A stretch of 64,000 bases of DNA, taken from contig CAUJGJ010000378.1 in NCBI GenBank assembly GCA_963170055.1, forward strand, positions 396,001-460,000. Direction: 5' to 3'. Below are positions 1-64,000 of the stretch, one piece after another; positions within the stretch are counted from its first letter, which is position 1; every line of letters begins with the position of its first letter. The translations under genes were made by a program, and so were the position numbers. Below the pieces are notes generated by a model. It did not search any database. It was not told the DNA's origin and worked only from the letters and a program-made list of their open reading frames with translations. This DNA is from Halisarca cf. caerulea (Eukaryota > Porifera > Demospongiae > Chondrillida > Halisarcidae).

Positions 1-1267
1 CAAGCCTTTGAGGGGTCAACACACTGCAGATGAGGGGAAACTGAGAGCATTGATTGCTTTGTGTGGTCATCTACGCATATGATCTCACTCTTGTGATGAT
101 TGAGGACCAGGACCAGTTCAAGGCTTCTGACACATCAATGAGGTCACCCCCCAAGGTACCATCATCAAGGTAGAAGATTTTAAACTAGAACATGAATAAA
201 CATTACGATTACTTACATTTACATTTACTTGAATGTGACGAACATTACCCTATAATTCAAGAAGATACACCTGGAGAAACAACTATGTTCTACTGCAATT
301 TGTCACTCTCTTGTTTCCATATAACTGTCAGAATGTTCATGTTCCGCTTATGCTGACCTTCCCGGCTAATGCGGTTGACAACCTAGCATCTACTGTGCCA
401 CATCTCCAGCATTGCCATCATCGCTTTCACTGACTCACACAAACCTGTCCACCTGTTAGAATAAACAGTTCCCACCAACACACCTCACTGCATGGCCAAT
501 GCACGGTCCTGTAACAAGAGCAAGGAAAACTGTTTGTCCAGGCCTTGGTAGGTGATTTGGAATCCAAAGGTTTCTTACTAAACCATTAATTGATGTCAGC
601 TCGCTAGTGGCACTCCACCCAGAAGTCTATTAATTGATGCCATCAGAACAATCCTGCCATCAAACAACAGACGGAAAGCAAATTAAGTAGTATTATCCTG
701 CTCAAAGTTTGTTTTTAAAGATATTAAGACTAAGTGAGGCTTGGACAACATCCTGCTCCTACCTGCATATCCACAATAACCACATGTCTCTCATCAACAT
801 TTAATAATATTATTGCTAAATAATTACTGATATATTTTACTGATGTGGCTGTTCCTCCTGTATGTTTTCTTTTTTCATTCCACACACACCATTCTATCCA
901 AATTCACCATGAGCACTATTTGCCATGCAGGCATGCACATGTCCTTATCGCATGTTTTATGCCTGTGACCGAGTTGTACTTGTTTGTCGTGAATAATATT
1001 ATATTTCTTGCCATTTACCCCTTCTTGTTGATGTTTTTCAAACTACACTACAGGTTACCATGAAGGGTACAGAGGTATGATCTTTAGCCAGGGAACTCCA
1101 ATTGTTAGCACTAAGTGTCTTATATACGCATAGGTTTTGAAGCAACACCTACACTTCTAAAAGGAGAAAAAATTTAATGGACAAATCTCATATGAATACA
1201 GTTGGCATATCAGGCATGTTCAGATAAGAAAAATGGATACGTGAGACTATAGGCATATGAATACAAC
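1..1267. other. Gene-free AT-rich sequence
   Basis: I see no supportable coding region here; open frames are short and lack recognisable motifs. The only echo elsewhere is a short string, aggttaccatg, near 1051, which recurs at about 11294, 11817 and 16093 inside old dispersed repeats, so this stretch may include a diverged repeat copy. Confidence 0.6.
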
Positions 1268-1690
1268 TTATCTAAAAAGGATCCTCCAAAAACACTTGGA
1301 ACAAGGGTGAGTTGCAAAACAGGTACATGGCTAGATGGGCAAAGGGCAAGACAGGCATAGGGCTAGACGAGCATAGGGCTACACATACATGAGGCTAGAC
1401 GGGCATAGGGCTAGACAGAGTTTAATTGGACTGAGTGTACACTGTGCAAATTCCTATACATCCCGCATGTGCAGCACATTATATGTATATGCTTCGGGAT
1501 GTAGGAATTTGCACAGTGTACACTCAGTCCAATTAAACTCTGTCTAGCCCTATGCCCGTCTAGCCTCATGTATGTGTAGCCCTATGCTCGTCTAGCCCTA
1601 TGCCTGTCTTGCCCTTTGCCCATCTAGCCATGTACCTGTTTTGCAACTCACCCTTGTTCCAAGTGTTTTTGGAGGATCCTTTTTAGATAA
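1268..1690. repeat. Near-perfect long palindrome (foldback hairpin)
   Basis: The left arm 1268-1465 is the reverse complement of the right arm 1495-1690, with a 29-bp loop at 1466-1494. The only clear difference is a 2-base insertion (ta) close to the loop. The arms begin ttatctaaaaaggatcc and contain short direct sub-repeats of the form gggctagac.agcatag. A single-stranded copy would form a stem of about 195 bp. Such near-identity means a recent inverted duplication or ongoing arm-to-arm conversion. The right arm also forms the outer part of the larger inverted-repeat element listed next. Confidence 0.95.
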
Positions 1691-1841
1691 GGCCTTTAAT
1701 TCTGTACTGTCCTGTGTCAATCCTACATCCTTTTACCATTTTTAAATGGTTTTTATACACTCTTGTTCGTGCGATTTTTCCTTTAAAGAACAGTTGTTCG
1801 AATAGAGTCTGCATAGATACTCAAACCCCTGTGGTTAAAGG

Positions 1842-2021
1842 ATTCCACTGCAGTTGAGTTGAGAAGGAACATAATCAAGTCTTGTAACATAAGAAGCTAA
1901 AATTATGCAGCTACCTGACCAAAATCAATGTATTCCACTGCAGTTGAGTTGAGAAGGAACATAATCAAGTCTTGTAACATAAGAAGCTAAAATTATGCAG
2001 CTACCTGACCAAAATCAATGT
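1842..2021. repeat. Perfect 90-bp tandem duplication
   Basis: Bases 1842-1931 and 1932-2021 are identical 90-bp units beginning attccactgcagttgag. The duplication lies at the inner end of the left inverted arm. The matching place in the right arm (about 3228-3305) has only one diverged copy, so the duplication came after the element formed. Confidence 0.97.
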
Positions 2022-2779
2022 GCCCACTTAGAAACAAACGCTCAAACAACTAAGCGCTGAAGTCGATCGCGACGATCGTCGAACCAGAGAAGGTTTAACC
2101 GGTACTTTCTATTTTGCGGACCGTCCGTCATGCACTAGAGCTGTTATGTTTTAGGCATGTTGGGTATCCAAAAGACTTAGTCCGCATTTTAGAGTGCTAA
2201 TCATTGTTCCTATCTTTTACCGGTTTTGCCTTGTGTACGTACATGTACGCCTAGTCTCGCGTAGCCATTCCGGTAATCCGAAAATGGCTGATCCGGCGAA
2301 TGTATGGGATTTGCCTATTATTTTTTTCTCGCCTTAGAAGTCCAGATGTGGCTTTAAAACCTACAAAAGGCACTTCGTGCTAACAATCGGAGCTCACTGG
2401 CGAAAGATGAGACCTCTGGACCCTTCGTGGCGACCTGTAGCTCAGTTCGAAAAAACGACGAGAAGAAGAAGAAGAATCTTAAAATGCTATGGTGTTGCGG
2501 ACCCATACCTCGGCGAGTGAACTTCGCATCTCTGTAAAGAGATAGCTTTACGAAGCTTTTAAACTACTTTTCCTTGTAGCTGGTGTGTCAAAATGCGCCA
2601 AAATCTACTTTTGAAAACTATGGAGTCATCATACTGTTAGATTTTTGGCGAAAACAAATTTTCGCTAATGTATGGCGGCCATGTTTTTCCGTGTCAATCC
2701 TACATATGGAGTACTACCGTACTCCATAATACAAAGACACATGTTCAATGATCACTCACTTCAGTGCTCTAGCTGTTGT

Positions 2780-3193
2780 TAACAGGTTATTTTTTATACT
2801 GGCCAATTATTTTTAAGTTAGTCTCCACAGTGTCTGGCTTTTTCACTGTTTTCATAACAATTATGTAGAATTTGTAAACAAAGTTTGTTGTGCTAAATCT
2901 TGGACATTTTATTGGAGCTACTCAGATTTTGAACCAGAAATGGGATGTGTATCAGGCAAGGCAAGACATGAGGGTGCCAAGATTACCTCATTTCAGCTGC
3001 AGTTTTCTCTTTGGTGTACCAAAAACAAACCAGGGACCCAGAAATGTAGTATATTTGAATGTATCATTGCTATTGGCTGACCTGTAGAGGCAACTAATTT
3101 GTTACCCTTACTTTGTTTATGTCTCAAAAACAGCTGCATTTTGGATACCCATAAAAAATAATTGGCCACTATAAAAAATAACCTGTTTGTCAG
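2780..3193. repeat. Nested inverted-repeat element with a dispersed-repeat interior
   Basis: The end aacaggttattttttatact near 2780 is the reverse complement of the end near 3170-3193, giving ends of about 33 bp. The interior 2880-3110 is also found inverted and diverged at about 16490-16755. The outer part recurs at 12973-13100. In both interior copies the same reading frame keeps blocks such as NLGH.IGAT and RLPHF..SFLFGV, so the repeat may derive from a coding sequence. Alternatively this is chance open frame in a young repeat. I do not recognise the protein. Confidence 0.6.
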
Positions 3194-3447
3194 AGCTTTT
3201 GCATTTAGGCACATAGGTGCATTAATTGATTATAGTCAGGTACCTGCATAGTGTCAGGTTAATTTTTACAAGATTGACTGTGTTTCTTCTCAACTGCAGT
3301 GGAAACCTAAATTCCTTTAACAGCCTCTATTTGAACACTTTGCTTTACAAAATAACGCACAAACTTGGGTGACCATAATTATTTAAAAAATGCAGAAATG
3401 GTAAATAGATTTAGGATTGACACCGGATGGTACAAGAAGTATGGCTT

Positions 3448-3655
3448 TATCAAGAAAGGATCCTCCAAAAATACTTGGAATAATAATTATTGGATAAGTT
3501 GTTAAACTGCAGGCCAAGGGCTAAGTGGGCAAAGGGCATGCAAGATAGGCATAGGGCTAGACAAGCATAGGACTGTACATGAGGCTATTTGCTGAATAAA
3601 TGTTTAAATAGAGTTTAGTTGGACCGTGTACACACTGTGCAAATTCCTACATCCT
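3448..3655. repeat. Diverged copy of the palindrome arm
   Basis: It starts ggatcctccaaaaatacttgg, keeps the gggcaaagggcatg and gcatagggctagacaagcat motifs, and ends actgtgcaaattcctacatcc. It matches the 1268-1465 arm with substitutions and indels. It is the outer part of the right inverted end of the element at 1495-3655. Confidence 0.85.
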
Positions 3656-3804
3656 GTAGCATTTACAATAAGGGACCATACACATTGTCATCACATTAAG
3701 TTTGATAATTGAAGGAGTTGAACATGGACTCAGTCTAATTTCATGCATGTAGGTGGAAGCAGTATAGTATTCTGTCAATCAACATTTTCCTATAATTATC
3801 TAAA

Positions 3805-3840
3805 CTAGGTGAAAAGGCGGCCTTTGGCCGCCTTTTCACC
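3805..3840 (-). other. Putative Helitron 3' terminal hairpin and CTAG
   Basis: The stems are 3808-3822 and 3826-3840 with loop ttt on the plus strand. Stem pairing is perfect over 15 bp and includes the GC-rich block ggcggcc. CTAG (3805-3808) overlaps the stem base. In Helitrons this hairpin marks the end of rolling-circle transfer. A copy of this terminus elsewhere in the genome next to unrelated flanks would confirm it. Confidence 0.5.
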
Positions 3841-4219
3841 GTAGGGCGTGTGCAACCTTTATATCAAGTGTGTAGTCATTGTATTGAGTGTACATGTATT
3901 TATTGGTGCAGTCTTGTGATGACTGCAGTCTTATATATATATATATTTATATACACCGTCTTAGCGAACTCACTGAACATACGCATTATATCAGATGTAC
4001 ATTCAATGTACATACAGTACAACACTCCTCCACTAACGTATACGCACGTACATTGAAAAGCACATGTTCATGCAAATGTACATATTAATATATTCAAACA
4101 CCCACATGCACATTTGAAAATTAACACAGTTATTTTAAGTACAATTAAAAATCAACATTATATGAGCAAAGTTTGTTAGTTGCTAAGTTACAATACCTTG
4201 AGCTCTAGCTGGGACAAAC
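3841..4219. other. Helitron 3' non-coding region
   Basis: AT-rich sequence between the stop codon of the Rep/helicase and the terminal hairpin, with a short TA run near 3932-3952. No gene seen. Confidence 0.5.
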
Positions 4220-7200
4220 TTACAGTACTTCTGAAAATACCACATTGTCTGTATAGCATCCTTCATGTCCATCAAAACACGAATTTTTGGCCAAAATTTT
4301 CATGTTTTCTGGGTTTCTGACTCGACTGAGTGCCACATACAATTGACCATGCGAGAAAAATGGCCGATCAAGATTTATTCCGCATGCCGACAGGCTTTGT
4401 CCCTGACTTTTGTTGCAAGTTATGCCAAAAGCCAGCCGAATGGGAAATTGCTTTCTCTGCATCTGAAACGGGAATACGTCATTATCTCCTAGCACAAAAG
4501 GAATCCTCGGAATGATGAGAAATTGGCCTGTATGAGGTCCTGTAGCTACGACAGCTTCAATGACATTATCGTGAAGTGCCCGAATTGCATATCTGCATCC
4601 ATTCACATGACCGTCATGAGGGCAAAGATTCCTGATTAGCATCACACTGGCATGCTTCTTAAGATGGAGCACATGCGGAGGAAATCCTGATGGAGTGAGG
4701 CTGTTGATGAATTCCAAAGGGTACTGATGTTCATTCTCCAGAACCTTGTCCCTGCTCTTGTAATCTCTGGCCTCTCCTGGGAATTTGTTAATCATGACAT
4801 CATTAACTTCATCAACAGCACTGTTGGTGGGACATATGATTGCTCTTGAGCACAGCCAAGCTGGATTGGTGAAGTTGTGCTCTAAACGCTGAAAGACAAA
4901 TTGGCAAAGGTCTTCCAAGTTTTCTGAGTCCATCATGAGGGCATCAGGTAAGCGAACCTTGCAAGGCCCCAGATCCTTCACAATGTCCAACTTCCCATCC
5001 CCTACCTTCAAGAGAAACTCTGCAAATGAAGCACTTTCTCCTGAGCTGTTCTTGACTCTCATGTTTTCCAACAGCTCCAGCTTCTCAACTGCATCCCAGA
5101 TTGGAGAGTGCTTCAAGCAGGCTTCCACGATCTGTGGTCTACTTGCATGTCGGATCACAGGAAGGATCTGCCTCCAGTCTCCTGCAAAGAGCACTGTCAA
5201 TCCACCAAACAGGGCATCATTGTCTCTGATATCCCTCATGGTCCTGTCAACTGCCTCGAAAATGTGACGATGTCCCATTGTCACTTCATCAATGACCAAT
5301 AACTTTGCCTTCCTCAGCAGCTCAGACAGTGCTTCTCTCTTGGTGATGCTGCACATACTGGTCTCCTGAATCTTGATGGGCATTTTACACCTACTATGCA
5401 GCGTTCTCCCATTTTCGAGCAATGTTGCTGCAATCCCTGATAAGGCTGTCCCCAGTGCAATACCACCTTGGGCTCGCACTGCTGCTAGTAGAAGGTTAAT
5501 AGTGTAGGTCTTGCCGCTGCCACCACAGGCATTCAGGCAGAATACTTTCCCCCTGGAATTATTGACGGAATCCATGACAATGTCAAATACATGCTGCTGT
5601 TGCTCATTGAGTGTCCTACACTCCTCTGTGACCTTCGCCTGTAGGTAGGATGTGTCATAGTTTGTCTCCTCCTCAATAATCTTAGGTGTGGTGTTTTGCA
5701 AAGAGGTCATGGGCTGTGGCTTGGGCAAGCCGAAGTCCTCATGCACATCCAGCCCCTGTCGTTCTAGGCTGTCCTGCAGTGACAGCAGGACTTCATTGAT
5801 GATGGCTTCAGTTGGATTAGACACTTTGTTACGGTGCATCAGGTCTGTGCACAGGGCCACTTTGTGGGTCTCCCAAAATTGCACTGGATTGGCTGGTCTG
5901 CAGTAAAGGAGAATTGTCACGAAAGTGTTCCTCAATGTAGGCCCAAACCGAATTGAGGCAGCTTCCTCCATGGTTTTGTCCACCTCCCTGTCATCCTCCA
6001 ACAGACCCAACTGCTGGCAGGCCTCTTGAAAAGTCCCACAAACGTGGCCATTCACAGTCCTAAGGTCCTCGAAGCTCAGAGCTCCTGCCTTGTTGTGCAG
6101 CAACATCCTCAAGTAGTATAGCTCAGCCTGATGTGGGTTAAGTGTGATTGATGGAATTCGGCCCAGCATATCTCCCATGTACTCATTTGTGGCTTCATTG
6201 TAGACTCCTCTCTTACGCCTCTGCCACTTCTTGTCTTTTAAATTCCAAGTAAAAAAACGGGGGAAGTCTGGGTACAGAATGAGCCTTGCAGAAGGGTCTT
6301 GCACATTTGTATCAAAGTAGGCAGTCAGCTTGGTGACTGGTGGTCCCTGCTGTAGTACTTGCTCCACTTGATGCTCTTCAAATAGCACTTGCTGCTGGTT
6401 GGGGAGGTGGCATGGCAGTTTCTCCACAGGCGGGTACTTCTCATGGATGGGGAACCCATAGATCTTCCAGAGTGCCTCACTTGCAGAAATGTAGCGTGCA
6501 TTTATGTAGTTTTCCACTTCGTCCTCCAAATGGGTATTCTCCACATCCCTGACACTCATGATAATCCTATCTTGGCCTTTTGTGATATACTTGTACAGGT
6601 ACTTCACCGCTTTCACTGAGTAGACTACCTCCACATTGATGTGTGCCTTGTACCGCAGTGACAGCAGTGGATTGTATGGGACAACAAAGGAGTTGTCCAC
6701 AGTGACATCTTCCCCTTTGTTCCTCTTAACAACAGTCCTGCCACCATTGTTGGGTGAGCGTCGACGGTACTGAGGGTAGGAGTCATCTGTGACTACAGTA
6801 GTGGTGTGGCAAGGCTTAGGAAAGTCCTTGGTGCAGTGGCGGTCCTGCCCTCTTCCCTCCATGCATGGACTGTTGGTGTTGATGTGGCCACATGGCCCAT
6901 GAATGTTGTTGGAAGTAACAACTCCATGCAGCCTGGGGTTGATAGCAGGGTCCAGGATTTCTGCACTCACTACTGTGTCAATCTTCTCTGGTGTCTTTGG
7001 CTTATCCTGATCTTCCATGATCAGGAGGATGTGGGCATGCGTCAGTCCCCTCTTCTGCCATTCAATGGTGACAGTGTGTGCCTTGACCTTTCCCAGCACA
7101 TTCTTCTTCAGTAGGTCATTCATCAGAGAGTCATACTTCAACTTGAACACCCGACATGCCAGATCTGGACGATCATGGGGTACTTCTCCAGGGAACAAAG

Positions 7201-8893
7201 ACTCTTGAATCTCAGGCCATTTGGGGTTGGTGGTGAAGGTAATGAAGTAGTCAGGTTTCCCGAACTTCCTGACTATGGTCATGGCATCCATGAAGGCCTC
7301 TGAATAAAACCTTGGCGACCCATATATGGTAGGTGGCAGGATTACCTTTCTCCCTACATTCACCATCTCACCTTCCCTGAGAGCATCATACAGACCCTGG
7401 TATTTCTCGGCTCGTATGGTCTTCTGGTTACTCTTCACCCACTGCATCCTTGATGACTCAATCTTTGTCCACTGATCCACGGCATACTGTTGCATTAGGC
7501 GCCGACTTTTCATGATGATGTTGAAATCATCCTCCCTGACTTGCAGACGATGAGAGTAGAAATCTAGTGCTGACAGTGTGCGGTTGTCAGTCCTCTTGAG
7601 CCCCAATTGCCAGCCATCTGTTCCCTCAGGGAACAGAAGCACATAGTGGAGAGGATCATACGACCTATGGATTGCATTGATTCGCTGGAGTGCCCCGTCC
7701 CGACAGTGAATGATGATATCCAAATTGGAGTGGCTCTCCCCAGGTAACAGTGCTGCCACTTCTGATTGCACTGGTAGGTTATATCTACGACAGTGCTCAT
7801 TTGTGGGCTTCATTTTTTTGTTGGCATGCAGAACAATGTTGACATTCTCTACACAATCAATTTCAATTGCTCCCTTGAACGACTGTATATATGAGTTATT
7901 TGCATGCAACATATCCTGCAATTGGCCAAGAATGTCTGGATCAAGGTGACTGAGATGTGACAACCTATTGGCCAACTCATTGTTGCTGTCATAGAAAAAC
8001 AGCTGGGCAAACTTTGGTGCCTGGTTCTCAACGGGAAGGAGTGATCCTATCCGGTGGAACATCTTTCCCTGGATCTTGAAGTTAGGACTAAATCCTGGCA
8101 TGCAAACCTCGTTACAGCCTAGAGATGCAAGAGCTAATGCATTGTTGTATGCCCTGATGTGATCTAAGAACATGCTTCCCGAACGACTGACATCAAACAA
8201 TGCTATCATTTCACTTGGTGGCTGATGTAGAGGGTATAACATGATCTTCCCTCCACCACAACACAATGATTTTCGCTCTTGTACCCAACGATATGCTTTA
8301 CAATGTGGACAGCATGGTGAATTAAATAGACTATCACAGTAGTGGGATTGCATGGATTCAGGGACACCTGCCTCCTCAAAGGAAAATGGGTCACTTATGT
8401 ACCCCACACTACATCTATTCTGATCCCTTATTCTCTTGGATGCAGAACTCCTTGAGAAATAGGCTCTCTTGCGTCTTGTGCTTCTTGCCACATAATTATG
8501 ACCCACTTGGTGTACTGCACCACTGCTTACCTGAATACTTTCCTCAGTACCCTCCAAAATACCTGACTCCTGGTTATTCCCTTGAGCTGACTCCTGGTTA
8601 TTCCCTTGAGCTGACTCCTGGTTATTTCCTTGAGCTGACTCCTGGTTATTCTCTTGAGCTGACTCCTGGTTATTCTCTTGAGCTGACTCCTGGTTGTTCC
8701 CTTGAGCTGCATCTGAAGGAGGTGACTGGACCATAACAATGTGTGCTTGGTCGGGATGGGTTGGCTCCAGATGATCGCCGGTTGAGTATTGGTCTTCTAG
8801 CAATGGAAGTTGCTGATGGCTCCTAAGAGTTCTTATCCTCGCTGAACCTCTTAATTTCTTTGAGAGTTTGGTGTTCCGCTTCACTTTCGGCAT
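4220..8893 (-). CDS. Helitron Rep/helicase replication protein
   Basis: An uninterrupted 1,557-codon frame. I start at the ATG at 8893 (MPKVKRN), because the frame upstream offers only a non-ATG start. Visible in order: six QESAQGNN-type repeats near residues 65-110; a Cys-rich stretch (CCPHC, CCGGG) near 195-215; a Helitron-like N-terminal Rep region with the HUH motif (GLTHAHILL, about 617-625) and the tyrosine motif (KYLYKYITKG, about 763-773); a PIF1/RecD-family helicase with Walker A (GGSGKT, about 1123), Walker B (LLVIDEV, about 1198) and late motifs KSQGQSL and YVALSRV. In the family, HUH/Tyr residues nick and join DNA and the helicase unwinds during rolling-circle transposition. All key motifs are present, so the protein could be active. 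N-terminal zinc-finger function is inference. Confidence 0.95.
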   Translation of the reverse strand: MPKVKRNTKLSKKLRGSARIRTLRSHQQLPLLEDQYSTGDHLEPTHPDQAHIVMVQSPPSDAAQGNNQESAQENNQESAQENNQESAQGNNQESAQGNNQESAQGNNQESGILEGTEESIQVSSGAVHQVGHNYVARSTRRKRAYFSRSSASKRIRDQNRCSVGYISDPFSFEEAGVPESMQSHYCDSLFNSPCCPHCKAYRWVQERKSLCCGGGKIMLYPLHQPPSEMIALFDVSRSGSMFLDHIRAYNNALALASLGCNEVCMPGFSPNFKIQGKMFHRIGSLLPVENQAPKFAQLFFYDSNNELANRLSHLSHLDPDILGQLQDMLHANNSYIQSFKGAIEIDCVENVNIVLHANKKMKPTNEHCRRYNLPVQSEVAALLPGESHSNLDIIIHCRDGALQRINAIHRSYDPLHYVLLFPEGTDGWQLGLKRTDNRTLSALDFYSHRLQVREDDFNIIMKSRRLMQQYAVDQWTKIESSRMQWVKSNQKTIRAEKYQGLYDALREGEMVNVGRKVILPPTIYGSPRFYSEAFMDAMTIVRKFGKPDYFITFTTNPKWPEIQESLFPGEVPHDRPDLACRVFKLKYDSLMNDLLKKNVLGKVKAHTVTIEWQKRGLTHAHILLIMEDQDKPKTPEKIDTVVSAEILDPAINPRLHGVVTSNNIHGPCGHINTNSPCMEGRGQDRHCTKDFPKPCHTTTVVTDDSYPQYRRRSPNNGGRTVVKRNKGEDVTVDNSFVVPYNPLLSLRYKAHINVEVVYSVKAVKYLYKYITKGQDRIIMSVRDVENTHLEDEVENYINARYISASEALWKIYGFPIHEKYPPVEKLPCHLPNQQQVLFEEHQVEQVLQQGPPVTKLTAYFDTNVQDPSARLILYPDFPRFFTWNLKDKKWQRRKRGVYNEATNEYMGDMLGRIPSITLNPHQAELYYLRMLLHNKAGALSFEDLRTVNGHVCGTFQEACQQLGLLEDDREVDKTMEEAASIRFGPTLRNTFVTILLYCRPANPVQFWETHKVALCTDLMHRNKVSNPTEAIINEVLLSLQDSLERQGLDVHEDFGLPKPQPMTSLQNTTPKIIEEETNYDTSYLQAKVTEECRTLNEQQQHVFDIVMDSVNNSRGKVFCLNACGGSGKTYTINLLLAAVRAQGGIALGTALSGIAATLLENGRTLHSRCKMPIKIQETSMCSITKREALSELLRKAKLLVIDEVTMGHRHIFEAVDRTMRDIRDNDALFGGLTVLFAGDWRQILPVIRHASRPQIVEACLKHSPIWDAVEKLELLENMRVKNSSGESASFAEFLLKVGDGKLDIVKDLGPCKVRLPDALMMDSENLEDLCQFVFQRLEHNFTNPAWLCSRAIICPTNSAVDEVNDVMINKFPGEARDYKSRDKVLENEHQYPLEFINSLTPSGFPPHVLHLKKHASVMLIRNLCPHDGHVNGCRYAIRALHDNVIEAVVATGPHTGQFLIIPRIPFVLGDNDVFPFQMQRKQFPIRLAFGITCNKSQGQSLSACGINLDRPFFSHGQLYVALSRVRNPENMKILAKNSCFDGHEGCYTDNVVFSEVL
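8564..8707 (-). repeat. 24-bp coding tandem repeat in the Helitron protein
   Basis: Six 24-bp units (gactcctggttattcccttg...) in register with codons, giving an 8-residue repeat (S-A-Q-G/E-N-N-Q-E). Units differ by one or two bases, so the array is young and its copy number probably varies between Helitron copies. Confidence 0.95.
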
Positions 8894-9345
8894 ATTCAAA
8901 TTTTGCTCGCCAATGCAGCGCGCTATAACACGTCAGCACATTATTGCGCAATCGTCAACCCGGATATCTTGACGCCCACACTTTCGCCATCTATTCGCTT
9001 TCTTTATTCCAAATGGGCACTTTCCGCTATATAGTTTATGTCACCCACAGACTTCTACTTCGAGCTAAAACGATAGCGAAAACGCCGTCGCACCATCCCC
9101 CCAGGAGAAGTTTGCGTACAACCGAATCTCCTGGAAAGTCCGTAATCTACTTCGCTTTCGTCCGTAAAACAAAGATGGCGGCTCGTAAAAAAAGTATGGG
9201 AAAATGTGGGAAAAGCTTCATTTCGCAAGGAAACGATTGATTAACCCGTCAATTACACCCTCCAGATAGCGCTTGGAAATTTAAACCGCGTCCGCTGCGA
9301 ATCCTCCGGTCGGTTTCGGAGATTAGTGCGGGCAAAAAATCGGCC
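8894..9345 (-). promoter_or_regulatory. CpG-rich region upstream of the Helitron gene
   Basis: This stretch has many CpG dinucleotides (for example cgctataacacgtc, aaccgcgtccgctgcg), unlike the AT-rich DNA to its right. It lies directly upstream of the Rep/helicase start and so probably holds its promoter and the element's 5' end. No specific site can be assigned. Confidence 0.35.
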
Positions 9346-10096
9346 TAGCTCCATTATAATAAGATGAGTGCATATTTAAAAGCATGCATGGAACCAAGTA
9401 TAGTGTATACCTATACACATGTGGCAAAGTTGAAACTATTGATTCCATATATAAAGGTGCATGCTTCATTTTTACAATCAAACTGTAGTGATATTTGCAC
9501 AATGCATCCATGCAGGTGTCTGCTCAAGTGTACCAGTACATATATGTTCCATCCAGATGCCCATGCAACAGTTGCCATTTGTATAACTGTGCATATGTTA
9601 CCCAACAGACTATCCTATATTATGCAACCGTGCCGGTATAGAGTAGGCCTATCTATGGTAAAACCATAGCCTTATGCACACTCTTTGTGTGCAAATTTCG
9701 AGGTATATATATAATATTAATTTGTGATGGCAGAGAAGAGTAAAAGATCCGAGTATAACGGTTTAATGGATGATAGCTTTCATGTCAATGGAAAACAAAC
9801 CAGAAACAGTCATCGGGAGAGCCTTGCGCCAGGATAAAACCATCCATTATTTGAAGCTTAGGGCCGGGGGAAACCAAACGATGATAAAGGTTTTCGATAC
9901 TTGGTTAAATCTAGCCCATTTCATGTTGTCCACCTAGCTGCATAAAGCCATGATAAAAAAATATTATAATGATACTTGTTTAGAATGAAAACGATCGAAT
10001 AATTTTAAAAGGATTCAGGAGAGTGACCATTGTACGTAGAAGAATTTACGGCATGCTGGTTATGCAACTGCGTATAGATCAATGCCTATGCATCTG
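9346..10096. other. Gene-free AT-rich sequence
   Basis: Only short open frames without recognisable motifs. There are scattered short TA runs, for example near 9702. Nothing else is seen. Confidence 0.6.
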
Positions 10097-10541
10097 GTTG
10101 TCCAACAGGGCAGATTGTTGCCCATTCGGTTGTCCAACCGGGCAGAGTGCTGGCCATCCAGTTGTCCAACTGGGCAGAGTGCTGAGCATCTGGTTGTCCA
10201 ACTGAGCAGAGTGCTGGCCGTCCAGTTGTCAAACCCGGCAGAGTAGAAGGCTATCCATTTGTCCAACCGGGCAGAGTACTAGGCTATCCAATTGTCCAAC
10301 TGGGCAGAGTGCATGCTGGGCATCCATTTGTCCAACCACGCAGAGTGCTGGCCATCCAGTTGTCCAACCACGCAGAGTGCTGGCCATCCAGTTGTCCAAC
10401 TGGGCAGAGTGCTGGCCGTCCAGTTGTCCCCTGGGCAGAGTGAATGCTGGGCATCCATTTGTCCAACCACGCAGAGCGCTGGCCATCCAGTTGTCCAACT
10501 GGGCAGAGTGCATGCTGGGCATCCATTTGTCCAACCACGCA
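10097..10541. repeat. 32-36 bp minisatellite, about 14 units
   Basis: Head-to-tail units of the form gttgtccaac.gggcagagtg followed by ctggccatcca. The basic unit is 32 bp; several units carry a 4-base insertion (gcatgctgg in place of gctgg) giving 36 bp. Units are imperfect, so open frames on both strands of this interval are by-products of the repeat and not genes. Confidence 0.93.
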
Positions 10542-11053
10542 TCGGGATGGCCGGTTCTCTAACCGGTTGATTGGTTATAGGCAACCGGCATGCTGTTAGC
10601 CATCAGGTTACGGAAAAAGGCTGGAAAAGTTAGCCATCAGAACACGTATAATGTGTAAGAATGCATGTGCTGATATTTTACTCACCTTGTAAGCACAAGA
10701 CAGTTCTTCAGTACACACTCCTATATATATGTATCGAGAAATCTTGATTTATCCCAAGTCTTAGTACAAAGTGAGTTGCTGTAAGAAACTTCACCGAACC
10801 TTAGTTTGAATGGACTGCATACCGGGCCTCAGCCTTCAATTTATATACATTTTGCAAGCAAATTATATTTATGATCAAATCACTGTTAAAAATAAAGTGT
10901 AGTGACACCCCTACAAGTGGTGCATGTAGTTGGAATATGTAATCACAAGCAGAAATGAGTAGCTACGCACTACATGGAGTGTTATACTAATGGTGTATCT
11001 GAAAATGGCTAATACAATGGAAACAAGTATTTTAAAGCTGTACTATAGTTTTT
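10542..11053. other. Gene-free sequence
   Basis: No coding signal and no clear repeat beyond a short stretch after the minisatellite that repeats ggttgattggttataggcaa-like motifs. Nothing further seen. Confidence 0.5.
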
Positions 11054-11055
11054 GA

Positions 11056-11067
11056 ACACACACACAT

Positions 11068-11165
<98 letters not shown>

Positions 11166-11182
11166 ACACACACATACACACA

Positions 11183-11242
<60 letters not shown>

Positions 11243-11265
11243 TACACACACATACATACACATAT
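11056..11265. repeat. (CA)n microsatellite
   Basis: About 210 bp of CA dinucleotides with occasional TA interruptions in the right half. All open frames here (poly Thr-His or Cys-Val) are artefacts. Confidence 0.99.
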
Positions 11266-11389
11266 CATATAATATAAATCTATCATTGTTGTAGGTTACC
11301 ATGAATATGGAAATTCAATAAATTAAATATAAAATAGTAAACCATACACCCTTTGCCCATTACAGTACAGACTGCAGATCATTTTACAG

Positions 11390-11900
11390 AGGGAGGATGT
11401 AGATCTTGGCTTTATAGAGGAATTGTTTTTCTGCCACATGGAAAGTTAGTAATTTTGTTAGAATATTATATAGGGATTATGTGAATAAGCAGTCTTGGAA
11501 GCGCTCAGAGTGTTTCACTGTTTAGTAGGGGTTAGGGGAAACCTTACCTTATACCTATAAGCTAGCTTCTTTATAATTGCAGCAACTTGCTTTTCAAACA
11601 GATAATTTTCAACACGTTTAGCAGTCTATATACTTGATAAGCTCTTACTTGATGCTCTGAATGTTGAGAACAGAAGTTGTAGAAAAGACCAAAAATTTCA
11701 CACCTCTGATTTAACATGGACACATCCCACTTGACATGGTTGATCAAATCAAAGACTTAATAGTTGTCACATATTAAGTTTTATTGTTGCTAAACAGATT
11801 GTGTTGACTGTGATTGTAGGTTACCATGTCTGATTAATATAATTTTAATTGTGACAATAGACCGAGTGTAATTGTCATTCAGATCAGTTCAACTTAGAAT
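11390..11900. repeat. Old dispersed repeat, copy 1
   Basis: It shares landmarks in order with 13480-13830: gaggaattgt...ctgccacatggaaa, then aagaccaaaa.ttt.acacctc.gattta.catggacac. Its right part (about 11795-11850, gattgtaggttaccatg) also matches 16075-16140. Divergence is high, with indels. No coding potential is seen. Confidence 0.7.
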
Positions 11901-12972
11901 GTTGCAGGTTATTTTTAATCCATCCAATTTTTGTTGAAGGGCTTCTAAAATATGCTTAGTCTGATTTGAACAATAAAAAAGTAATGTGAATTCAGCTTGC
12001 TACACCTTCCTATTCAAATGTCCAAATGTGTCACTCCTAGTTTGTAAAAATAATTCGCCATGCATAATTTGAAGCATCAATAGTGATAGTCTGTGGGTAT
12101 TGCAGTTAAACATCAAAGGGAAGGTGTGGCTGAAAAACATCGGTCAGGTTGGGCATCAACATGTTTTGATTCTTGGAATAGCTCTACATGACAATTTTAT
12201 CTCTTCATTGTGGATGAGCCACTATAGTGTCTTGGGTGTGACCAACCTATATTGAGTGCAAAATGCATATTTAACCGTAGTCGTGGACAAGCCACTATAG
12301 TGGCTCCTCCTTTTTAAATCCTTTTTGAATTCGAAGCAAATTCGAATATTTTTTTGCACAACTAATGTTTCTAAAGCTAGCCAAGCTTATACCAAGCACA
12401 AATGAATACATAACTAAAAGAAAATTTCCGCACACAGACTTGGATAAGATCGAAATCTTAGTGATTCATAATTGAAAAGTTCCGACAATGGGTGAAAACA
12501 ACCATTCTTCAATCAGGTTACATTGAACACACAATCCGTGAAGTTCCAAAAGTAGTGCAATACACTTTAGGGTATACGTAAAGAACAGACGAGACTTGTG
12601 TGTTAGTCCAGTAACAGCTGAAAAATAGCGCTAGAACTTAATATAAAAATGGCAAGTAATAAAACTATATTTCTTCCTGATTGTTGACATCTTTTTGAAT
12701 GATCATTCTAATATATGTTAATGTTGCATAATTCCACATACAGTATAATTGTTTAATAGTCCGATATCATAAAACTGTATTTATTTAAGTTTATTTGTAA
12801 TATTTATTATAATAGTTATAACTTCCTTGTCATGTGTGCCACAGCTCTCAAAATTACAGAATGTACCCCTGTCAATACACATAGTCGGCAATAAAATTTG
12901 AACAAATTTCACTAAGACATGCTGCCGGATCGATCTCCCACGACCACACATTGAGCCACATTGAGCCACTAA
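11901..12972. other. Gene-free AT-rich sequence
   Basis: No recognisable gene. A fragment near 11905 (ggttatttttaatccatcc) resembles the inverted-repeat ends at 2780 and 12975. Confidence 0.5.
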
Positions 12973-13110
12973 AAATAGGTTATTTTTTATAGTGGCCGAT
13001 TATTTTTAATCCATATCCAAAATGCATGCAACTGATTTTGAGGCATAAACAAACTATCTGGGTAACAAATTAGTTAACCTGACCAGTAGGGGTAACAGAT
13101 TAGTTAGTCT
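12973..13110 (+). repeat. Fragment of the 2780-3193 repeat family
   Basis: The sequence aggttattttttatagtggcc followed by ccatatccaaaatgcatgcaa and ggcataaacaaac matches the reverse complement of 3090-3193. This is a partial copy, with the other end missing. Confidence 0.8.
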
Positions 13111-13479
13111 GGATTAGCCACCCCTTTCCGCCCGGTGACGTCAGTCCCCTAAAATGGCTAAGCACGGATTGGGTCGGCTACGCCAGACTACAGGTTAGCT
13201 GCTGTGATTCAGGCTGGTATTCGAGTATACGAATGCTGAATCCGCATCTAATGATGTTTTCTGTTGTCACATTTGTTCTGTCACATGCTGGCTCATGACC
13301 TAACTGGAATTCAGTCAGAATTTTATAGTATTCAGCTAGGTGATATATGAAGGAACAAGCTGGAGACAGCTTGTTTGTGCCAATGTCGAGCTGTTTATGG
13401 CATACAACTTTTCAATGTGGCAGCAAGAGATCATTTGCTCCTGTCACAAGTTATAAGAGCTTGAATTTTACCCTTTAAG
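13111..13479. other. Gene-free sequence with a candidate MITE end
   Basis: Around 13130-13195 the string tgacgtcagtcccctaaaatgg, then ggctacgccagacta, resembles sequence at 31990-32060 on the same strand. Its complement (tagtctggcgtagcc) resembles 2250-2268. This suggests a shared repeat terminus. No gene is seen. Confidence 0.35.
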
Positions 13480-13830
13480 GGACAATTTAGCAAATCTCGG
13501 CTTCGGAGAGGAATTGTCTTTACTGCCACATGGAAAAGTTAGTAAATGTTTTGGTATTTAGCAATTTATGTGAAAAAATAGTGTTTCAAGCATTCTACCA
13601 AGTGGCATCCAAAGCGTTTTGCTTTTTGTAGGGCTTAGGAAAACCTTTCTAGCTTCTTTGCAATTTTAGTAGGCCTATGAAAAGGGAAACCTTCAAAAAG
13701 GTTTTGCCTCTACCTACTTGTTAAGCCCTAGGTTGGCGCTCTGAAGCATCTACTAGTTGAGAATTAACAGATGCTGCAGCAAAAAGACCAAAAGTTTTAC
13801 ACCTCCGATTTACCATGGACACGATTCACA
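13480..13830. repeat. Old dispersed repeat, copy 2
   Basis: The diverged partner of 11390-11760 with the landmarks described for copy 1. It contains no gene. Confidence 0.7.
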
Positions 13831-14175
13831 TGCGTACTATTAGATGGACTCAGAGGAATAATTGGTACAAATTTTAAAAGGTTACATAATTATTGGTAAT
13901 ATATCCTATATTGTTTCCATTTGGACTTCCAGTGTTTAACGCTTGTCCGATATATATAGATATAGTATATAATATGAATTTGAATTCTTTTAACAAAGAA
14001 TTTATATCATAGTAATAGAGAAGTAAGAATTTATATGGGAATGAGTTATATATACATCCACAGTAAAAAAAATAGATATTAAATTAACCATGAAAGGTTG
14101 CAGTTACTAATTTAAAAATAGGTTAATAACACCAATAAAAGTGTATATCTAACCTCACAAGGGTAAAAATACCAA
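13831..14175. other. Gene-free AT-rich sequence
   Basis: AT-rich with several short tandem A/T runs; nothing identified. Confidence 0.55.
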
Positions 14176-14253
<78 letters not shown>

Positions 14254-14255
14254 GT

Positions 14256-14312
<57 letters not shown>

Positions 14313-14338
14313 CGTGTACGTGTGTGTGCGTGTGTGCA

Positions 14339-14372
<34 letters not shown>

Positions 14373-14390
14373 TGTGTGTGTGTATGTGTG

Positions 14391-14475
<85 letters not shown>
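14176..14475. repeat. (TG)n microsatellite
   Basis: About 300 bp of TG dinucleotide, nearly pure at both ends and with point interruptions (tacg, tgcg, tccg) in the middle. The LINE relic begins just to the right. Confidence 0.99.
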
Positions 14476-14477
<2 letters not shown>

Positions 14478-14559
14478 GCGGGAACTGTTTATCGGATGTG
14501 GAGACACAAAGTTCTTAGAAGTCGTATAATCTAAGCTTTGCAACCAAGGTATACAGGTG

Positions 14560-14973
14560 TTCCAATCACTGGTGGTGTTAGTCCTTCTTTATGATGCAGA
14601 GACCCGCGACCTATGAATCAGCAGAACTCAAGGAAGCTGAAGACATTCCAAATGAGGTGTTTAAGGGATATTTTAAGTTTCACTCTGCTGGACAAGAAGA
14701 GGAATGAAGACATACTGAGAATGACAGGTCAGCCACCCATTGAGATCGATTTGAGGGAATGACATTTGCAGTGGTTTGGACATTTGCAAAGGATGGGTTG
14801 TGAGAGGACACAGAAGAGAGTTTTTAGATGTAGACCAGTGGGGAAAAAATGACATCCCAGGGGAGTCAGTTTACTTTGGGTGGATACTATCAGCAGAGAC
14901 CTTTCATGGATCCAGCTTGAGGATTGGACAGATGTGGTGACGGACAGACGAGCATGGACGGGTGTCATTAATT
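14560..14973 (+). pseudogene. LINE (non-LTR retrotransposon) 3' relic
   Basis: The conceptual translation keeps the characteristic segment that follows the reverse transcriptase in many LINEs: RCLRDILSFTLLDKKRNEDI, then TGQPPIEIDLRE, HLQWFGHLQRM, ending with WTDVVTDRRAW and a stop at 14971-14973. An in-frame TGA falls between DLRE and HLQW, and another stop follows the PVGK segment, so it is not functional. Only the C-terminal end of the ORF remains, consistent with 5' truncation. I base the call on the well-known WFGH(V/L)xRM and (D)RxxW signatures. Confidence 0.85.
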
Positions 14974-15070
14974 AGCTATGTTGATCAGATACGCAAGGGA
15001 TAGTACGTAGATTAATCCGGCTTAATCTCTCAACATCGATGTGGACAAGGTGTAAAGTAGAAGTGTACTA

Positions 15071-15144
15071 GCATGTGTGTGTGCACATGTGCACATGTGT
15101 GTGCGTATGCGTATGTGTATGTGTGTGTGTGTGTGTGTATGTGT

Positions 15145-15186
<42 letters not shown>

Positions 15187-15190
15187 ATAT
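15071..15190. repeat. Interrupted (TG)n microsatellite
   Basis: TG-rich run with tgtgcgtatgcgtatg interruptions. Frames here are low-complexity artefacts. Confidence 0.97.
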
Positions 15191-15528
15191 GCGTATGTGC
15201 ATCCATGCCCTAGCTCTAACACCATTATTATACTCGCACACAATCACGTACATCCGCCATCCTTCCATCCATGCACTGCATGCGTTCTATATATAGCATC
15301 AAGTATGCTGCATATGTGTATATTGTCCCCAGATTACTATTATGTTGTTTTTGCCCCTCCCACTCAATCATTATTTAAAAGCCTGCTACATAGTACATAC
15401 AATACATACATTATATGCATCAAAATTGTGCTCATGTATTACATGGCAGATGTACACTATAATACTGAATCTTCCCCACTATAACCCTGTACACACTCCC
15501 ACACGCACGCATGCCCATAAGCATGCAT

Positions 15529-15529
<1 letters not shown>

Positions 15530-15583
<54 letters not shown>

Positions 15584-15627
15584 TACATGCACACACACGT
15601 GCACACACACTCACACACACACACACG
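15530..15627. repeat. (CA)n microsatellite
   Basis: A run of CA dinucleotides interrupted by gcatacatgc and gtgc. It lies 340 bp from the TG run in opposite orientation. Confidence 0.98.
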
Positions 15628-16489
15628 CATAATAATAATTATATTGAATTTCTTATTTGTAGGTAAAAATTCAATTTTTATGCAAGTGCCCAGTAGTGCC
15701 ACTTCACTAATGTTATACCCTTTTGTCCAAAATGAATAGCATTCTTTGATTTTTACCCTTTCTATGTTTACATTAAAACGAAGATCCCATGGACCGTATT
15801 TGACTTGATTGGCTACAATATATATAACATAACGCGGCTGGCAAGACACTAGCACTTCCTAATTTAATAATGTTATACTAGTTTGGTACAAATTAGCTTT
15901 ATGATTGTTCAAAATATGTATATCTCAAGAGATTGATGGGCAAAGGGACTGCTTTCAAAACAATCAATCTGAGTGTTTGCAAACTATTAGCTGTTAATTG
16001 AAAATACTAATTATACGTGACACACCTGATCATTTTCAGTTGCCATAATAGTATTATTGTTCTATAATCAGGATGTTATTAACTGTGGTTGTAGGTTACC
16101 ATGACCGATTTATCTGACTTTAATTGTTATGAACAGTCATTAATTGGACATACTGTTTATTGTAACTGGACAATAATTTTGAAAACAATTGCCATATTTG
16201 GCCATTGTTCTGAAAACAATTTCCATGTATAACTCATTTTAGTATGAATTTTTACTTCATTACCATTTACAAATTCTCTGATAATAATTATAAGACATTC
16301 CTTCGAATCTATATCATACACATATACATCTGACGAGCGTTATACACACCAGAAGTCTAAATGAAAACAATATAAGGGCTGCCACAGCTTAAAAAAAATA
16401 TATGTAATTACGGTTTTCTACTCAAAATGTGGTCCGGTCCAAACTGGACAACTTGATCTGTTCTGACAACCTTGCTAAGGATAACAAAT
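15628..16489. repeat. Gene-free sequence with an old dispersed-repeat fragment
   Basis: At about 16075-16140 the motif ggttgtaggttaccatgacc and its surroundings match 11795-11860. The rest is AT-rich without visible genes. Confidence 0.5.
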
Positions 16490-16755
16490 TAGTTAACCTT
16501 ACAATTCGCATTACTAGTAGCCTCTACAGGTTAGCCAATAGCAATAAATGTACTAACAAGTACTGTTCTGATACATAACTGGGTCCCTAGCTAAATTAAT
16601 TTTGTTATTGGTATATACACCAAAGAGAAAACTGTAGTTGAAATGAGGTAATCTTAATACCCTCATGTTTTGCCTTTCCTGAGATATGTTCCATTTATAG
16701 TTCAAAATATAAGTAGCTCCAATTAAATGCCCAAGATTTGGTACACCAAACTTTT
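16490..16755 (-). repeat. Inverted copy of the 2880-3110 repeat
   Basis: The reverse complement carries the same sequence order as 2880-3110: ggtacaccaaa..., ggagctac, atgagggtattaagatta, gcaaataaa-type end. Both copies translate to a related peptide (NLGHLIGAT, RLPHFNYSFLFGV here). Too short and unrecognised to call a gene. Confidence 0.75.
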
Positions 16756-17279
16756 TTTTCAAATAATTATTCTCCAGAATTGCTCCAGCACGTATAATAT
16801 GGCTGTCTTGTTTGGTATGACATAATCAAACCATTGACTGCATGTGATATCAACCTAGCAAGCAGTCAAGCTTGACAATTGAAGAAAACATTAACGAAAA
16901 TTCCGATAGTAAAGATCTCCGTGTTTGGCTTTGAAACTTTACTATATATGTTGTTTCTAAAGGACCAAAACCCCAAATCGAATCTTGCGACTTTGTATAT
17001 ATGTTGTCCTCTTCCTTTTATGTCCAGCGTCTTAGAGCTGGGGACCTTCTTTTTCAGCAGAAGATAGATACTAGATAGGTAGATTGATATTTATTTCAAC
17101 AGGAAACTCCAGCAGTCAAAGACTGATATTAAGAGAGGTCCTGATAATACACACACAGCTATATACTTGCATGATCGCTTTGTACAAATTAAAGTACAAT
17201 GAACAGGTTGAACATACAAGACACAAATTTAATGGGATTGAGTTATGATGATAATTGAAAATTGAAAAAAAATCGGTTG
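16756..17279. other. Gene-free sequence
   Basis: No gene or repeat recognised between the dispersed repeat and the first LINE copy. Confidence 0.5.
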
Positions 17280-18690
17280 ATTCCATTTCAAGGTGCTCCC
17301 AATCTCTTCACTTGGTATCCTATATCGTTTTGAGAGGATCAGGTACATCCCATTTGTTCCACTTCCTGTTGTAGTACCCTTGTGCATTCCTGCCATGCAA
17401 CACTACAGTATAGCCCAGATGAGGCAGAGTTAGAGAACAGTAGATATTTTGCTTGATGGTAGCAGGGAGAACTTCATTAAGCTTCCTCAGTCTGGGTAGC
17501 TTACCAAACACTTCCTTCTGACAATGACTCTAATAATAGTATGTGCTCTTTCAATGTAAGTCCTTCATCACTATAGTAACCCCAAGGCATCTAACACTCC
17601 TATGTCTTTAAATCTCTACTCCCGAGAGGGTCACCTTAATGCTCTTCAATTCCTACTCAGCATCATCACTTGTGTTTTGTTTTCATTTGGCTTCAAACCA
17701 TTGTCACGAACCAGGGTGACAGTATATTTTGATCATCTTCCAACACAAAGGCCACTGCCTAGGCAGTGCCAACAGCATGATACAAGGTGGTGTCATCCGT
17801 ATACTGTTTCACTGAGGTTGGACTAGTGGCAGTGGATAGGTCATTCACATAAATAGTAAACAGCAGTTGACCTATAAGATAGATCCTATACTCCCCTCCG
17901 AATCACTGCCCAGTCCGACTTCTCTTGTCCCAAGCAAACTCTTCGGCACCGGTCACTCACTGACAGTTGCCAAACCAAATTAAGTAGATCACTTCCCTGA
18001 ACACCATACATTCCCAACTTCTTCAGCAACAGATCGTGGCACACCATATTGAAGGCTTTGCTAAAATCAACTGTGGCAACACCGAGTAACTGGTCATCAT
18101 CAACTGTGAATCTCCATGCAGTCATCGATCATAGGAACAAGAACATCCTGGGTTGTATGGCATGGTCTGAAACTGACTTGAGATCGATTCAGGATAGAAC
18201 GGGTCTGTAGGTAGTCATACAGTTGCTGATTGACAATTTTCTCCAAAACCATGACAACTACAGGCACCACAGATATGGGATGGAAATCACCTACATCAAA
18301 GTTAAATCCACCGTCATATATGCACAGGAGTTAGATTAGTCATTTTCCAAGCTCGCGGTACAACACGCCCCTGAGGCACTGGTTGAATAATTAGGCCAGG
18401 CGTGAGCTTATTCCCAGAACTGCCAGTCTCAACCATTGTACACTCAAACCGTCTGTTCCTGACCTCTTGCTCACATCGAGTGTATATACTTAACATTGCA
18501 AACATGCACTCTTCAGAAATGTCATCAAAGCAGAAGACGCTAACAACACGAGGGGTCAGATCAACAGATGTGCATGGCTGGTTAAACACAGTTCCAATCA
18601 AGCCTGCAAACTGAGAGCTAATTGTATCAACAATGCTCTATAAGGACATATAATCAGTTAGCATATCAGTACCTACCTTTACCTCAGTGA
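17280..18690 (-). pseudogene. LINE reverse transcriptase fragment, tandem copy 1
   Basis: Reading right to left, translated blocks follow the order of a LINE reverse transcriptase. Near 18314-18601 is the N-terminal part (VFCFDDISEECMFAMLS, AWKMTNLTPVH). Near 17886-18125 are VATVDFSKAFNMVCHDLLLK and the RRG(V) segment. Near 17320-17511 is the C-terminal segment RLRKLNEVLPATIKQNIYCS followed by LPHLGYTVVLHG. The blocks are in different frames with stops between them, so it is a relic. This copy alone keeps the C-terminal part beyond 17590. The catalytic YADD block is disrupted here but visible in copy 3. Confidence 0.88.
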
Positions 18691-19960
18691 TTGTTCTCCA
18701 TCAGAATCCACAACTTCTTGCTATCCTTTTATTGCTTATAGTACTATCCTATTCAGAAAACCTTGGACATAACAACCGTGGAATAAAGCTGCAAGATGCA
18801 AGTTTAGATTTAGTATTTCAATCTGTGCTTTTGTTTGAACCTAGTTTTGTGAGCAAAACCCCGGATCTTTACCACCGGAGTTTGGCATTCATATGATAAA
18901 AGAAAACCCAGCACATGTAGCTTATGACCTTTGTATTAATTATCCCTTTAGCAATTCAGATATACTAAGCATGTACTCTGCTGTAGATACGGTAAAATGT
19001 GTTCTTAGAACATCAGATTCTATATACTCATGTTCAAACAGAAACACAGCCGAATATTTGAAGGACCTTGAAAACGACGCCATTTTATTTTGTCCATAAA
19101 TCAGACATAACGTACCTGCATCATTGTAGAATGCACAATGTCATATCATCTTGCCCATGAGTCCAGTGTATAATATTTACATTACCTGCAGGTGCACAGG
19201 TCACAGATAACTAGTATTCATGATTTACATGCTTAGTATCAGATACTCGAAAGAGCATATATGGTAAATTGTTATTTCAATCTATCAATGATAAAAAAAT
19301 TACATGATGCCAATTTGTAAATCAACCTCATACAATGAGCAATCATTTATGCCATGACTACATGCATGAATGGTATATTACCATCTGAATCAGATGCAAC
19401 AGGGATGCATACATGACGTTGATCTCATAAGTCACACTTCTCGATCTCATTAGTTCTAATAATACTTTTGCCCCCTCCACAAAGACATTTGCAGTTTCCA
19501 CAGCAATGGGAAAAATGATTAATCTACAAAATTATAATAGAGTTTGTTGTGGTAGCCTGGTAACTGTAATCATGTGTTCACAACAATGTATAGAGATGGT
19601 GCAAGCTGTAGATCCACAAATTACAATCTGTCATACATGATAATCTATAATTATAATTGCAGCCATCACAGGCAATACAATGATTGAAACAATAATATAA
19701 ATGTTTACATGACCAGATTCAGCCTATAGTAATTGACTATATGGGTGTGCACTGGAAAGGCTTTCAACCAAATGAAGGCGGCTATATGAGGTACACCCAG
19801 TAAGCATGGTAATCTATAATATCACAGTCGAAACATCCTGAATGGATAATTATGTGATAATGAGCCTAATAGGTTCTGTGAACTGCAGTAACTACACAAA
19901 TCTCACTCCCCTGCATGTATGCCGGCGGCAATTTTGTAAGTCAGATTATAATAAACACTG
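18691..19960. repeat. Flanking block A of the tandem array, copy 1
   Basis: The block begins caacttcttgctatcctttt and ends cagattataataaacactg. It recurs, truncated, at 21086-21711 and nearly whole at 22946-24236. The right half (from about 19540) is almost identical to the second copy. No gene is apparent; it may be LINE-linked flank carried along in the duplication. Confidence 0.9.
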
Positions 19961-21085
19961 ATTCAGTCATTGGTGATCGACAAAAACACTTCCTTCTGAC
20001 TGGCTCTATGTCCTCTTTCCAGACATGTATCAAATCCTTCAGCAATAGTAACTCCAAGGCATCTAACACTCCTATGTTTTAAAATCTCTACTTCTGACAG
20101 GGTCACCTTAATGCTCTCCAATTCTTTGACTCTACCTTTCCTACTCAGCATAATCACTTGCGCGTTTTGTTTCGTTTAGCTTCAAACCATTTTTGCGCAC
20201 CCAGTGAGCCAGTGTATACCTATAGATCATCTTCCAACACAGAGGCTACCTCCTGAGCAGTGCCAGCAGCATGATACAAGGTGGTGTCATCTGCATACTG
20301 CTTCACTGACTCATGATCAGAGGTTCGACCAGTGGCAGTGGATTGATCAGTCACATCTTAAAAAGTAAACAGCAGTGGACCTAAGATAGATCCTTGAAGT
20401 ATACTCCCCTCCAAATCACTGCCCGGTCAGACTTCTCTTGTCCCAAACAAACCCTTTGGCACCGGTCACTCAGATAGTTGCCAAACCAAAGTAGCTCACT
20501 TCCCCGAGCACCTTACATTCCCAACTTTTTCAGCAATAGATCATGGCACACCATATTGAAGGCTTTGCTAAAATCAACCGTGGCAACGCCAAGTAACTTG
20601 ACTGTCATCATCAATTGTGCATCTCCAGTCATCGATCATAGGAACAAGAACATCCTGGGTTGTATTGCATGCATGGTCTGAAACCGAACTGACATTGATT
20701 CAGGATAGAATGCATGCATGGGTCTGTATAGTCATACAGTTGCTGATGGACAATTTTTTACAAATCATTGACAACTATATACAGGCAGCCCGGATATGGG
20801 ATGGAATTTACCTACATCACAGTTGGATCCACCTTTATGCACAGGAGTTGGATGAGCCATTTTACAAGCTCGCGGTACAGCAGCCATGCTGGGGCACTGG
20901 TTGAATAAGTAGACCAGGCGTGAGTTTATTCCCGGAACTACCAGTCTCAATCATTGGGCACTCGGACCATCTGTTCCTGACCTCTTGCTCACATTGAGTC
21001 AACTTAACATTGCAAACATGCACTCTTCAGAAATGTCATAAAAGCAGAAGACACTATCAACACGAGGGATCAGATCAACAGATAT
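19961..21085 (-). pseudogene. LINE reverse transcriptase fragment, tandem copy 2
   Basis: Homologous to copies 1 and 3. Minus-strand blocks include SRLVYLFNQCPSMAAVPRAC and KMAHPTPVHKGG near 20765-20950 and MLSRKGRVKELESIKVTLSE then RSVRCLGVTIAEGFD near 19990-20157. Multiple frameshifts and stops. Its right end is deleted: at 21085 it jumps into a truncated block A, losing about 0.1 kb of LINE and 0.6 kb of block A relative to copy 1. Confidence 0.88.
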
Positions 21086-21711
21086 GCAATGAGCAATCAT
21101 TTATGCCATGACTGCATGCATGAATGCATGGTATATTACCATCTGAATCAGATGCAACAGTGATGTGTATATGACATTGATCTCATTAGTCACACTTATC
21201 GATCTCGTTAGTTCTACTTTGCCCCCTCCACAAAGACATTTGAAGTTTCCACAGCAATGAGAAAAATGATTAATCTACAAAATTAATAGAGTTTGTTGTG
21301 GTAGCCTGGTAACTGTAATCCTGTGTTCACAACAATGTATAGAGAAAGGTGCAAGCTGTAGATCCACAAATTACAATCTGTCATACATGATAATCTATAA
21401 TTATAATTGCAGCCATCACAGGCAATACAATGATTGAAACAATAATATAAATGTTTACATGACCAGATTCAGCCTATAGTAATTGACTATATGGGTGTGC
21501 ACTGGAAAGGCTTTCAACCAAATGAAGGCGGCTATATGAGGTACACCCAGTAAGCATGGTAATCTATAATATCACAGTCGAAACATCCTGAATGGATAAT
21601 TATGTGATAATGAGCCTAATAGGTTCTGTGAACTGCAGTAACTACACAAAATCTCACTCCCCTGCATGTATGCCGGCGGCAATTTTGTAAGTCAGATTAT
21701 AATAAACACTG
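21086..21711. repeat. Flanking block A, truncated copy 2
   Basis: Starts at caatgagcaatcatttatgcc, matching about 19335, and runs to aataaacact, matching 19960. It is nearly identical to copy 1 from about 21290 onward, with an offset of about 1,751 bp. Confidence 0.92.
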
Positions 21712-22945
21712 ATTCAGTCATTGGTGATCGACAAAAACACTTCCTTCTGACTGGCTCTATGTCCTCTTTCCAGGCATGTATCAAGTCCTTCATCAATAGT
21801 AACTCCAAGGCATCTAACACTCCTATGTCATAAAATCTCTACTCCTAACAGGGTCACCTTAATGCTCTCCAATTCTTTGACTCTACCTTTTCTACTCAGC
21901 ATAATCACTTGTGTTTTGTTTACATTTAGCTTCAAACCATTGTTGCGCACCCAGTGAGCCAATATACTTAGATCATCTTCCAACACAGAGGCCATCTCCT
22001 GAGCAGTGCCAGAAGCATGATACAAGGTGGTGTCATCCGCATACTGCTTCACTGACTCAGAGGTTCGACCAGTGGCAGTGGATTGGTCAGTCACATAATA
22101 AATAGTAAACAGCAGTGAACCAAAGATAGATCCTTGAGGTACTCCCCTCCGATCACTGCCCAGTCAGACTTCTCTTGTCCCATACAAACCCTTTGGCACC
22201 GGTCACTCAGATAGTTGCCAAACCAAAGTATATAGCTCACTTCCCCGAGCACCATACATTCCCAACTTTATCAGCTATAGATCATGGCACACCATATTGA
22301 AGGCCTTGCTAAAATCAATATTGATTTTGATATTAATATTGGCAACACCAAGTAACTTGATTGTGATCATCAATTGTGCATCTCCAGTCATCGATCATAG
22401 GAACAAGAACATCCTGGGTTGTATGGCATGGTCTGAAACTGAATTGAGACCGATTCAGGATAGAATGGGTCTGTATGTAGCCATACAGTTGTTCATAGAC
22501 AATTTTCTCCAAAACCTTGACAATTACAGGCAGCATGGATATTAATTGGCCGGAAGTTACCTATATACATCAAAGTTAGATCCACATTTATGCACAGGAG
22601 TTAGATGAGCCATTTTCCAAGCTCGCAGTACAACAAGCCCCTGAGGGACTGGTTGAATAGGTAGGCCAGGCTCAATTGAGCTTAATCCTGGAGCTGCCAG
22701 TCTCAACCATTGCACACTCAGACTGTCTCTTCCTGACCTCTGGCTCACATCGAGTCAACTTAACATTGCAAACACGCATTCTTCAAAAATGTCATCAAAG
22801 CAGAAGACGCTATCAACATGAGGGATCAGATCAATAGATGTGCATGGCTGGTTATGCACAGTTCCAATCAAGTTTGCAAGCTGAGAGCTAAATGCATCTA
22901 CAATGCTATTACAATCAGTTAGCGTGTCAGTCTCCTTCCCCAACT
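21712..22945 (-). pseudogene. LINE reverse transcriptase fragment, tandem copy 3 (YADD visible)
   Basis: The best-preserved copy. Right to left: FCFDDIFEECVFAMLS (22755-22943), AWKMAHLTPVHKCGSNF (22557-22748), VIVKVLEKIVYEQLYGYIQ with FSFRPCHTTQDVL and DDW (22333-22536), then VKQYADDTTLYHASGTAQEM with LKLNVNKTQVIMLSRKGR (21828-22094). YADD is the catalytic motif of reverse transcriptase. Breaks between blocks make it inactive. The general type is CR1/L2/jockey-like; I cannot assign the clade. Confidence 0.92.
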
Positions 22946-24240
22946 TCTTGCTATCCTTGTATTACTGATGCTATTCTATTCAGATATCCTTGGACACAAT
23001 AGCCATGGAATTAAGCTGCAAGATGGAAGATTTAATTTAGTAGGATATAAATCTGTGCTTTCGTTTGAACCTATAGTTTTGTTAGCAAACGCCCGGATCT
23101 TTGCCACCACAATTTGGCATTTTTACTTCTTTTGGTATGATAAAGAAAACAAGGCATACGTAGCTTATCACCATTGTGTTATCCCTTTAACGATTCAGAT
23201 ACTAAGCATGTACTCTGCTGTAGATGTGGTAAAAAGGTGTTTTTAGAACATCTACTCATGTTCAAACAGAAAACAAGCCAACTTTTTGTAGGACCTCGAA
23301 GACGAGGCCATTTTATTTTATGTCCATAAATCAGACATAACATACCTGCGTCATTAGAATGCACATATCATCGTGCCCATAAGTGCAGTGTATACATTAT
23401 CTGCATGTGCACAGGTCACAGATAACTCACCTATTCAGCTAATGGCATGAAGCACATGTTTGCAGATCTACATGACATTGTTTAGTATCAGATACTCTAA
23501 AGAGTATGGTAAACTGTTATTTCAATATATCAATGCCATGAACATCCATGATGCCAATTTGTAATGTATGCAACATCAATGAGGAACCATGCATTTATGC
23601 CATGACTACATGGGATTGCATGAATTAATGGTATATTATCATCGGAATCAGATGCAATAGTGATCCATATATTATGATATTGATCTCATTTAGTCACACT
23701 ATCGAGTTCTGAATAATAGTTTTGCCCCCTCCACAAAGACATTGGAAGTTTCCACAGCAATGGGAAAAATGATTTATTTACAAAGAGAGTTTGCTGTGGT
23801 AGCCTAGCTGGTAACTGTAATTTCAACTGAGTATAAACAATAATTATTTTGTGTTCACAACAATTCATAGAGAAAGGTGCAAGCTGTAGATCCACAATCT
23901 GTCATGCATGATAATCTATAATTATAATTGCAGGTAATTACAGGCAATACAATGATTGAAACAATATAAATGTTTACAGGACAAGATTCAGCCTAGTATT
24001 TGACTATATATGGGAGTAGACTGGGAAGGCCTTCAACCAAATGAAGGCAGCTATATGAGGTACACCCAGTAACCATGGCAATCTACAATCACAGTCCAAA
24101 CATCCTGAATGGATAATTATGCGATAAATTATATGTTTAGCCTATAATAGACAGTGAATTACTACGCAAATTCTCACTCCCCTGCATGTATGCTGGCAAC
24201 AAGTTTGTAAGTCCTGATCAGATTTTGTAAACACTGATTC
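22946..24240. repeat. Flanking block A, copy 3
   Basis: Begins caacttcttgctatccttgt and ends gtaaacactgattc, matching 18711-19960 with more divergence and small indels than copy 2. It ends the tandem array. Confidence 0.9.
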
Positions 24241-24534
24241 ATTAGTATGAATAATTAAGCAGTCCTTTTTACTACCTTTAGAAAGCAGAAAAGTATAATC
24301 AAGACTGTAATGACTGTTTTAGACTAAAAAGAATGAAATTTGGTTCAGAAATATAACATAGAAAATATATTTAAATGGAAAGTATTAAGTAACATTGTAC
24401 TATAGTGTAGAAAGCACGCATAAGGAGTAGGAAATCACATCTTGTATTCAATATTCATGCAAATCATTCAATAGCATACTATATACTACTGGGGAAAAAA
24501 AGTTGACATGTTCACAATATATAATAAGAGAAGG
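24241..24534. other. Gene-free AT-rich sequence
   Basis: Nothing recognised. Confidence 0.5.
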
Positions 24535-25110
24535 TACGTCTTGAAGTCTTTGGTTTCACAAACATGAGGTGGGAGTGATCTCCACAATTTCAAAGCAGAA
24601 CCAGCATAACTAGCTGATATTTGTCCTAAAGAAGTTCTTACCAGAGGAAGGTTAATTTGAAGGGGCTGATGGAGCTAGTGTGGTAGTGGGAAGCTGGCAA
24701 TGAAGTAATCCGGGAGAGCTATGTAGGAGAATGACATTAGGCACTTAAACATCATAGTGGCAAGGTGGAGTTTTCTCGTGTAAACTAACTTAAAGGGTAA
24801 TTAAACCAAGTTCTCTATGAGCAGCAGAAGGAAAAGATGTAAGACTTAAGAAATAGGAGCAAAAGAGACCATGGGTACCAAGATAGTACACGAAGCATGC
24901 AGATTTAGATGACGAGTGACCTGCAGATCATGTTGATATGGTCAGATCAAGCTAGTGGGGTATATATCATTAACGAGAACACCAAGATACTTCAAGCAGC
25001 GGACCTGATTAACCATATTATGACCAACAGCATTATGAATCAAAATTAATCGTTTTTATAACTTTTTCTTGCAAGAGTCAATGAGTGTGGACTTAGTCCT
25101 CCATGAGGCA
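24535..25110 (-). pseudogene. Second LINE type, C-terminal relic
   Basis: Minus-strand translation shows a LINE-type end: VRCLKYLGVLVND near 24970-25010 and, near 24555-24640, RTSLGQISASYAGSALKLWR followed by SLPPHV. The pattern (S)G(A/S)xLWxSLPPxV is typical of the C-terminus of several LINE reverse transcriptase ORFs. Frames change and stops intervene. It is not one of the copies of the tandem LINE to the left. Confidence 0.7.
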
Positions 25111-28033
25111 GAGAATCAATTGGTATGCATCTTGGAGGTGGGCCTGCTGTTGTTTTCAATGCAAATCCACCAAACTGTCCAGCTGCAATGAGGTCCTTTT
25201 TCCCAAACAACTTGACCTCCCTTGAAGGATCTTGGCATCAGTTGACTGTCATAGCACCACTTGTTATTCTCCAGCGTTTTTGTCAAATGTGTCAAATGCA
25301 AAGTTAAGATATGTCCACTCTATTGAGGTGATAGCATCATTGATGACAACAGAAATGGAACTATTGCAAATGCTGTATGATTGCAACAACTGCAGAGGTT
25401 TAATCTGCAAATGAAACATAGCAATAAGATTATTATACAGATTTTTATGTTGGCTGATGAAGGTCTACGTGGTCGAAACATCATATTGATTTGGATTTGT
25501 CTATGCTACGTGATTGCTCAATCAGAATATTATGATCTACTTGTTAATAATATTCTCATTATAAATATGTTATAGCCATGCGAATCTAGATATTATTACG
25601 GAACTGTGCAATTAAAAAGGGAGTGCTAAATTATGTAAATTTAATGTACATGAGACGTATGTGCACTCTGTTGATTATTTGTATGCAACATTTAATAATA
25701 TGAGTATGAGTTGCATGGTTGCATGGGTGAGTAAGTTTGTGTTAATGTGTATTTAATAATATCATTATACATGTGTGTACATTTGTATGACATTAATATT
25801 GTTTATATATACTGTGTTAACGCTTTTGCATAGAGTTCTATATACGTTAAGATATGTTTGATTGCATGTAGGTGGAAGCAGTATGTAGTGGACAAACCTT
25901 TAGGTCTTATACCAGAAGTTTGCATTCACAGCGTCCTGCTTGTAATTGATTTTACCTTACACGCATGTGCAGCTAGAATAATCAACCACGTGCATCTCTG
26001 TCCGCCTGTCTCGTCTCGTGCTATTTCTATGTGTAATTGCTGAAGTCATGTATATAGTAGCTAATGGTTATGGTTCAACCTTGAACCTCACATAAAACAT
26101 TATATTACTGATAACAATGATGGCCATTCCGACCGTACATGCTCAACAAAGCCTTCTCTTCCTACCAGCACCACTGACTACACCTCAACACCTCCCTGTA
26201 TGCACCACAACCACTTCTGCATGTCCTTCTCTTGCATGTTTCAGCAGTGCCCGGTAGCTCGCTGGTCATTTCCTCCTCTCCTTAACTATCACCTGGTTGG
26301 TACCATGCACCTTGACACCTAACTGAGTGCTCCATGACTTTTTCTGGACGTCCTCCTCTAGCATGCTTGAGCAGTGCCTTAATGGTATCTCGCTGGTCGG
26401 TACCTCCTCTCCTTAAGCTATAGCTCCATCCTTGGCACAGCTTCAACCAGTCTGGCCTGGCCTCACATTACTTCTTTTCATCTTTTGCCAAGCCTCTTTG
26501 CCTTTAAGCTACTTCATTCAAGGTAGGCACTTTATTCTTTTGCCTTCACCTCACCTAGGCATTTAATTCCCCTTAAATAATTATTATGCAAGGCCTGATC
26601 GCAGGTACAGTCTGAATTGAATGTTTATTGTGCAACAGTGTCAGCCAGTGCTTCTTTTGTCAGATACAGATCATGAGTAGCATATTGGTCAACATCACGA
26701 CCACACAGACAGCACTTGTGTGGATGTACATGTCACAGAGGAGCTCCTACATAAGTCTAGTGGAGGTCAGCTGCAGTCTATATAATACATCATAATCAGT
26801 CATACGCAATCCATGCAAATGCTATGGGTAAGGCTTGGATCCAGGCGCCAAATTGCTTTGAACTAGCAGCCAGGTATTCAGGCCACAACATCCAAAAGGC
26901 ATTTAGCATAATAGGGGAACCTTCCTAATCCGCCACTCCAAGAGACACAATGTTTATGTTGCATGGATTAGCTGGAATTCTGGATTATTCAGAACCCATG
27001 TAATTAATGACTGAACATTCACTATTATTATGGAATCGATTAAAACTATTGATCAGGTTGGAGTGCAATTTGCATGGTTGGTTTCAGGAATAAAAAGAAT
27101 TCTGGTTTATTCAGAAGTCGGTTTAGTAAGGTTTCACCGTATATAACTGTGCATGAACCAATACATCAAGTTGCCTTTAAGTTTGTAGTAGGCCCATTAT
27201 ATTTAATAGAAATTATTTAGTTTGATGAAACTCAATGCTCTGTTTCTGAATAACGTAATGTCTTGCTACAATCTTCGTGAGCTTGCCCCCTACTTCCAAT
27301 AAAATCTTGCATGTGAGCTCTTCCACGCATGACTTACATCGTTACGGTGCTTCTATTTTAAGGTGGGAAGCTACTGTGCAGGTTTGCTTCCTGTGCAAAT
27401 TAGTCAGTTTTGTCATAAATTGCCATGACAATTATGCATCACTACAATGGCACTAACTATCGGCCATATATATAAATAAATATATATATATATATATAGC
27501 GCGCGCAGTACACTGTGCCAGATATATAGCCAGATCTTGCTTTACATAATTTGGAATTGTTGCATTGTTATCTGACTTCCAAAGTGAGCACTTTTGACAA
27601 AATGCCATTTTACAGAGATTAATTGGGCCTATTTAGTGCAGCAGAATCAAATGAATGTTGGATTGAAAGTTACCCGGTTACTCGATTATAGAGGTCAGTT
27701 TGTGTAGTGAAAGGGTCGGCACCAGAATACTGGCCAGTTTAGGTGATTGACTGCCGGTTTATGTAGGTGTCAGCTTATAGGCAGGCTCCACAACTCAATA
27801 ATTGCTAGTTAACAAGCTCATGCATCTAGAATAGATCAACACATAATGTTAATCAATTACAACATCACAATGTCAAGTATAGATTCAATACGATTTGAAT
27901 TGTCTAGTAACTTAGTTTACCGCTTATGTCTAATTAGGTGATCTTACATTATTGCTTTGTGTCATGATGTTGGCTTTTGAGCAACTTAAGAATCACTGAG
28001 TTATGCATGACTCTTCATCTGATTGATACCTTG
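25111..28033. other. Long gene-free interval with two minor repeats
   Basis: No convincing gene is seen over nearly 3 kb. Two small features: a diverged direct duplication at about 26221-26290 and 26346-26415 (tgtccttctcttgcatg / cgtcctcctctagcatg, each followed by a gctcgctggtc- or tctcgctggtc-type string), and a TA run followed by gcgcgc near 27476-27506. Confidence 0.5.
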
Positions 28034-28468
28034 TCAGAACGAATAATCCACGTAATAAGAATATTCTATCTTGTTGCTCAGCCTCTCCACATCTTTGCTG
28101 CATGGTGTGAGGATGTCCACTCTATAATCGTCGGTCATGACATCATCATCGCCTTCAAGTAGACCTGTATCTCGATCCCAAATTTGAATGTGGAAATGAG
28201 ACCATTGCCCGTTCCCAAAAGACAACTCCTGATTCCACACTGGGAGAATTTCCCCATCCTTTACATCAGTGTACCTAGTTTCATGGGAACCATCCAGTTT
28301 GTATGCAACGACTGTGGCGTATGGGTCAGGTAAATCAACCCCTATGCCAACCCCATCAGTTTCTGGAAGGTTGTAGGCTTTGATCACTGTGATTCTTAAT
28401 CCTCCGGGAACATGGCTGCTCACTCTAGCATCCAAAGGTGCACTTAACATAGACAGTGCTATGAACAT
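28034..28468 (-). CDS. Small secreted C2-domain protein
   Basis: A 144-codon single-exon frame starting at the ATG at 28468; an in-frame TAG lies 12 codons further upstream of it. Residues 1-14 (MFIALSMLSAPLDA) look like a short signal peptide. Most of the rest is one C2 domain: GLRITVIKAYNLP (beta 1), the calcium-loop residues DLPDPYATV, PVWNQELSFG, and WDRDTGLLEGDDDVMTD, in which several Asp residues expected to bind calcium are present. C2 domains bind phospholipid membranes or calcium; the loop pattern resembles secreted or perforin-type C2 domains more than synaptotagmin. It is the only likely ordinary host gene outside mobile elements in the left half. Further exons are possible. Confidence 0.65.
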   Translation of the reverse strand: MFIALSMLSAPLDARVSSHVPGGLRITVIKAYNLPETDGVGIGVDLPDPYATVVAYKLDGSHETRYTDVKDGEILPVWNQELSFGNGQWSHFHIQIWDRDTGLLEGDDDVMTDDYRVDILTPCSKDVERLSNKIEYSYYVDYSF

Positions 28469-29884
28469 TGCAGTCAAAGACTCTATGCATAAAGCAAAAT
28501 TAGACTACGTATACAAACTGAATATGAAGTTTACTTTTGACTGTCATCTTTCAATGGACACTCTTACTTTTTGCGGAAAACATTGCTGGGATAAGAGGCA
28601 GTAAAATGTGCTTCTGAATCAGCCTTTTACTCTGTCAGTCTGAGATCTTCTTGTGATGATTTTTGTGATGCAAATCAGCAGCTGCAGTCAATGGGCAAAA
28701 GTTAGCTGACCTGATTTATACACAAAACCATAAATTTATACCCTTTAAGTTAGCACCTGTATGGCTACTGTAACAATACTTGTTGGTATATAATCACAAT
28801 ATCAGACTGAATGATATGCGGGAGGTTCAAGTTATGAAAGTAATTTAATATTAAGTAAGATATCATTCATTCTACATCAACACCCATGCAGAAGAATAAA
28901 ATTGGGCCAGGGTCAACTAAAGATGGCGTTTGTAAAAGGCAAGGGTTCCTGGCAAGTGTTGCAATGAACTCCTCCTTTCTTGAATGCACAGACAAATTGA
29001 ATGAAAGCCCTTTCCATGCACAAGCAGGATTTTGTTTTCTGCTTGCTGCTTTCCCTATACTGAAACTTATGAAACAATGTTACAGTAAGTATGAGATTAT
29101 CTTTGTCCTTATAATGTGGTATAAATAAACCTAATTTTAAACATTTAGCATTAATGTACTATCCTGCATTTAATCAATTAGCAGTTACTTTTGCTGCTGT
29201 TGTTCTTTCAAAGTGTCTATTAGTAGGAAATGAATCATAATACAGTTACTGTTAGTAGTATTTTTGTACTGCATGCATGGCTAGCTTTATAGACTAAGTA
29301 TTATTATAATATAGCCTGTACATGACTATAAGCTTGTACAGTTTAAAATTCTACCCGGTGGCAGCTTTTGGCCAAGAATAGATATTTTCAACTCCAATTG
29401 AGGCTCTATTTCAAGACTTAAGAACACATTTATAGCAAACAGAGCTACTTGGAAACACGTGCACTACAGGATATGTATTGACCTTTTTCAATCAGAGTGA
29501 CGTACATTTCAGTAGATCACCAAAAATTATCAAATCCTGTCTTCCTTAGCAGTCTCATTGTTACATTAATAATGAAGCTCAATATGTCATGTTACAAGGA
29601 CGAAAACATAAACATCTTACAATTCAATTGTTAACATTAGAAAAGAAGTGATAGGATTTCTGATTTAAACGTTCAGGACATTCGTCCATATAGCAATGCT
29701 CACAGAAGGAATGTTCTAGTTGTCAAGCAGTCGTCATTAATCGCAAACAACGTAACTTCAAACCAACATACTTATCACTAAATTTAAGCAAACCGCATAT
29801 TGTTTGAACACACTTAGACATTTCTGGCACTAGCTAGTACACTATCTTGCTGGAATGGTAGTCTGCATGTGTTGAGTAGCACTA
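28469..29884. other. Gene-free interval
   Basis: A short open frame at 28886-29128 has no recognisable features, and I leave it out as a gene. Otherwise AT-rich with no obvious repeats. Confidence 0.45.
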
Positions 29885-30893
29885 AGCCCAAATTCAATGG
29901 TAAGCCCTAGAGCTATCTTTGAGGCTGAGAGGACGCCTTGACAGTTAGTGGAGACACAAGGTGCTGTCTTTACCCACTACCAGTGAAGCCCTGAGGGAGG
30001 TCACGCCTTAATTCGATCCTGTACAGTGATAAGTAGCACAGAAGGTACATGTGGTGAGTACAGAATAATGTTTTACTGTAGTAAAACAATAATTGCAATA
30101 TAATATATCATGCAGAAATAAATGAATTTATTTACAGCTGACTGAGGTATACAAAAGTAGATAATAATATTGTAGTACTGTTACTGATACAGTAGTTATC
30201 AATTATATCGAAAAAGCAATGTTCCATGCTGTAGTGGATGTGGTGATGTCTGTGTAACTTGATCATAGCAACGTCCCATAAGATTTTGAGCAGAACTGTA
30301 GAAAACAGGGAAGCAAATAACAAAGGTAATCATTATGCGACGGTCATTATCATCTCTTTGAAATGCCCCAACATTATATCTGCTATTAAAGATACAAGAT
30401 CGGGTCAGATGACCACAAACCTAAGGTTACAATGCATTGGATTCTTATCATTTATTGTGGTATGTTCACTGGTATATAATGACAGGGGATGTGGCTAGTA
30501 TGGAGGAGTGTGAGGGTAAACAAATTGCTACACAGTAATCACAGGTCAAGAAGTGGACCAGGTTCTATGTTGTTACTCCTATTGGAAAGAAAAGTAACAT
30601 GGGCCCATGGTTCAAAAGTATGCATCTGCCAGCTATACTAGACATCGTCATGGCATAATGTATACATGGGGATAGCTAACTGGTGATTGATTTTTCACAT
30701 GACAAGTTCCACTAAACATGCTAAAGAGCACACTATGATAATACCATGTCGCCACTAGCTCAACAACCGTTTTGGTGTACAAAACAGACTGCCAGTTCAG
30801 GGGGGTAGGGATAAATTTCTAAAGGGGTTTTCCAATCAAAATAACACATTGTGCATGTGCCATTGCGTGTATCCCTTGCATGCTCCAAATGTC
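29885..30893. repeat. Segmental duplication, copy X, left part
   Basis: Matches 55365-57058. Shared landmarks are cactaagcccaaatt, tagtggagacacaagg, catgctgtagtg, gggaagcaaataacaaaggt, tcattatgcgacggtcatta and gggcccatggttc-type text. This copy has only one unit of the 39-bp motif that is expanded to about 18 units in the other copy. No gene is evident. Confidence 0.93.
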
Positions 30894-32715
30894 CGATATG
30901 TAGGCAAATGGTACCCTACTAGGTGTCTCTAAAACACATTCAGTGCAGTGATGTATTCAGTATAGGAGGGGGTTAAAGTTAGGGATGTGTGGGGGTATAC
31001 CCGCCCAGGAAAGATTTGACTTATTTAGTTATATGAGGTGGTAATTCAGGCCTTTTAAGACCATCAGTGAAGGCCTATAACAGTTGTTTCTGACACTCAA
31101 GTTAGGGCTTCTCTACAGATTCATATACTGCTGGAGAGTTTGGGGTGGAAGCTTCCTCTACCTCACTGGATAGATCGAACTGTGGAACTATAAAATCCAA
31201 CCAGTCCAGTAGTTGTAGTAGTAGTAGTTGGAGTATGTATGGTAGTAGTGTAGTAGTAGAATGGGTAAGAATGCAAGCGTCGAGCATTGTGACATCATAA
31301 TTTATGGCATAAATGGCTTCCTCGCGTTGCGTGTGTAAATTCAGAAGCTTGACAAGCAACAGATAGCAGGAGGATTACAAGATCGAATTCCTGAGAATAT
31401 AGAACATAGGTATATATATTAAGCAAATTGAGGTAATAATTATGATACAATCCAATTGTTTAATATTATTATTCTGTAATAAAAATAATAATAATAATTT
31501 CTTATTTTGACTGGGTGGCCATTAGCCTGAGACTACTACTAAGGCCCCCAGTATCCCACACACTCACTCACACACACAATCAACTTAAATCAAATTCAAA
31601 TTGTTTGGTGGCTGCAGTAGGTCATCTTCTTAGCTGTCCCAGGCTGGTGGCAGGGGGGTGCAGGGAAAAAAAAACTCCAAATGGCACACAGGTGGAGTGG
31701 TGCCTTCTGTCCAATGCTTGACTGACTTCAGTGCTAACCTACTGAGCCACCAGCACCCCCCTGTTCCTGCTCTGAAAGTGTTCTGGACAGATGATTACAC
31801 TTAAGCATTTTCTCCAGGAGGATTTTCCAGAAAACAGTGGAAAACTCTAGATCTCTGTCTGTGCCCATGCAGTTGCTGTAGCAATACTGCCCCAATATGC
31901 ATGCCATCCTCTACATCCCCAAACACAAAGCAGGGGGTTGGTAGTCACGCGTAGCCCAGGCCACATTCTCCCCTCCTTTATTTGGGACTGACGTCGCTGG
32001 AAGACGAAACGTCAGTCTTTGAAAATGGCCGAGCTGGAATGGGTCAGCTATGTAAGACCAGGGGGTTGGCGCTGTAAATTATAGAGAACATGGCTGTTAT
32101 ACAATGTATTGTACAACATCTATATATGACATCGCATGATATGGCATCCAGTATACATCCACTGCAAAAATAGTATATTATAAAATAGGGTAATTTGGGA
32201 CATGGGGCAATTCAAGACAGCGGGTCAAAAGCAGTGTCAATCCCGAGGGATACACATATTTCTTGTTAGTACTGTCTCGGAGGTGGGAGTCCAGCAATAG
32301 CAAGTATGACTAGACAGCTTTATCATAGCAGAAGTAAATTGAAGGCCCTGTTCTGGATTACTCCACTTTACCCTATACTTAATGATTACCGCGTATCCTG
32401 ACTGCATAAGCAGACAAGAAGGGGACGAATATAGACCACTCTTGTGAAGCAAAGACCATGTACTGCCCACTTAGACTACTTTGCTGTCTTTGGCTACTGT
32501 GAGATTGTTACAAACGTCCACTTGCCATGGAAATCTCGCTTTGCCAATACCTTTCTCTATTTGCTACAACAGGGCTGCAGCAACAGAAGACGACTTGCCT
32601 TTCACCTCCACCAGACCTCATGTTTACAAGACCGTCATATGGCAAGCATGTGATTCAGGATGATCCATGGTCCTTAATCCGTGATCTGTGATCCATGTTT
32701 TACAATATCCCTGTC
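30894..32715. repeat. 1.8 kb present only in duplication copy X
   Basis: The other copy runs from about 57058 to 57087 where this copy has 1.8 kb, so this is an insertion here or a deletion there. Within it, about 31938-32066 resembles a short element also seen near 13130 and 2250 (gtagtcacgcgtagcc at one end, gggtcagctatgtaagacc at the other). About 31500-31765 is low-complexity sequence whose minus strand contains tggctcagtaggttag, a string matching an RNA polymerase III A box. No matching B box is seen, so a SINE is only a possibility. Confidence 0.5.
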
Positions 32716-33760
32716 TGAACTATGTTCACAACTTAGTCTCACTATCAGAGACTTTCCTCTCCCAATTTTAATGAATTGATTGAATTATTAACTGTATGTC
32801 TGATGTTATTAAGCATATGTGTTCTTTATACACTTTGTACAGTTTCCGTATGCTCCTTTGTTTGCAGCTGTTACGTACGTACTGCTGTTACAGGTTTGGA
32901 TCCCTACTCTATAGTGGCCTTATAGCTTAAGTTGGCAAAAGGCTTTACCTGATCACAAACTTCTATGAAACTACATATACCCCATGCCATTCCTTTAATT
33001 AGGCTATCAAATCAGAATGTATAGCATGTCATTATCACAACCCACAATTCCTTACTTGAGTGGTCACATGGCACAAAGTCTCAGACTGGATTTTCTAACT
33101 GTTTTCAGAGCATTTCTCAGCATAATTTTCAAAAGATTGTTTGTTTTAGTTCTAATAATAAGCTGCACCAATTTTATGGGATAGATCTATGCCCAAATTG
33201 TCACTCACATCATAAGACTACCAACATCTGCAAAACATGTGATGCCCAATACAGCCTAATTTAGCCATTTGATGCCCTATGACAATTATCTGGAGACTGC
33301 ATAGAATTATAAATTAAATGTTAATTTACAATTTTATCTGTATGAGTTATTCAGTAATTCCTCTGGAACCTTTGATGGTATAATGGTGCATAAACAAGCC
33401 GCATGTGTCAGTCAGTTTGCTTGATTCAGAGCACCACATGCTTTGGAAGCCCTTCAAGAGTAATTGGACAGTTATTGTTATGAGTCTGTTGAACTAATCT
33501 GACAATTACATTCAGTCTACATTCTCAATTACTATTATAATAAATGTTATCAACCAATCATAACAACTTTGGGAATCGTGGTCAAAACATTTTGATTGGA
33601 AACAATAAAATTCATGGGACAAGATTCAAACAGATTGTGTTTCAATTAAGTTGTGATACTCATAATTGATGTATTAGTTCCTGTTGGCAACTAAGAACAA
33701 AACAACTAGTGTGTGATGGATGGTTTGATTATAAAACAGTTCCTATGCATGATTTTCTAT
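32716..33760. repeat. Segmental duplication, copy X, right part (empty LINE site)
   Basis: Matches 57087-57697 plus 58510-58945. Landmarks: gaactatgttcacaact, ctctatagtggcct, tctatgaaactata, acaattatctggagactgca, gttcctgttggcaactaaga. At about 33298-33312 (gcatagaattataaattaa) the sequence runs straight through, where the other copy has an 812-bp LINE insertion, so this copy preserves the empty site. Confidence 0.94.
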
Positions 33761-34640
33761 CTCTTGAAACTCACTTCTTGGAGACTTGTCAAATCAGGAT
33801 GTGTTGCAATGGTTTATATTGCATTGCAGATCTAGAGTACATATTAAAATTCAGAATTGCAGCTAATGCATACATTATCACAATGGTAAAGCCACATGCA
33901 GAGTGATTTATTATTATATTTAGTCCTGCCAATATCAGATTTACAACGTATGTGTGGAATTCCACTGTACGTCTTCCATAGGATTTGAGTGTTACATGAA
34001 GAGGTAACCACTGAATTACATAATAATAATATGTGTTCAGTATATGTATCCAGTATACCTTTAGTATTATCACAATGAGTAATTTCTCCACCATAATCGA
34101 CACACAAAAGTTTTCTAAGAGTCACTCCATAGTCTGACAGCCTCTGAATCTAAGATTTTTGCAAGCTTCATGAATGTCGGGTTATAGAGTCTGACAAGTT
34201 CCACTGTATACAGGTTGTTTTTAACTGTCTGTTGCTTGTTTGGATTGTATATAGACGGTGCTAGTTTTCTACGTCATCAACTAGCAACTGTTCTTAATGC
34301 ATCATCGAGCGTCTTTCAGATGTTGTTGGAAATTTTACCTATCAACAGAATGGGAAAGGAAGGCGACTTTTGTGATGTTGCGCCTACATACCGTAAAGTG
34401 TCATGGAAATGGCAGTTTTGTCGAGAGAGAAGATAAAGTCGCTTATATAGCCGGACCCCCAAATACATTCGAATCTCGACAAATCTTAAAAATCTGATGT
34501 TTCAGTTTGTAGAAATTGTTGCAGACAGTGTGCTACATGCAAGCAGTTTCTCGTAATTTGACCATTATGCTATATTTTGGCCATTTCAAGGGTGAAAAAA
34601 CATGACTGTTCTGTTATAACTCTCTTACAGAAGATTTTAA
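33761..34640. other. Gene-free interval
   Basis: Short frames on both strands lack any recognisable domain. Nothing else is seen. Confidence 0.5.
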
Positions 34641-34785
34641 CCTATATCAATTAATCAATCAATCAATGATCAATTAATCAATCAATCAATCAATCAATTT
34701 CAGTGCATCATGCCATCTAAGGCACTAGGACGTAGTGTACTCCCATGCAGCACTATACATACCATACAATGATTCAGTCAAAATA
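34641..34785 (-). repeat. (ATCA)n tract, possible LINE 3' tail
   Basis: About 34648-34698 is a tetranucleotide run (atcaatcaatca). The adjoining 34699-34785, read on the minus strand, ends cctagtgccttagatggcatg followed by this run. A unique end followed by a short tandem tail is the usual look of a LINE 3' terminus; the LINE family is not identified. Confidence 0.45.
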
Positions 34786-35590
34786 AAACACTGCACACGG
34801 TAACCTTGTAGTATAATTGTGATAATCTGCCATTTGACTCAAAAACTTGCTATTTCTTTTCTAAATCCCCAACCCTAAAAGGAGCTGAATGTATACCACC
34901 AGTAATAGTATTCCCTATACGTCAGGAATGGCTTCTGAATCACCAATACCTTTAAGAACAGCGAGAACTTCTTGTCCAATGCTAGCATCAGGATCGAGGG
35001 AGAGAGTCAAGTTCTTTCTTGATGCCGGTGTAGTAACTGTCCATTCCTAAATGAATGATGGTTAAAGCCATAACAAATGGTTCAGATTCTGGTCCCAACA
35101 ATCCCAGAACTGTAATAAGTGTGTCAAGACCAGCATCAACATAACCAATAACAGTGTGTTGTTGGAGGTCCTCGTATATGTAGTTAATACCAAATGCTGT
35201 CCCTACTATGTCTTCAAATACCTCTCTGACTTCTCCAATTGTCGATAGAAGCTCTGATCCCTCTCCAGCAATCGGTTGACCAGTATCTTTCTCAACTACT
35301 TGACCAATTTTTTCACTATAACCCGACTAACTGCTTTGTTAGCAATCTTTCCAAAAGCTTTCCTGGCTGCCTTGTATATCTTCTGATTTAATGCACTCAA
35401 TTCCTCGAGTCCATGGAGGATTTAAGCCAGGTTGATGGAACCATGCAAGATATCTCCCCTTTCAAATGCTTCAACTGTTCCTTTGATACCCATGGCTGTC
35501 CTATAGATGGCCAGACCTCTTTTTATCTTCGAATCCCTGCTGTTTCTTTCCCTTGTTGTTATAGATTTTGATTAATATCATTGATTAAAA
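34786..35590 (-). pseudogene. RTX-family gene relic, N-terminal region (copy X)
   Basis: Minus-strand translation gives long coding-like blocks in changing frames: RGLAIYRTAMGIKGTVEAFE and ALNQKIYKAARKAFGKIANK near 35330-35520, VEKDTGQPIAGEGSELL to DAGLDTLITVLGLLGP near 35060-35300, and DPDASIGQEVLAVLKGIG near 34940-35000. A stop interrupts the first block and at least two frameshifts separate the rest. The last block is homologous to 55270-55350, just upstream of another RTX fragment, which is why I place it in that family. The mostly alpha-helical, alanine-rich sequence has no domain I recognise. Function unknown; not functional as it stands. Confidence 0.6.
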
Positions 35591-35627
35591 CCACTACAGA
35601 GATTCAAATCTGCAAATGAAGCATAGC

Positions 35628-35631
<4 letters not shown>

Positions 35632-35695
<64 letters not shown>

Positions 35696-35719
35696 ATATA
35701 TATATATATATGTATAATA

Positions 35720-35805
<86 letters not shown>
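35632..35805. repeat. (TA)n microsatellite, left of a LINE relic
   Basis: About 170 bp of TA dinucleotide with minor interruptions. The LINE relic starts immediately to its right, and a longer TA array follows that relic. Confidence 0.99.
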
Positions 35806-35806
<1 letters not shown>

Positions 35807-36657
35807 GGCAAGCCAGCCAGCCAATATGGAAATCTGGCAAGCCAGCAACCCAGAGGATCCCCCATCAGGACCCAAGGCAACCCAACAGAAGGCCTGGGAC
35901 ACGCCAGTGATTGCTGGTGTGTTTTCATCACTACTCCACGAAGCTTCCCCAAAGTGCAGAGCACGTTTGCTTGCAGCTCAGAAGAAGGAGAGTGGTGCCT
36001 GGCTAAATGCTCCCCCCATCTCTTCTTTGGGTTTGCGCATGGAAGACACAGTCATCACCACTGCAGTTGGTCTTCGTCTAGGCTCTCCCCTCTGCTTGGA
36101 GCACATTTGCCAACATTGTGGACAGGATGTAGATGAGTGGAACACATGGCCTCTCTTGCCGGAGAAGTCAAGGTCGAATCCCTCGCCATTCGGCCCTCAA
36201 TGATGTCATTAAGCGTTCCTTGGCAGCCATCAACATCCCTGCTACCCTAGAACCAAAAGGTCTCTGCCGTGGCGATGGCAGAAGACCAGATGGAGTTACA
36301 ATCATCCCATGGAAGAGTGGCCGGGCACTCGTTTGGGATGTCACTTGCCACGACACCTTTGCCCCTTCGAACATCCCACTATCATGTTCATCTGCTGGTC
36401 GTGTTGCTAATGAGGCAGCCAAGAACAAGTGTAGGACATATGCTGATTTGAGGCAGTCTCATTACTTCATCCCATTGGCCATGGAAACCATGGGTGTCTT
36501 TGCATGCAGAAGATACCCATGCATTCCTCATTGAGATTGCCCGTCGTCTGCGAACACAAAGTGGTGACTCACTGGCCTTTCCAAGGCTCTGTCAGCGGAT
36601 TAGTGTTTGTATCCAGAGATTTAATTCAGTATCTATTTTGGGCACTTGCCCTGTGTC
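35806..36657 (+). pseudogene. LINE C-terminal relic with zinc finger and nuclease-like domain
   Basis: Three frames in series: 35805-36140, then about 36133-36510, then 36500-36657. They contain, in order, a CxxC...H...C finger (HICQHCG, then HGLSC across the first frameshift), RHSALNDVIKRSL, GRRPDGVTIIPW, GRALVWDVTCHDT and a C-terminal FLIEIARRL segment with [11 protein letters not shown]. The RPDG...WD(V)T pattern after a CCHC finger resembles the PD-(D/E)XK endonuclease at the C-terminus of R2/R4-like LINEs. Assignment to that group is inference. Two frameshifts make it inactive. The 5' part of the element is absent. Confidence 0.75.
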
Positions 36658-36803
36658 TTAATTTTATGTATTGTCAGCCTTAATATGTGTTTTGTTCTTA
36701 ATATGTGTTTTGTGCTTAATTTCTTTTTTGTTGTTGTTGTTTTAATCTTCTGTATGTGTAGTGCCGTGTTCTTCTTGCTGTACAAATGTTTTTGCAAAAA
36801 AAT

Positions 36804-37325
<522 letters not shown>

Positions 37326-37330
37326 GTATT

Positions 37331-37430
37331 TCAGACTCCAGTTGCTGACACCATGGTGAGATGACGATGAGCAATTCCAGTAAAGAAGTTCCGAAGGATC
37401 ACTGCAAGGTGAAGTGGGCTGCAACTCTCT
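37331..37430 (-). pseudogene. Short relic of the RTX-gene 3' end
   Basis: Matches 39115-39235 at base level: ttcagactccagttgctgac, agatgacgatgagcaattcc, gaagtgggctgcaactctc. It is a fragment of the 3' coding end of the RTX-type gene described at 39078-41170, left behind by duplication. Confidence 0.75.
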
Positions 37431-38584
37431 AGTCCTTTCAGCTTATAGTCAATGTACCAATCTAATCTTTGGGAACCACATCATCCCATATAATCAGAGG
37501 GTGTCCAATGGGGTGACCCTCTTGGTCCACTCTTGTTGGCAATTCATGAAATAATTTCATTGACAAGCCTTCCATCTAGCTTTAAGGAGTTTATCTGGAT
37601 GATGGCACATTGTGCGGATCAGTGAAGGAAGTCCTCGAGGATATTAGTTTTCTGATTGATACTTCTTACTAGTAACTTAGGCCTTGTTCCTAGCACTAGG
37701 GAATGTGAAGGAGCAAAATCATGGGTAATAAATATTAGTGTTTTAGCCAATGCCTCATAGGCGGGCAGGACCGCTCTCCTATGATATGTATGCACCCTCG
37801 TTTGGAAGCTCTGCACCCCCCCCCCCCTCTATTTAAACAATGCAGCCTTTATTGTTAGAATAAGGGAAGTGAGCATGGAAAAGGGGAAGACACAATGTGA
37901 TAAGTGACAGGAAATTTGATTGAGTGCAAAGTATGTATAGTAGTAATATATTGGTATCACTTGCTTTGAAGTCCAGCAAGCTCAACATAGCTACAAAGTC
38001 GTACCATAGCTACAATGCACCTCCCTAGTCCACATTGATCCATATGTATTCTGGTGACTTCCTTGGTTTCATTCCCCCGAGTAGAAAAGCCCAAGCCCCA
38101 TTTCGGTTGCCAGAGGAAAGGTGGAAACACACCAGTGTATTCTTTATGCATGTATCTATATATAATTTTCTGTTGTGCTTAGATATAACCAGCTCTTGAA
38201 CAATAGGTTGAAAATACAATGATCAATGCTGTAATTTTACAGTCTAATGTGGATATAGTATATGTAATTATGTACATACAGGATTGACTCTAGCCCCCTC
38301 CTTTACTTGTCACTGCATGCTGACTAAAATACGACATACACATAGCTCGTGGGGCCGGTGTTATGCAGAGGCTGCTGTATCAGCAACAATTCATATAAGA
38401 TCAGGTCCTGAACAAGCTAGCTGTATGTCGGATGTTTTATATAGAATTCTTGCGATGTGAAAGTATGATTATCTGAATTTGAAGGTCATGCAGATTTTTG
38501 CAGAACCACTACACCATGGACTAAATAGTAACTTTGAAAGATGGTAGATCTTTCATATTAATAGCATGCATATACATTCCAGAA
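37431..38584. other. Gene-free interval
   Basis: No recognised gene. A C homopolymer lies near 37816-37827. Confidence 0.5.
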
Positions 38585-39077
38585 TGAATGATATACATGA
38601 AATATCATTTAATCTCTTTGGGGTCATCATAAAGTCGTCTGTAATATCTATCTCATACTTTCATTACAAGCAATTATTATTGTATTGAAAGTATTTTGTG
38701 TTATACAGTCAAACAACGTTAATATATTATATGAAACTGCTTAACTTGAAATTATATTATCATTTTTCTATAAAGCATGAAACACTAGCTACGCCCAAGC
38801 CCAAGTTCCAGTGTAACGAGTAGTACTGTTTACATGATATACTTTTAGGATGAAAATTCAGCACAGTGCCCAGAGTTTCATGTTAATGAGGTACTGTAGT
38901 TATGATGATGTAATCTCTGAGTATCATTGCTGTAAGAATTGGATGATTATGTAATATTTTGATTGACTTTGCAAATTAAATGATTCGGAAGAAATATTAT
39001 TAAACTTAGAGACGTGATGCTTGTCCTAAAACAGTTTAAAATGATCTCTGTCTACTTGTGTTCATAGCGGTTAAACT
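38585..39077 (-). pseudogene. Downstream RTX-family remnant and flank
   Basis: About 38585-38660 (atttaatctctttggggtca, aagtcgtctgtaat) matches 54545-54610, the end of another RTX-family fragment (TDDF block). The rest to 39077 shows nothing recognisable. Confidence 0.45.
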
Positions 39078-41170
39078 TCAGTTACATGTAACTTGGACTG
39101 GTTGCTGGCTCAAGAATGTATAATTCAGACTGCAGTCAGCTGTCACCATTATCAGATGACGATGAGCAGTTCCAGCAAAGTAGTTCTGAAGAAGCACTGT
39201 GGGATGAAGTGGGCTGTAACTCTCACAGAAAGAAGCATTGGTAACTGGTGGGCTCAGGTTAAGGACACTGGGTACAGCGTCATGGCCTCCTAGAAACTGA
39301 TCAGTTTGGTTGTTCATAAAAAACTTTGACACAATGCGAATAATTAAGTTGGTAGCTTCCCTTTCAAAGCGCAGTTTCTTTGTATTGATGTAGGATAAGT
39401 CAACAGTATCCAGCAATCCATCATCAGATTTGTTTACAATAACTTTTGTACCAGAGGATTCAAGCAGGTTGTACGTATCAGAGCCGTTTCCTCCAATAAG
39501 TATGCCATAGCCATCATCGGCTATTAAAGTGTCATTACCTCCTTCTCCATTTAGAACATTATCATCCATGGATGAGCTTATCATGATGTCATCATATGGG
39601 GTTCCATAAGCATTTTCCACATGGTGTATCTCATCAATACCATGTGGATGTTGACAGATGCCATTGTTGAGATCCACACAGATGCCAGTTTCATTGAGCA
39701 CATTTCCTGCATATAATATGGTATCATCGCCAGGTCCACCATTAATGTAGTTGTCACCAGCTCCCGGTGATAAGAGGTCATTACCATATCCACCATGCAA
39801 AATGTCATTGCCGATTCCACCACTCAGAGTGTCATTTCCCAGCCCTCCAAATAGAGTATCATTTCCAGCTCCTCCTTTGAGGATGTCATTCCCATCTTCG
39901 CCCATGCAGGAGTACGTCATTAGCAGCTCCACCCACTATTGTATTGGGCTTGTTGTTTCCAGTGATGTCATTAGCTACAGATTTGTAACCATAAACTGAT
40001 CTCACTTCTCCATGTGTTGTATTATCACTGAGACTTATGTTCTGGTGGTGCCTGTGAGTGCTATGCTGACTGGCTTTGTTAATGACAATAATCCCTGGAG
40101 TGAACCTGTCCTCAGGTGAGATAACAAAAGTAATGCCATCACTTGAGACAATAGTGAGATGACGTGCATTTGGATTGACTACATAGTCAACCAGTGTTGC
40201 TGAAAATGACTTGTTGGCATCGGAGGGATCTGTGTACTGCAGTGTCACTGATCGTGTATTAGTAGTGACTAATATCTGACTGTAGTTGGCACCAAAGAGG
40301 ACTGTGTCCGCAACATTGTCGGTTAATTGCGACATTTTGAATAGAAATTTGACCATATCCGGACTTCAAGACATACGTATCACTGCCATTGTTACCTCTC
40401 ATATTACCTCTACCCTCTCTAGGATCAATGTAGTTGTCCATCTGATTTCCTGTGATGACATCTGAATGTGGAGAGCCAATGACACGTTTAACTTTTTGAA
40501 ACTTAGCATCAGTCAGATCAATTGTCATGGGATGCTCTGCTTTGGACTTGTCAATCATTACTGCCACAGGAGATTGAGCACTTGTAGATGTTAAAGGAAG
40601 GGTGAATGCTACACCATCTTTAGAACGGACCAGAAGAAGCTGGTAGTTTGGTCCTCGGAACCAATGATGCAAAACTACACTGATTTTGGAAGATGAACTG
40701 TCTGTGATATTCAGATTTGTCCCAGCAGCATTTATGATGATGTTGTCAAAATTTGCGCCATATAGAAGAAAATCATCTTTTCCATCAGCAGCATAATGTA
40801 ATATAGTGCAGTGTGGTTCTGGTGCAAGGTAACCATCCTGTCCATTTGGAGATGGTAACTTCACAACATAGGTGTCTGCACCTTGCTGACCTGCTATAGT
40901 ATCGTAGCCTCCTTCTCCAGCAATGTAGTTGTCAAGGTCATTTCCCAAGATGATATTGCCATCATTTGTTCCTACAACCGAAGTAACCTGATTCAAGATT
41001 ATGTTAGAAAGAAGATCCACACTTCTATTCTGAGATGTCAGCTCTTTCAACGTAGGAATAAGTCTCCCCCTGCCAGTGCTAGGGTTATGGTGAATTTCCA
41101 AAAATACGTTGTCCTGTAAATCTGATCTCTGAAATTCTCCAATTTGTAAATCAGTCAGTTTTCGATACAC
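39078..41170 (-). pseudogene. RTX-type calcium-binding repeat protein, frameshifted
   Basis: Three long minus-strand frames follow each other: 41170 to about 40340, 40345 to about 39895, and 39905 to the stop at 39078. Two single-base frameshifts, near 40340 and 39900, break them. The middle to end carries GGxGxDxLx nonapeptide repeats ([20 protein letters not shown] and following units, about 39730-39900), the signature of RTX/hemolysin-type calcium-binding beta-rolls. Isolated repeats also occur near 40930 (GNDLDNYIAGEGGYDTIAG). This motif is common in secreted bacterial proteins and rare in animals. No pore-forming or enzymatic domain is visible, so a toxin role is not supported. It may be a pseudogene or contain assembly indels. 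Confidence 0.8.
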
Positions 41171-42662
41171 AGGTTACAGAGTAGCTTTTACCTGATGCAG
41201 AAGTCAGATGAGCATATAACCATAATATATTAGTCATTATCTAGTCACTCTTAACATAGGTTAACTACATTCATAGCTAGATGTAATGTTATGCATGCAA
41301 ACATAAATTTAACTTAATGTGCCATAATCCCTGTTACAAAGGTGGTTAGGCAATATGGCAGAATTCACAAGATTGCATTCATTACTTACAGCCCTGCCAC
41401 TGCATATGTGTATTAAGCTAGTTTGTATATAGCTAGTGCTAAGTGTAATGAGGAAAATGTTCAAACCATAAGCACTATAATCACTGATGTGAGACACTTG
41501 ATTTCCCCATAATCACCCATATTTTTTGGAGCATAGGTGTGTGAGACTATGAGTAGAGTACACTAAGGTTAATTAGGACACACAATTATCATATTTAATA
41601 TAGCTGTTATCAGTAGCATACTGTTCTGCAATGTACTGGTACACAATGCATGCATAACGGTAAACTGTAGATCTGTTTTTTTAGGCATCTCAGGTACATA
41701 CATGCAATGCCATGGGCAGAGGTATAATATGTAATAGCATAGAGATTGGTTGTTAAGTGTACCCTGTCACATAAGTGCATAGTCTCTTGTCGTCCTAGTT
41801 AAAAAAGACCCATAGACCACCAAAACATGTGTCAACTTTAAATTAAAGGAGCTTCAAACACAGTAACAACCTTCGTTCAGCCATGGCCATGCAGAGGGAC
41901 TATTCAAGCAGTGATGTTTGTATGAAGAGTGGATGGTGATAATCTTATAACTAAACCTATAGTAGGCCAAATACTGTTCGCAAAGCTCTGAATACAAAAG
42001 TGTTAGGTTTGCAGAAAAGTAGTAAAACGTTTAAAAGATCTGAAGTCATTGAAACATCTCCCAAAAGTGCCAGTTCACAGATCTAATACACAATAAAGCC
42101 TTATGTGAAGAATTACAATCTTTATCAACCCGCTGTCTTATTTTGCCTCGCATTTGGCTGTTCAAACTCTTGTGGCATAGGCATTATTAAGCTAATGCTA
42201 TAGAGGCGTCAATACAATGCCATAGTCTCCTTTTTGTTAAGTGCATATTGTTTATTAGGCACATAATTCCTTTCCACTTACAGTCAAAGCCACATGCGTT
42301 TAACAGCCAGTGTCCACAGTATTATATAGAGATATACTATGCACACCCACCCACTAGGACATACCCATCAGCCATGCATGCATGACACTGTGCAAAATCC
42401 CCCCCTCCCCCCCCCCCAAAAAAAAAAATCATTTTACTTATTTATTTATTTGTTTATTTTTAGAATTCTTTTGTACAAACATTTTCAATCTCTTTTGTAC
42501 CTATGTTTATTATACCTTTTCCTTTTCTTTTATGGGTGCCATGCACTAATAGTAGCCCTTGGCTAACGGTTCCCCAGTCTAATTAAGAATACCCGAGTAC
42601 CTGATTATATGATAAACTACATCAAGCTCATCAGACGACGAGGCATATAGTTTTAGATTTAT
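41171..42662. other. Interval between two RTX modules, no gene seen
   Basis: It separates two homologous RTX modules on the same strand. It could be an intron or decayed spacer. It contains a C/A homopolymer stretch near 42397-42428 and a ttta-rich tract after it. Confidence 0.5.
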
Positions 42663-43520
42663 TCATTCTGCATTTGCCTTGATATCATCAAAGTTGGCAT
42701 CATACAGAAGTAAATCTATTTTACCATCAACAGCATAGTTGTCAATCATACTATGTGCTCTGGAGATAGTCACTGTATGACCTGGTGGCCCAGAACTAAT
42801 AGTCTCTGTGTATGGAGATTCGGCTGAATCATAGGCATTTCTTTTCTTCCTTGATGACTTTGATGCCTTGACAACATAGGTGTCCGCACATTCTTGGCCA
42901 GATATAATGTCATAACCTACAGCTCCTGCAATGTAGTTGTCAAGATCATTTCCTGTGATTTCATTGTTATCTTCTGTCCCAGCAACTGAGGTAACCTGTT
43001 TCAGGATATCATTTAAGCAAAAGTGTACATTTTTATCCTGTGATGTCAGCTCCTTCAAAGTAGGAATCAAATTTATACTGTCAGTATTGGTATCATGACG
43101 GATTTCCAAGAATACATAGTCCTCAGAATACAAGGTAGCGTGCCGGTATGACTTGCCAGCAAACCAGGTGTTAATGGTCAACCTATAATTGCCGGATTGG
43201 ACTATCAGATCAAATTTGTTTGGAGATCTGTATGCACTGATAGAGTCAACATTCGCTGGAAAGAAAATTGTGTCAATATTCGATCATCACCATCTGCATA
43301 CTGTATGTTGTAGGTGTCAGCGCCATCACGGCCATTCACGTAGTCACTGCCTTTGCCAGGAACAATGATGTCATCACTATTATATCCATACAATTCACGA
43401 ATTCATCATCATGTTCAGAACCAATCAGTTGTTTTACTGTGGGATAACCCAGCAAACCAGGAGCTGGGTTGAAAAATACACCCGATTTACTTCCATCTCC
43501 ACTGAGAGCATAAGGGACTC
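42663..43520 (-). pseudogene. RTX-type module, upstream duplicate, frameshifted
   Basis: From 43520 down: coding-like text GVFFNPAPGLLGYPTVKQLI near 43440-43490, GSDYVNGRDGADTYNI near 43310-43350, then the frame 43181-42663 with FLEIRHDTNTDS, LIPTLKELTSQ, VTSVAGTEDNNEITGNDLDN and YIAGAVGYDIISGQ. The last part is paralogous to 41120-40720 (LIPTLKELTSQ, GNDLDNYIAGEGGYDTIAG). So the ancestral gene had two copies of a module of about 150 residues. Frameshifts lie near 43390 and 43265. Its upstream continuation is cut off at 43523 by the CACTA-type transposon. Confidence 0.75.
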
Positions 43521-43550
43521 CTACACTGCAAAATATGATCTGTTTTACTG
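43521..43550. repeat. CACTA left terminal inverted repeat and target duplication
   Basis: CTA at 43521-43523 is the target duplication. The inverted repeat occupies 43524-43550 and begins CACTGCAAAATATG. Compared with the right end it differs at two positions. Confidence 0.95.
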
Positions 43551-43720
43551 CCTTATAGTGTGTAGTAAACTATAAGTAGTTCTAAAGTATACTGTAGTAT
43601 ACCATGATGTACCAAGAGATTTACCATTGCAGTAGTATAGAGTAAACTGACAAGTAGATTTACCAACTCTGAGTAAACTACAAACAATGCATAACTAATC
43701 CACTATGAATGTCATTAATA
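43551..43720. promoter_or_regulatory. Left subterminal repeats of the CACTA element
   Basis: Short motifs recur in both orientations: agtaaac (near 43561, 43651 and 43693), gatttacca (near 43617 and 43662) and gtagta. The same motifs occur at the right end. In CACTA elements such subterminal repeats are transposase-binding sites; that role is inferred here. Confidence 0.55.
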
Positions 43721-43909
43721 TTAACACCTTTAGCCTGGACCTGAGGTCAGTCTCCTTGATTCAAATGAGGTACCGCCTCCTAATGAATATTATTATACTG
43801 ATCAGGAATATATTTGAATATTCATATTTGAATAAGTAGCCATGGAAGCAAGCAAAACAATGATGTGTAACAAAATGGAGTAAAGTTATAAAGAGAATGT
43901 GTATTAGAG

Positions 43910-45516
43910 TTAAATGTTCCTAAGACCTGCAGCAATGTCATTATGAGAAGAGTCTGACAATGAAGTCTCTGAGTCTTCGTTATCTGTCTCAAAGTGGAGT
44001 GGCTGAAGGACATTTTGCCTTGTTGTCTCAGAGTCCTCAAAGTCCTGAGCAGAAGTATCAGGCACACTGAATTCTAGTGGACTGCAAGTCCTCACTGGTT
44101 CAGTGGTGTCTATGTGAAGTAAGTAGATATATAACATAAAGTCAAAAGAATATGAGCTGTAATATTTTTGTAGCTTACCATAGCACAACATCCACTGCAT
44201 ATCAGCCAAATGGTGAGGAGGGCTACCGTTTTGAGGATCTCCTAGCCGTCTAGGCACTTTTGCATGAGATTTACCCCTGTTAGAATTAGCTCTCTTGTCA
44301 AGGTATTCTAGGAATTTACTCAGATCTACAAAAGAGAAATATGGGCATAGTTTTGGGTCATATATACTTTGACAAACTTTTTGTGTGTATATCCATATTA
44401 TAATAATGTGTATACTTACCTTCAGATCGATATTCAGGTTTGTGCACTGTAAATCCGTTGTCCTCGCTATCTGTGGATTCCTCACTCATGTCAGTGACCT
44501 TAAGGGGAATCCACAGATCCTTCTCTTCAGAAAGGACATGCTTTGATCGCCTAGTGTATTTCTACATGTCATATTGAATGAATTATAGTTTTGGAAGAAT
44601 TATCATTCACTATAACCTTAATTAATTGCGGGCTCACTCTGTTTTGTCTAGATCAGACCCTCCTCCTCTTTGCCTGTTGTTCTTTATGCTCACTCCAGTC
44701 AGCCTTAGCTTCTCGATGATTTCGCCGAATATTTTGATACAGGCATGTAACTGACCCTGAATATGTGGTCAAGGAAGTTATACGTAAACCTGCAAGTAAA
44801 GGTGAAGGCAAGACTTTGTATATTCTTTATATTGTACTTTTGATTTCTTCACTTGAGTTTTGGGTACATGTCTCCGTAAGCACAGATTCAAGTTGTTCCC
44901 TTGTACTTGAGTTGTGTGTGCTTGTGATTCTGTATGGAAAGTTTTAACTTTAATTCCGGGTACTGTATATACAGTGCATGAGCATGTGAATGTAAACTTA
45001 ATACATTTCATCTGCTTTGAATTGTCTACTTTCATCCAAACTTGAATGGATTTGCTTTGCCTTCTTCTACATGGATATAATGTAGTAGGACTTGAATAAT
45101 ATTGTCTATAGTATGTGTACATACGTACGTTGTAAGTGTTGGTATCTGGTAGTGCGCTAAGTACATGGTATTTATTAACTCACACTTATGTTTGCTGGTA
45201 AACGTTTCTTCACAGCCGTATTTTTTTTTCCTGACAGGTTGTTAGTTATGTCGTCAAGCTTCCTTGTTAACTCTTCATTTTTAGACGTTTGTTTCTCAAT
45301 TTCGTGCCTCAATTGTTTCACTGTTTCTGTTTGTTGAAACTTTATTTCTCTTACATCAGAAGCTTGTTGCTTGATTTGATGTAGGGCTTTTTTTTGAGCT
45401 GTTTCTTGTTCCTGTATTTTTCTTTCCTGCTGCCTAATGGTATCCAGGAGTTCACGAGTAGTTGGTAAAGTAGTACTCCTGCTGAGGCCTTCTCTAAAAA
45501 AAGCATTAGACATCAT
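43910..45516 (-). CDS. CACTA accessory coiled-coil/acidic protein, five exons
   Basis: Predicted exons (minus strand): 45516-45186, 44789-44659, 44561-44420, 44325-44179, 44109-43910. All junctions are GT-AG and phases agree (1, 0, 1, 1), giving a 951-nt frame of 316 residues ending in TAA. Donors GTAAGT and GTAAGC are strong; GTGTGA and GTCTGA are weaker. Exon 1 encodes a coiled coil (LRHEIEKQTSKNEELTRKLD). Exons 2-3 hold a basic patch (KRRR/KYTRRSK, a likely nuclear signal) and the block GFTVHKPEYRSE...LSKFLEYLD. I associate that block with uncharacterised transposon-linked animal proteins. The C-terminus is acidic and Ser-rich. Lying next to the transposase in the same element, it may be a DNA-binding partner comparable to plant TNPA; this is inference. 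Confidence 0.72.
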
Positions 45517-45760
45517 GCCTAACTTTATAGGGGTGCTCAATAGGCCTAGGATCTAAACTCTAGAGACTGCTGATCTATCCTCCCCGTTGAAAGATAGATG
45601 TGGGCGGAGTTCAAATTTCCCTCCATTATGGGTGGAGCTTAAACTTCCCTCCTTTTCTGCCCACAAACATTATTGGCCAATGGAATTCTTGTTGGGTCAT
45701 GTGATCCATCGTAGGGTTATATATGAACGTACTTACCCACACTAAATTTATACTATTATA
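45517..45760 (-). promoter_or_regulatory. Likely promoter of the coiled-coil gene
   Basis: Directly upstream of the start codon lies a 2-unit direct repeat of about 26 bp at 45602-45653 (gggcggagttcaaatttccc / gggtggagcttaaacttccc), then a CCAAT box in ttggccaatgg near 45673. The TTCCCTCC core also appears twice upstream of the kinase gene, suggesting shared control. Confidence 0.4.
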
Positions 45761-46162
45761 TGACATGCACTTTACGTGTTAATTTATGTATGCTGTAATA
45801 GTGTCCTGGTGTATGCATATTATGTGCAATATTTGTATAGAATGTGCAATATTTATATAGAATGTGCAATAACTATGTGTGCACGTATGCAGAGGTATAT
45901 TATATGCATGTTTGAAAGCACAGAAAGTTCTCTTTGCCATTACCATGCAATTACGTAATGGTGGTAGAATTTTCACTGCCGGATATAAAACATGATTTCA
46001 ATTGTTACAAGAACTTAATACAAAACTTACAACGTGATGTACTGCATACTCTCTGGTAAATTGTGTAAATGTTTATATAAAGGATAATAATGAAAGAAAA
46101 TGTACGTATGTCAATAAACAGTACACAAATCTCAGTTACATATTATGTATCTGATTCTGGAA

Positions 46163-49100
46163 TCAACGGAAAAAATTCAAACATCGCAGAATACTTTCAT
46201 CAGCAATAGAATCAACTGGTGCTATGGCAATTATATTGGGTTGAAAATCATGATCTGGTAATTGTTTATGGGCAGCACGAGAAAGAATAAGCGACATGGG
46301 TATGAAGCTGCTACTGGAATCTGTATCCGTGTTATGAAAAATTGTCCAAGGGAAGGGTAACTGGGAACCGCTGAATTACCTAAGCCAGTGTACTCTGGAT
46401 ATGGTTATTGTCACATGACAATCCAATATTACTGTTATCTGGATAAACTCAATTGATTTCCCGACTGAAACTCCTTGGTGATCATGAATTGAATAGAAAT
46501 AACAACATTTGCTATCACTCTCACAGCTATCATAAGTTATCTCACCATACGTGCATCTCTTTGAAATTGAGCATTCCTTTGCTACTTTTACATCACTATG
46601 AGAAGAAATATTGGCAATGAGTTGCTCTATCTGGCTTAATTCTTGGTCATGGAGGAAAGATTGGACTGGGGTTCTTAGCAAAGAATTGTACTTGGAGTCA
46701 CAAAAATCTGTTATATGCCGCGTCAATCCAATTTGAAGATAGTATCGATTTGTGGTGATGACTACTGGGTTCAACGATGCCTGAACACTATTTGAAATAC
46801 GTTTATTTTTGTATAGTGGTGTACTCTCTAAATTAATTACCTCCTGGATGTCATTTGGGATGTTCTCGGTCTTCTCCTCTGTCTCGGATATCCTCAGAAA
46901 ATGGCGCATTAGTTGCACTGTGATGTTCTTATGATTAAGCTGTGCTTCTCCAAGGATCCCATTGTACCGTTCAAAGCTAAATAGCCACAATCCTTGGGCA
47001 GGTCCGAATCTACGTAAACAATCAGGTATGTGGCACGCAAAGTGCATGTTCGGAACACACGCTGACGATCCAAAGAGGGACTGAAATTGTGTGCAGTAGT
47101 CCACCATGTGCTGAGTGGCTTCCTGGCAGAGGTCTTCTGTAATCACCTTACTACACATTAAACAGCAGGCTTTCACAAACTTCACATACATATCCATTTG
47201 TTCAGTAGGTAAAATGGCATGAAGACAGTAAGTAGAATATAATGTAGTCCATATTTTCCACTGGTCAGCTGTTAGGTTGCTAAAACCACTGGATATTTTA
47301 GATGGAATACGTGTAATACCCCGTGGAACATGAATTGAATTCAGAATCTTTTGTATGTTATTGTATTGTGCTGCAGTAATTGTGTCCTTTTCAATCCAAA
47401 GATGCGTTGTTTTCTTGGCTATTCCAAGAAAGAGGGTATGCATAGGATCAATGATTGTATTTTCTATTGGGTCAAAACCTGGTAGGCTTCGGGAGTTTAG
47501 TACTGAATACCGACAGCCAGTATTACGAACAATCTGCTTTCTCTCAGCTGGCGTTTTAGCCTGTATGACATAATGAGAGGAGACAAGATTCGTGACATGT
47601 ATAGTATACACATTATGTGTACAATACAGTGGAACACTGTTAATAGTATAGCACTTACAGGAATATTGTGGATAAAGGAATATTGTTTCTAAGACCAATT
47701 GTATATAAAGCCAATACATTTCATTTTGAATAATGAAAAATTTAGCCTAAGAATATAGGAATATTTTTTGTCATTCTAAGGGGTATGCTATTAAGAGTGT
47801 TCCACTGTATATAGTTTTAGTGCTATATATACAGTACAGGTACAAGTATAGTTGCACTTACTCGCAAAATTGACTATTCTAACTGTTCACAGAAGAAATA
47901 TTTATGATAGGCCATGCAGTGTGAGAATGTCTATCAAGTCACACATAGGAAAGAAAACTAAAATCACAACGCTCACATTTCGTACCTGAAGATATCTATC
48001 AGCACACTCCAGCACAGCCTATTTAGTCCTGGGTTCCCAGTTTGAAATGTCATAACCTGAGTAATCCATACCTTTTCCAAAGCCATTGCTGGGGAAAACT
48101 TTATTGCATTTATAGCAGCCATTGTAGGAACAGAATGAAGAAAAACCGCTAAGTCCACGTGCTGCAGGATTGTCATTGGCAGTGCACGTGAGAAATGCTT
48201 GTACGATAAATCTGTCAACAACTTGTCCTATTCGAAATTCTTTCAGCTCTTCTACTATTGGCGCCATGAAAGGGTTTAAATCTTTTGGTTCATGAGGGCC
48301 AGGTATAATTCCTGTGAGTAAAATGTTACTGGGCTTATACCGTAAGTGCCGTGGTAAATTATTGATGGATAGATATACTACTCCAACAGAATGGTGGGTA
48401 TGCTTGTAGGGTTGAAACCAATCAACATTCAGGATGAAGCTAATGATAACTTTTTCATAACTACCAGCAACATCTGGAATATCAGGTAGAGACTTCACCT
48501 AATAGCAAGCAAAAATTAAAGTAATTCTTTTACAGTGTAAATAGTATACTGTAGTAATAGTATAGTAAAGAGTATAGTTACAGTGTAATATTCTGCACAT
48601 GCAATTCTGTCTAACATACAAAACAACAGTGTAGGGTCATACTGGAATGGTGACGGCAAATTGATTGGAGAGTTACTGTTAGTGCATGCTGGAGAACTTG
48701 GATGTGCAGCAGTGACAAATGAGTAAATGACAAGTGAGCAATTTACTACCGTATACGCTTTAATTTTCGCCTGGTTTAATATTCGTGGTATTCGCGGATT
48801 GGAAGCCATCTGCGAAGTTTAGACCCACGAAAATTTAGATCGGGCTCTTGTGCAATGGCCAAACATGGCCGTCCGTGAATATTAAAATGCAAGAATCGCA
48901 AAAAGACAAAATCCGCGAAATATACACCCCACGAAAACTAAAGCGCATACGGTATCTATGTACATGAGGTCTTCACCATTTCTAACATCATGATAATGTC
49001 TCTTTTAAGTTTGTATAATTATTATGTACATACCTGAGATTTGATGGCTTTGCCATCTGTAATGTCAAACAGATGAGTTGCTTCGCCAGTGTTATCCATT

Positions 49101-50290
49101 GGTAAAATTTGTGAACACATTCTTGGTAATATCCTCGCCAAGGAAGCTGAGATTGAATGATATACATATGTAAGAACTGGTTTTAATAACATCGTCCCAC
49201 TTGGGGATGGTTTGGATGATGCTACAACAGCATCACAAGCTCCCCTTCGTGATTGCTGAGGGTGTTGTGGATATGGCACATTTGAGCATTTCACAGTGGG
49301 CTGTGTAAAAGGGAGAATGTATAGTGATACATATGTTATTTGAGGATACTCGAGGTAAATATAAAACATACTTGGTTAGCTTTTTCCAGAAATTGTTCAC
49401 TGTAGATTACATTGCAGTCTGGACATACTGCATACGTTGTATAAGTATCACAATTAATATCGGCTAGCACACACATTCTTTTTGCATTTGATGGGTGCTG
49501 TGCGGCCACTTTTTGTAGCATGTCGTGTTCTGACAGCTTAGCCAACATTTTAAGGTATTTTCCATTGATGGACAAAAGAGTCTGCATACAACTTGCTGAT
49601 ATTGAGTAATGAGCTTGTGTTGCAGCCATAAAAATGCTGTAACTTTGTAAGCACCGTTCATACTTGTAGGGAAGCTTGTCCTCAGTATCACTTGCAGTCT
49701 CTAAGCCAGATTCCTATAATTATGTGATTGTAATAAAGTCCTATAATATTAATATTGTTAAGCATGACAGTACATTAATCATTCGTATATGTATTTAGCC
49801 TTGAAGTATGTATGTACCTCCAGATCTGAGTTCATGGGGCTTTCCAATTCTGCATCATTCTGCACATTGTAACTACTCCAAAGCTCTTCTTGGTCAAGTG
49901 AATCTTCAAAACTGTATATGTAAGATGATGAGTTGGAACTGCTTGATCCTGAATTGATTTAATTACACTGCAATTAATGATAGACCAAGTGTGTGTCTGC
50001 TTTGCCTATGAAAATGTTTACTAATAGTTGTAGTACAACAAAATATACGCTACTTTACAAACCAATATACCTGGCATAGTTTCTTCATCCTGTATGTTTC
50101 CACTAGTATTTTGCTGTGAAATGAAGGTACTGGGCACAAAGGGAGGAGGTATCACTTCTGAAGTATTGTTGCTCTGGATCCATTCCCTGGTGGTGCTGTT
50201 GAAGTACTTACAACGGTGTTCCCAGAATGCGCTGTGACTGAGGTGTCTACTGCAGTGCCCACAATAATGTAGACGCTTTTTGGGTAGCAT
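46163..50290 (-). pseudogene. EnSpm/CACTA transposase (tnp2 family), two in-frame stops
   Basis: Six predicted exons, minus strand: 50290-50071, 49948-49818, 49713-49372, 49300-49034, 48498-47986, 47560-46163. All have GT-AG junctions and consistent phases, giving a 957-codon frame including the final TGA. The N-terminus has a Cys/His finger (YCGHCSRHLSHSAFWEHRC, residues 9-27). Exon 4 contains QQSRRGACDAVV; exon 5 the tnp2 core (ILNVDWFQPYKHTHHSVGV, ILLTGIIPGPHEP); exon 6 IIDPMHTLFLGIAKK (Asp529) and FERYNG (Glu688), which I take as parts of the acidic catalytic set. A TAG interrupts codon 480 (48019-48021) and a TAA codon 886 (46376-46378). Coding-like sequence of the family continues after both. 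The family cuts and pastes CACTA elements. Confidence 0.85.
48747..48954. mobile_element. TA-flanked MITE in transposase intron 4
   Basis: A 208-bp palindrome-like element with ends taccgtatacgctttaattt and, inverted, taccgtatgcgctttagttt. TA at each end fits a Tc1/mariner-type target duplication. It lies in the intron between exons 4 (ends 49034) and 5 (begins 48498), explaining why that intron is about 535 bp while neighbours are 70-125 bp. No coding capacity. Confidence 0.8.
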
Positions 50291-50709
50291 TATAGATGTA
50301 CATAGATTACCAAGACTACCTCTATGGTGAAATACAGCTAGAATTCACTAGCTCCTTGCACTTTTATATGATCTTTAGCTTATTTCCTTATTTAGTGCAC
50401 TTGCAAGTGCCCAGTTTAAGTAGATTCATCTTATTCCTGGAGGTCCTTGTGCATGCAATCATTGCACTTTATATCCCACAATATAAAACCTAGTTGAGTA
50501 CTATGGTGGAATAGTATAGAATGTTGGATACAATGGAGAAACTACTACATGCAGTGCAGTTTGTTTCCCTATAATACAGTTAATTTGAATTAAGATTCTA
50601 AGCTCCCTGATTCTCCTGGGACCTAACACCTTAGCTAAGTCCAACCCAGTCTTTGGGAAATAGACCACCTAGCTAGCCTCTCCAATTTGATTACTGGAAA
50701 TTGGCAGTT

Positions 50710-51050
50710 ACCCATGTAACCAGTGGCCAACCCATAACACATGCATGTGTGTCCAGTCATCACACTACAGCGTGTAGCGGCCAACCCGTAACACTTCTGT
50801 GTCCAGTTGTCACACTACAGCATGTAGCGGCCAACCCGTAACACGTCTGTGTCCAGTCGTCACACTACAGCATGCAGCGGCCAACCCGTAACACATCTGT
50901 GTCCAGTCGTCACACTACAGCATGTAGTGGCCAACTCGTAACACATCTGTGTCCAGTCGTCACACTACAGCATGTGGCGGCCAACCCATAACACATCTGT
51001 GTCCAGTTGTCACACTACAGCATGCAGCGGCCAACTCGTAACACGTCTGT
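50710..51050. repeat. 50-bp minisatellite, array 1 (about 7 units)
   Basis: Units of 50 bp including ccaacccgtaacacgtctgt and gtcacactacagcatgtagc. First and last units are diverged. Direct repeats are contiguous, with no unique spacers. Confidence 0.95.
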
Positions 51051-51689
51051 GCACATGTTCAGTCATTACACTACAGTGAGTTCATTCAAATTTCATTTCC
51101 AATGTAGTGTGCCTAAGGTGTGGATCAAGTAAACAAAAATTTCAACTTGAAGCAATATGCCATATCTTAATAAGTACCCATCCCTAACCTTCAATTCAAC
51201 ATTTCAATATTGCCTCATGCAGAAGTGGAGCCTGAAGGAGTCAGAAGTGAAGCCTCATTGTATATTATTATGGACTTGTACAGGCTTCCAGGTCACTAGC
51301 CTGTATGTGACTTCATTTTCATTATGTCAGAATCAAGTAGATTCATCATTCTGCCTGGAGGTACCTTGCATGCAGTTCAGGTGTCTACTCTCAAAATTTG
51401 TCTCATAATATAAAGTCTACATTCAAGCCTTATAGCATAATACAGAAAGTTGGTTATTATATAGAAACTATTACATATACTATGTAGCTTGTTCCCCTAT
51501 AATACTGTTAATTTGAAGAAGCTCCCTGATTCTCCTGGGACCTAACACCTTAGCTAAGCCCAACCCAGTCTTTGGGAAGCAGACCACCTAGCTAGCCTCT
51601 CAAATTTGATTACTGGAAGTTGGTAGTTACCCATGCATGCATACAGAACTGGAGTTAATACATATTATAGTCTGAATGGAATAGAGCAA

Positions 51690-52376
51690 CAGTGGCAAAC
51701 CCATAACACATGCATCTGTGTCCAGTTGTCACACTACAGCATGTAGTGGCCAACCTGTAACACGTCTGTATCCAGTCGTCACACTACAGCATGCAGCGGC
51801 CAACCCGAAACACGTCTGTATCCAGTCGTCACACTGCAGCATGCAGCAGCCAACCCGAAACACGTCTGTGTCCAGTCGTCACACTACAGCATGTAGCGGC
51901 CAACCCGTAACACGTCTGTGTCCAGTCGTCACACTACAGCATGTAGCAGCCAACCCGTAACACATTTGTGTCCAGTCGTCACACTACAGCATGTAGTGGG
52001 CAACCCGTAACACGTCTGTGTCCAGTCGTCACACTACAGCATGTAGCAGCCAACCCGTAACACATCTGTGTCCAGTCGTCACACTACAGCATGTAGTGGC
52101 CAACCCGTAACACGTCTGTGTCCAGTCGTCACACTACAGCATGTAGCGGCCAACCCGTAACACGTCTGTGTCCAGTCGTCACACTACAGCATGTAGTGGC
52201 CAACCCGTAACACGTCTGTGTCCAGTTGTCACACTACAGCATGTAGCGGCCAACCCGTAACACATCTGTGTCCAGTTGTCACACTACAGCATGCAGCGGC
52301 CAACCCGTAACACGTCTGTATCCAGTCGTCACACTACAGCATGTAGCGGCCAACCCGTAACACATGCATTGTGTCC
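51690..52376. repeat. 50-bp minisatellite, array 2 (about 14 units)
   Basis: Same unit as array 1, period exactly 50 bp over most of the array, with variants at a few positions (cgtctg/catctg, tagcgg/tagtgg/cagcgg). The open frame across part of it is a by-product. Confidence 0.97.
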
Positions 52377-52498
52377 AGTCATGAATTTATACAAAATTAA
52401 TTCTATTACATGTGCAATCAATGAAAAAAATACCACACTGATGTCTCAACTTTCTATAATTAATAATGAATGTACACCTTGTTCAAACACTCTCAGTC

Positions 52499-53621
52499 TC
52501 AAATCTTTTTCCTTAGGAAAGTGAGCACATTATTGATGTCTGGTCTTTCAGCTGCATCATACCGCATGCTTGCACTGATGACCTGATCATACAGGGGTGC
52601 CTCACGTGATAGTTTCCTTTGACCAACCACTTTGACAATGCGCCCAAATGCATAAACGTCACTCTTTTGGCTTTGTTGCACCAGTCCATCGCGTAAATCT
52701 GGGGCAACTTGAGGGTAGTGCTTCTTATATGTAGTAATTTCTGCCTTAGATAAGATGTACCTTTTTCCTGACTCGGAGTAGCAAGCTTTTCCAAAATCAA
52801 CCAAGTGTGCATGTACCACTCCACCTTCTACCTTGCCCAATGTTACATTATTCAACTTGATGTCATTGTGCAGTATTTTTTGCTCATGGATATGCTTTAG
52901 TGCTTCTCCAATTTCTATGAGCAGTCTAAGGAAGTCCTTAGCTGAAAAGCCCTTCTTATCTAGAGCTTGGTCATAGTTTAAAGGAGCTCCATCTACAGTG
53001 TGCAATGACATTATCAGAGCCCTCTCTGCCAGGCATACCCCAAAACAATGAGGAATGTGCCTATGCCCACCCACTACTGCCAAAATCCTAGCTTCAGCTA
53101 ACAGATGATGCTCCAGCACACTGTCTTTCATGTATTTAGCACATACTGCATACCCCTTGTACATTTTGACTTGACAATGCCCGAATGTGCCTTCTCCCAG
53201 CTCTTGCATGCTTTTGTTCCCATTTGTTTGTAATTGCTCTTCAGGAATGTGTGTAACATTCACATCCATGTGCATACTTCTTCGTGGACGGACCCCCATC
53301 ATGCGCTTTGCGTGTTCTCTATATGGTGTTGGCCTTCGTTTCCTGTTCTTTAATTTTATTTCTGTTTTCTCTGAGGCATTGTGCATCCTGTCTAAATAGG
53401 GTGTCCTGGTAACAAGAAACACCATGTAGTTTTTAAAAGTACGCTCATATCTAGTACATGCAGGCATGAAGTGGAATGCAATTACCAGATATCAATTTTA
53501 AAGAAAACATACAAAACTCTTACTTCTCTTGCTTCTGTGCATTTGTCTCCAAAGCATTTCGGAGTTCTGTCCTTAGTCGTTGAAGTTGCTTCTTTTGGTT
53601 CTCTCTTCTCTTTCGACCCAT
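52499..53621 (-). CDS. Protein kinase carried by the CACTA transposon
   Basis: Two exons, 53621-53524 and 53405-52499, with intron GTAAGA...CCAG and matching phase 2, encode 334 residues. The N-terminal ~90 residues are basic and probably coiled (QKKQLQRLRTELRNALE). The rest is a protein kinase domain: Gly loop GEGTFG (103-108), VAIK-type Lys123 (VCAKYM), helix-C Glu137, catalytic HNDIKLNN (His212-Asn219: Asp214, Lys216, Asn219), DFG (236-238), APDL in place of APE (267-270), SDVYAFG (281-287) and Arg320 (ERPDI). Every catalytic residue is present, so activity is predicted; Asn replaces Arg in the HRD motif. Substrate class is not certain. It lies just inside the right end, in the same orientation as the transposase, with no stop or frameshift. 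Confidence 0.9.
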
Positions 53622-53682
53622 GGCTTACAATCAGTCAAAATGGTGAAATATGAGCAGTTCAGGCTATTTTAGTGGTCTAATG

Positions 53683-53824
53683 TTCCCTCCAAAACTTACC
53701 TTATAACCATAAATGTATATATCCCTGGTCACTCCCCTTAAGGGGGGGAGATTTTTCCCTCCAAAACTTACCTTGTAACCATAAATGTACATATCCCTGG
53801 TCACTCCTCCCCTTAAGGGGTAGA
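53683..53824 (-). promoter_or_regulatory. Tandem 72-bp repeat with palindromes upstream of the kinase
   Basis: Two units (53683-53754 and 53755-53824) each read ttccctccaaaacttacctt ... ccctggtcactcc and end in the perfect palindrome ccccttaagggg. They lie about 60-200 bp upstream of the kinase start codon. A duplicated palindrome at a promoter suggests a protein-binding site; the factor is unknown. Confidence 0.5.
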
Positions 53825-54239
53825 TCCTATTGTGAGGGTTTCTGGTATACTGTGATTGAAATGGTCAGGTTTGGGCACAGAACATGTTATTATTGCAAAT
53901 GTGGCAGTACACTTTTGTATGTACAGTTAGGAGCTTGTAAGTGTAAGCATGAATACTGTAGACATACAGAATGATTGGTAATTAATATAGTTTAGTATAT
54001 ATCATGCATCAGTATTGATTATTATATGTATCAAGGTATACTGTCAGCATATTATTATACTCGAATTAGTACAGTTACTGTGCATTGACTAAATACATAT
54101 GGAGTATGAATATACATGTACATTATGCTCTAATTTGCATACGCCAGTTGAATGCTTTCATGCAAAATTTAAATATTCATATTTGGTGGTCAATATTAAT
54201 GATATTCATAAACTGCTTCTGATCTCAAAGGATGTACAA
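53825..54239. other. Right non-coding part of the CACTA element
   Basis: No gene is seen. It lies upstream of the kinase promoter repeats and before the subterminal repeats. Confidence 0.5.
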
Positions 54240-54333
54240 GATTTACCATGTTGGTAGTAGGCAGTAAAACAGGGGCATTGGGGAAAGCATGGTAAACTTA
54301 TGGTAGTGTAAAGGTACCACGTAAAGTAAAACA
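54240..54333. promoter_or_regulatory. Right subterminal repeats of the CACTA element
   Basis: The motifs gatttacca (near 54240), cagtaaaacag (near 54263 and 54334), ggtaaac (near 54291) and gtaaagtaaaac echo the left end in both orientations. Probable transposase-binding sites by analogy with other CACTA elements. Confidence 0.55.
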
Positions 54334-54363
54334 CAGTAAAACAGACCAGATTTTGCAGTGCTA
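54334..54363. repeat. CACTA right terminal inverted repeat and target duplication
   Basis: The inverted repeat is 54334-54360, ending ccagattttgcagtg. CTA at 54361-54363 repeats 43521-43523. Confidence 0.95.
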
Positions 54364-54410
54364 CTACCTCATAATTAGAGTGTTTTTCAAATTGATGTGA
54401 AACAATACAA

Positions 54411-54490
54411 AATGTGATGTTTTGAAGTTCAATGTGATGTTTTGAAGTTCAATGTGATGTTTTGAAGTTCAATGTGATGTTTTGAAGTTC
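54411..54490. repeat. Four perfect 20-bp tandem repeats
   Basis: Four identical units aatgtgatgttttgaagttc lie directly beside the CACTA insertion, in the RTX-family locus. Confidence 0.98.
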
Positions 54491-54491
54491 A

Positions 54492-55364
54492 AGTGCTGGA
54501 AGGGAGAACCACTAAAATAGGCCAGAATGGTGACATTATCGCGATATGATTAGAATAAAAGATCATGCATGGAATCTCTTTGGAATGATCATATAAAGTC
54601 ATCTGTATCTTCCCTATCATAATTACCAACAGTAACATGGGTAGAGTCGCTATAGAGGAAGTAGATGTCTGCACCTGAATAGCCTTCAAAATATGTGTGT
54701 TGTGGTCCAAAGTAAAAGGAATCATCTCCTCCATTTCCCTTCACTATATGTAGTGATATAGTCTTCGAGTCCATATGGGAGATTTTTTGGCAATTTCTGA
54801 ACAGTGAAGAAGTTGTTGTTCCCATTGTTTCCATAGTACTGACCGTGCAGTGTGGATTTGTCACTCTGCAAACCTGATATAATCTTCTTGTCAACTGGTA
54901 TTACCCAAAATACAATTTAACAGATTCTTACTTGAAGTTCACTGTGTTAGTCTCACCAATTCCCATAAGAATGTCATTAATTGCAAGAATAAACTGTAAA
55001 TCCCGATAAATGTGTTCATTCATGTCCATTGCTATCAAATGTCTATACTTCTTCCTCCATCAAGCAGTTGAAAAATGATATTTCCCCCATTCCATGAGTC
55101 AGCAGCACCAGCAAAATTGATTGCAGCAGGTGCAGTGGTTTTGCACATGGTGACCTAGATGGAAGTAATTGTGATAATTTGCAAGTCCTCTCAAAAACCC
55201 CTGGTTTTCTTCATATTGCTTGTCCAATTTCGCTAATTCAGATGGAGCTGAGAATATTTCTCCAGTAAGAGTATCTACTATGTCAAGAATGGCTTCACCA
55301 ATATACCTTTAAGTACAGCCACACTATATATCTGTCCAGCACTAGCATCAGGTGAGTCAAGTAA
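54492..55364 (-). pseudogene. RTX-family gene relic, upstream part (copy Y)
   Basis: Minus-strand blocks in several frames: SPDASAGQIYSVAVLKG with DIVDTLTGEIFSAPSEL near 55235-55355, INFAGAADSWNGGNIIFQLL near 55065-55140, DLQFILAINDILMGIGETN near 54940-55000, and GNGGDDSFYFG with FEGYSGADIYFL near 54660-54750, an RTX-like repeat. Frameshifts and stops separate them. This part and the module at 43520-42663 flank the CACTA element and are probably two halves of one gene. Not functional; no activity can be assigned. Confidence 0.65.
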
Positions 55365-57058
55365 CACTAAGCCCAAATTTAATGGTGCATGAGCCCTAGC
55401 TCTATCATTGAGGTTGAGAGGACTCCTTCACAGCTAGTGGAGACACAAGTATATAAGGTGTTGTCTTGACAGCTAGTGGAGACACAAGTATATAAGGTGC
55501 TGTCTTGACAGCTAGTGGACACACAAGTATATAAGGTGCTGTCTTGACAGCTAGTGGAGACACAAGTATATAAGGTGCTGTTAGTGGAGACACAAGTATA
55601 TAAGGTGCTGTCTTTACAGCTAGTGGAGACACAAGTATATAAGGTGTTGTCTTGACAGCTAGTGGAGACACAAGTATATAAGGTGCTGTCTTTACAGCTA
55701 GTGGAGACACAAGTATCTAAGGTGTTGTCTTGACAGCTAGTGGAGACACAAGTATATAAGGTGCTGTCTTTACAGCTAGTGGAGACACAAGTATATAAGG
55801 TGCTGTCTTTACAGCTAGTGGAGACACAAGTATATAAGGTGTTGTCTTGACAGCTAGTGGAGACACAAGTATATAAGGTGTTGTCTTGACAGCTAGTGGA
55901 GACACAAGTATATAAGGTGTTGTCTTGACAGCTAGTGGAGACACAAGTATATAAGGTGTTGTCTTGACAGCTAGTGGAGACACAAGTATATAAGGTGTTG
56001 TCTTGACAGCTAGTGGAGACACAAGTATATAAGGTGCTGTTAGTGGAGACACAGGTATATAAGGTGCTGTTTTTACAGCTAGTGGAGACACAAGTATATA
56101 AGGTGCTGTCGTTACCCGCCACCAGTTTATCCCTGAGGGAAGTTATGCCTTCCTGCATAGTGATAAGTAGCAATGAAGGTACATGTATGTAGTGAACACA
56201 GAATGATGTTTTAATGTGGTAAAACAATTATTGTAATATATATCATGCAGGAATAAATGAATTCAATTTGAGCTGAATGAGGTATAAATAAGTAGATAAT
56301 TGTAGTACTGTTACTGTAGTTATCACTAAATTATATCAAAAAAGCAATGTTCCATGCTGTAGTGAATGGGGGATGTCTTTGTCATTTAATCGTAGCAACG
56401 TTCCATCAGATTTTGAGTAGAAATGTAGAAGACAGGGAAGCAAATAACAAAGGTAATCATTATGCGACGGTCATTATCATGTCTTTGAAATGCCCCTACA
56501 TTATAATTGCTATTTCAGATACAAGAGTCAGATGACCACAAGCCTAAGGTAGATGCATGCAATGTAATGCATTGGATTCTTGTCATTTATGGTAGTGTGC
56601 TCACTGGTAGATAATGACTGGGGATGTGGCTAGTAAATCGTTGGAGTAATGTGAGGGCAAACAAATTGCCACACAGTAATTACGGGTCAAGAAGTGGACC
56701 AGGGTCTATGTTACTCCTATATACTAGGAAGGAAAAAAAACAGGAGCCCAGGGTTCTAAATTATGCAGATGCCAGCTATATCAGACACCGCCCTGGCATT
56801 AGGTATACATGGGGATAGCAAACTGGTGATCACTTTTCACATGATAAGTTCCGCTAAGCATGTGAAAGAAACACTAGGACAATGCCATCTCACTCCTAGC
56901 TCAAAAACCGTTGTGGTGTACAAAACAGACTGCCAGTTCAGGGGTGTAGGCAGGCATTTCTAGAGGGGTTTTCCAATTGAAATAACACAACACCATATGA
57001 TGATAGTATGCAGTATTATGCATCTGCCATTGCGCATATCCTATGCATGCTCCAAATG
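55365..57058. repeat. Segmental duplication, copy Y, left part
   Basis: Matches 29885-30893 but is longer because of the expanded 39-bp minisatellite. No gene is seen. The open frame at 55379-56227 results from a 39-bp period that is a multiple of three. Confidence 0.93.
55430..56110. repeat. 39-bp minisatellite, about 18 units
   Basis: Units of gctagtggagacacaagtat followed by ataaggtgctgtcttgaca; two units are a few bases shorter. The paralogous site near 29950 has a single unit, so the array arose in this copy after the duplication. Translated it gives a 13-residue repeat (TLYTCVSTSCQD..), which I regard as incidental. Confidence 0.96.
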
Positions 57059-57086
57059 TTGGGGGTGGGAGGGAGGGGGGAAAAGT

Positions 57087-57697
57087 AAACTGAACTATGT
57101 TCACAACTAGTTTGAAAATGTCTCACTATCAGAGACTTACCTCTCCCAATTAATGTAAAAGAATTGATTGCATGAATTTTTTGCTGTATGTGTGATGTTA
57201 TTAAGCATATTTAATATTGTTCTTTGTACACTTTGTACAGTTTCTGCATGCTCTTTTGTTTGCAGCTGTTGTGTACTGCTGTTACAGGTTTGGATCCCCA
57301 CTCTATAGTGGCCTCATAGCGTAAGTTGGCAAAAGACTTTACCTGATCACAAACTTCTATGAAACTATATATTATACTTCATACCATTACCTTGGCTATC
57401 AAATCAGAATGTAGAATATCATTATCAAGACCCACAATTCATTACTTGAATGGTCACATGGCACAAAGTCCGAGACTGGAATTTTTAAATGTTTTCAGTC
57501 TTTACAGCATAATTTTCAAAAGATTGCTTGTTTTGGTTCCAATAGTAAGCTGTGCCAATTTCATAAGATAGATCCATGCACAAATTGTCACTCACATCAC
57601 AAGGCTATACTAAATCTGCAAAACATGTGATGCCCAATGCAGCCTAATTTAGCCAAATAATGCCCTATGACAATTATCTGGAGACTGCATAGAATTA
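57087..57697. repeat. Segmental duplication, copy Y, middle part
   Basis: Matches 32716-33312 up to the LINE insertion point; the last nine bases atagaatta (57689-57697) are the left target duplication. Confidence 0.92.
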
Positions 57698-58396
57698 CGA
57701 ATATGCCTGAGATATGGATGGCCTCCAGACAGATTGCCATCAAAATGTGAGTGTGGCAGCACTTTCTCTGTGGACCATGCCCTGAATTGTCCAAAAGGAG
57801 CCTTCCCAAGCATAAGGCACAATGAGTTGAGGGATTTCACAGGCGATCTCCTTTCTGAAGTGTGTCACGATGTCTCCATTGAACCCCTGCTGCAACCGTT
57901 GGAAGGAGAAAACCTTGACTATGCAACTGCCAATCGTGAAGAGCATGCCAGATCAGACATCAAAGCAAGAGGATTTTGGGGATCCAACCGTCAATGTGCA
58001 TTTTTTGACATTAAGGTATTTAACCCTAACGCACAGTCAAATCGACGGACAACTCTTGAATCCTGCTACAAACGAGAAGAAAAGAAGAAGAAGCGTTGCT
58101 ATGAACAAAGAATCTTGGAGATTGAGCACGGCACTTTCACTCCACTTGTATTTAGTACCTCTGGGGGCATGGGAAGGCTTGCAAAGACTTTCTTTGCTAG
58201 ATTGGCTTCTCTCCTGGCAGACAAACGACAGGCCAAGTATGCCACAACAATGGGATTGATCAGATGCCAAATCAGCTTCTCATTGATGAGATCCGCAATT
58301 ATGTGCCTTCGTGGAGCCCGATCCAGCCGCCATCATGCAAGCAAGGTCTGTGACAGTATACCACTAGCTGTCACAGAAGGAAGATTTTCCATCTAA
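57698..58396 (+). pseudogene. LINE C-terminal domain (finger plus nuclease-like), 5' truncated
   Basis: An open frame runs from the insertion boundary to a TAA at 58394-58396, about 232 residues. It begins RICLRYGWPPDRLPSKCECG, then a Cys/His finger (CECG...HALNC), IRHNELRDFTGDLLSEVCHD, GFWGSNRQCAFFDIKVFNP, EHGTFTPLVFSTSGGMGRLA and SLMRSAIMCLRGARSS. This ordered set is a repeated C-terminal region of animal retroelements. The (R)SDIKA...FFDIKV pattern could be a PD-(D/E)XK nuclease core, which I infer and have not verified. Open throughout, but it lacks the reverse transcriptase and a proper start, so it is a dead fragment. Confidence 0.85.
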
Positions 58397-58509
58397 ACAA
58401 TATTGTACATATTTGTCTATTTGAACAATAATAACTATTACATATTTGTCTATTTGAACTTTACCTTGTTGTAAAGATTAATTAATTTTTTGGAAAAAAA
58501 AACCAAAAA
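57698..58509 (+). mobile_element. 5'-truncated LINE insertion with 9-bp target duplication
   Basis: The 812-bp insert is flanked by atagaatta at 57689-57697 and 58510-58518. It ends in an A-rich tail (58490-58509). The homologous sequence without the insert is at about 33300. All this is the signature of target-primed reverse transcription: truncation at the 5' side, tail at the 3' side, target duplication. Confidence 0.92.
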
Positions 58510-58945
58510 ATAGAATTATGAATTAAATTGTAAATTACAATTTTATCTGTACGCGTTATTCAGTAATTCTTCTGAAGCCTTTGATAGTATAATGCTACAC
58601 AAACAAGCTGTCAGTTTGCCCGATTCATAACAAGGCATGTTTTGGAAGCCTTTCAAGGGTAATTAGTCAGTTAATAACCTGTTATGAGTCTGTTGAACTA
58701 ATCTGACAATTACAGTCAGTCTACATTCTCAATTACTATTATAATACATATTATTAACCAATCATAGCAACTTTGGGAATCGTGGTCAAAACATTTTGAT
58801 TGGGAACAATAATATTCATGGGACAAGATTCGAACAGATTGTGTTTCAATTAAGTTGTGATACTCATAATTGATGCATTAGTTCCTGTTGGCAACTAAGA
58901 ACAAAACAGTGTGTGACAGATGGTTTGATTATGAAACAGTTCTTA
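58510..58945. repeat. Segmental duplication, copy Y, right part
   Basis: Starts with the right target duplication (58510-58518) and continues the match to 33312-33760 (acaattttatctgta, gggaatcgtggtcaaaacat). It ends where a TG-rich tract begins. Confidence 0.92.
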
Positions 58946-58959
58946 TGAATGATTAGGCA

Positions 58960-59102
58960 TGCGTGTGTGTGTAGGCGTGCACGCCTGTGTGTGTGCATGT
59001 GTGTGTGTGTGTGTGTGTATGTGTGTGTGAGTGTGTCTTAATTTTTGCGCATGCATGTGTGTGGGTGTTCTTGTGTGTATGTGTGTGTATGTGTGTGGGG
59101 GG
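58960..59102. repeat. Interrupted (TG)n microsatellite
   Basis: TG-rich with many interruptions and a G run at its end (59097-59105). Confidence 0.95.
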
Positions 59103-59199
59103 GGAGACTCATGTCAAGTACCTCCACATGGTGAGCCCCGCTAACGCATGCTATGCTGAAAAACTTGACTGCTGTCAGCTATCGTGAGGAGTAGTCCAG

Positions 59200-59434
59200 A
59201 TACTGACAGTTCTCCACTTGCCTTGGATTTGCAACCTGAGGGAGTTTATTGTCATCTTTGCACGAGAAATTGGCAAATCGTTACACTACGTTTTTACATC
59301 TACAAGATGGGAAAACAAATGAAAAACTGTAGATGCTTGGTTGTTTGCTCTTAGAATGATCAAACTCTTGTTGAAAGTTTTTGTGACCCCCATATCAGTA
59401 GGAAGAGGCAGGGTCAGAGGGGTGGCAAGGATAG
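59200..59434 (+). pseudogene. Possible LINE 5' relic split by the copia element (left piece)
   Basis: The sequence up to the copia target duplication continues after the element at 63816, where a LINE endonuclease frame is visible. On its own this piece shows no certain coding feature. The link is positional. Confidence 0.35.
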
Positions 59435-59629
59435 TGTTGGAATAGTTATAGATCGCACTCTAACCAGAACATGATTTGTGTTATGTTAACTTTATTCATT
59501 AGTCACATGGACTTTGTAGTGTTACAGTTGTAGTGTTAATTCTAGATTGTTACACGTATTGTAGTTTCTTGATGCTAAATGCTGTGATTTATAGTGAGAA
59601 AGAATCTCGTTGACTCGCTAGTTCCAATA
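59435..59629 (+). repeat. Copia 5' LTR
   Basis: 195 bp beginning TGTTGGAATAG and ending CTAGTTCCAATA. It ends in TA instead of the usual CA, but the inverted TTGGAA/TTCCAA ends are kept. Confidence 0.95.
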
Positions 59630-59650
59630 GGTTATGGGCCAAGTCTACGC
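59630..59650 (+). promoter_or_regulatory. Copia primer-binding site
   Basis: Directly after the LTR is ggttatgggccaagtctacg. From memory this closely resembles the start of the Drosophila copia internal region, whose primer is an internal fragment of initiator tRNA-Met. That homology is established knowledge for copia; its use here is inference. Confidence 0.7.
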
Positions 59651-59730
59651 TACCGCTGCGCCCTAGAGAGTTGTTTTTTGTTGTTTGCATCTTATTCGTT
59701 CTCATCGTGGAGTTTTATTGTGTGCAAGTA

Positions 59731-62700
59731 ATGGCGGAATCAAGCAAGTCCGTTTCGATTGTTCCTCTGAAAGGATCTAACTATCCTACGTGGAAACTAC
59801 AGTGCCGCATGGTTCTGATGAAGGAAGGACTCTGGTCGATCGTCAATGACACCGAACAAGCTCCAGGAGGCGAAGATCAAGAGAAACTCGCGAAGTTCGC
59901 TGCTCGCAAGGATCGAGCGTTGGCGCTCATCGTTCTGTCAGTTGAGCCTACGTTGCTGTACTTACTTGGGGACCCAGATGATCCAGTTGCTGTCTGGAAG
60001 AAACTGTCTGATCAGTTCCAGAAGAAAACCTGGGCAAATAAGCTACAGTTACGAAAAAGGCTGTATTCACTAAAACTGAGAGAAGGAGATTCAGTACAAG
60101 AGCACGTTCGAAAGCTAACAGAAATCTTTGACGAACTTGCAGTGATCGGCAGTCCAGTTGAAGAGGAGGACAGGGTTGTTCATTTGTTGGCAAGTTTACC
60201 CGATTCGTACAGTGTGCTTGTTACAGCTCTAGAAGCTAACTCTGAAGTTCCAAAGATGGAAGTGGTCACAGAGCGTCTTTTGCATGAGGAGAGGAAGCTG
60301 AAAGAGAAGGACAGTCATGGAAGCAGTTCTTCTAAGGCCCTATCTGTCTCTCGTTCAAAGAAGACAATACCCAAGTGCTTTCATTGTGGTAAACCAGGTC
60401 ATCTCAAGAAGCATTGTCGATTCTTAGCTACTGATCATGACAGTGGGAAATTCAAACAGGGCAAAAGCAGTGTATCAGATACAAACAAGGCATCAGTTGG
60501 ACGTCATACTGAGAATGAGAGTGAGGTGCTTGTTGTTGAGCAAGTACTTCAAGCTGGTGTCGGTGGAAACTGGATCGTGGATTCCGGTGCAACTTGTCAA
60601 ATGTGCTGCAATGAGAAGTTGTTCTCTGAACTACACCCGTTGGAGAAGCAAACAGACATAACGCTTGGAGATGGACACACACTACAAGCGACTGGACAAG
60701 GAATCGTGCCTCTGATGATGAATCTTCCTGATGGAAGCTCCTGCAAGTGTAACCTTGTTGATGTATTACTCGTGCCATCGTTGACATACAATCTGCTGAG
60801 TGTGTCAAAGGCAGCAGAAAGAGGAAAGGAAACCAAGTTTGACCAGGATGGCTGCAGAATAGCTGATGGAAGTGGACGTGTCATTGCTACAGCTCAACGA
60901 CGTGGAAGTCTGTACCACTTGGACTGCAAAACTGCAGAACAAGTTGCCATCACGCATCAGTCATCGAAGCAAACCACTCTGTGGCATCGACGTCTTGGTC
61001 ATCTCGCGGGACAGGGATTACGCAAGCTATCTCAAGATGGACTTGTTCGTGGTCTCAATTGCACATTGCCGGATAAGATTGATTTTTGTGAGTCGTGTGT
61101 AAACGGGAAACAGAAGAGATCTCCATTCAAGTCGGAGAAGAGCCACTCAACCATGCCACTTGAACTTGTTCATAGTGATGTTTGTGGCAAGATGAATTCA
61201 CCATCGTTAGGCGGAGGTGAGTATTTTCTGACGTTTATTGATGACTACACACACTACACATGGGTGTACATCCTAAAGCACAAGAGTGAGGTCTTTAGCA
61301 AGTTCCAGAAGTGGAAAGCACTCGTGGAGAATGCCAGTGGACAAAAGCTGAAGACTTTACGCACTGACAGAGGCGGTGAATACACATCTACAGAATTTGA
61401 AGAGTTCCTTCAGTCAGCTGGAGTACGTCACGAACTGACGGTACCAAAGACACCTGAGCAAAATGGAGTGGCTGAGAGGATGAACAGGACCCTAGTCGAG
61501 AGTGTGCGATCAATGCTTGTTGATGCAAGTTTGCCTCACAAATTCTGGGCTGAGGCTTTGTCTACAGCTGTTTATCTCCGAAACCGTAGCCCAACAAAAG
61601 CGGTTGACGGTATGACTCCATTTGAAGCATGGACGGGAAAGAAACCATCAGTTTCGCATCTTCGCGTTTTTGGGTGCAAGGCTTTTGCACACGTTCCGAA
61701 GGATGAAAGAGGGAAGCTTGACTCCAAAGCAAAGAAGTGTATTCTGGTAGGCTATGGCGAGGAGACAAAGGGGTATCGACTCTATGACCCTCTTAAGAAA
61801 AGGATCTGTTTCAGTCGAGACGTATGCTTCAAGGAAAACGAGCATGGCTTTGAGGACGAAGTCACTCATTCAGGACAGCAGTATGTCGAGTTGGACCTTT
61901 GGAGTGAGGATGATGCAAATCCTGATCCAGTAGTTACCGATGAAGCCCCTGTACTACCACCTCCAGAACAGCCTCCAGTTCGACGGTCTGAAAGAGAAAG
62001 GCGGTTTCCTGACTACTACGGAGTCAGGATCTATCTCAGCAAAACGGAGCCCTCTACAGTGGAAGAGGTACTAAGTACTCCCGAGAAGGACTGTTGGCTT
62101 GAAGCAATGGAAAAAGAAATGACATCTCTGCAGAATAATGATGTCTGGGAGCTGGTTGATTTACCAGAGGATCGTAAGCCAGTTGGTAGCAAGTGGGTTT
62201 TCAAGGCGAAAACCAATGCTGATGGTCACATTGAACGATACAAGGCAAGACTGGTTGCTCAAGGCTACTCACAGAAGTTTGGCACAGACTACGATGAGAC
62301 GTTCTCTCCTGTGGTGAGATTGGAGTCTGTTCGTACCCTCATTGCAATGTCTGTTCAACAGGGTCTGCAGCTGCATCAAGTAGATGTCACAACAGCCTTC
62401 CTCAATGGTGAGCTCGAGGAGGAAGTGTACATGAGACAACCTGAAGGATTTGTCATTCCCGGCAAAGAGCATCTGGTGTGCAAATTGACGAAAAGTATCT
62501 ATGGCTTGAAGCAGTCTCCGCGTTACTGGAATGCTGCTCTTCACAATCACCTGAAGAAGTTGGGATTCATCCAAACAACTACTGACCCATGTGTCTACAG
62601 ATCTTCAGGAGGAGAACCAGTCTACCTAGGTGTCTATGTGGATGACATCATTATTGCTGCACGAAGTGACAAGAAGCTAGCTGAAGTGAAGAAAGAGCTT

Positions 62701-63607
62701 GCCTTGTGTTTCGACATCAAGGATTTGGGAAAACTTCCATCATTGTCTTGGTATGAAGATCGTGCAGGATGACACAACTGGTACCGTTTGGATTGGACAG
62801 CCAGCATACACCGAAGCACTACTGAAGAAATTTGAAATGGATCAAGCCAAAGTCAGTGCTACTCCGGTTGATTCAAGCAACAAGCTTGTGAAAGCCTCAG
62901 AAGGTGATAATGCGTTTGACCAACACATGTATCAATCTGCAGTTGGAAGCTTATTGTACCTTTCTGTTGCTACAAGACCCGACATTGCGTATGCAGTCAG
63001 TAATGTAGCGAAGTTCTCTGCAAACCCTACTACTCAACACTGGACCGCAGTAAAGAGAATCAGGAGATACCTGAGAGGTACAACCAATCTTGGTCTCGTA
63101 TTTACTCCGCAAGGGAAATGTGATTGCGTGGGATTTTCTGATGCTGACTGGGCTGGTGATCTTGACGACAGGAAGTCCACATCCAGATATGTTTTCCAGA
63201 TTGGTGGAAGCGCTGTAAGCTGGAGGAGCAAGAAGCAACCAACTGTTGCTCTCTCAACGGCAGAAGCAGAGTATGTGGCGTTGGCTTGTGCAACTCAAGA
63301 AGCCGTATGGCTACGACAGCTCACTACAGAGATAAATGGCAAACCCCTAGCTGAATCAACGGTCATCTTCGAGGATAACCAGTCGGCAATCGCTATGACA
63401 AAGAATCCACAGTTTCATGGCAGGTCAAAGCACATCGCAATAAAATATCACTTCATCAGAGACAAAGTGATCGATGGAGCAATCAAAGTCCAGTATTGTC
63501 CTACAACTGAGATGATTGCTGATATGTTAACAAAGGGATTGCCTACGAATACGTTCACGAAACTACGCAAGATGATTGGACTTGACACTTGTTCTGGCAG
63601 CGAGTGA
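59731..63607 (+). CDS. Copia gag-pol polyprotein, one frameshift
   Basis: Starts at the ATG at 59731 (MAESSKSVS); the frame upstream has only a non-ATG start. Domains in order: gag (UBN2-like, KLQLRKRLYSLKLREGDSV), zinc knuckle CFHCGKPGHLKKHC (near residue 215), aspartic protease WIVDSGATCQM (near 283), integrase with HRRLGHL...CESCVNGK zinc motif and core residues in VHSDVCG, LRTDRGGEY and PEQNGVAER (near 410-590), reverse transcriptase with HQVDVTTAFLNGELEEEVYM and YVDD (near 970), RNase H with FSDADWAGD, STAEAEYVAL and EDNQSA. A one-base insertion near 62735 shifts the frame just after YVDD: the first frame stops at 62770-62772 and the RNase H part continues in another frame to 63607. Gag makes the particle; pol copies and integrates the element. 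Confidence 0.96.
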
Positions 63608-63614
63608 GGAGGAG
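63605..63614 (+). promoter_or_regulatory. Copia polypurine tract
   Basis: The sequence gaggaggag just before the 3' LTR overlaps the end of the coding frame and is positioned to prime plus-strand synthesis. Confidence 0.75.
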
Positions 63615-63810
63615 TGTAGGAATAGTTATAGATCGCACTCTAACCAGAACATGATTTGTGTTATGTTAACTTTATTCATTAGTCACATGGACTTTGTAGT
63701 GTTACAGTTGTAGTGTTAATTCTAGATTGTTACCACGTGTTGTAGTTTCTTGATGCTAAATGCTGTGATTTATAGTGAGAAAGAATCTCGTTGACTCGCT
63801 AGTTCCAATA
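63615..63810 (+). repeat. Copia 3' LTR
   Basis: 196 bp, starting TGTAGGAATAG. It differs from the 5' LTR by T to A at position 4, one inserted C and one A/G change near the middle. Confidence 0.95.
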
Positions 63811-63815
63811 GATAG

Positions 63816-64000
63816 TTCTTTGGGAGGTGTGAACAGATAACTTTATCTTTTGATTAGGGAGCTCAAACGTTATGAAATATCAATCATTCAAGAAGCAAAA
63901 TGGTTCGGAAAGGAAGTGTGGCTGGCTACAGAAGGGTTTGTGTTCCTACATTCTGGTAGACCCCTACCAGCTAATGGTGAAGAGGCAGCATGAAATGAAG
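63816..64000 (+). pseudogene. LINE AP-endonuclease relic at the window end
   Basis: The frame from about 63862 reads ELKRYEISIIQEAKWFGKEV then WLATEGFVFLHSGRPLPANG and hits a stop at 63990-63992. The order (R)Y.I.I..E.KWFG...FLHSGRPLP(A/E)NG matches the N-terminal AP-endonuclease domain of many animal LINEs. A TAA also lies 10 codons upstream. It continues beyond the window. Confidence 0.8.

Follow-up and report, generated by a model that had tools for sequence, protein, structure and literature searches.

In the available excerpts of the papers cited here, CACTA/EnSpm transposons, including the TRC elements of animals such as SmTRC1, are described as combining a tnp2 transposase with short inverted repeats, a 2-3 bp target site duplication and a second gene (PMC4158355, PMC1636069, PMC8978399), one animal relative having CCCAGTCAAC ends (PMC1636069). 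CACTA elements of plants that capture genes, such as Pack-CACTA, hold host-derived sequence and have captured satellite arrays too (PMC8978399, PMC13317346). In other transposons, separate Kolobok lineages possess distinct accessory enzymes (nuclease, RecQ helicase, KolX; PMC9587614), and the KIU/VANC Vandal elements (MULE) conserve a captured Ulp1 domain within an element gene (PMC13317346). The Mos1 transposase is phosphorylated by PKA, a host kinase, and this phosphorylation controls (restrains) transposition (PMC3902898). The word 'kinase' has no occurrence in PMC1636069 or PMC8978399, and its two occurrences in the available text of PMC4158355 both concern a plant host kinase family. Among the open-access titles and openings of abstracts listed by the literature searches, a scope outside which subscription papers and Repbase fall, we found no kinase described as a CACTA/EnSpm component.

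Here we analyse a stretch of 64,000 nucleotides from the sponge Halisarca cf. caerulea (the window). The element at 43524-54360 is a tnp2 (CACTA/EnSpm-like) transposon that encodes a tnp2 transposase, a coiled-coil gene and a two-exon protein kinase, all three on the minus strand (Table 1). As far as the available descriptions of CACTA/EnSpm and animal TRC elements go, it resembles them in tnp2, short inverted repeats, a 2-3 bp duplication and a second gene, and differs in its kinase gene, in the adjoining internal tandem array and in its termini, which begin with CACTG in the window's family (A) and with CACAG in F and G of family F, the superfamily motif being CACTA. Whereas the captures by plant CACTA elements described in those excerpts are gene fragments and added domains, the present kinase is whole, has mostly conserved catalytic residues, and is found in 4/4 copies and in several families. 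Kolobok is likewise a DDE transposon superfamily with lineage-specific accessory proteins, but a different one, and the available text of PMC9587614 contains no occurrence of 'kinase'; KIU/VANC Vandal elements are alike in having captured an enzyme domain and unlike in superfamily, enzyme and plant host. In the Mos1 system, as described in the part of that paper available, the kinase belongs to the host, whereas here it would come from the element itself.

Table 1. Features of the element, in positions of the window
Feature	Position	Strand	Detail
Target site duplication CTA, left copy	43521..43523	.	
Left terminal inverted repeat, CACTG...	43524..43550	+	25/27 identical to right end; left end found at 4 places in the genome
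gene1 (third gene), coiled-coil, exon structure uncertain	43910..45552	-	open stretches 45175-45552, 44358-44561, 43910-44485
tnp2 transposase, at least 6 exons	46165..50290	-	Pfam PF02992; homology to other tnp2 of this genome
tnp2 exons, approximate bounds	50073-50290, 49819-49951, 49372-49716, 49034-49302, 47986-48500, 46165-47562	-	
Tandem array 1, 50-bp unit, 6.5 copies	50725..51051	-	
Tandem array 2, 50-bp unit, 13.3 copies	51715..52380	-	starts about 120 bp downstream of kinase stop
Protein kinase exon 2, catalytic domain	52499..53405	-	stop 52499-52501
Protein kinase exon 1, basic, coiled-coil-like N-terminus MGRKRREN...	53524..53621	-	
Right terminal inverted repeat, CACTG... on minus strand	54334..54360	-	comparison with left end
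Target site duplication CTA, right copy	54361..54363	.	

Boundaries, copies and genes of the element

The left terminus at 43524 reads CACTGCAAAATATGATCTGTTTTACTG and the right terminus ending at 54360, reverse-complemented, reads CACTGCAAAATCTGGTCTGTTTTACTG, giving 27-bp inverted repeats; the flanks read ...CCTA up to the left end and CTAC... from the right end. When CAC-headed end pairs round the element were scanned, the chosen pair matched at 20/22 positions and was accompanied by a matching duplication, and the runner-up matched at 15/22 without one. Because these ends recur, paired, at three further places in the genome, two of them with other flanks (AAT; AT or ATAT), the boundaries are correct, and the ends, inverted repeats and CTA duplication put forward in the preliminary description stand. 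The search that it proposed for copies with the same termini returned three full copies (B, C and D) besides that in the window (A), and the kinase gene is present in each, broken in D. Since A and B have common flanks, these four copies amount to three insertions. Under Pack-type passenger capture, the cargo would be expected to differ between copies; here the kinase gene is in 4/4 of the copies found. Target site duplications have the 2-3 bp size known for the superfamily (CTA in A and B, AAT in C, AT or ATAT in D, GAA in family F); no clean duplication was found at the ends of G, and an end-pair scan for H, I and K1 found no element ends.

The transposase matches Transposase_21 (PF02992) at 3.4e-12, with 46.4 bits against a cut-off of 28.6, a domain characteristic of the superfamily. 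Its two in-frame stops (codons 48019-48021 and 46376-46378) are real, and both are private to A among the copies compared; the five exons translated, all but exon 2, are open in B and C. In D, tnp2 and kinase are both lost as working genes. The kinase supplies the second, non-transposase gene characteristic of CACTA/EnSpm elements, as does gene1 under its uncertain gene model. The superfamily is also characterized by subterminal repeats to which an accessory protein binds; the repeats observed here form internal arrays of a 50-bp unit. The coil region of gene1 bears indels in B, C and D, and this coil together with an LP..SVS motif is weakly similar to coiled-coil proteins beside kinases of the second type (scores matched or bettered in 6, 0 and 1 of 500 shuffles).

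That the kinase is complete and has its catalytic residues, as first described from the window, is borne out by Pfam (Pkinase, 1.6e-20, 74.1 bits against a cut-off of 31.7) and by alignment: the window kinase has the catalytic Lys, Glu, HND, Lys and Asn as well as D and G of DFG, all of them invariant across 16 rows, and across 33 rows the Lys and the Asp of DFG hardly vary. An AlphaFold model has a pLDDT of at least 90 at 225/303 residues. The intron is predicted from sequence (donor GT 53522-53523, acceptor AG 53406-53407) and is supported by exon 1, which is alignable in F and G (81/98 bases at 75%).

The kinase lineage across the genome

The kinase belongs to a lineage, typically with the motifs HND[IL]K and DFGK, that recurs in other tnp2 families. 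Among 17 lineage kinases, hand-picked by similarity to the element kinases and not all independent in that some are copies of a single family, 12 have a tnp2 match no more than 10 kb away and two more sit beside a tnp2 C-terminus, compared with none of 128 control kinases (the best-scoring of 914 Pkinase candidates). Two decayed kinase-like fragments were left out of the 17, and with them the count becomes 12/19: C412:7069992-7070247, 66 kb from its nearest tnp2 match and about 20 kb from a further tnp2 fragment, and C412:7589336-7590121, 146 kb from its nearest match. The loosest of the 12 linked kinases, P, is 8.2 kb away. Three of the 17 have neither a significant tnp2 match nor a C-terminus: E, a truncated relative of A (84% similar); N, with a tnp2-like piece at an E-value of 0.24; and O, a fragment adjoining a stretch that, judged by eye, resembles the accessory gene of F, with no tnp2 match. 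In N and O, the lineage's association with tnp2 rests on weak remnants.

In a tree built with a hand-picked selection of 18 host kinases and 15 metagenome relatives, the eight lineage kinases tested split from the 18 host kinases with an SH-aLRT of 99.9. The host kinase L101 is one that we take to be Src-like. Farther afield, the first kinase type has one distant match in viral_contigs and 51 in prokaryote genomes (22-43% identity), the second type was not found in viral_contigs, and neither collection yielded a relative whose eukaryote context could be read.

A one-off capture of the kinase was rejected, the gene being present in 4/4 copies and in other tnp2 families. A different scenario is that related host kinases were taken several times as passengers, selected as host genes and useless to the element. 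Several observations would fit such repeated capture. Kinase and tnp2 share a strand in A, diverge in F, G and H, and converge in I, J, K1 and K2, and since its place and strand thus vary by family, the modules have been rearranged or re-acquired. Furthermore, 45 of 57 tnp2 loci (matches merged within 5 kb, many of them fragments, in an incomplete set that omits some short pieces as well as many short matches confined to roughly residues 1-60 of the query, which extend into an intron) have no lineage kinase match inside 10 kb, and none was found at two intact tnp2 loci examined as a contrast. Finally, copies of a single family decay without kinase-specific constraint.

Three observations argue against repeated capture, which we regard as unlikely. 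First, exon-by-exon searches at the protein level, with kinases A, I and N as queries and a limited number of candidates scored, found no intact lineage gene clearly outside tnp2 elements. Second, the eight members lie on one side of a branch from the hand-picked host kinases. Third, the kinase is followed by a tandem array with a unit of about 50 bp in three families (A, F and H), relatives of array 2 lying behind the kinase of F, G, H and fragment L090, and since these arrays are related at the DNA level in A, F and H, they point to a single kinase-plus-array module. The presence of a distinct kinase lineage in several CACTA-type families, with catalytic residues largely kept, suggests element machinery rather than accidental baggage, and we conclude that the kinase is very probably an inherited component of tnp2 elements.

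Selection on the kinase

Having the kinase intact beside a transposase with two stops was at first taken to mean that selection maintains the kinase. This argument fails, because both stops are private to A while the tnp2 exons translated from B and C are open, and because the kinase of B is altered at an invariant residue and D has lost both genes. The comparison of dN/dS between kinase copies, which had also been proposed, gave a divided answer. Between families A and F, dN/dS is about 0.22 (with dS near saturation) at 55% amino-acid identity, the catalytic residues being kept, and at the level of sequence this divergence shows purifying selection; between A and H, dS is saturated. No signal appears among A to C: within families, the change counts (3 synonymous and 8 nonsynonymous for A versus C, 3 and 3 for F versus G) give no significant one.

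Imagine that one ancient capture had been spread by successful elements and that the kinase were now selfish or neutral cargo in decay. Changes after insertion would then look neutral, as they do, and we might expect casualties such as D, which is broken, B, in which an invariant Asp has become Asn, M, where HID replaces HND and stops have appeared, and the truncated E; N, for its part, has DFN. However, kinase frames are open in A, B, C, F, G, I, K1 and K2, and the catalytic residues and low dN/dS between A and F speak against such decay, so that we consider the neutral-cargo scenario improbable, more so than repeated capture. Selection has probably kept the kinase active within the elements.

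Three insertions show the kinase gene travelling with the element; it is also found in other tnp2 families and largely keeps its catalytic residues. The proposal that it belongs to the element is upheld by its presence in all four copies and in other tnp2 families and by the purifying selection between A and F. On balance, we favour the reading of the whole as a tnp2-type DNA transposon with the kinase as an inherited component, its lineage being found in this genome inside or next to such elements or what is left of them.

Possible roles of the kinase

How might such a system have arisen and what might it do? The kinase may have been acquired a single time by tnp2 elements in the distant past and inherited thereafter, some loss or exchange having occurred between families. 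The protein would, judging by its sequence, be an active nuclear kinase, whose basic coiled-coil N-terminus may bring it to the element's own proteins, tnp2 and gene1, which might assemble at the adjoining tandem array. There it could phosphorylate tnp2 or gene1, or else host chromatin factors, and so set the timing of the element's movement or its silencing. Control of transposition or silencing is the role that we favour; the particular targets, element proteins or host chromatin factors, are put forward tentatively. It is equally a tentative suggestion that the whole constitutes a transposon-encoded signalling module, in which the element's own kinase, focused by the array, would phosphorylate tnp2, the coiled-coil protein or chromatin factors and thereby time transposition or escape silencing.

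The kinase might instead act outside transposition, as a counter-defence factor whose phosphorylation of host proteins for silencing or DNA damage lets the elements persist. VANC-type proteins of other elements relieve the methylation of their own family (as described in the available part of PMC13317346), and the basic N-terminus would suit a nuclear protein; the present data, on the other hand, do not tell host from element substrates, and we think this role rather doubtful.

An element lineage with a kinase of its own would show that transposons are able to supply a signalling enzyme themselves, and it would offer a direct system for testing whether mobile DNA uses phosphorylation to control its timing or its silencing. 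Kinase inventories of such genomes may, in addition, contain element genes rather than host kinases alone.

The element family and the state of its genes

Searching the genome (194.5 Mb, 454 contigs) for the ends of copy A, the element in the window, we found the right end at four places and the left end at four, plus a fifth match that is part of copy D, whose left end is interrupted by an insertion of ~2 kb. The end pairs delimit four copies, A to D (see table). The preliminary description of copy A was borne out in its structural part: CACTG termini, inverted repeats (25 of 27 bases identical) and the CTA duplication were confirmed, the ends recur at other genomic places, and the kinase gene is present in all four copies. 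The insertion in copy D (locus L022, from about position 1124) has inverted CATAATCCGAC-like ends. A truncated relative, E, ~84% similar, has lost the transposase gene tnp2 by deletion but keeps the left gene and a portion of the kinase.

The flanks of A and B show 0/1000 and 2/972 differences, gaps aside (the right flank also differs in length), and a piece at window position 60000 is duplicated too, at nearly equal spacing. A and B are therefore one insertion copied together with its surroundings, representing either a segmental duplication or an assembly artefact. The duplicate regions lie ~293 kb apart on one contig. Just beyond the right end, a 20-bp tandem repeat is of unequal length in A and B. 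Since both flanks of A encode, on the minus strand, apparent calcium-binding repeats, which we take from their motif to be RTX-type, the element may sit within a host gene.

Positions of element copies, related loci and associated features
Feature	Position	Duplication or remark
Copy A	window 43524-54360	CTA duplication
Copy B	C352:732292-743037	flanks common to A
Copy C	C412:6995813-7006766	AAT duplication
Copy D	C412:5649074-5663167	AT (or ATAT) repeat
E	C412:7130571	truncated relative of A
F	C40:1157070-1173111	GAA duplication
G	C369:6663968-6682658	no clean duplication
Duplicate regions	window 43524-60400; C352:732292-748930	
Calcium-binding repeats	window 40259-43523; 54589-54900	minus strand
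20-bp tandem repeat	window 54411-54492	
Array in A	window 50725-52380	

Selection on the kinase had been argued from its being intact beside a tnp2 with two stops, and this argument fails. Where A has its two stops, B and C encode amino acids, as does D at the first of these sites, which places the origin of both stops in A; with the five translated tnp2 exons (exon 2 aside) open in B and C, the contrast is peculiar to copy A and accidental. A, B and C each retain an open kinase frame, in which B has Asp replaced by Asn at an invariant site; in D, stops and frameshifts disrupt tnp2 and kinase alike. The kinases of A and C are separated by 3 synonymous and 8 nonsynonymous changes, no evidence of constraint within the family; for tnp2 the within-family counts are 15 and 15 (dN 0.007, dS 0.026).

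Kinases beside other tnp2 families

Twelve of 17 kinases of this lineage lie within 10 kb of one of 57 tnp2 loci (matches merged, short matches left out), as against 0/128 of the best-scoring other Pkinase matches. The count becomes 14/17 if K1 and K2 (open 425-aa frames with a kinase, adjoining a tnp2 C-terminus) are included, and 12/19 if two kinase-like fragments, not among the 17, are added. The contrast is large, yet the 17 kinases are not independent. Contigs C369 (14.2 Mb) and C412 (8.7 Mb), together ~12% of the genome, hold 27 and 11 of the 57 tnp2 loci.

A distinct family, ending in CACAG, is represented by two copies, F and G, the only places where either end was found; their tnp2 frames are open (787 and 834 aa), as is a 317-aa frame with a kinase 55% identical to that of A. 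Locus H combines a 692-aa tnp2 frame with a kinase split over two overlapping frames (54% identical to A). A second kinase type occurs at I, convergent with a damaged tnp2 and ~390 bp from its end; M resembles I, is decayed and bears an insertion, presumably Harbinger-like. At J, a kinase C-terminus cut by a run of N is convergent with an open tnp2. N adjoins a possible tnp2 remnant (a weak match, E 0.24), and O a piece that by eye resembles the accessory gene of F, for which tblastn gave no confirmation.

The kinase does not accompany every tnp2: at 45 of the 57 loci, many being fragments, no kinase of the lineage is matched within 10 kb. At two loci with intact tnp2, L113 and L114, the lineage-kinase profile finds nothing in the 1.3-5.4 kb read on each side, absence further out resting on genome-wide kinase protein searches. 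L113 has an unrelated 412-aa frame (4126-5361) in the convergent position taken by the kinase in other families, and L114 has no second-gene candidate within the interval read. It thus seems that the second gene differs from one tnp2 lineage to another, as accessory genes do among Kolobok lineages (PMC9587614).

Between kinase and tnp2, A has a 50-bp tandem array. The unit in F is nearly identical, G has A's array by blastn, and H and O have related units; neither locus I nor the stretch at M has such an array. Measured from the kinase stop, the array begins ~120 bp downstream in A, ~230 bp in F and ~310 bp in H; in O it begins ~210 bp past the last matched base of the kinase fragment. Unit alignments were equalled by 0/2000 shuffles for A-F, A-O, F-O, F-H and H-O and by 1/2000 for A-H, the H unit being one of several reported periods; the A-H similarity is short, since blastn gives no match whatsoever between the two. 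Array length varies among the copies, with 20 (A), 18 (B), 22 (C) and 25 (D) motif hits. We infer that the array is a putative cis-acting site.

Origin and possible role of the kinase

A tree was built from 8 of the 17 element kinases together with 15 of 33 metagenome relatives and 18 host kinases of our choosing; in it, the 23 element and metagenome kinases fall on one side of a branch and the host kinases on the other (SH-aLRT 99.9, by a quick method). A FastTree phylogeny of tnp2, built without support values, unites I with M and J and pairs A with H, broadly matching the kinase tree except that a further tnp2, H2, is placed beside F. Kinases A and F differ with dN 0.36 and dS 1.64, a ratio of ~0.22; A versus H is saturated. 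The pattern fits a single old acquisition followed by selection. It is conceivable, instead, that selection acted on the kinase before several captures.

The kinase is co-mobilised with the element and recurs across families with its catalytic residues largely conserved. The protein would be active as a kinase, would be sited in the nucleus and would have substrates to phosphorylate. There is a precedent in the inhibition of Mos1 transposase by PKA (PMC3902898). We favour the reading that the kinase, encoded by the element, may regulate transposition or silencing.
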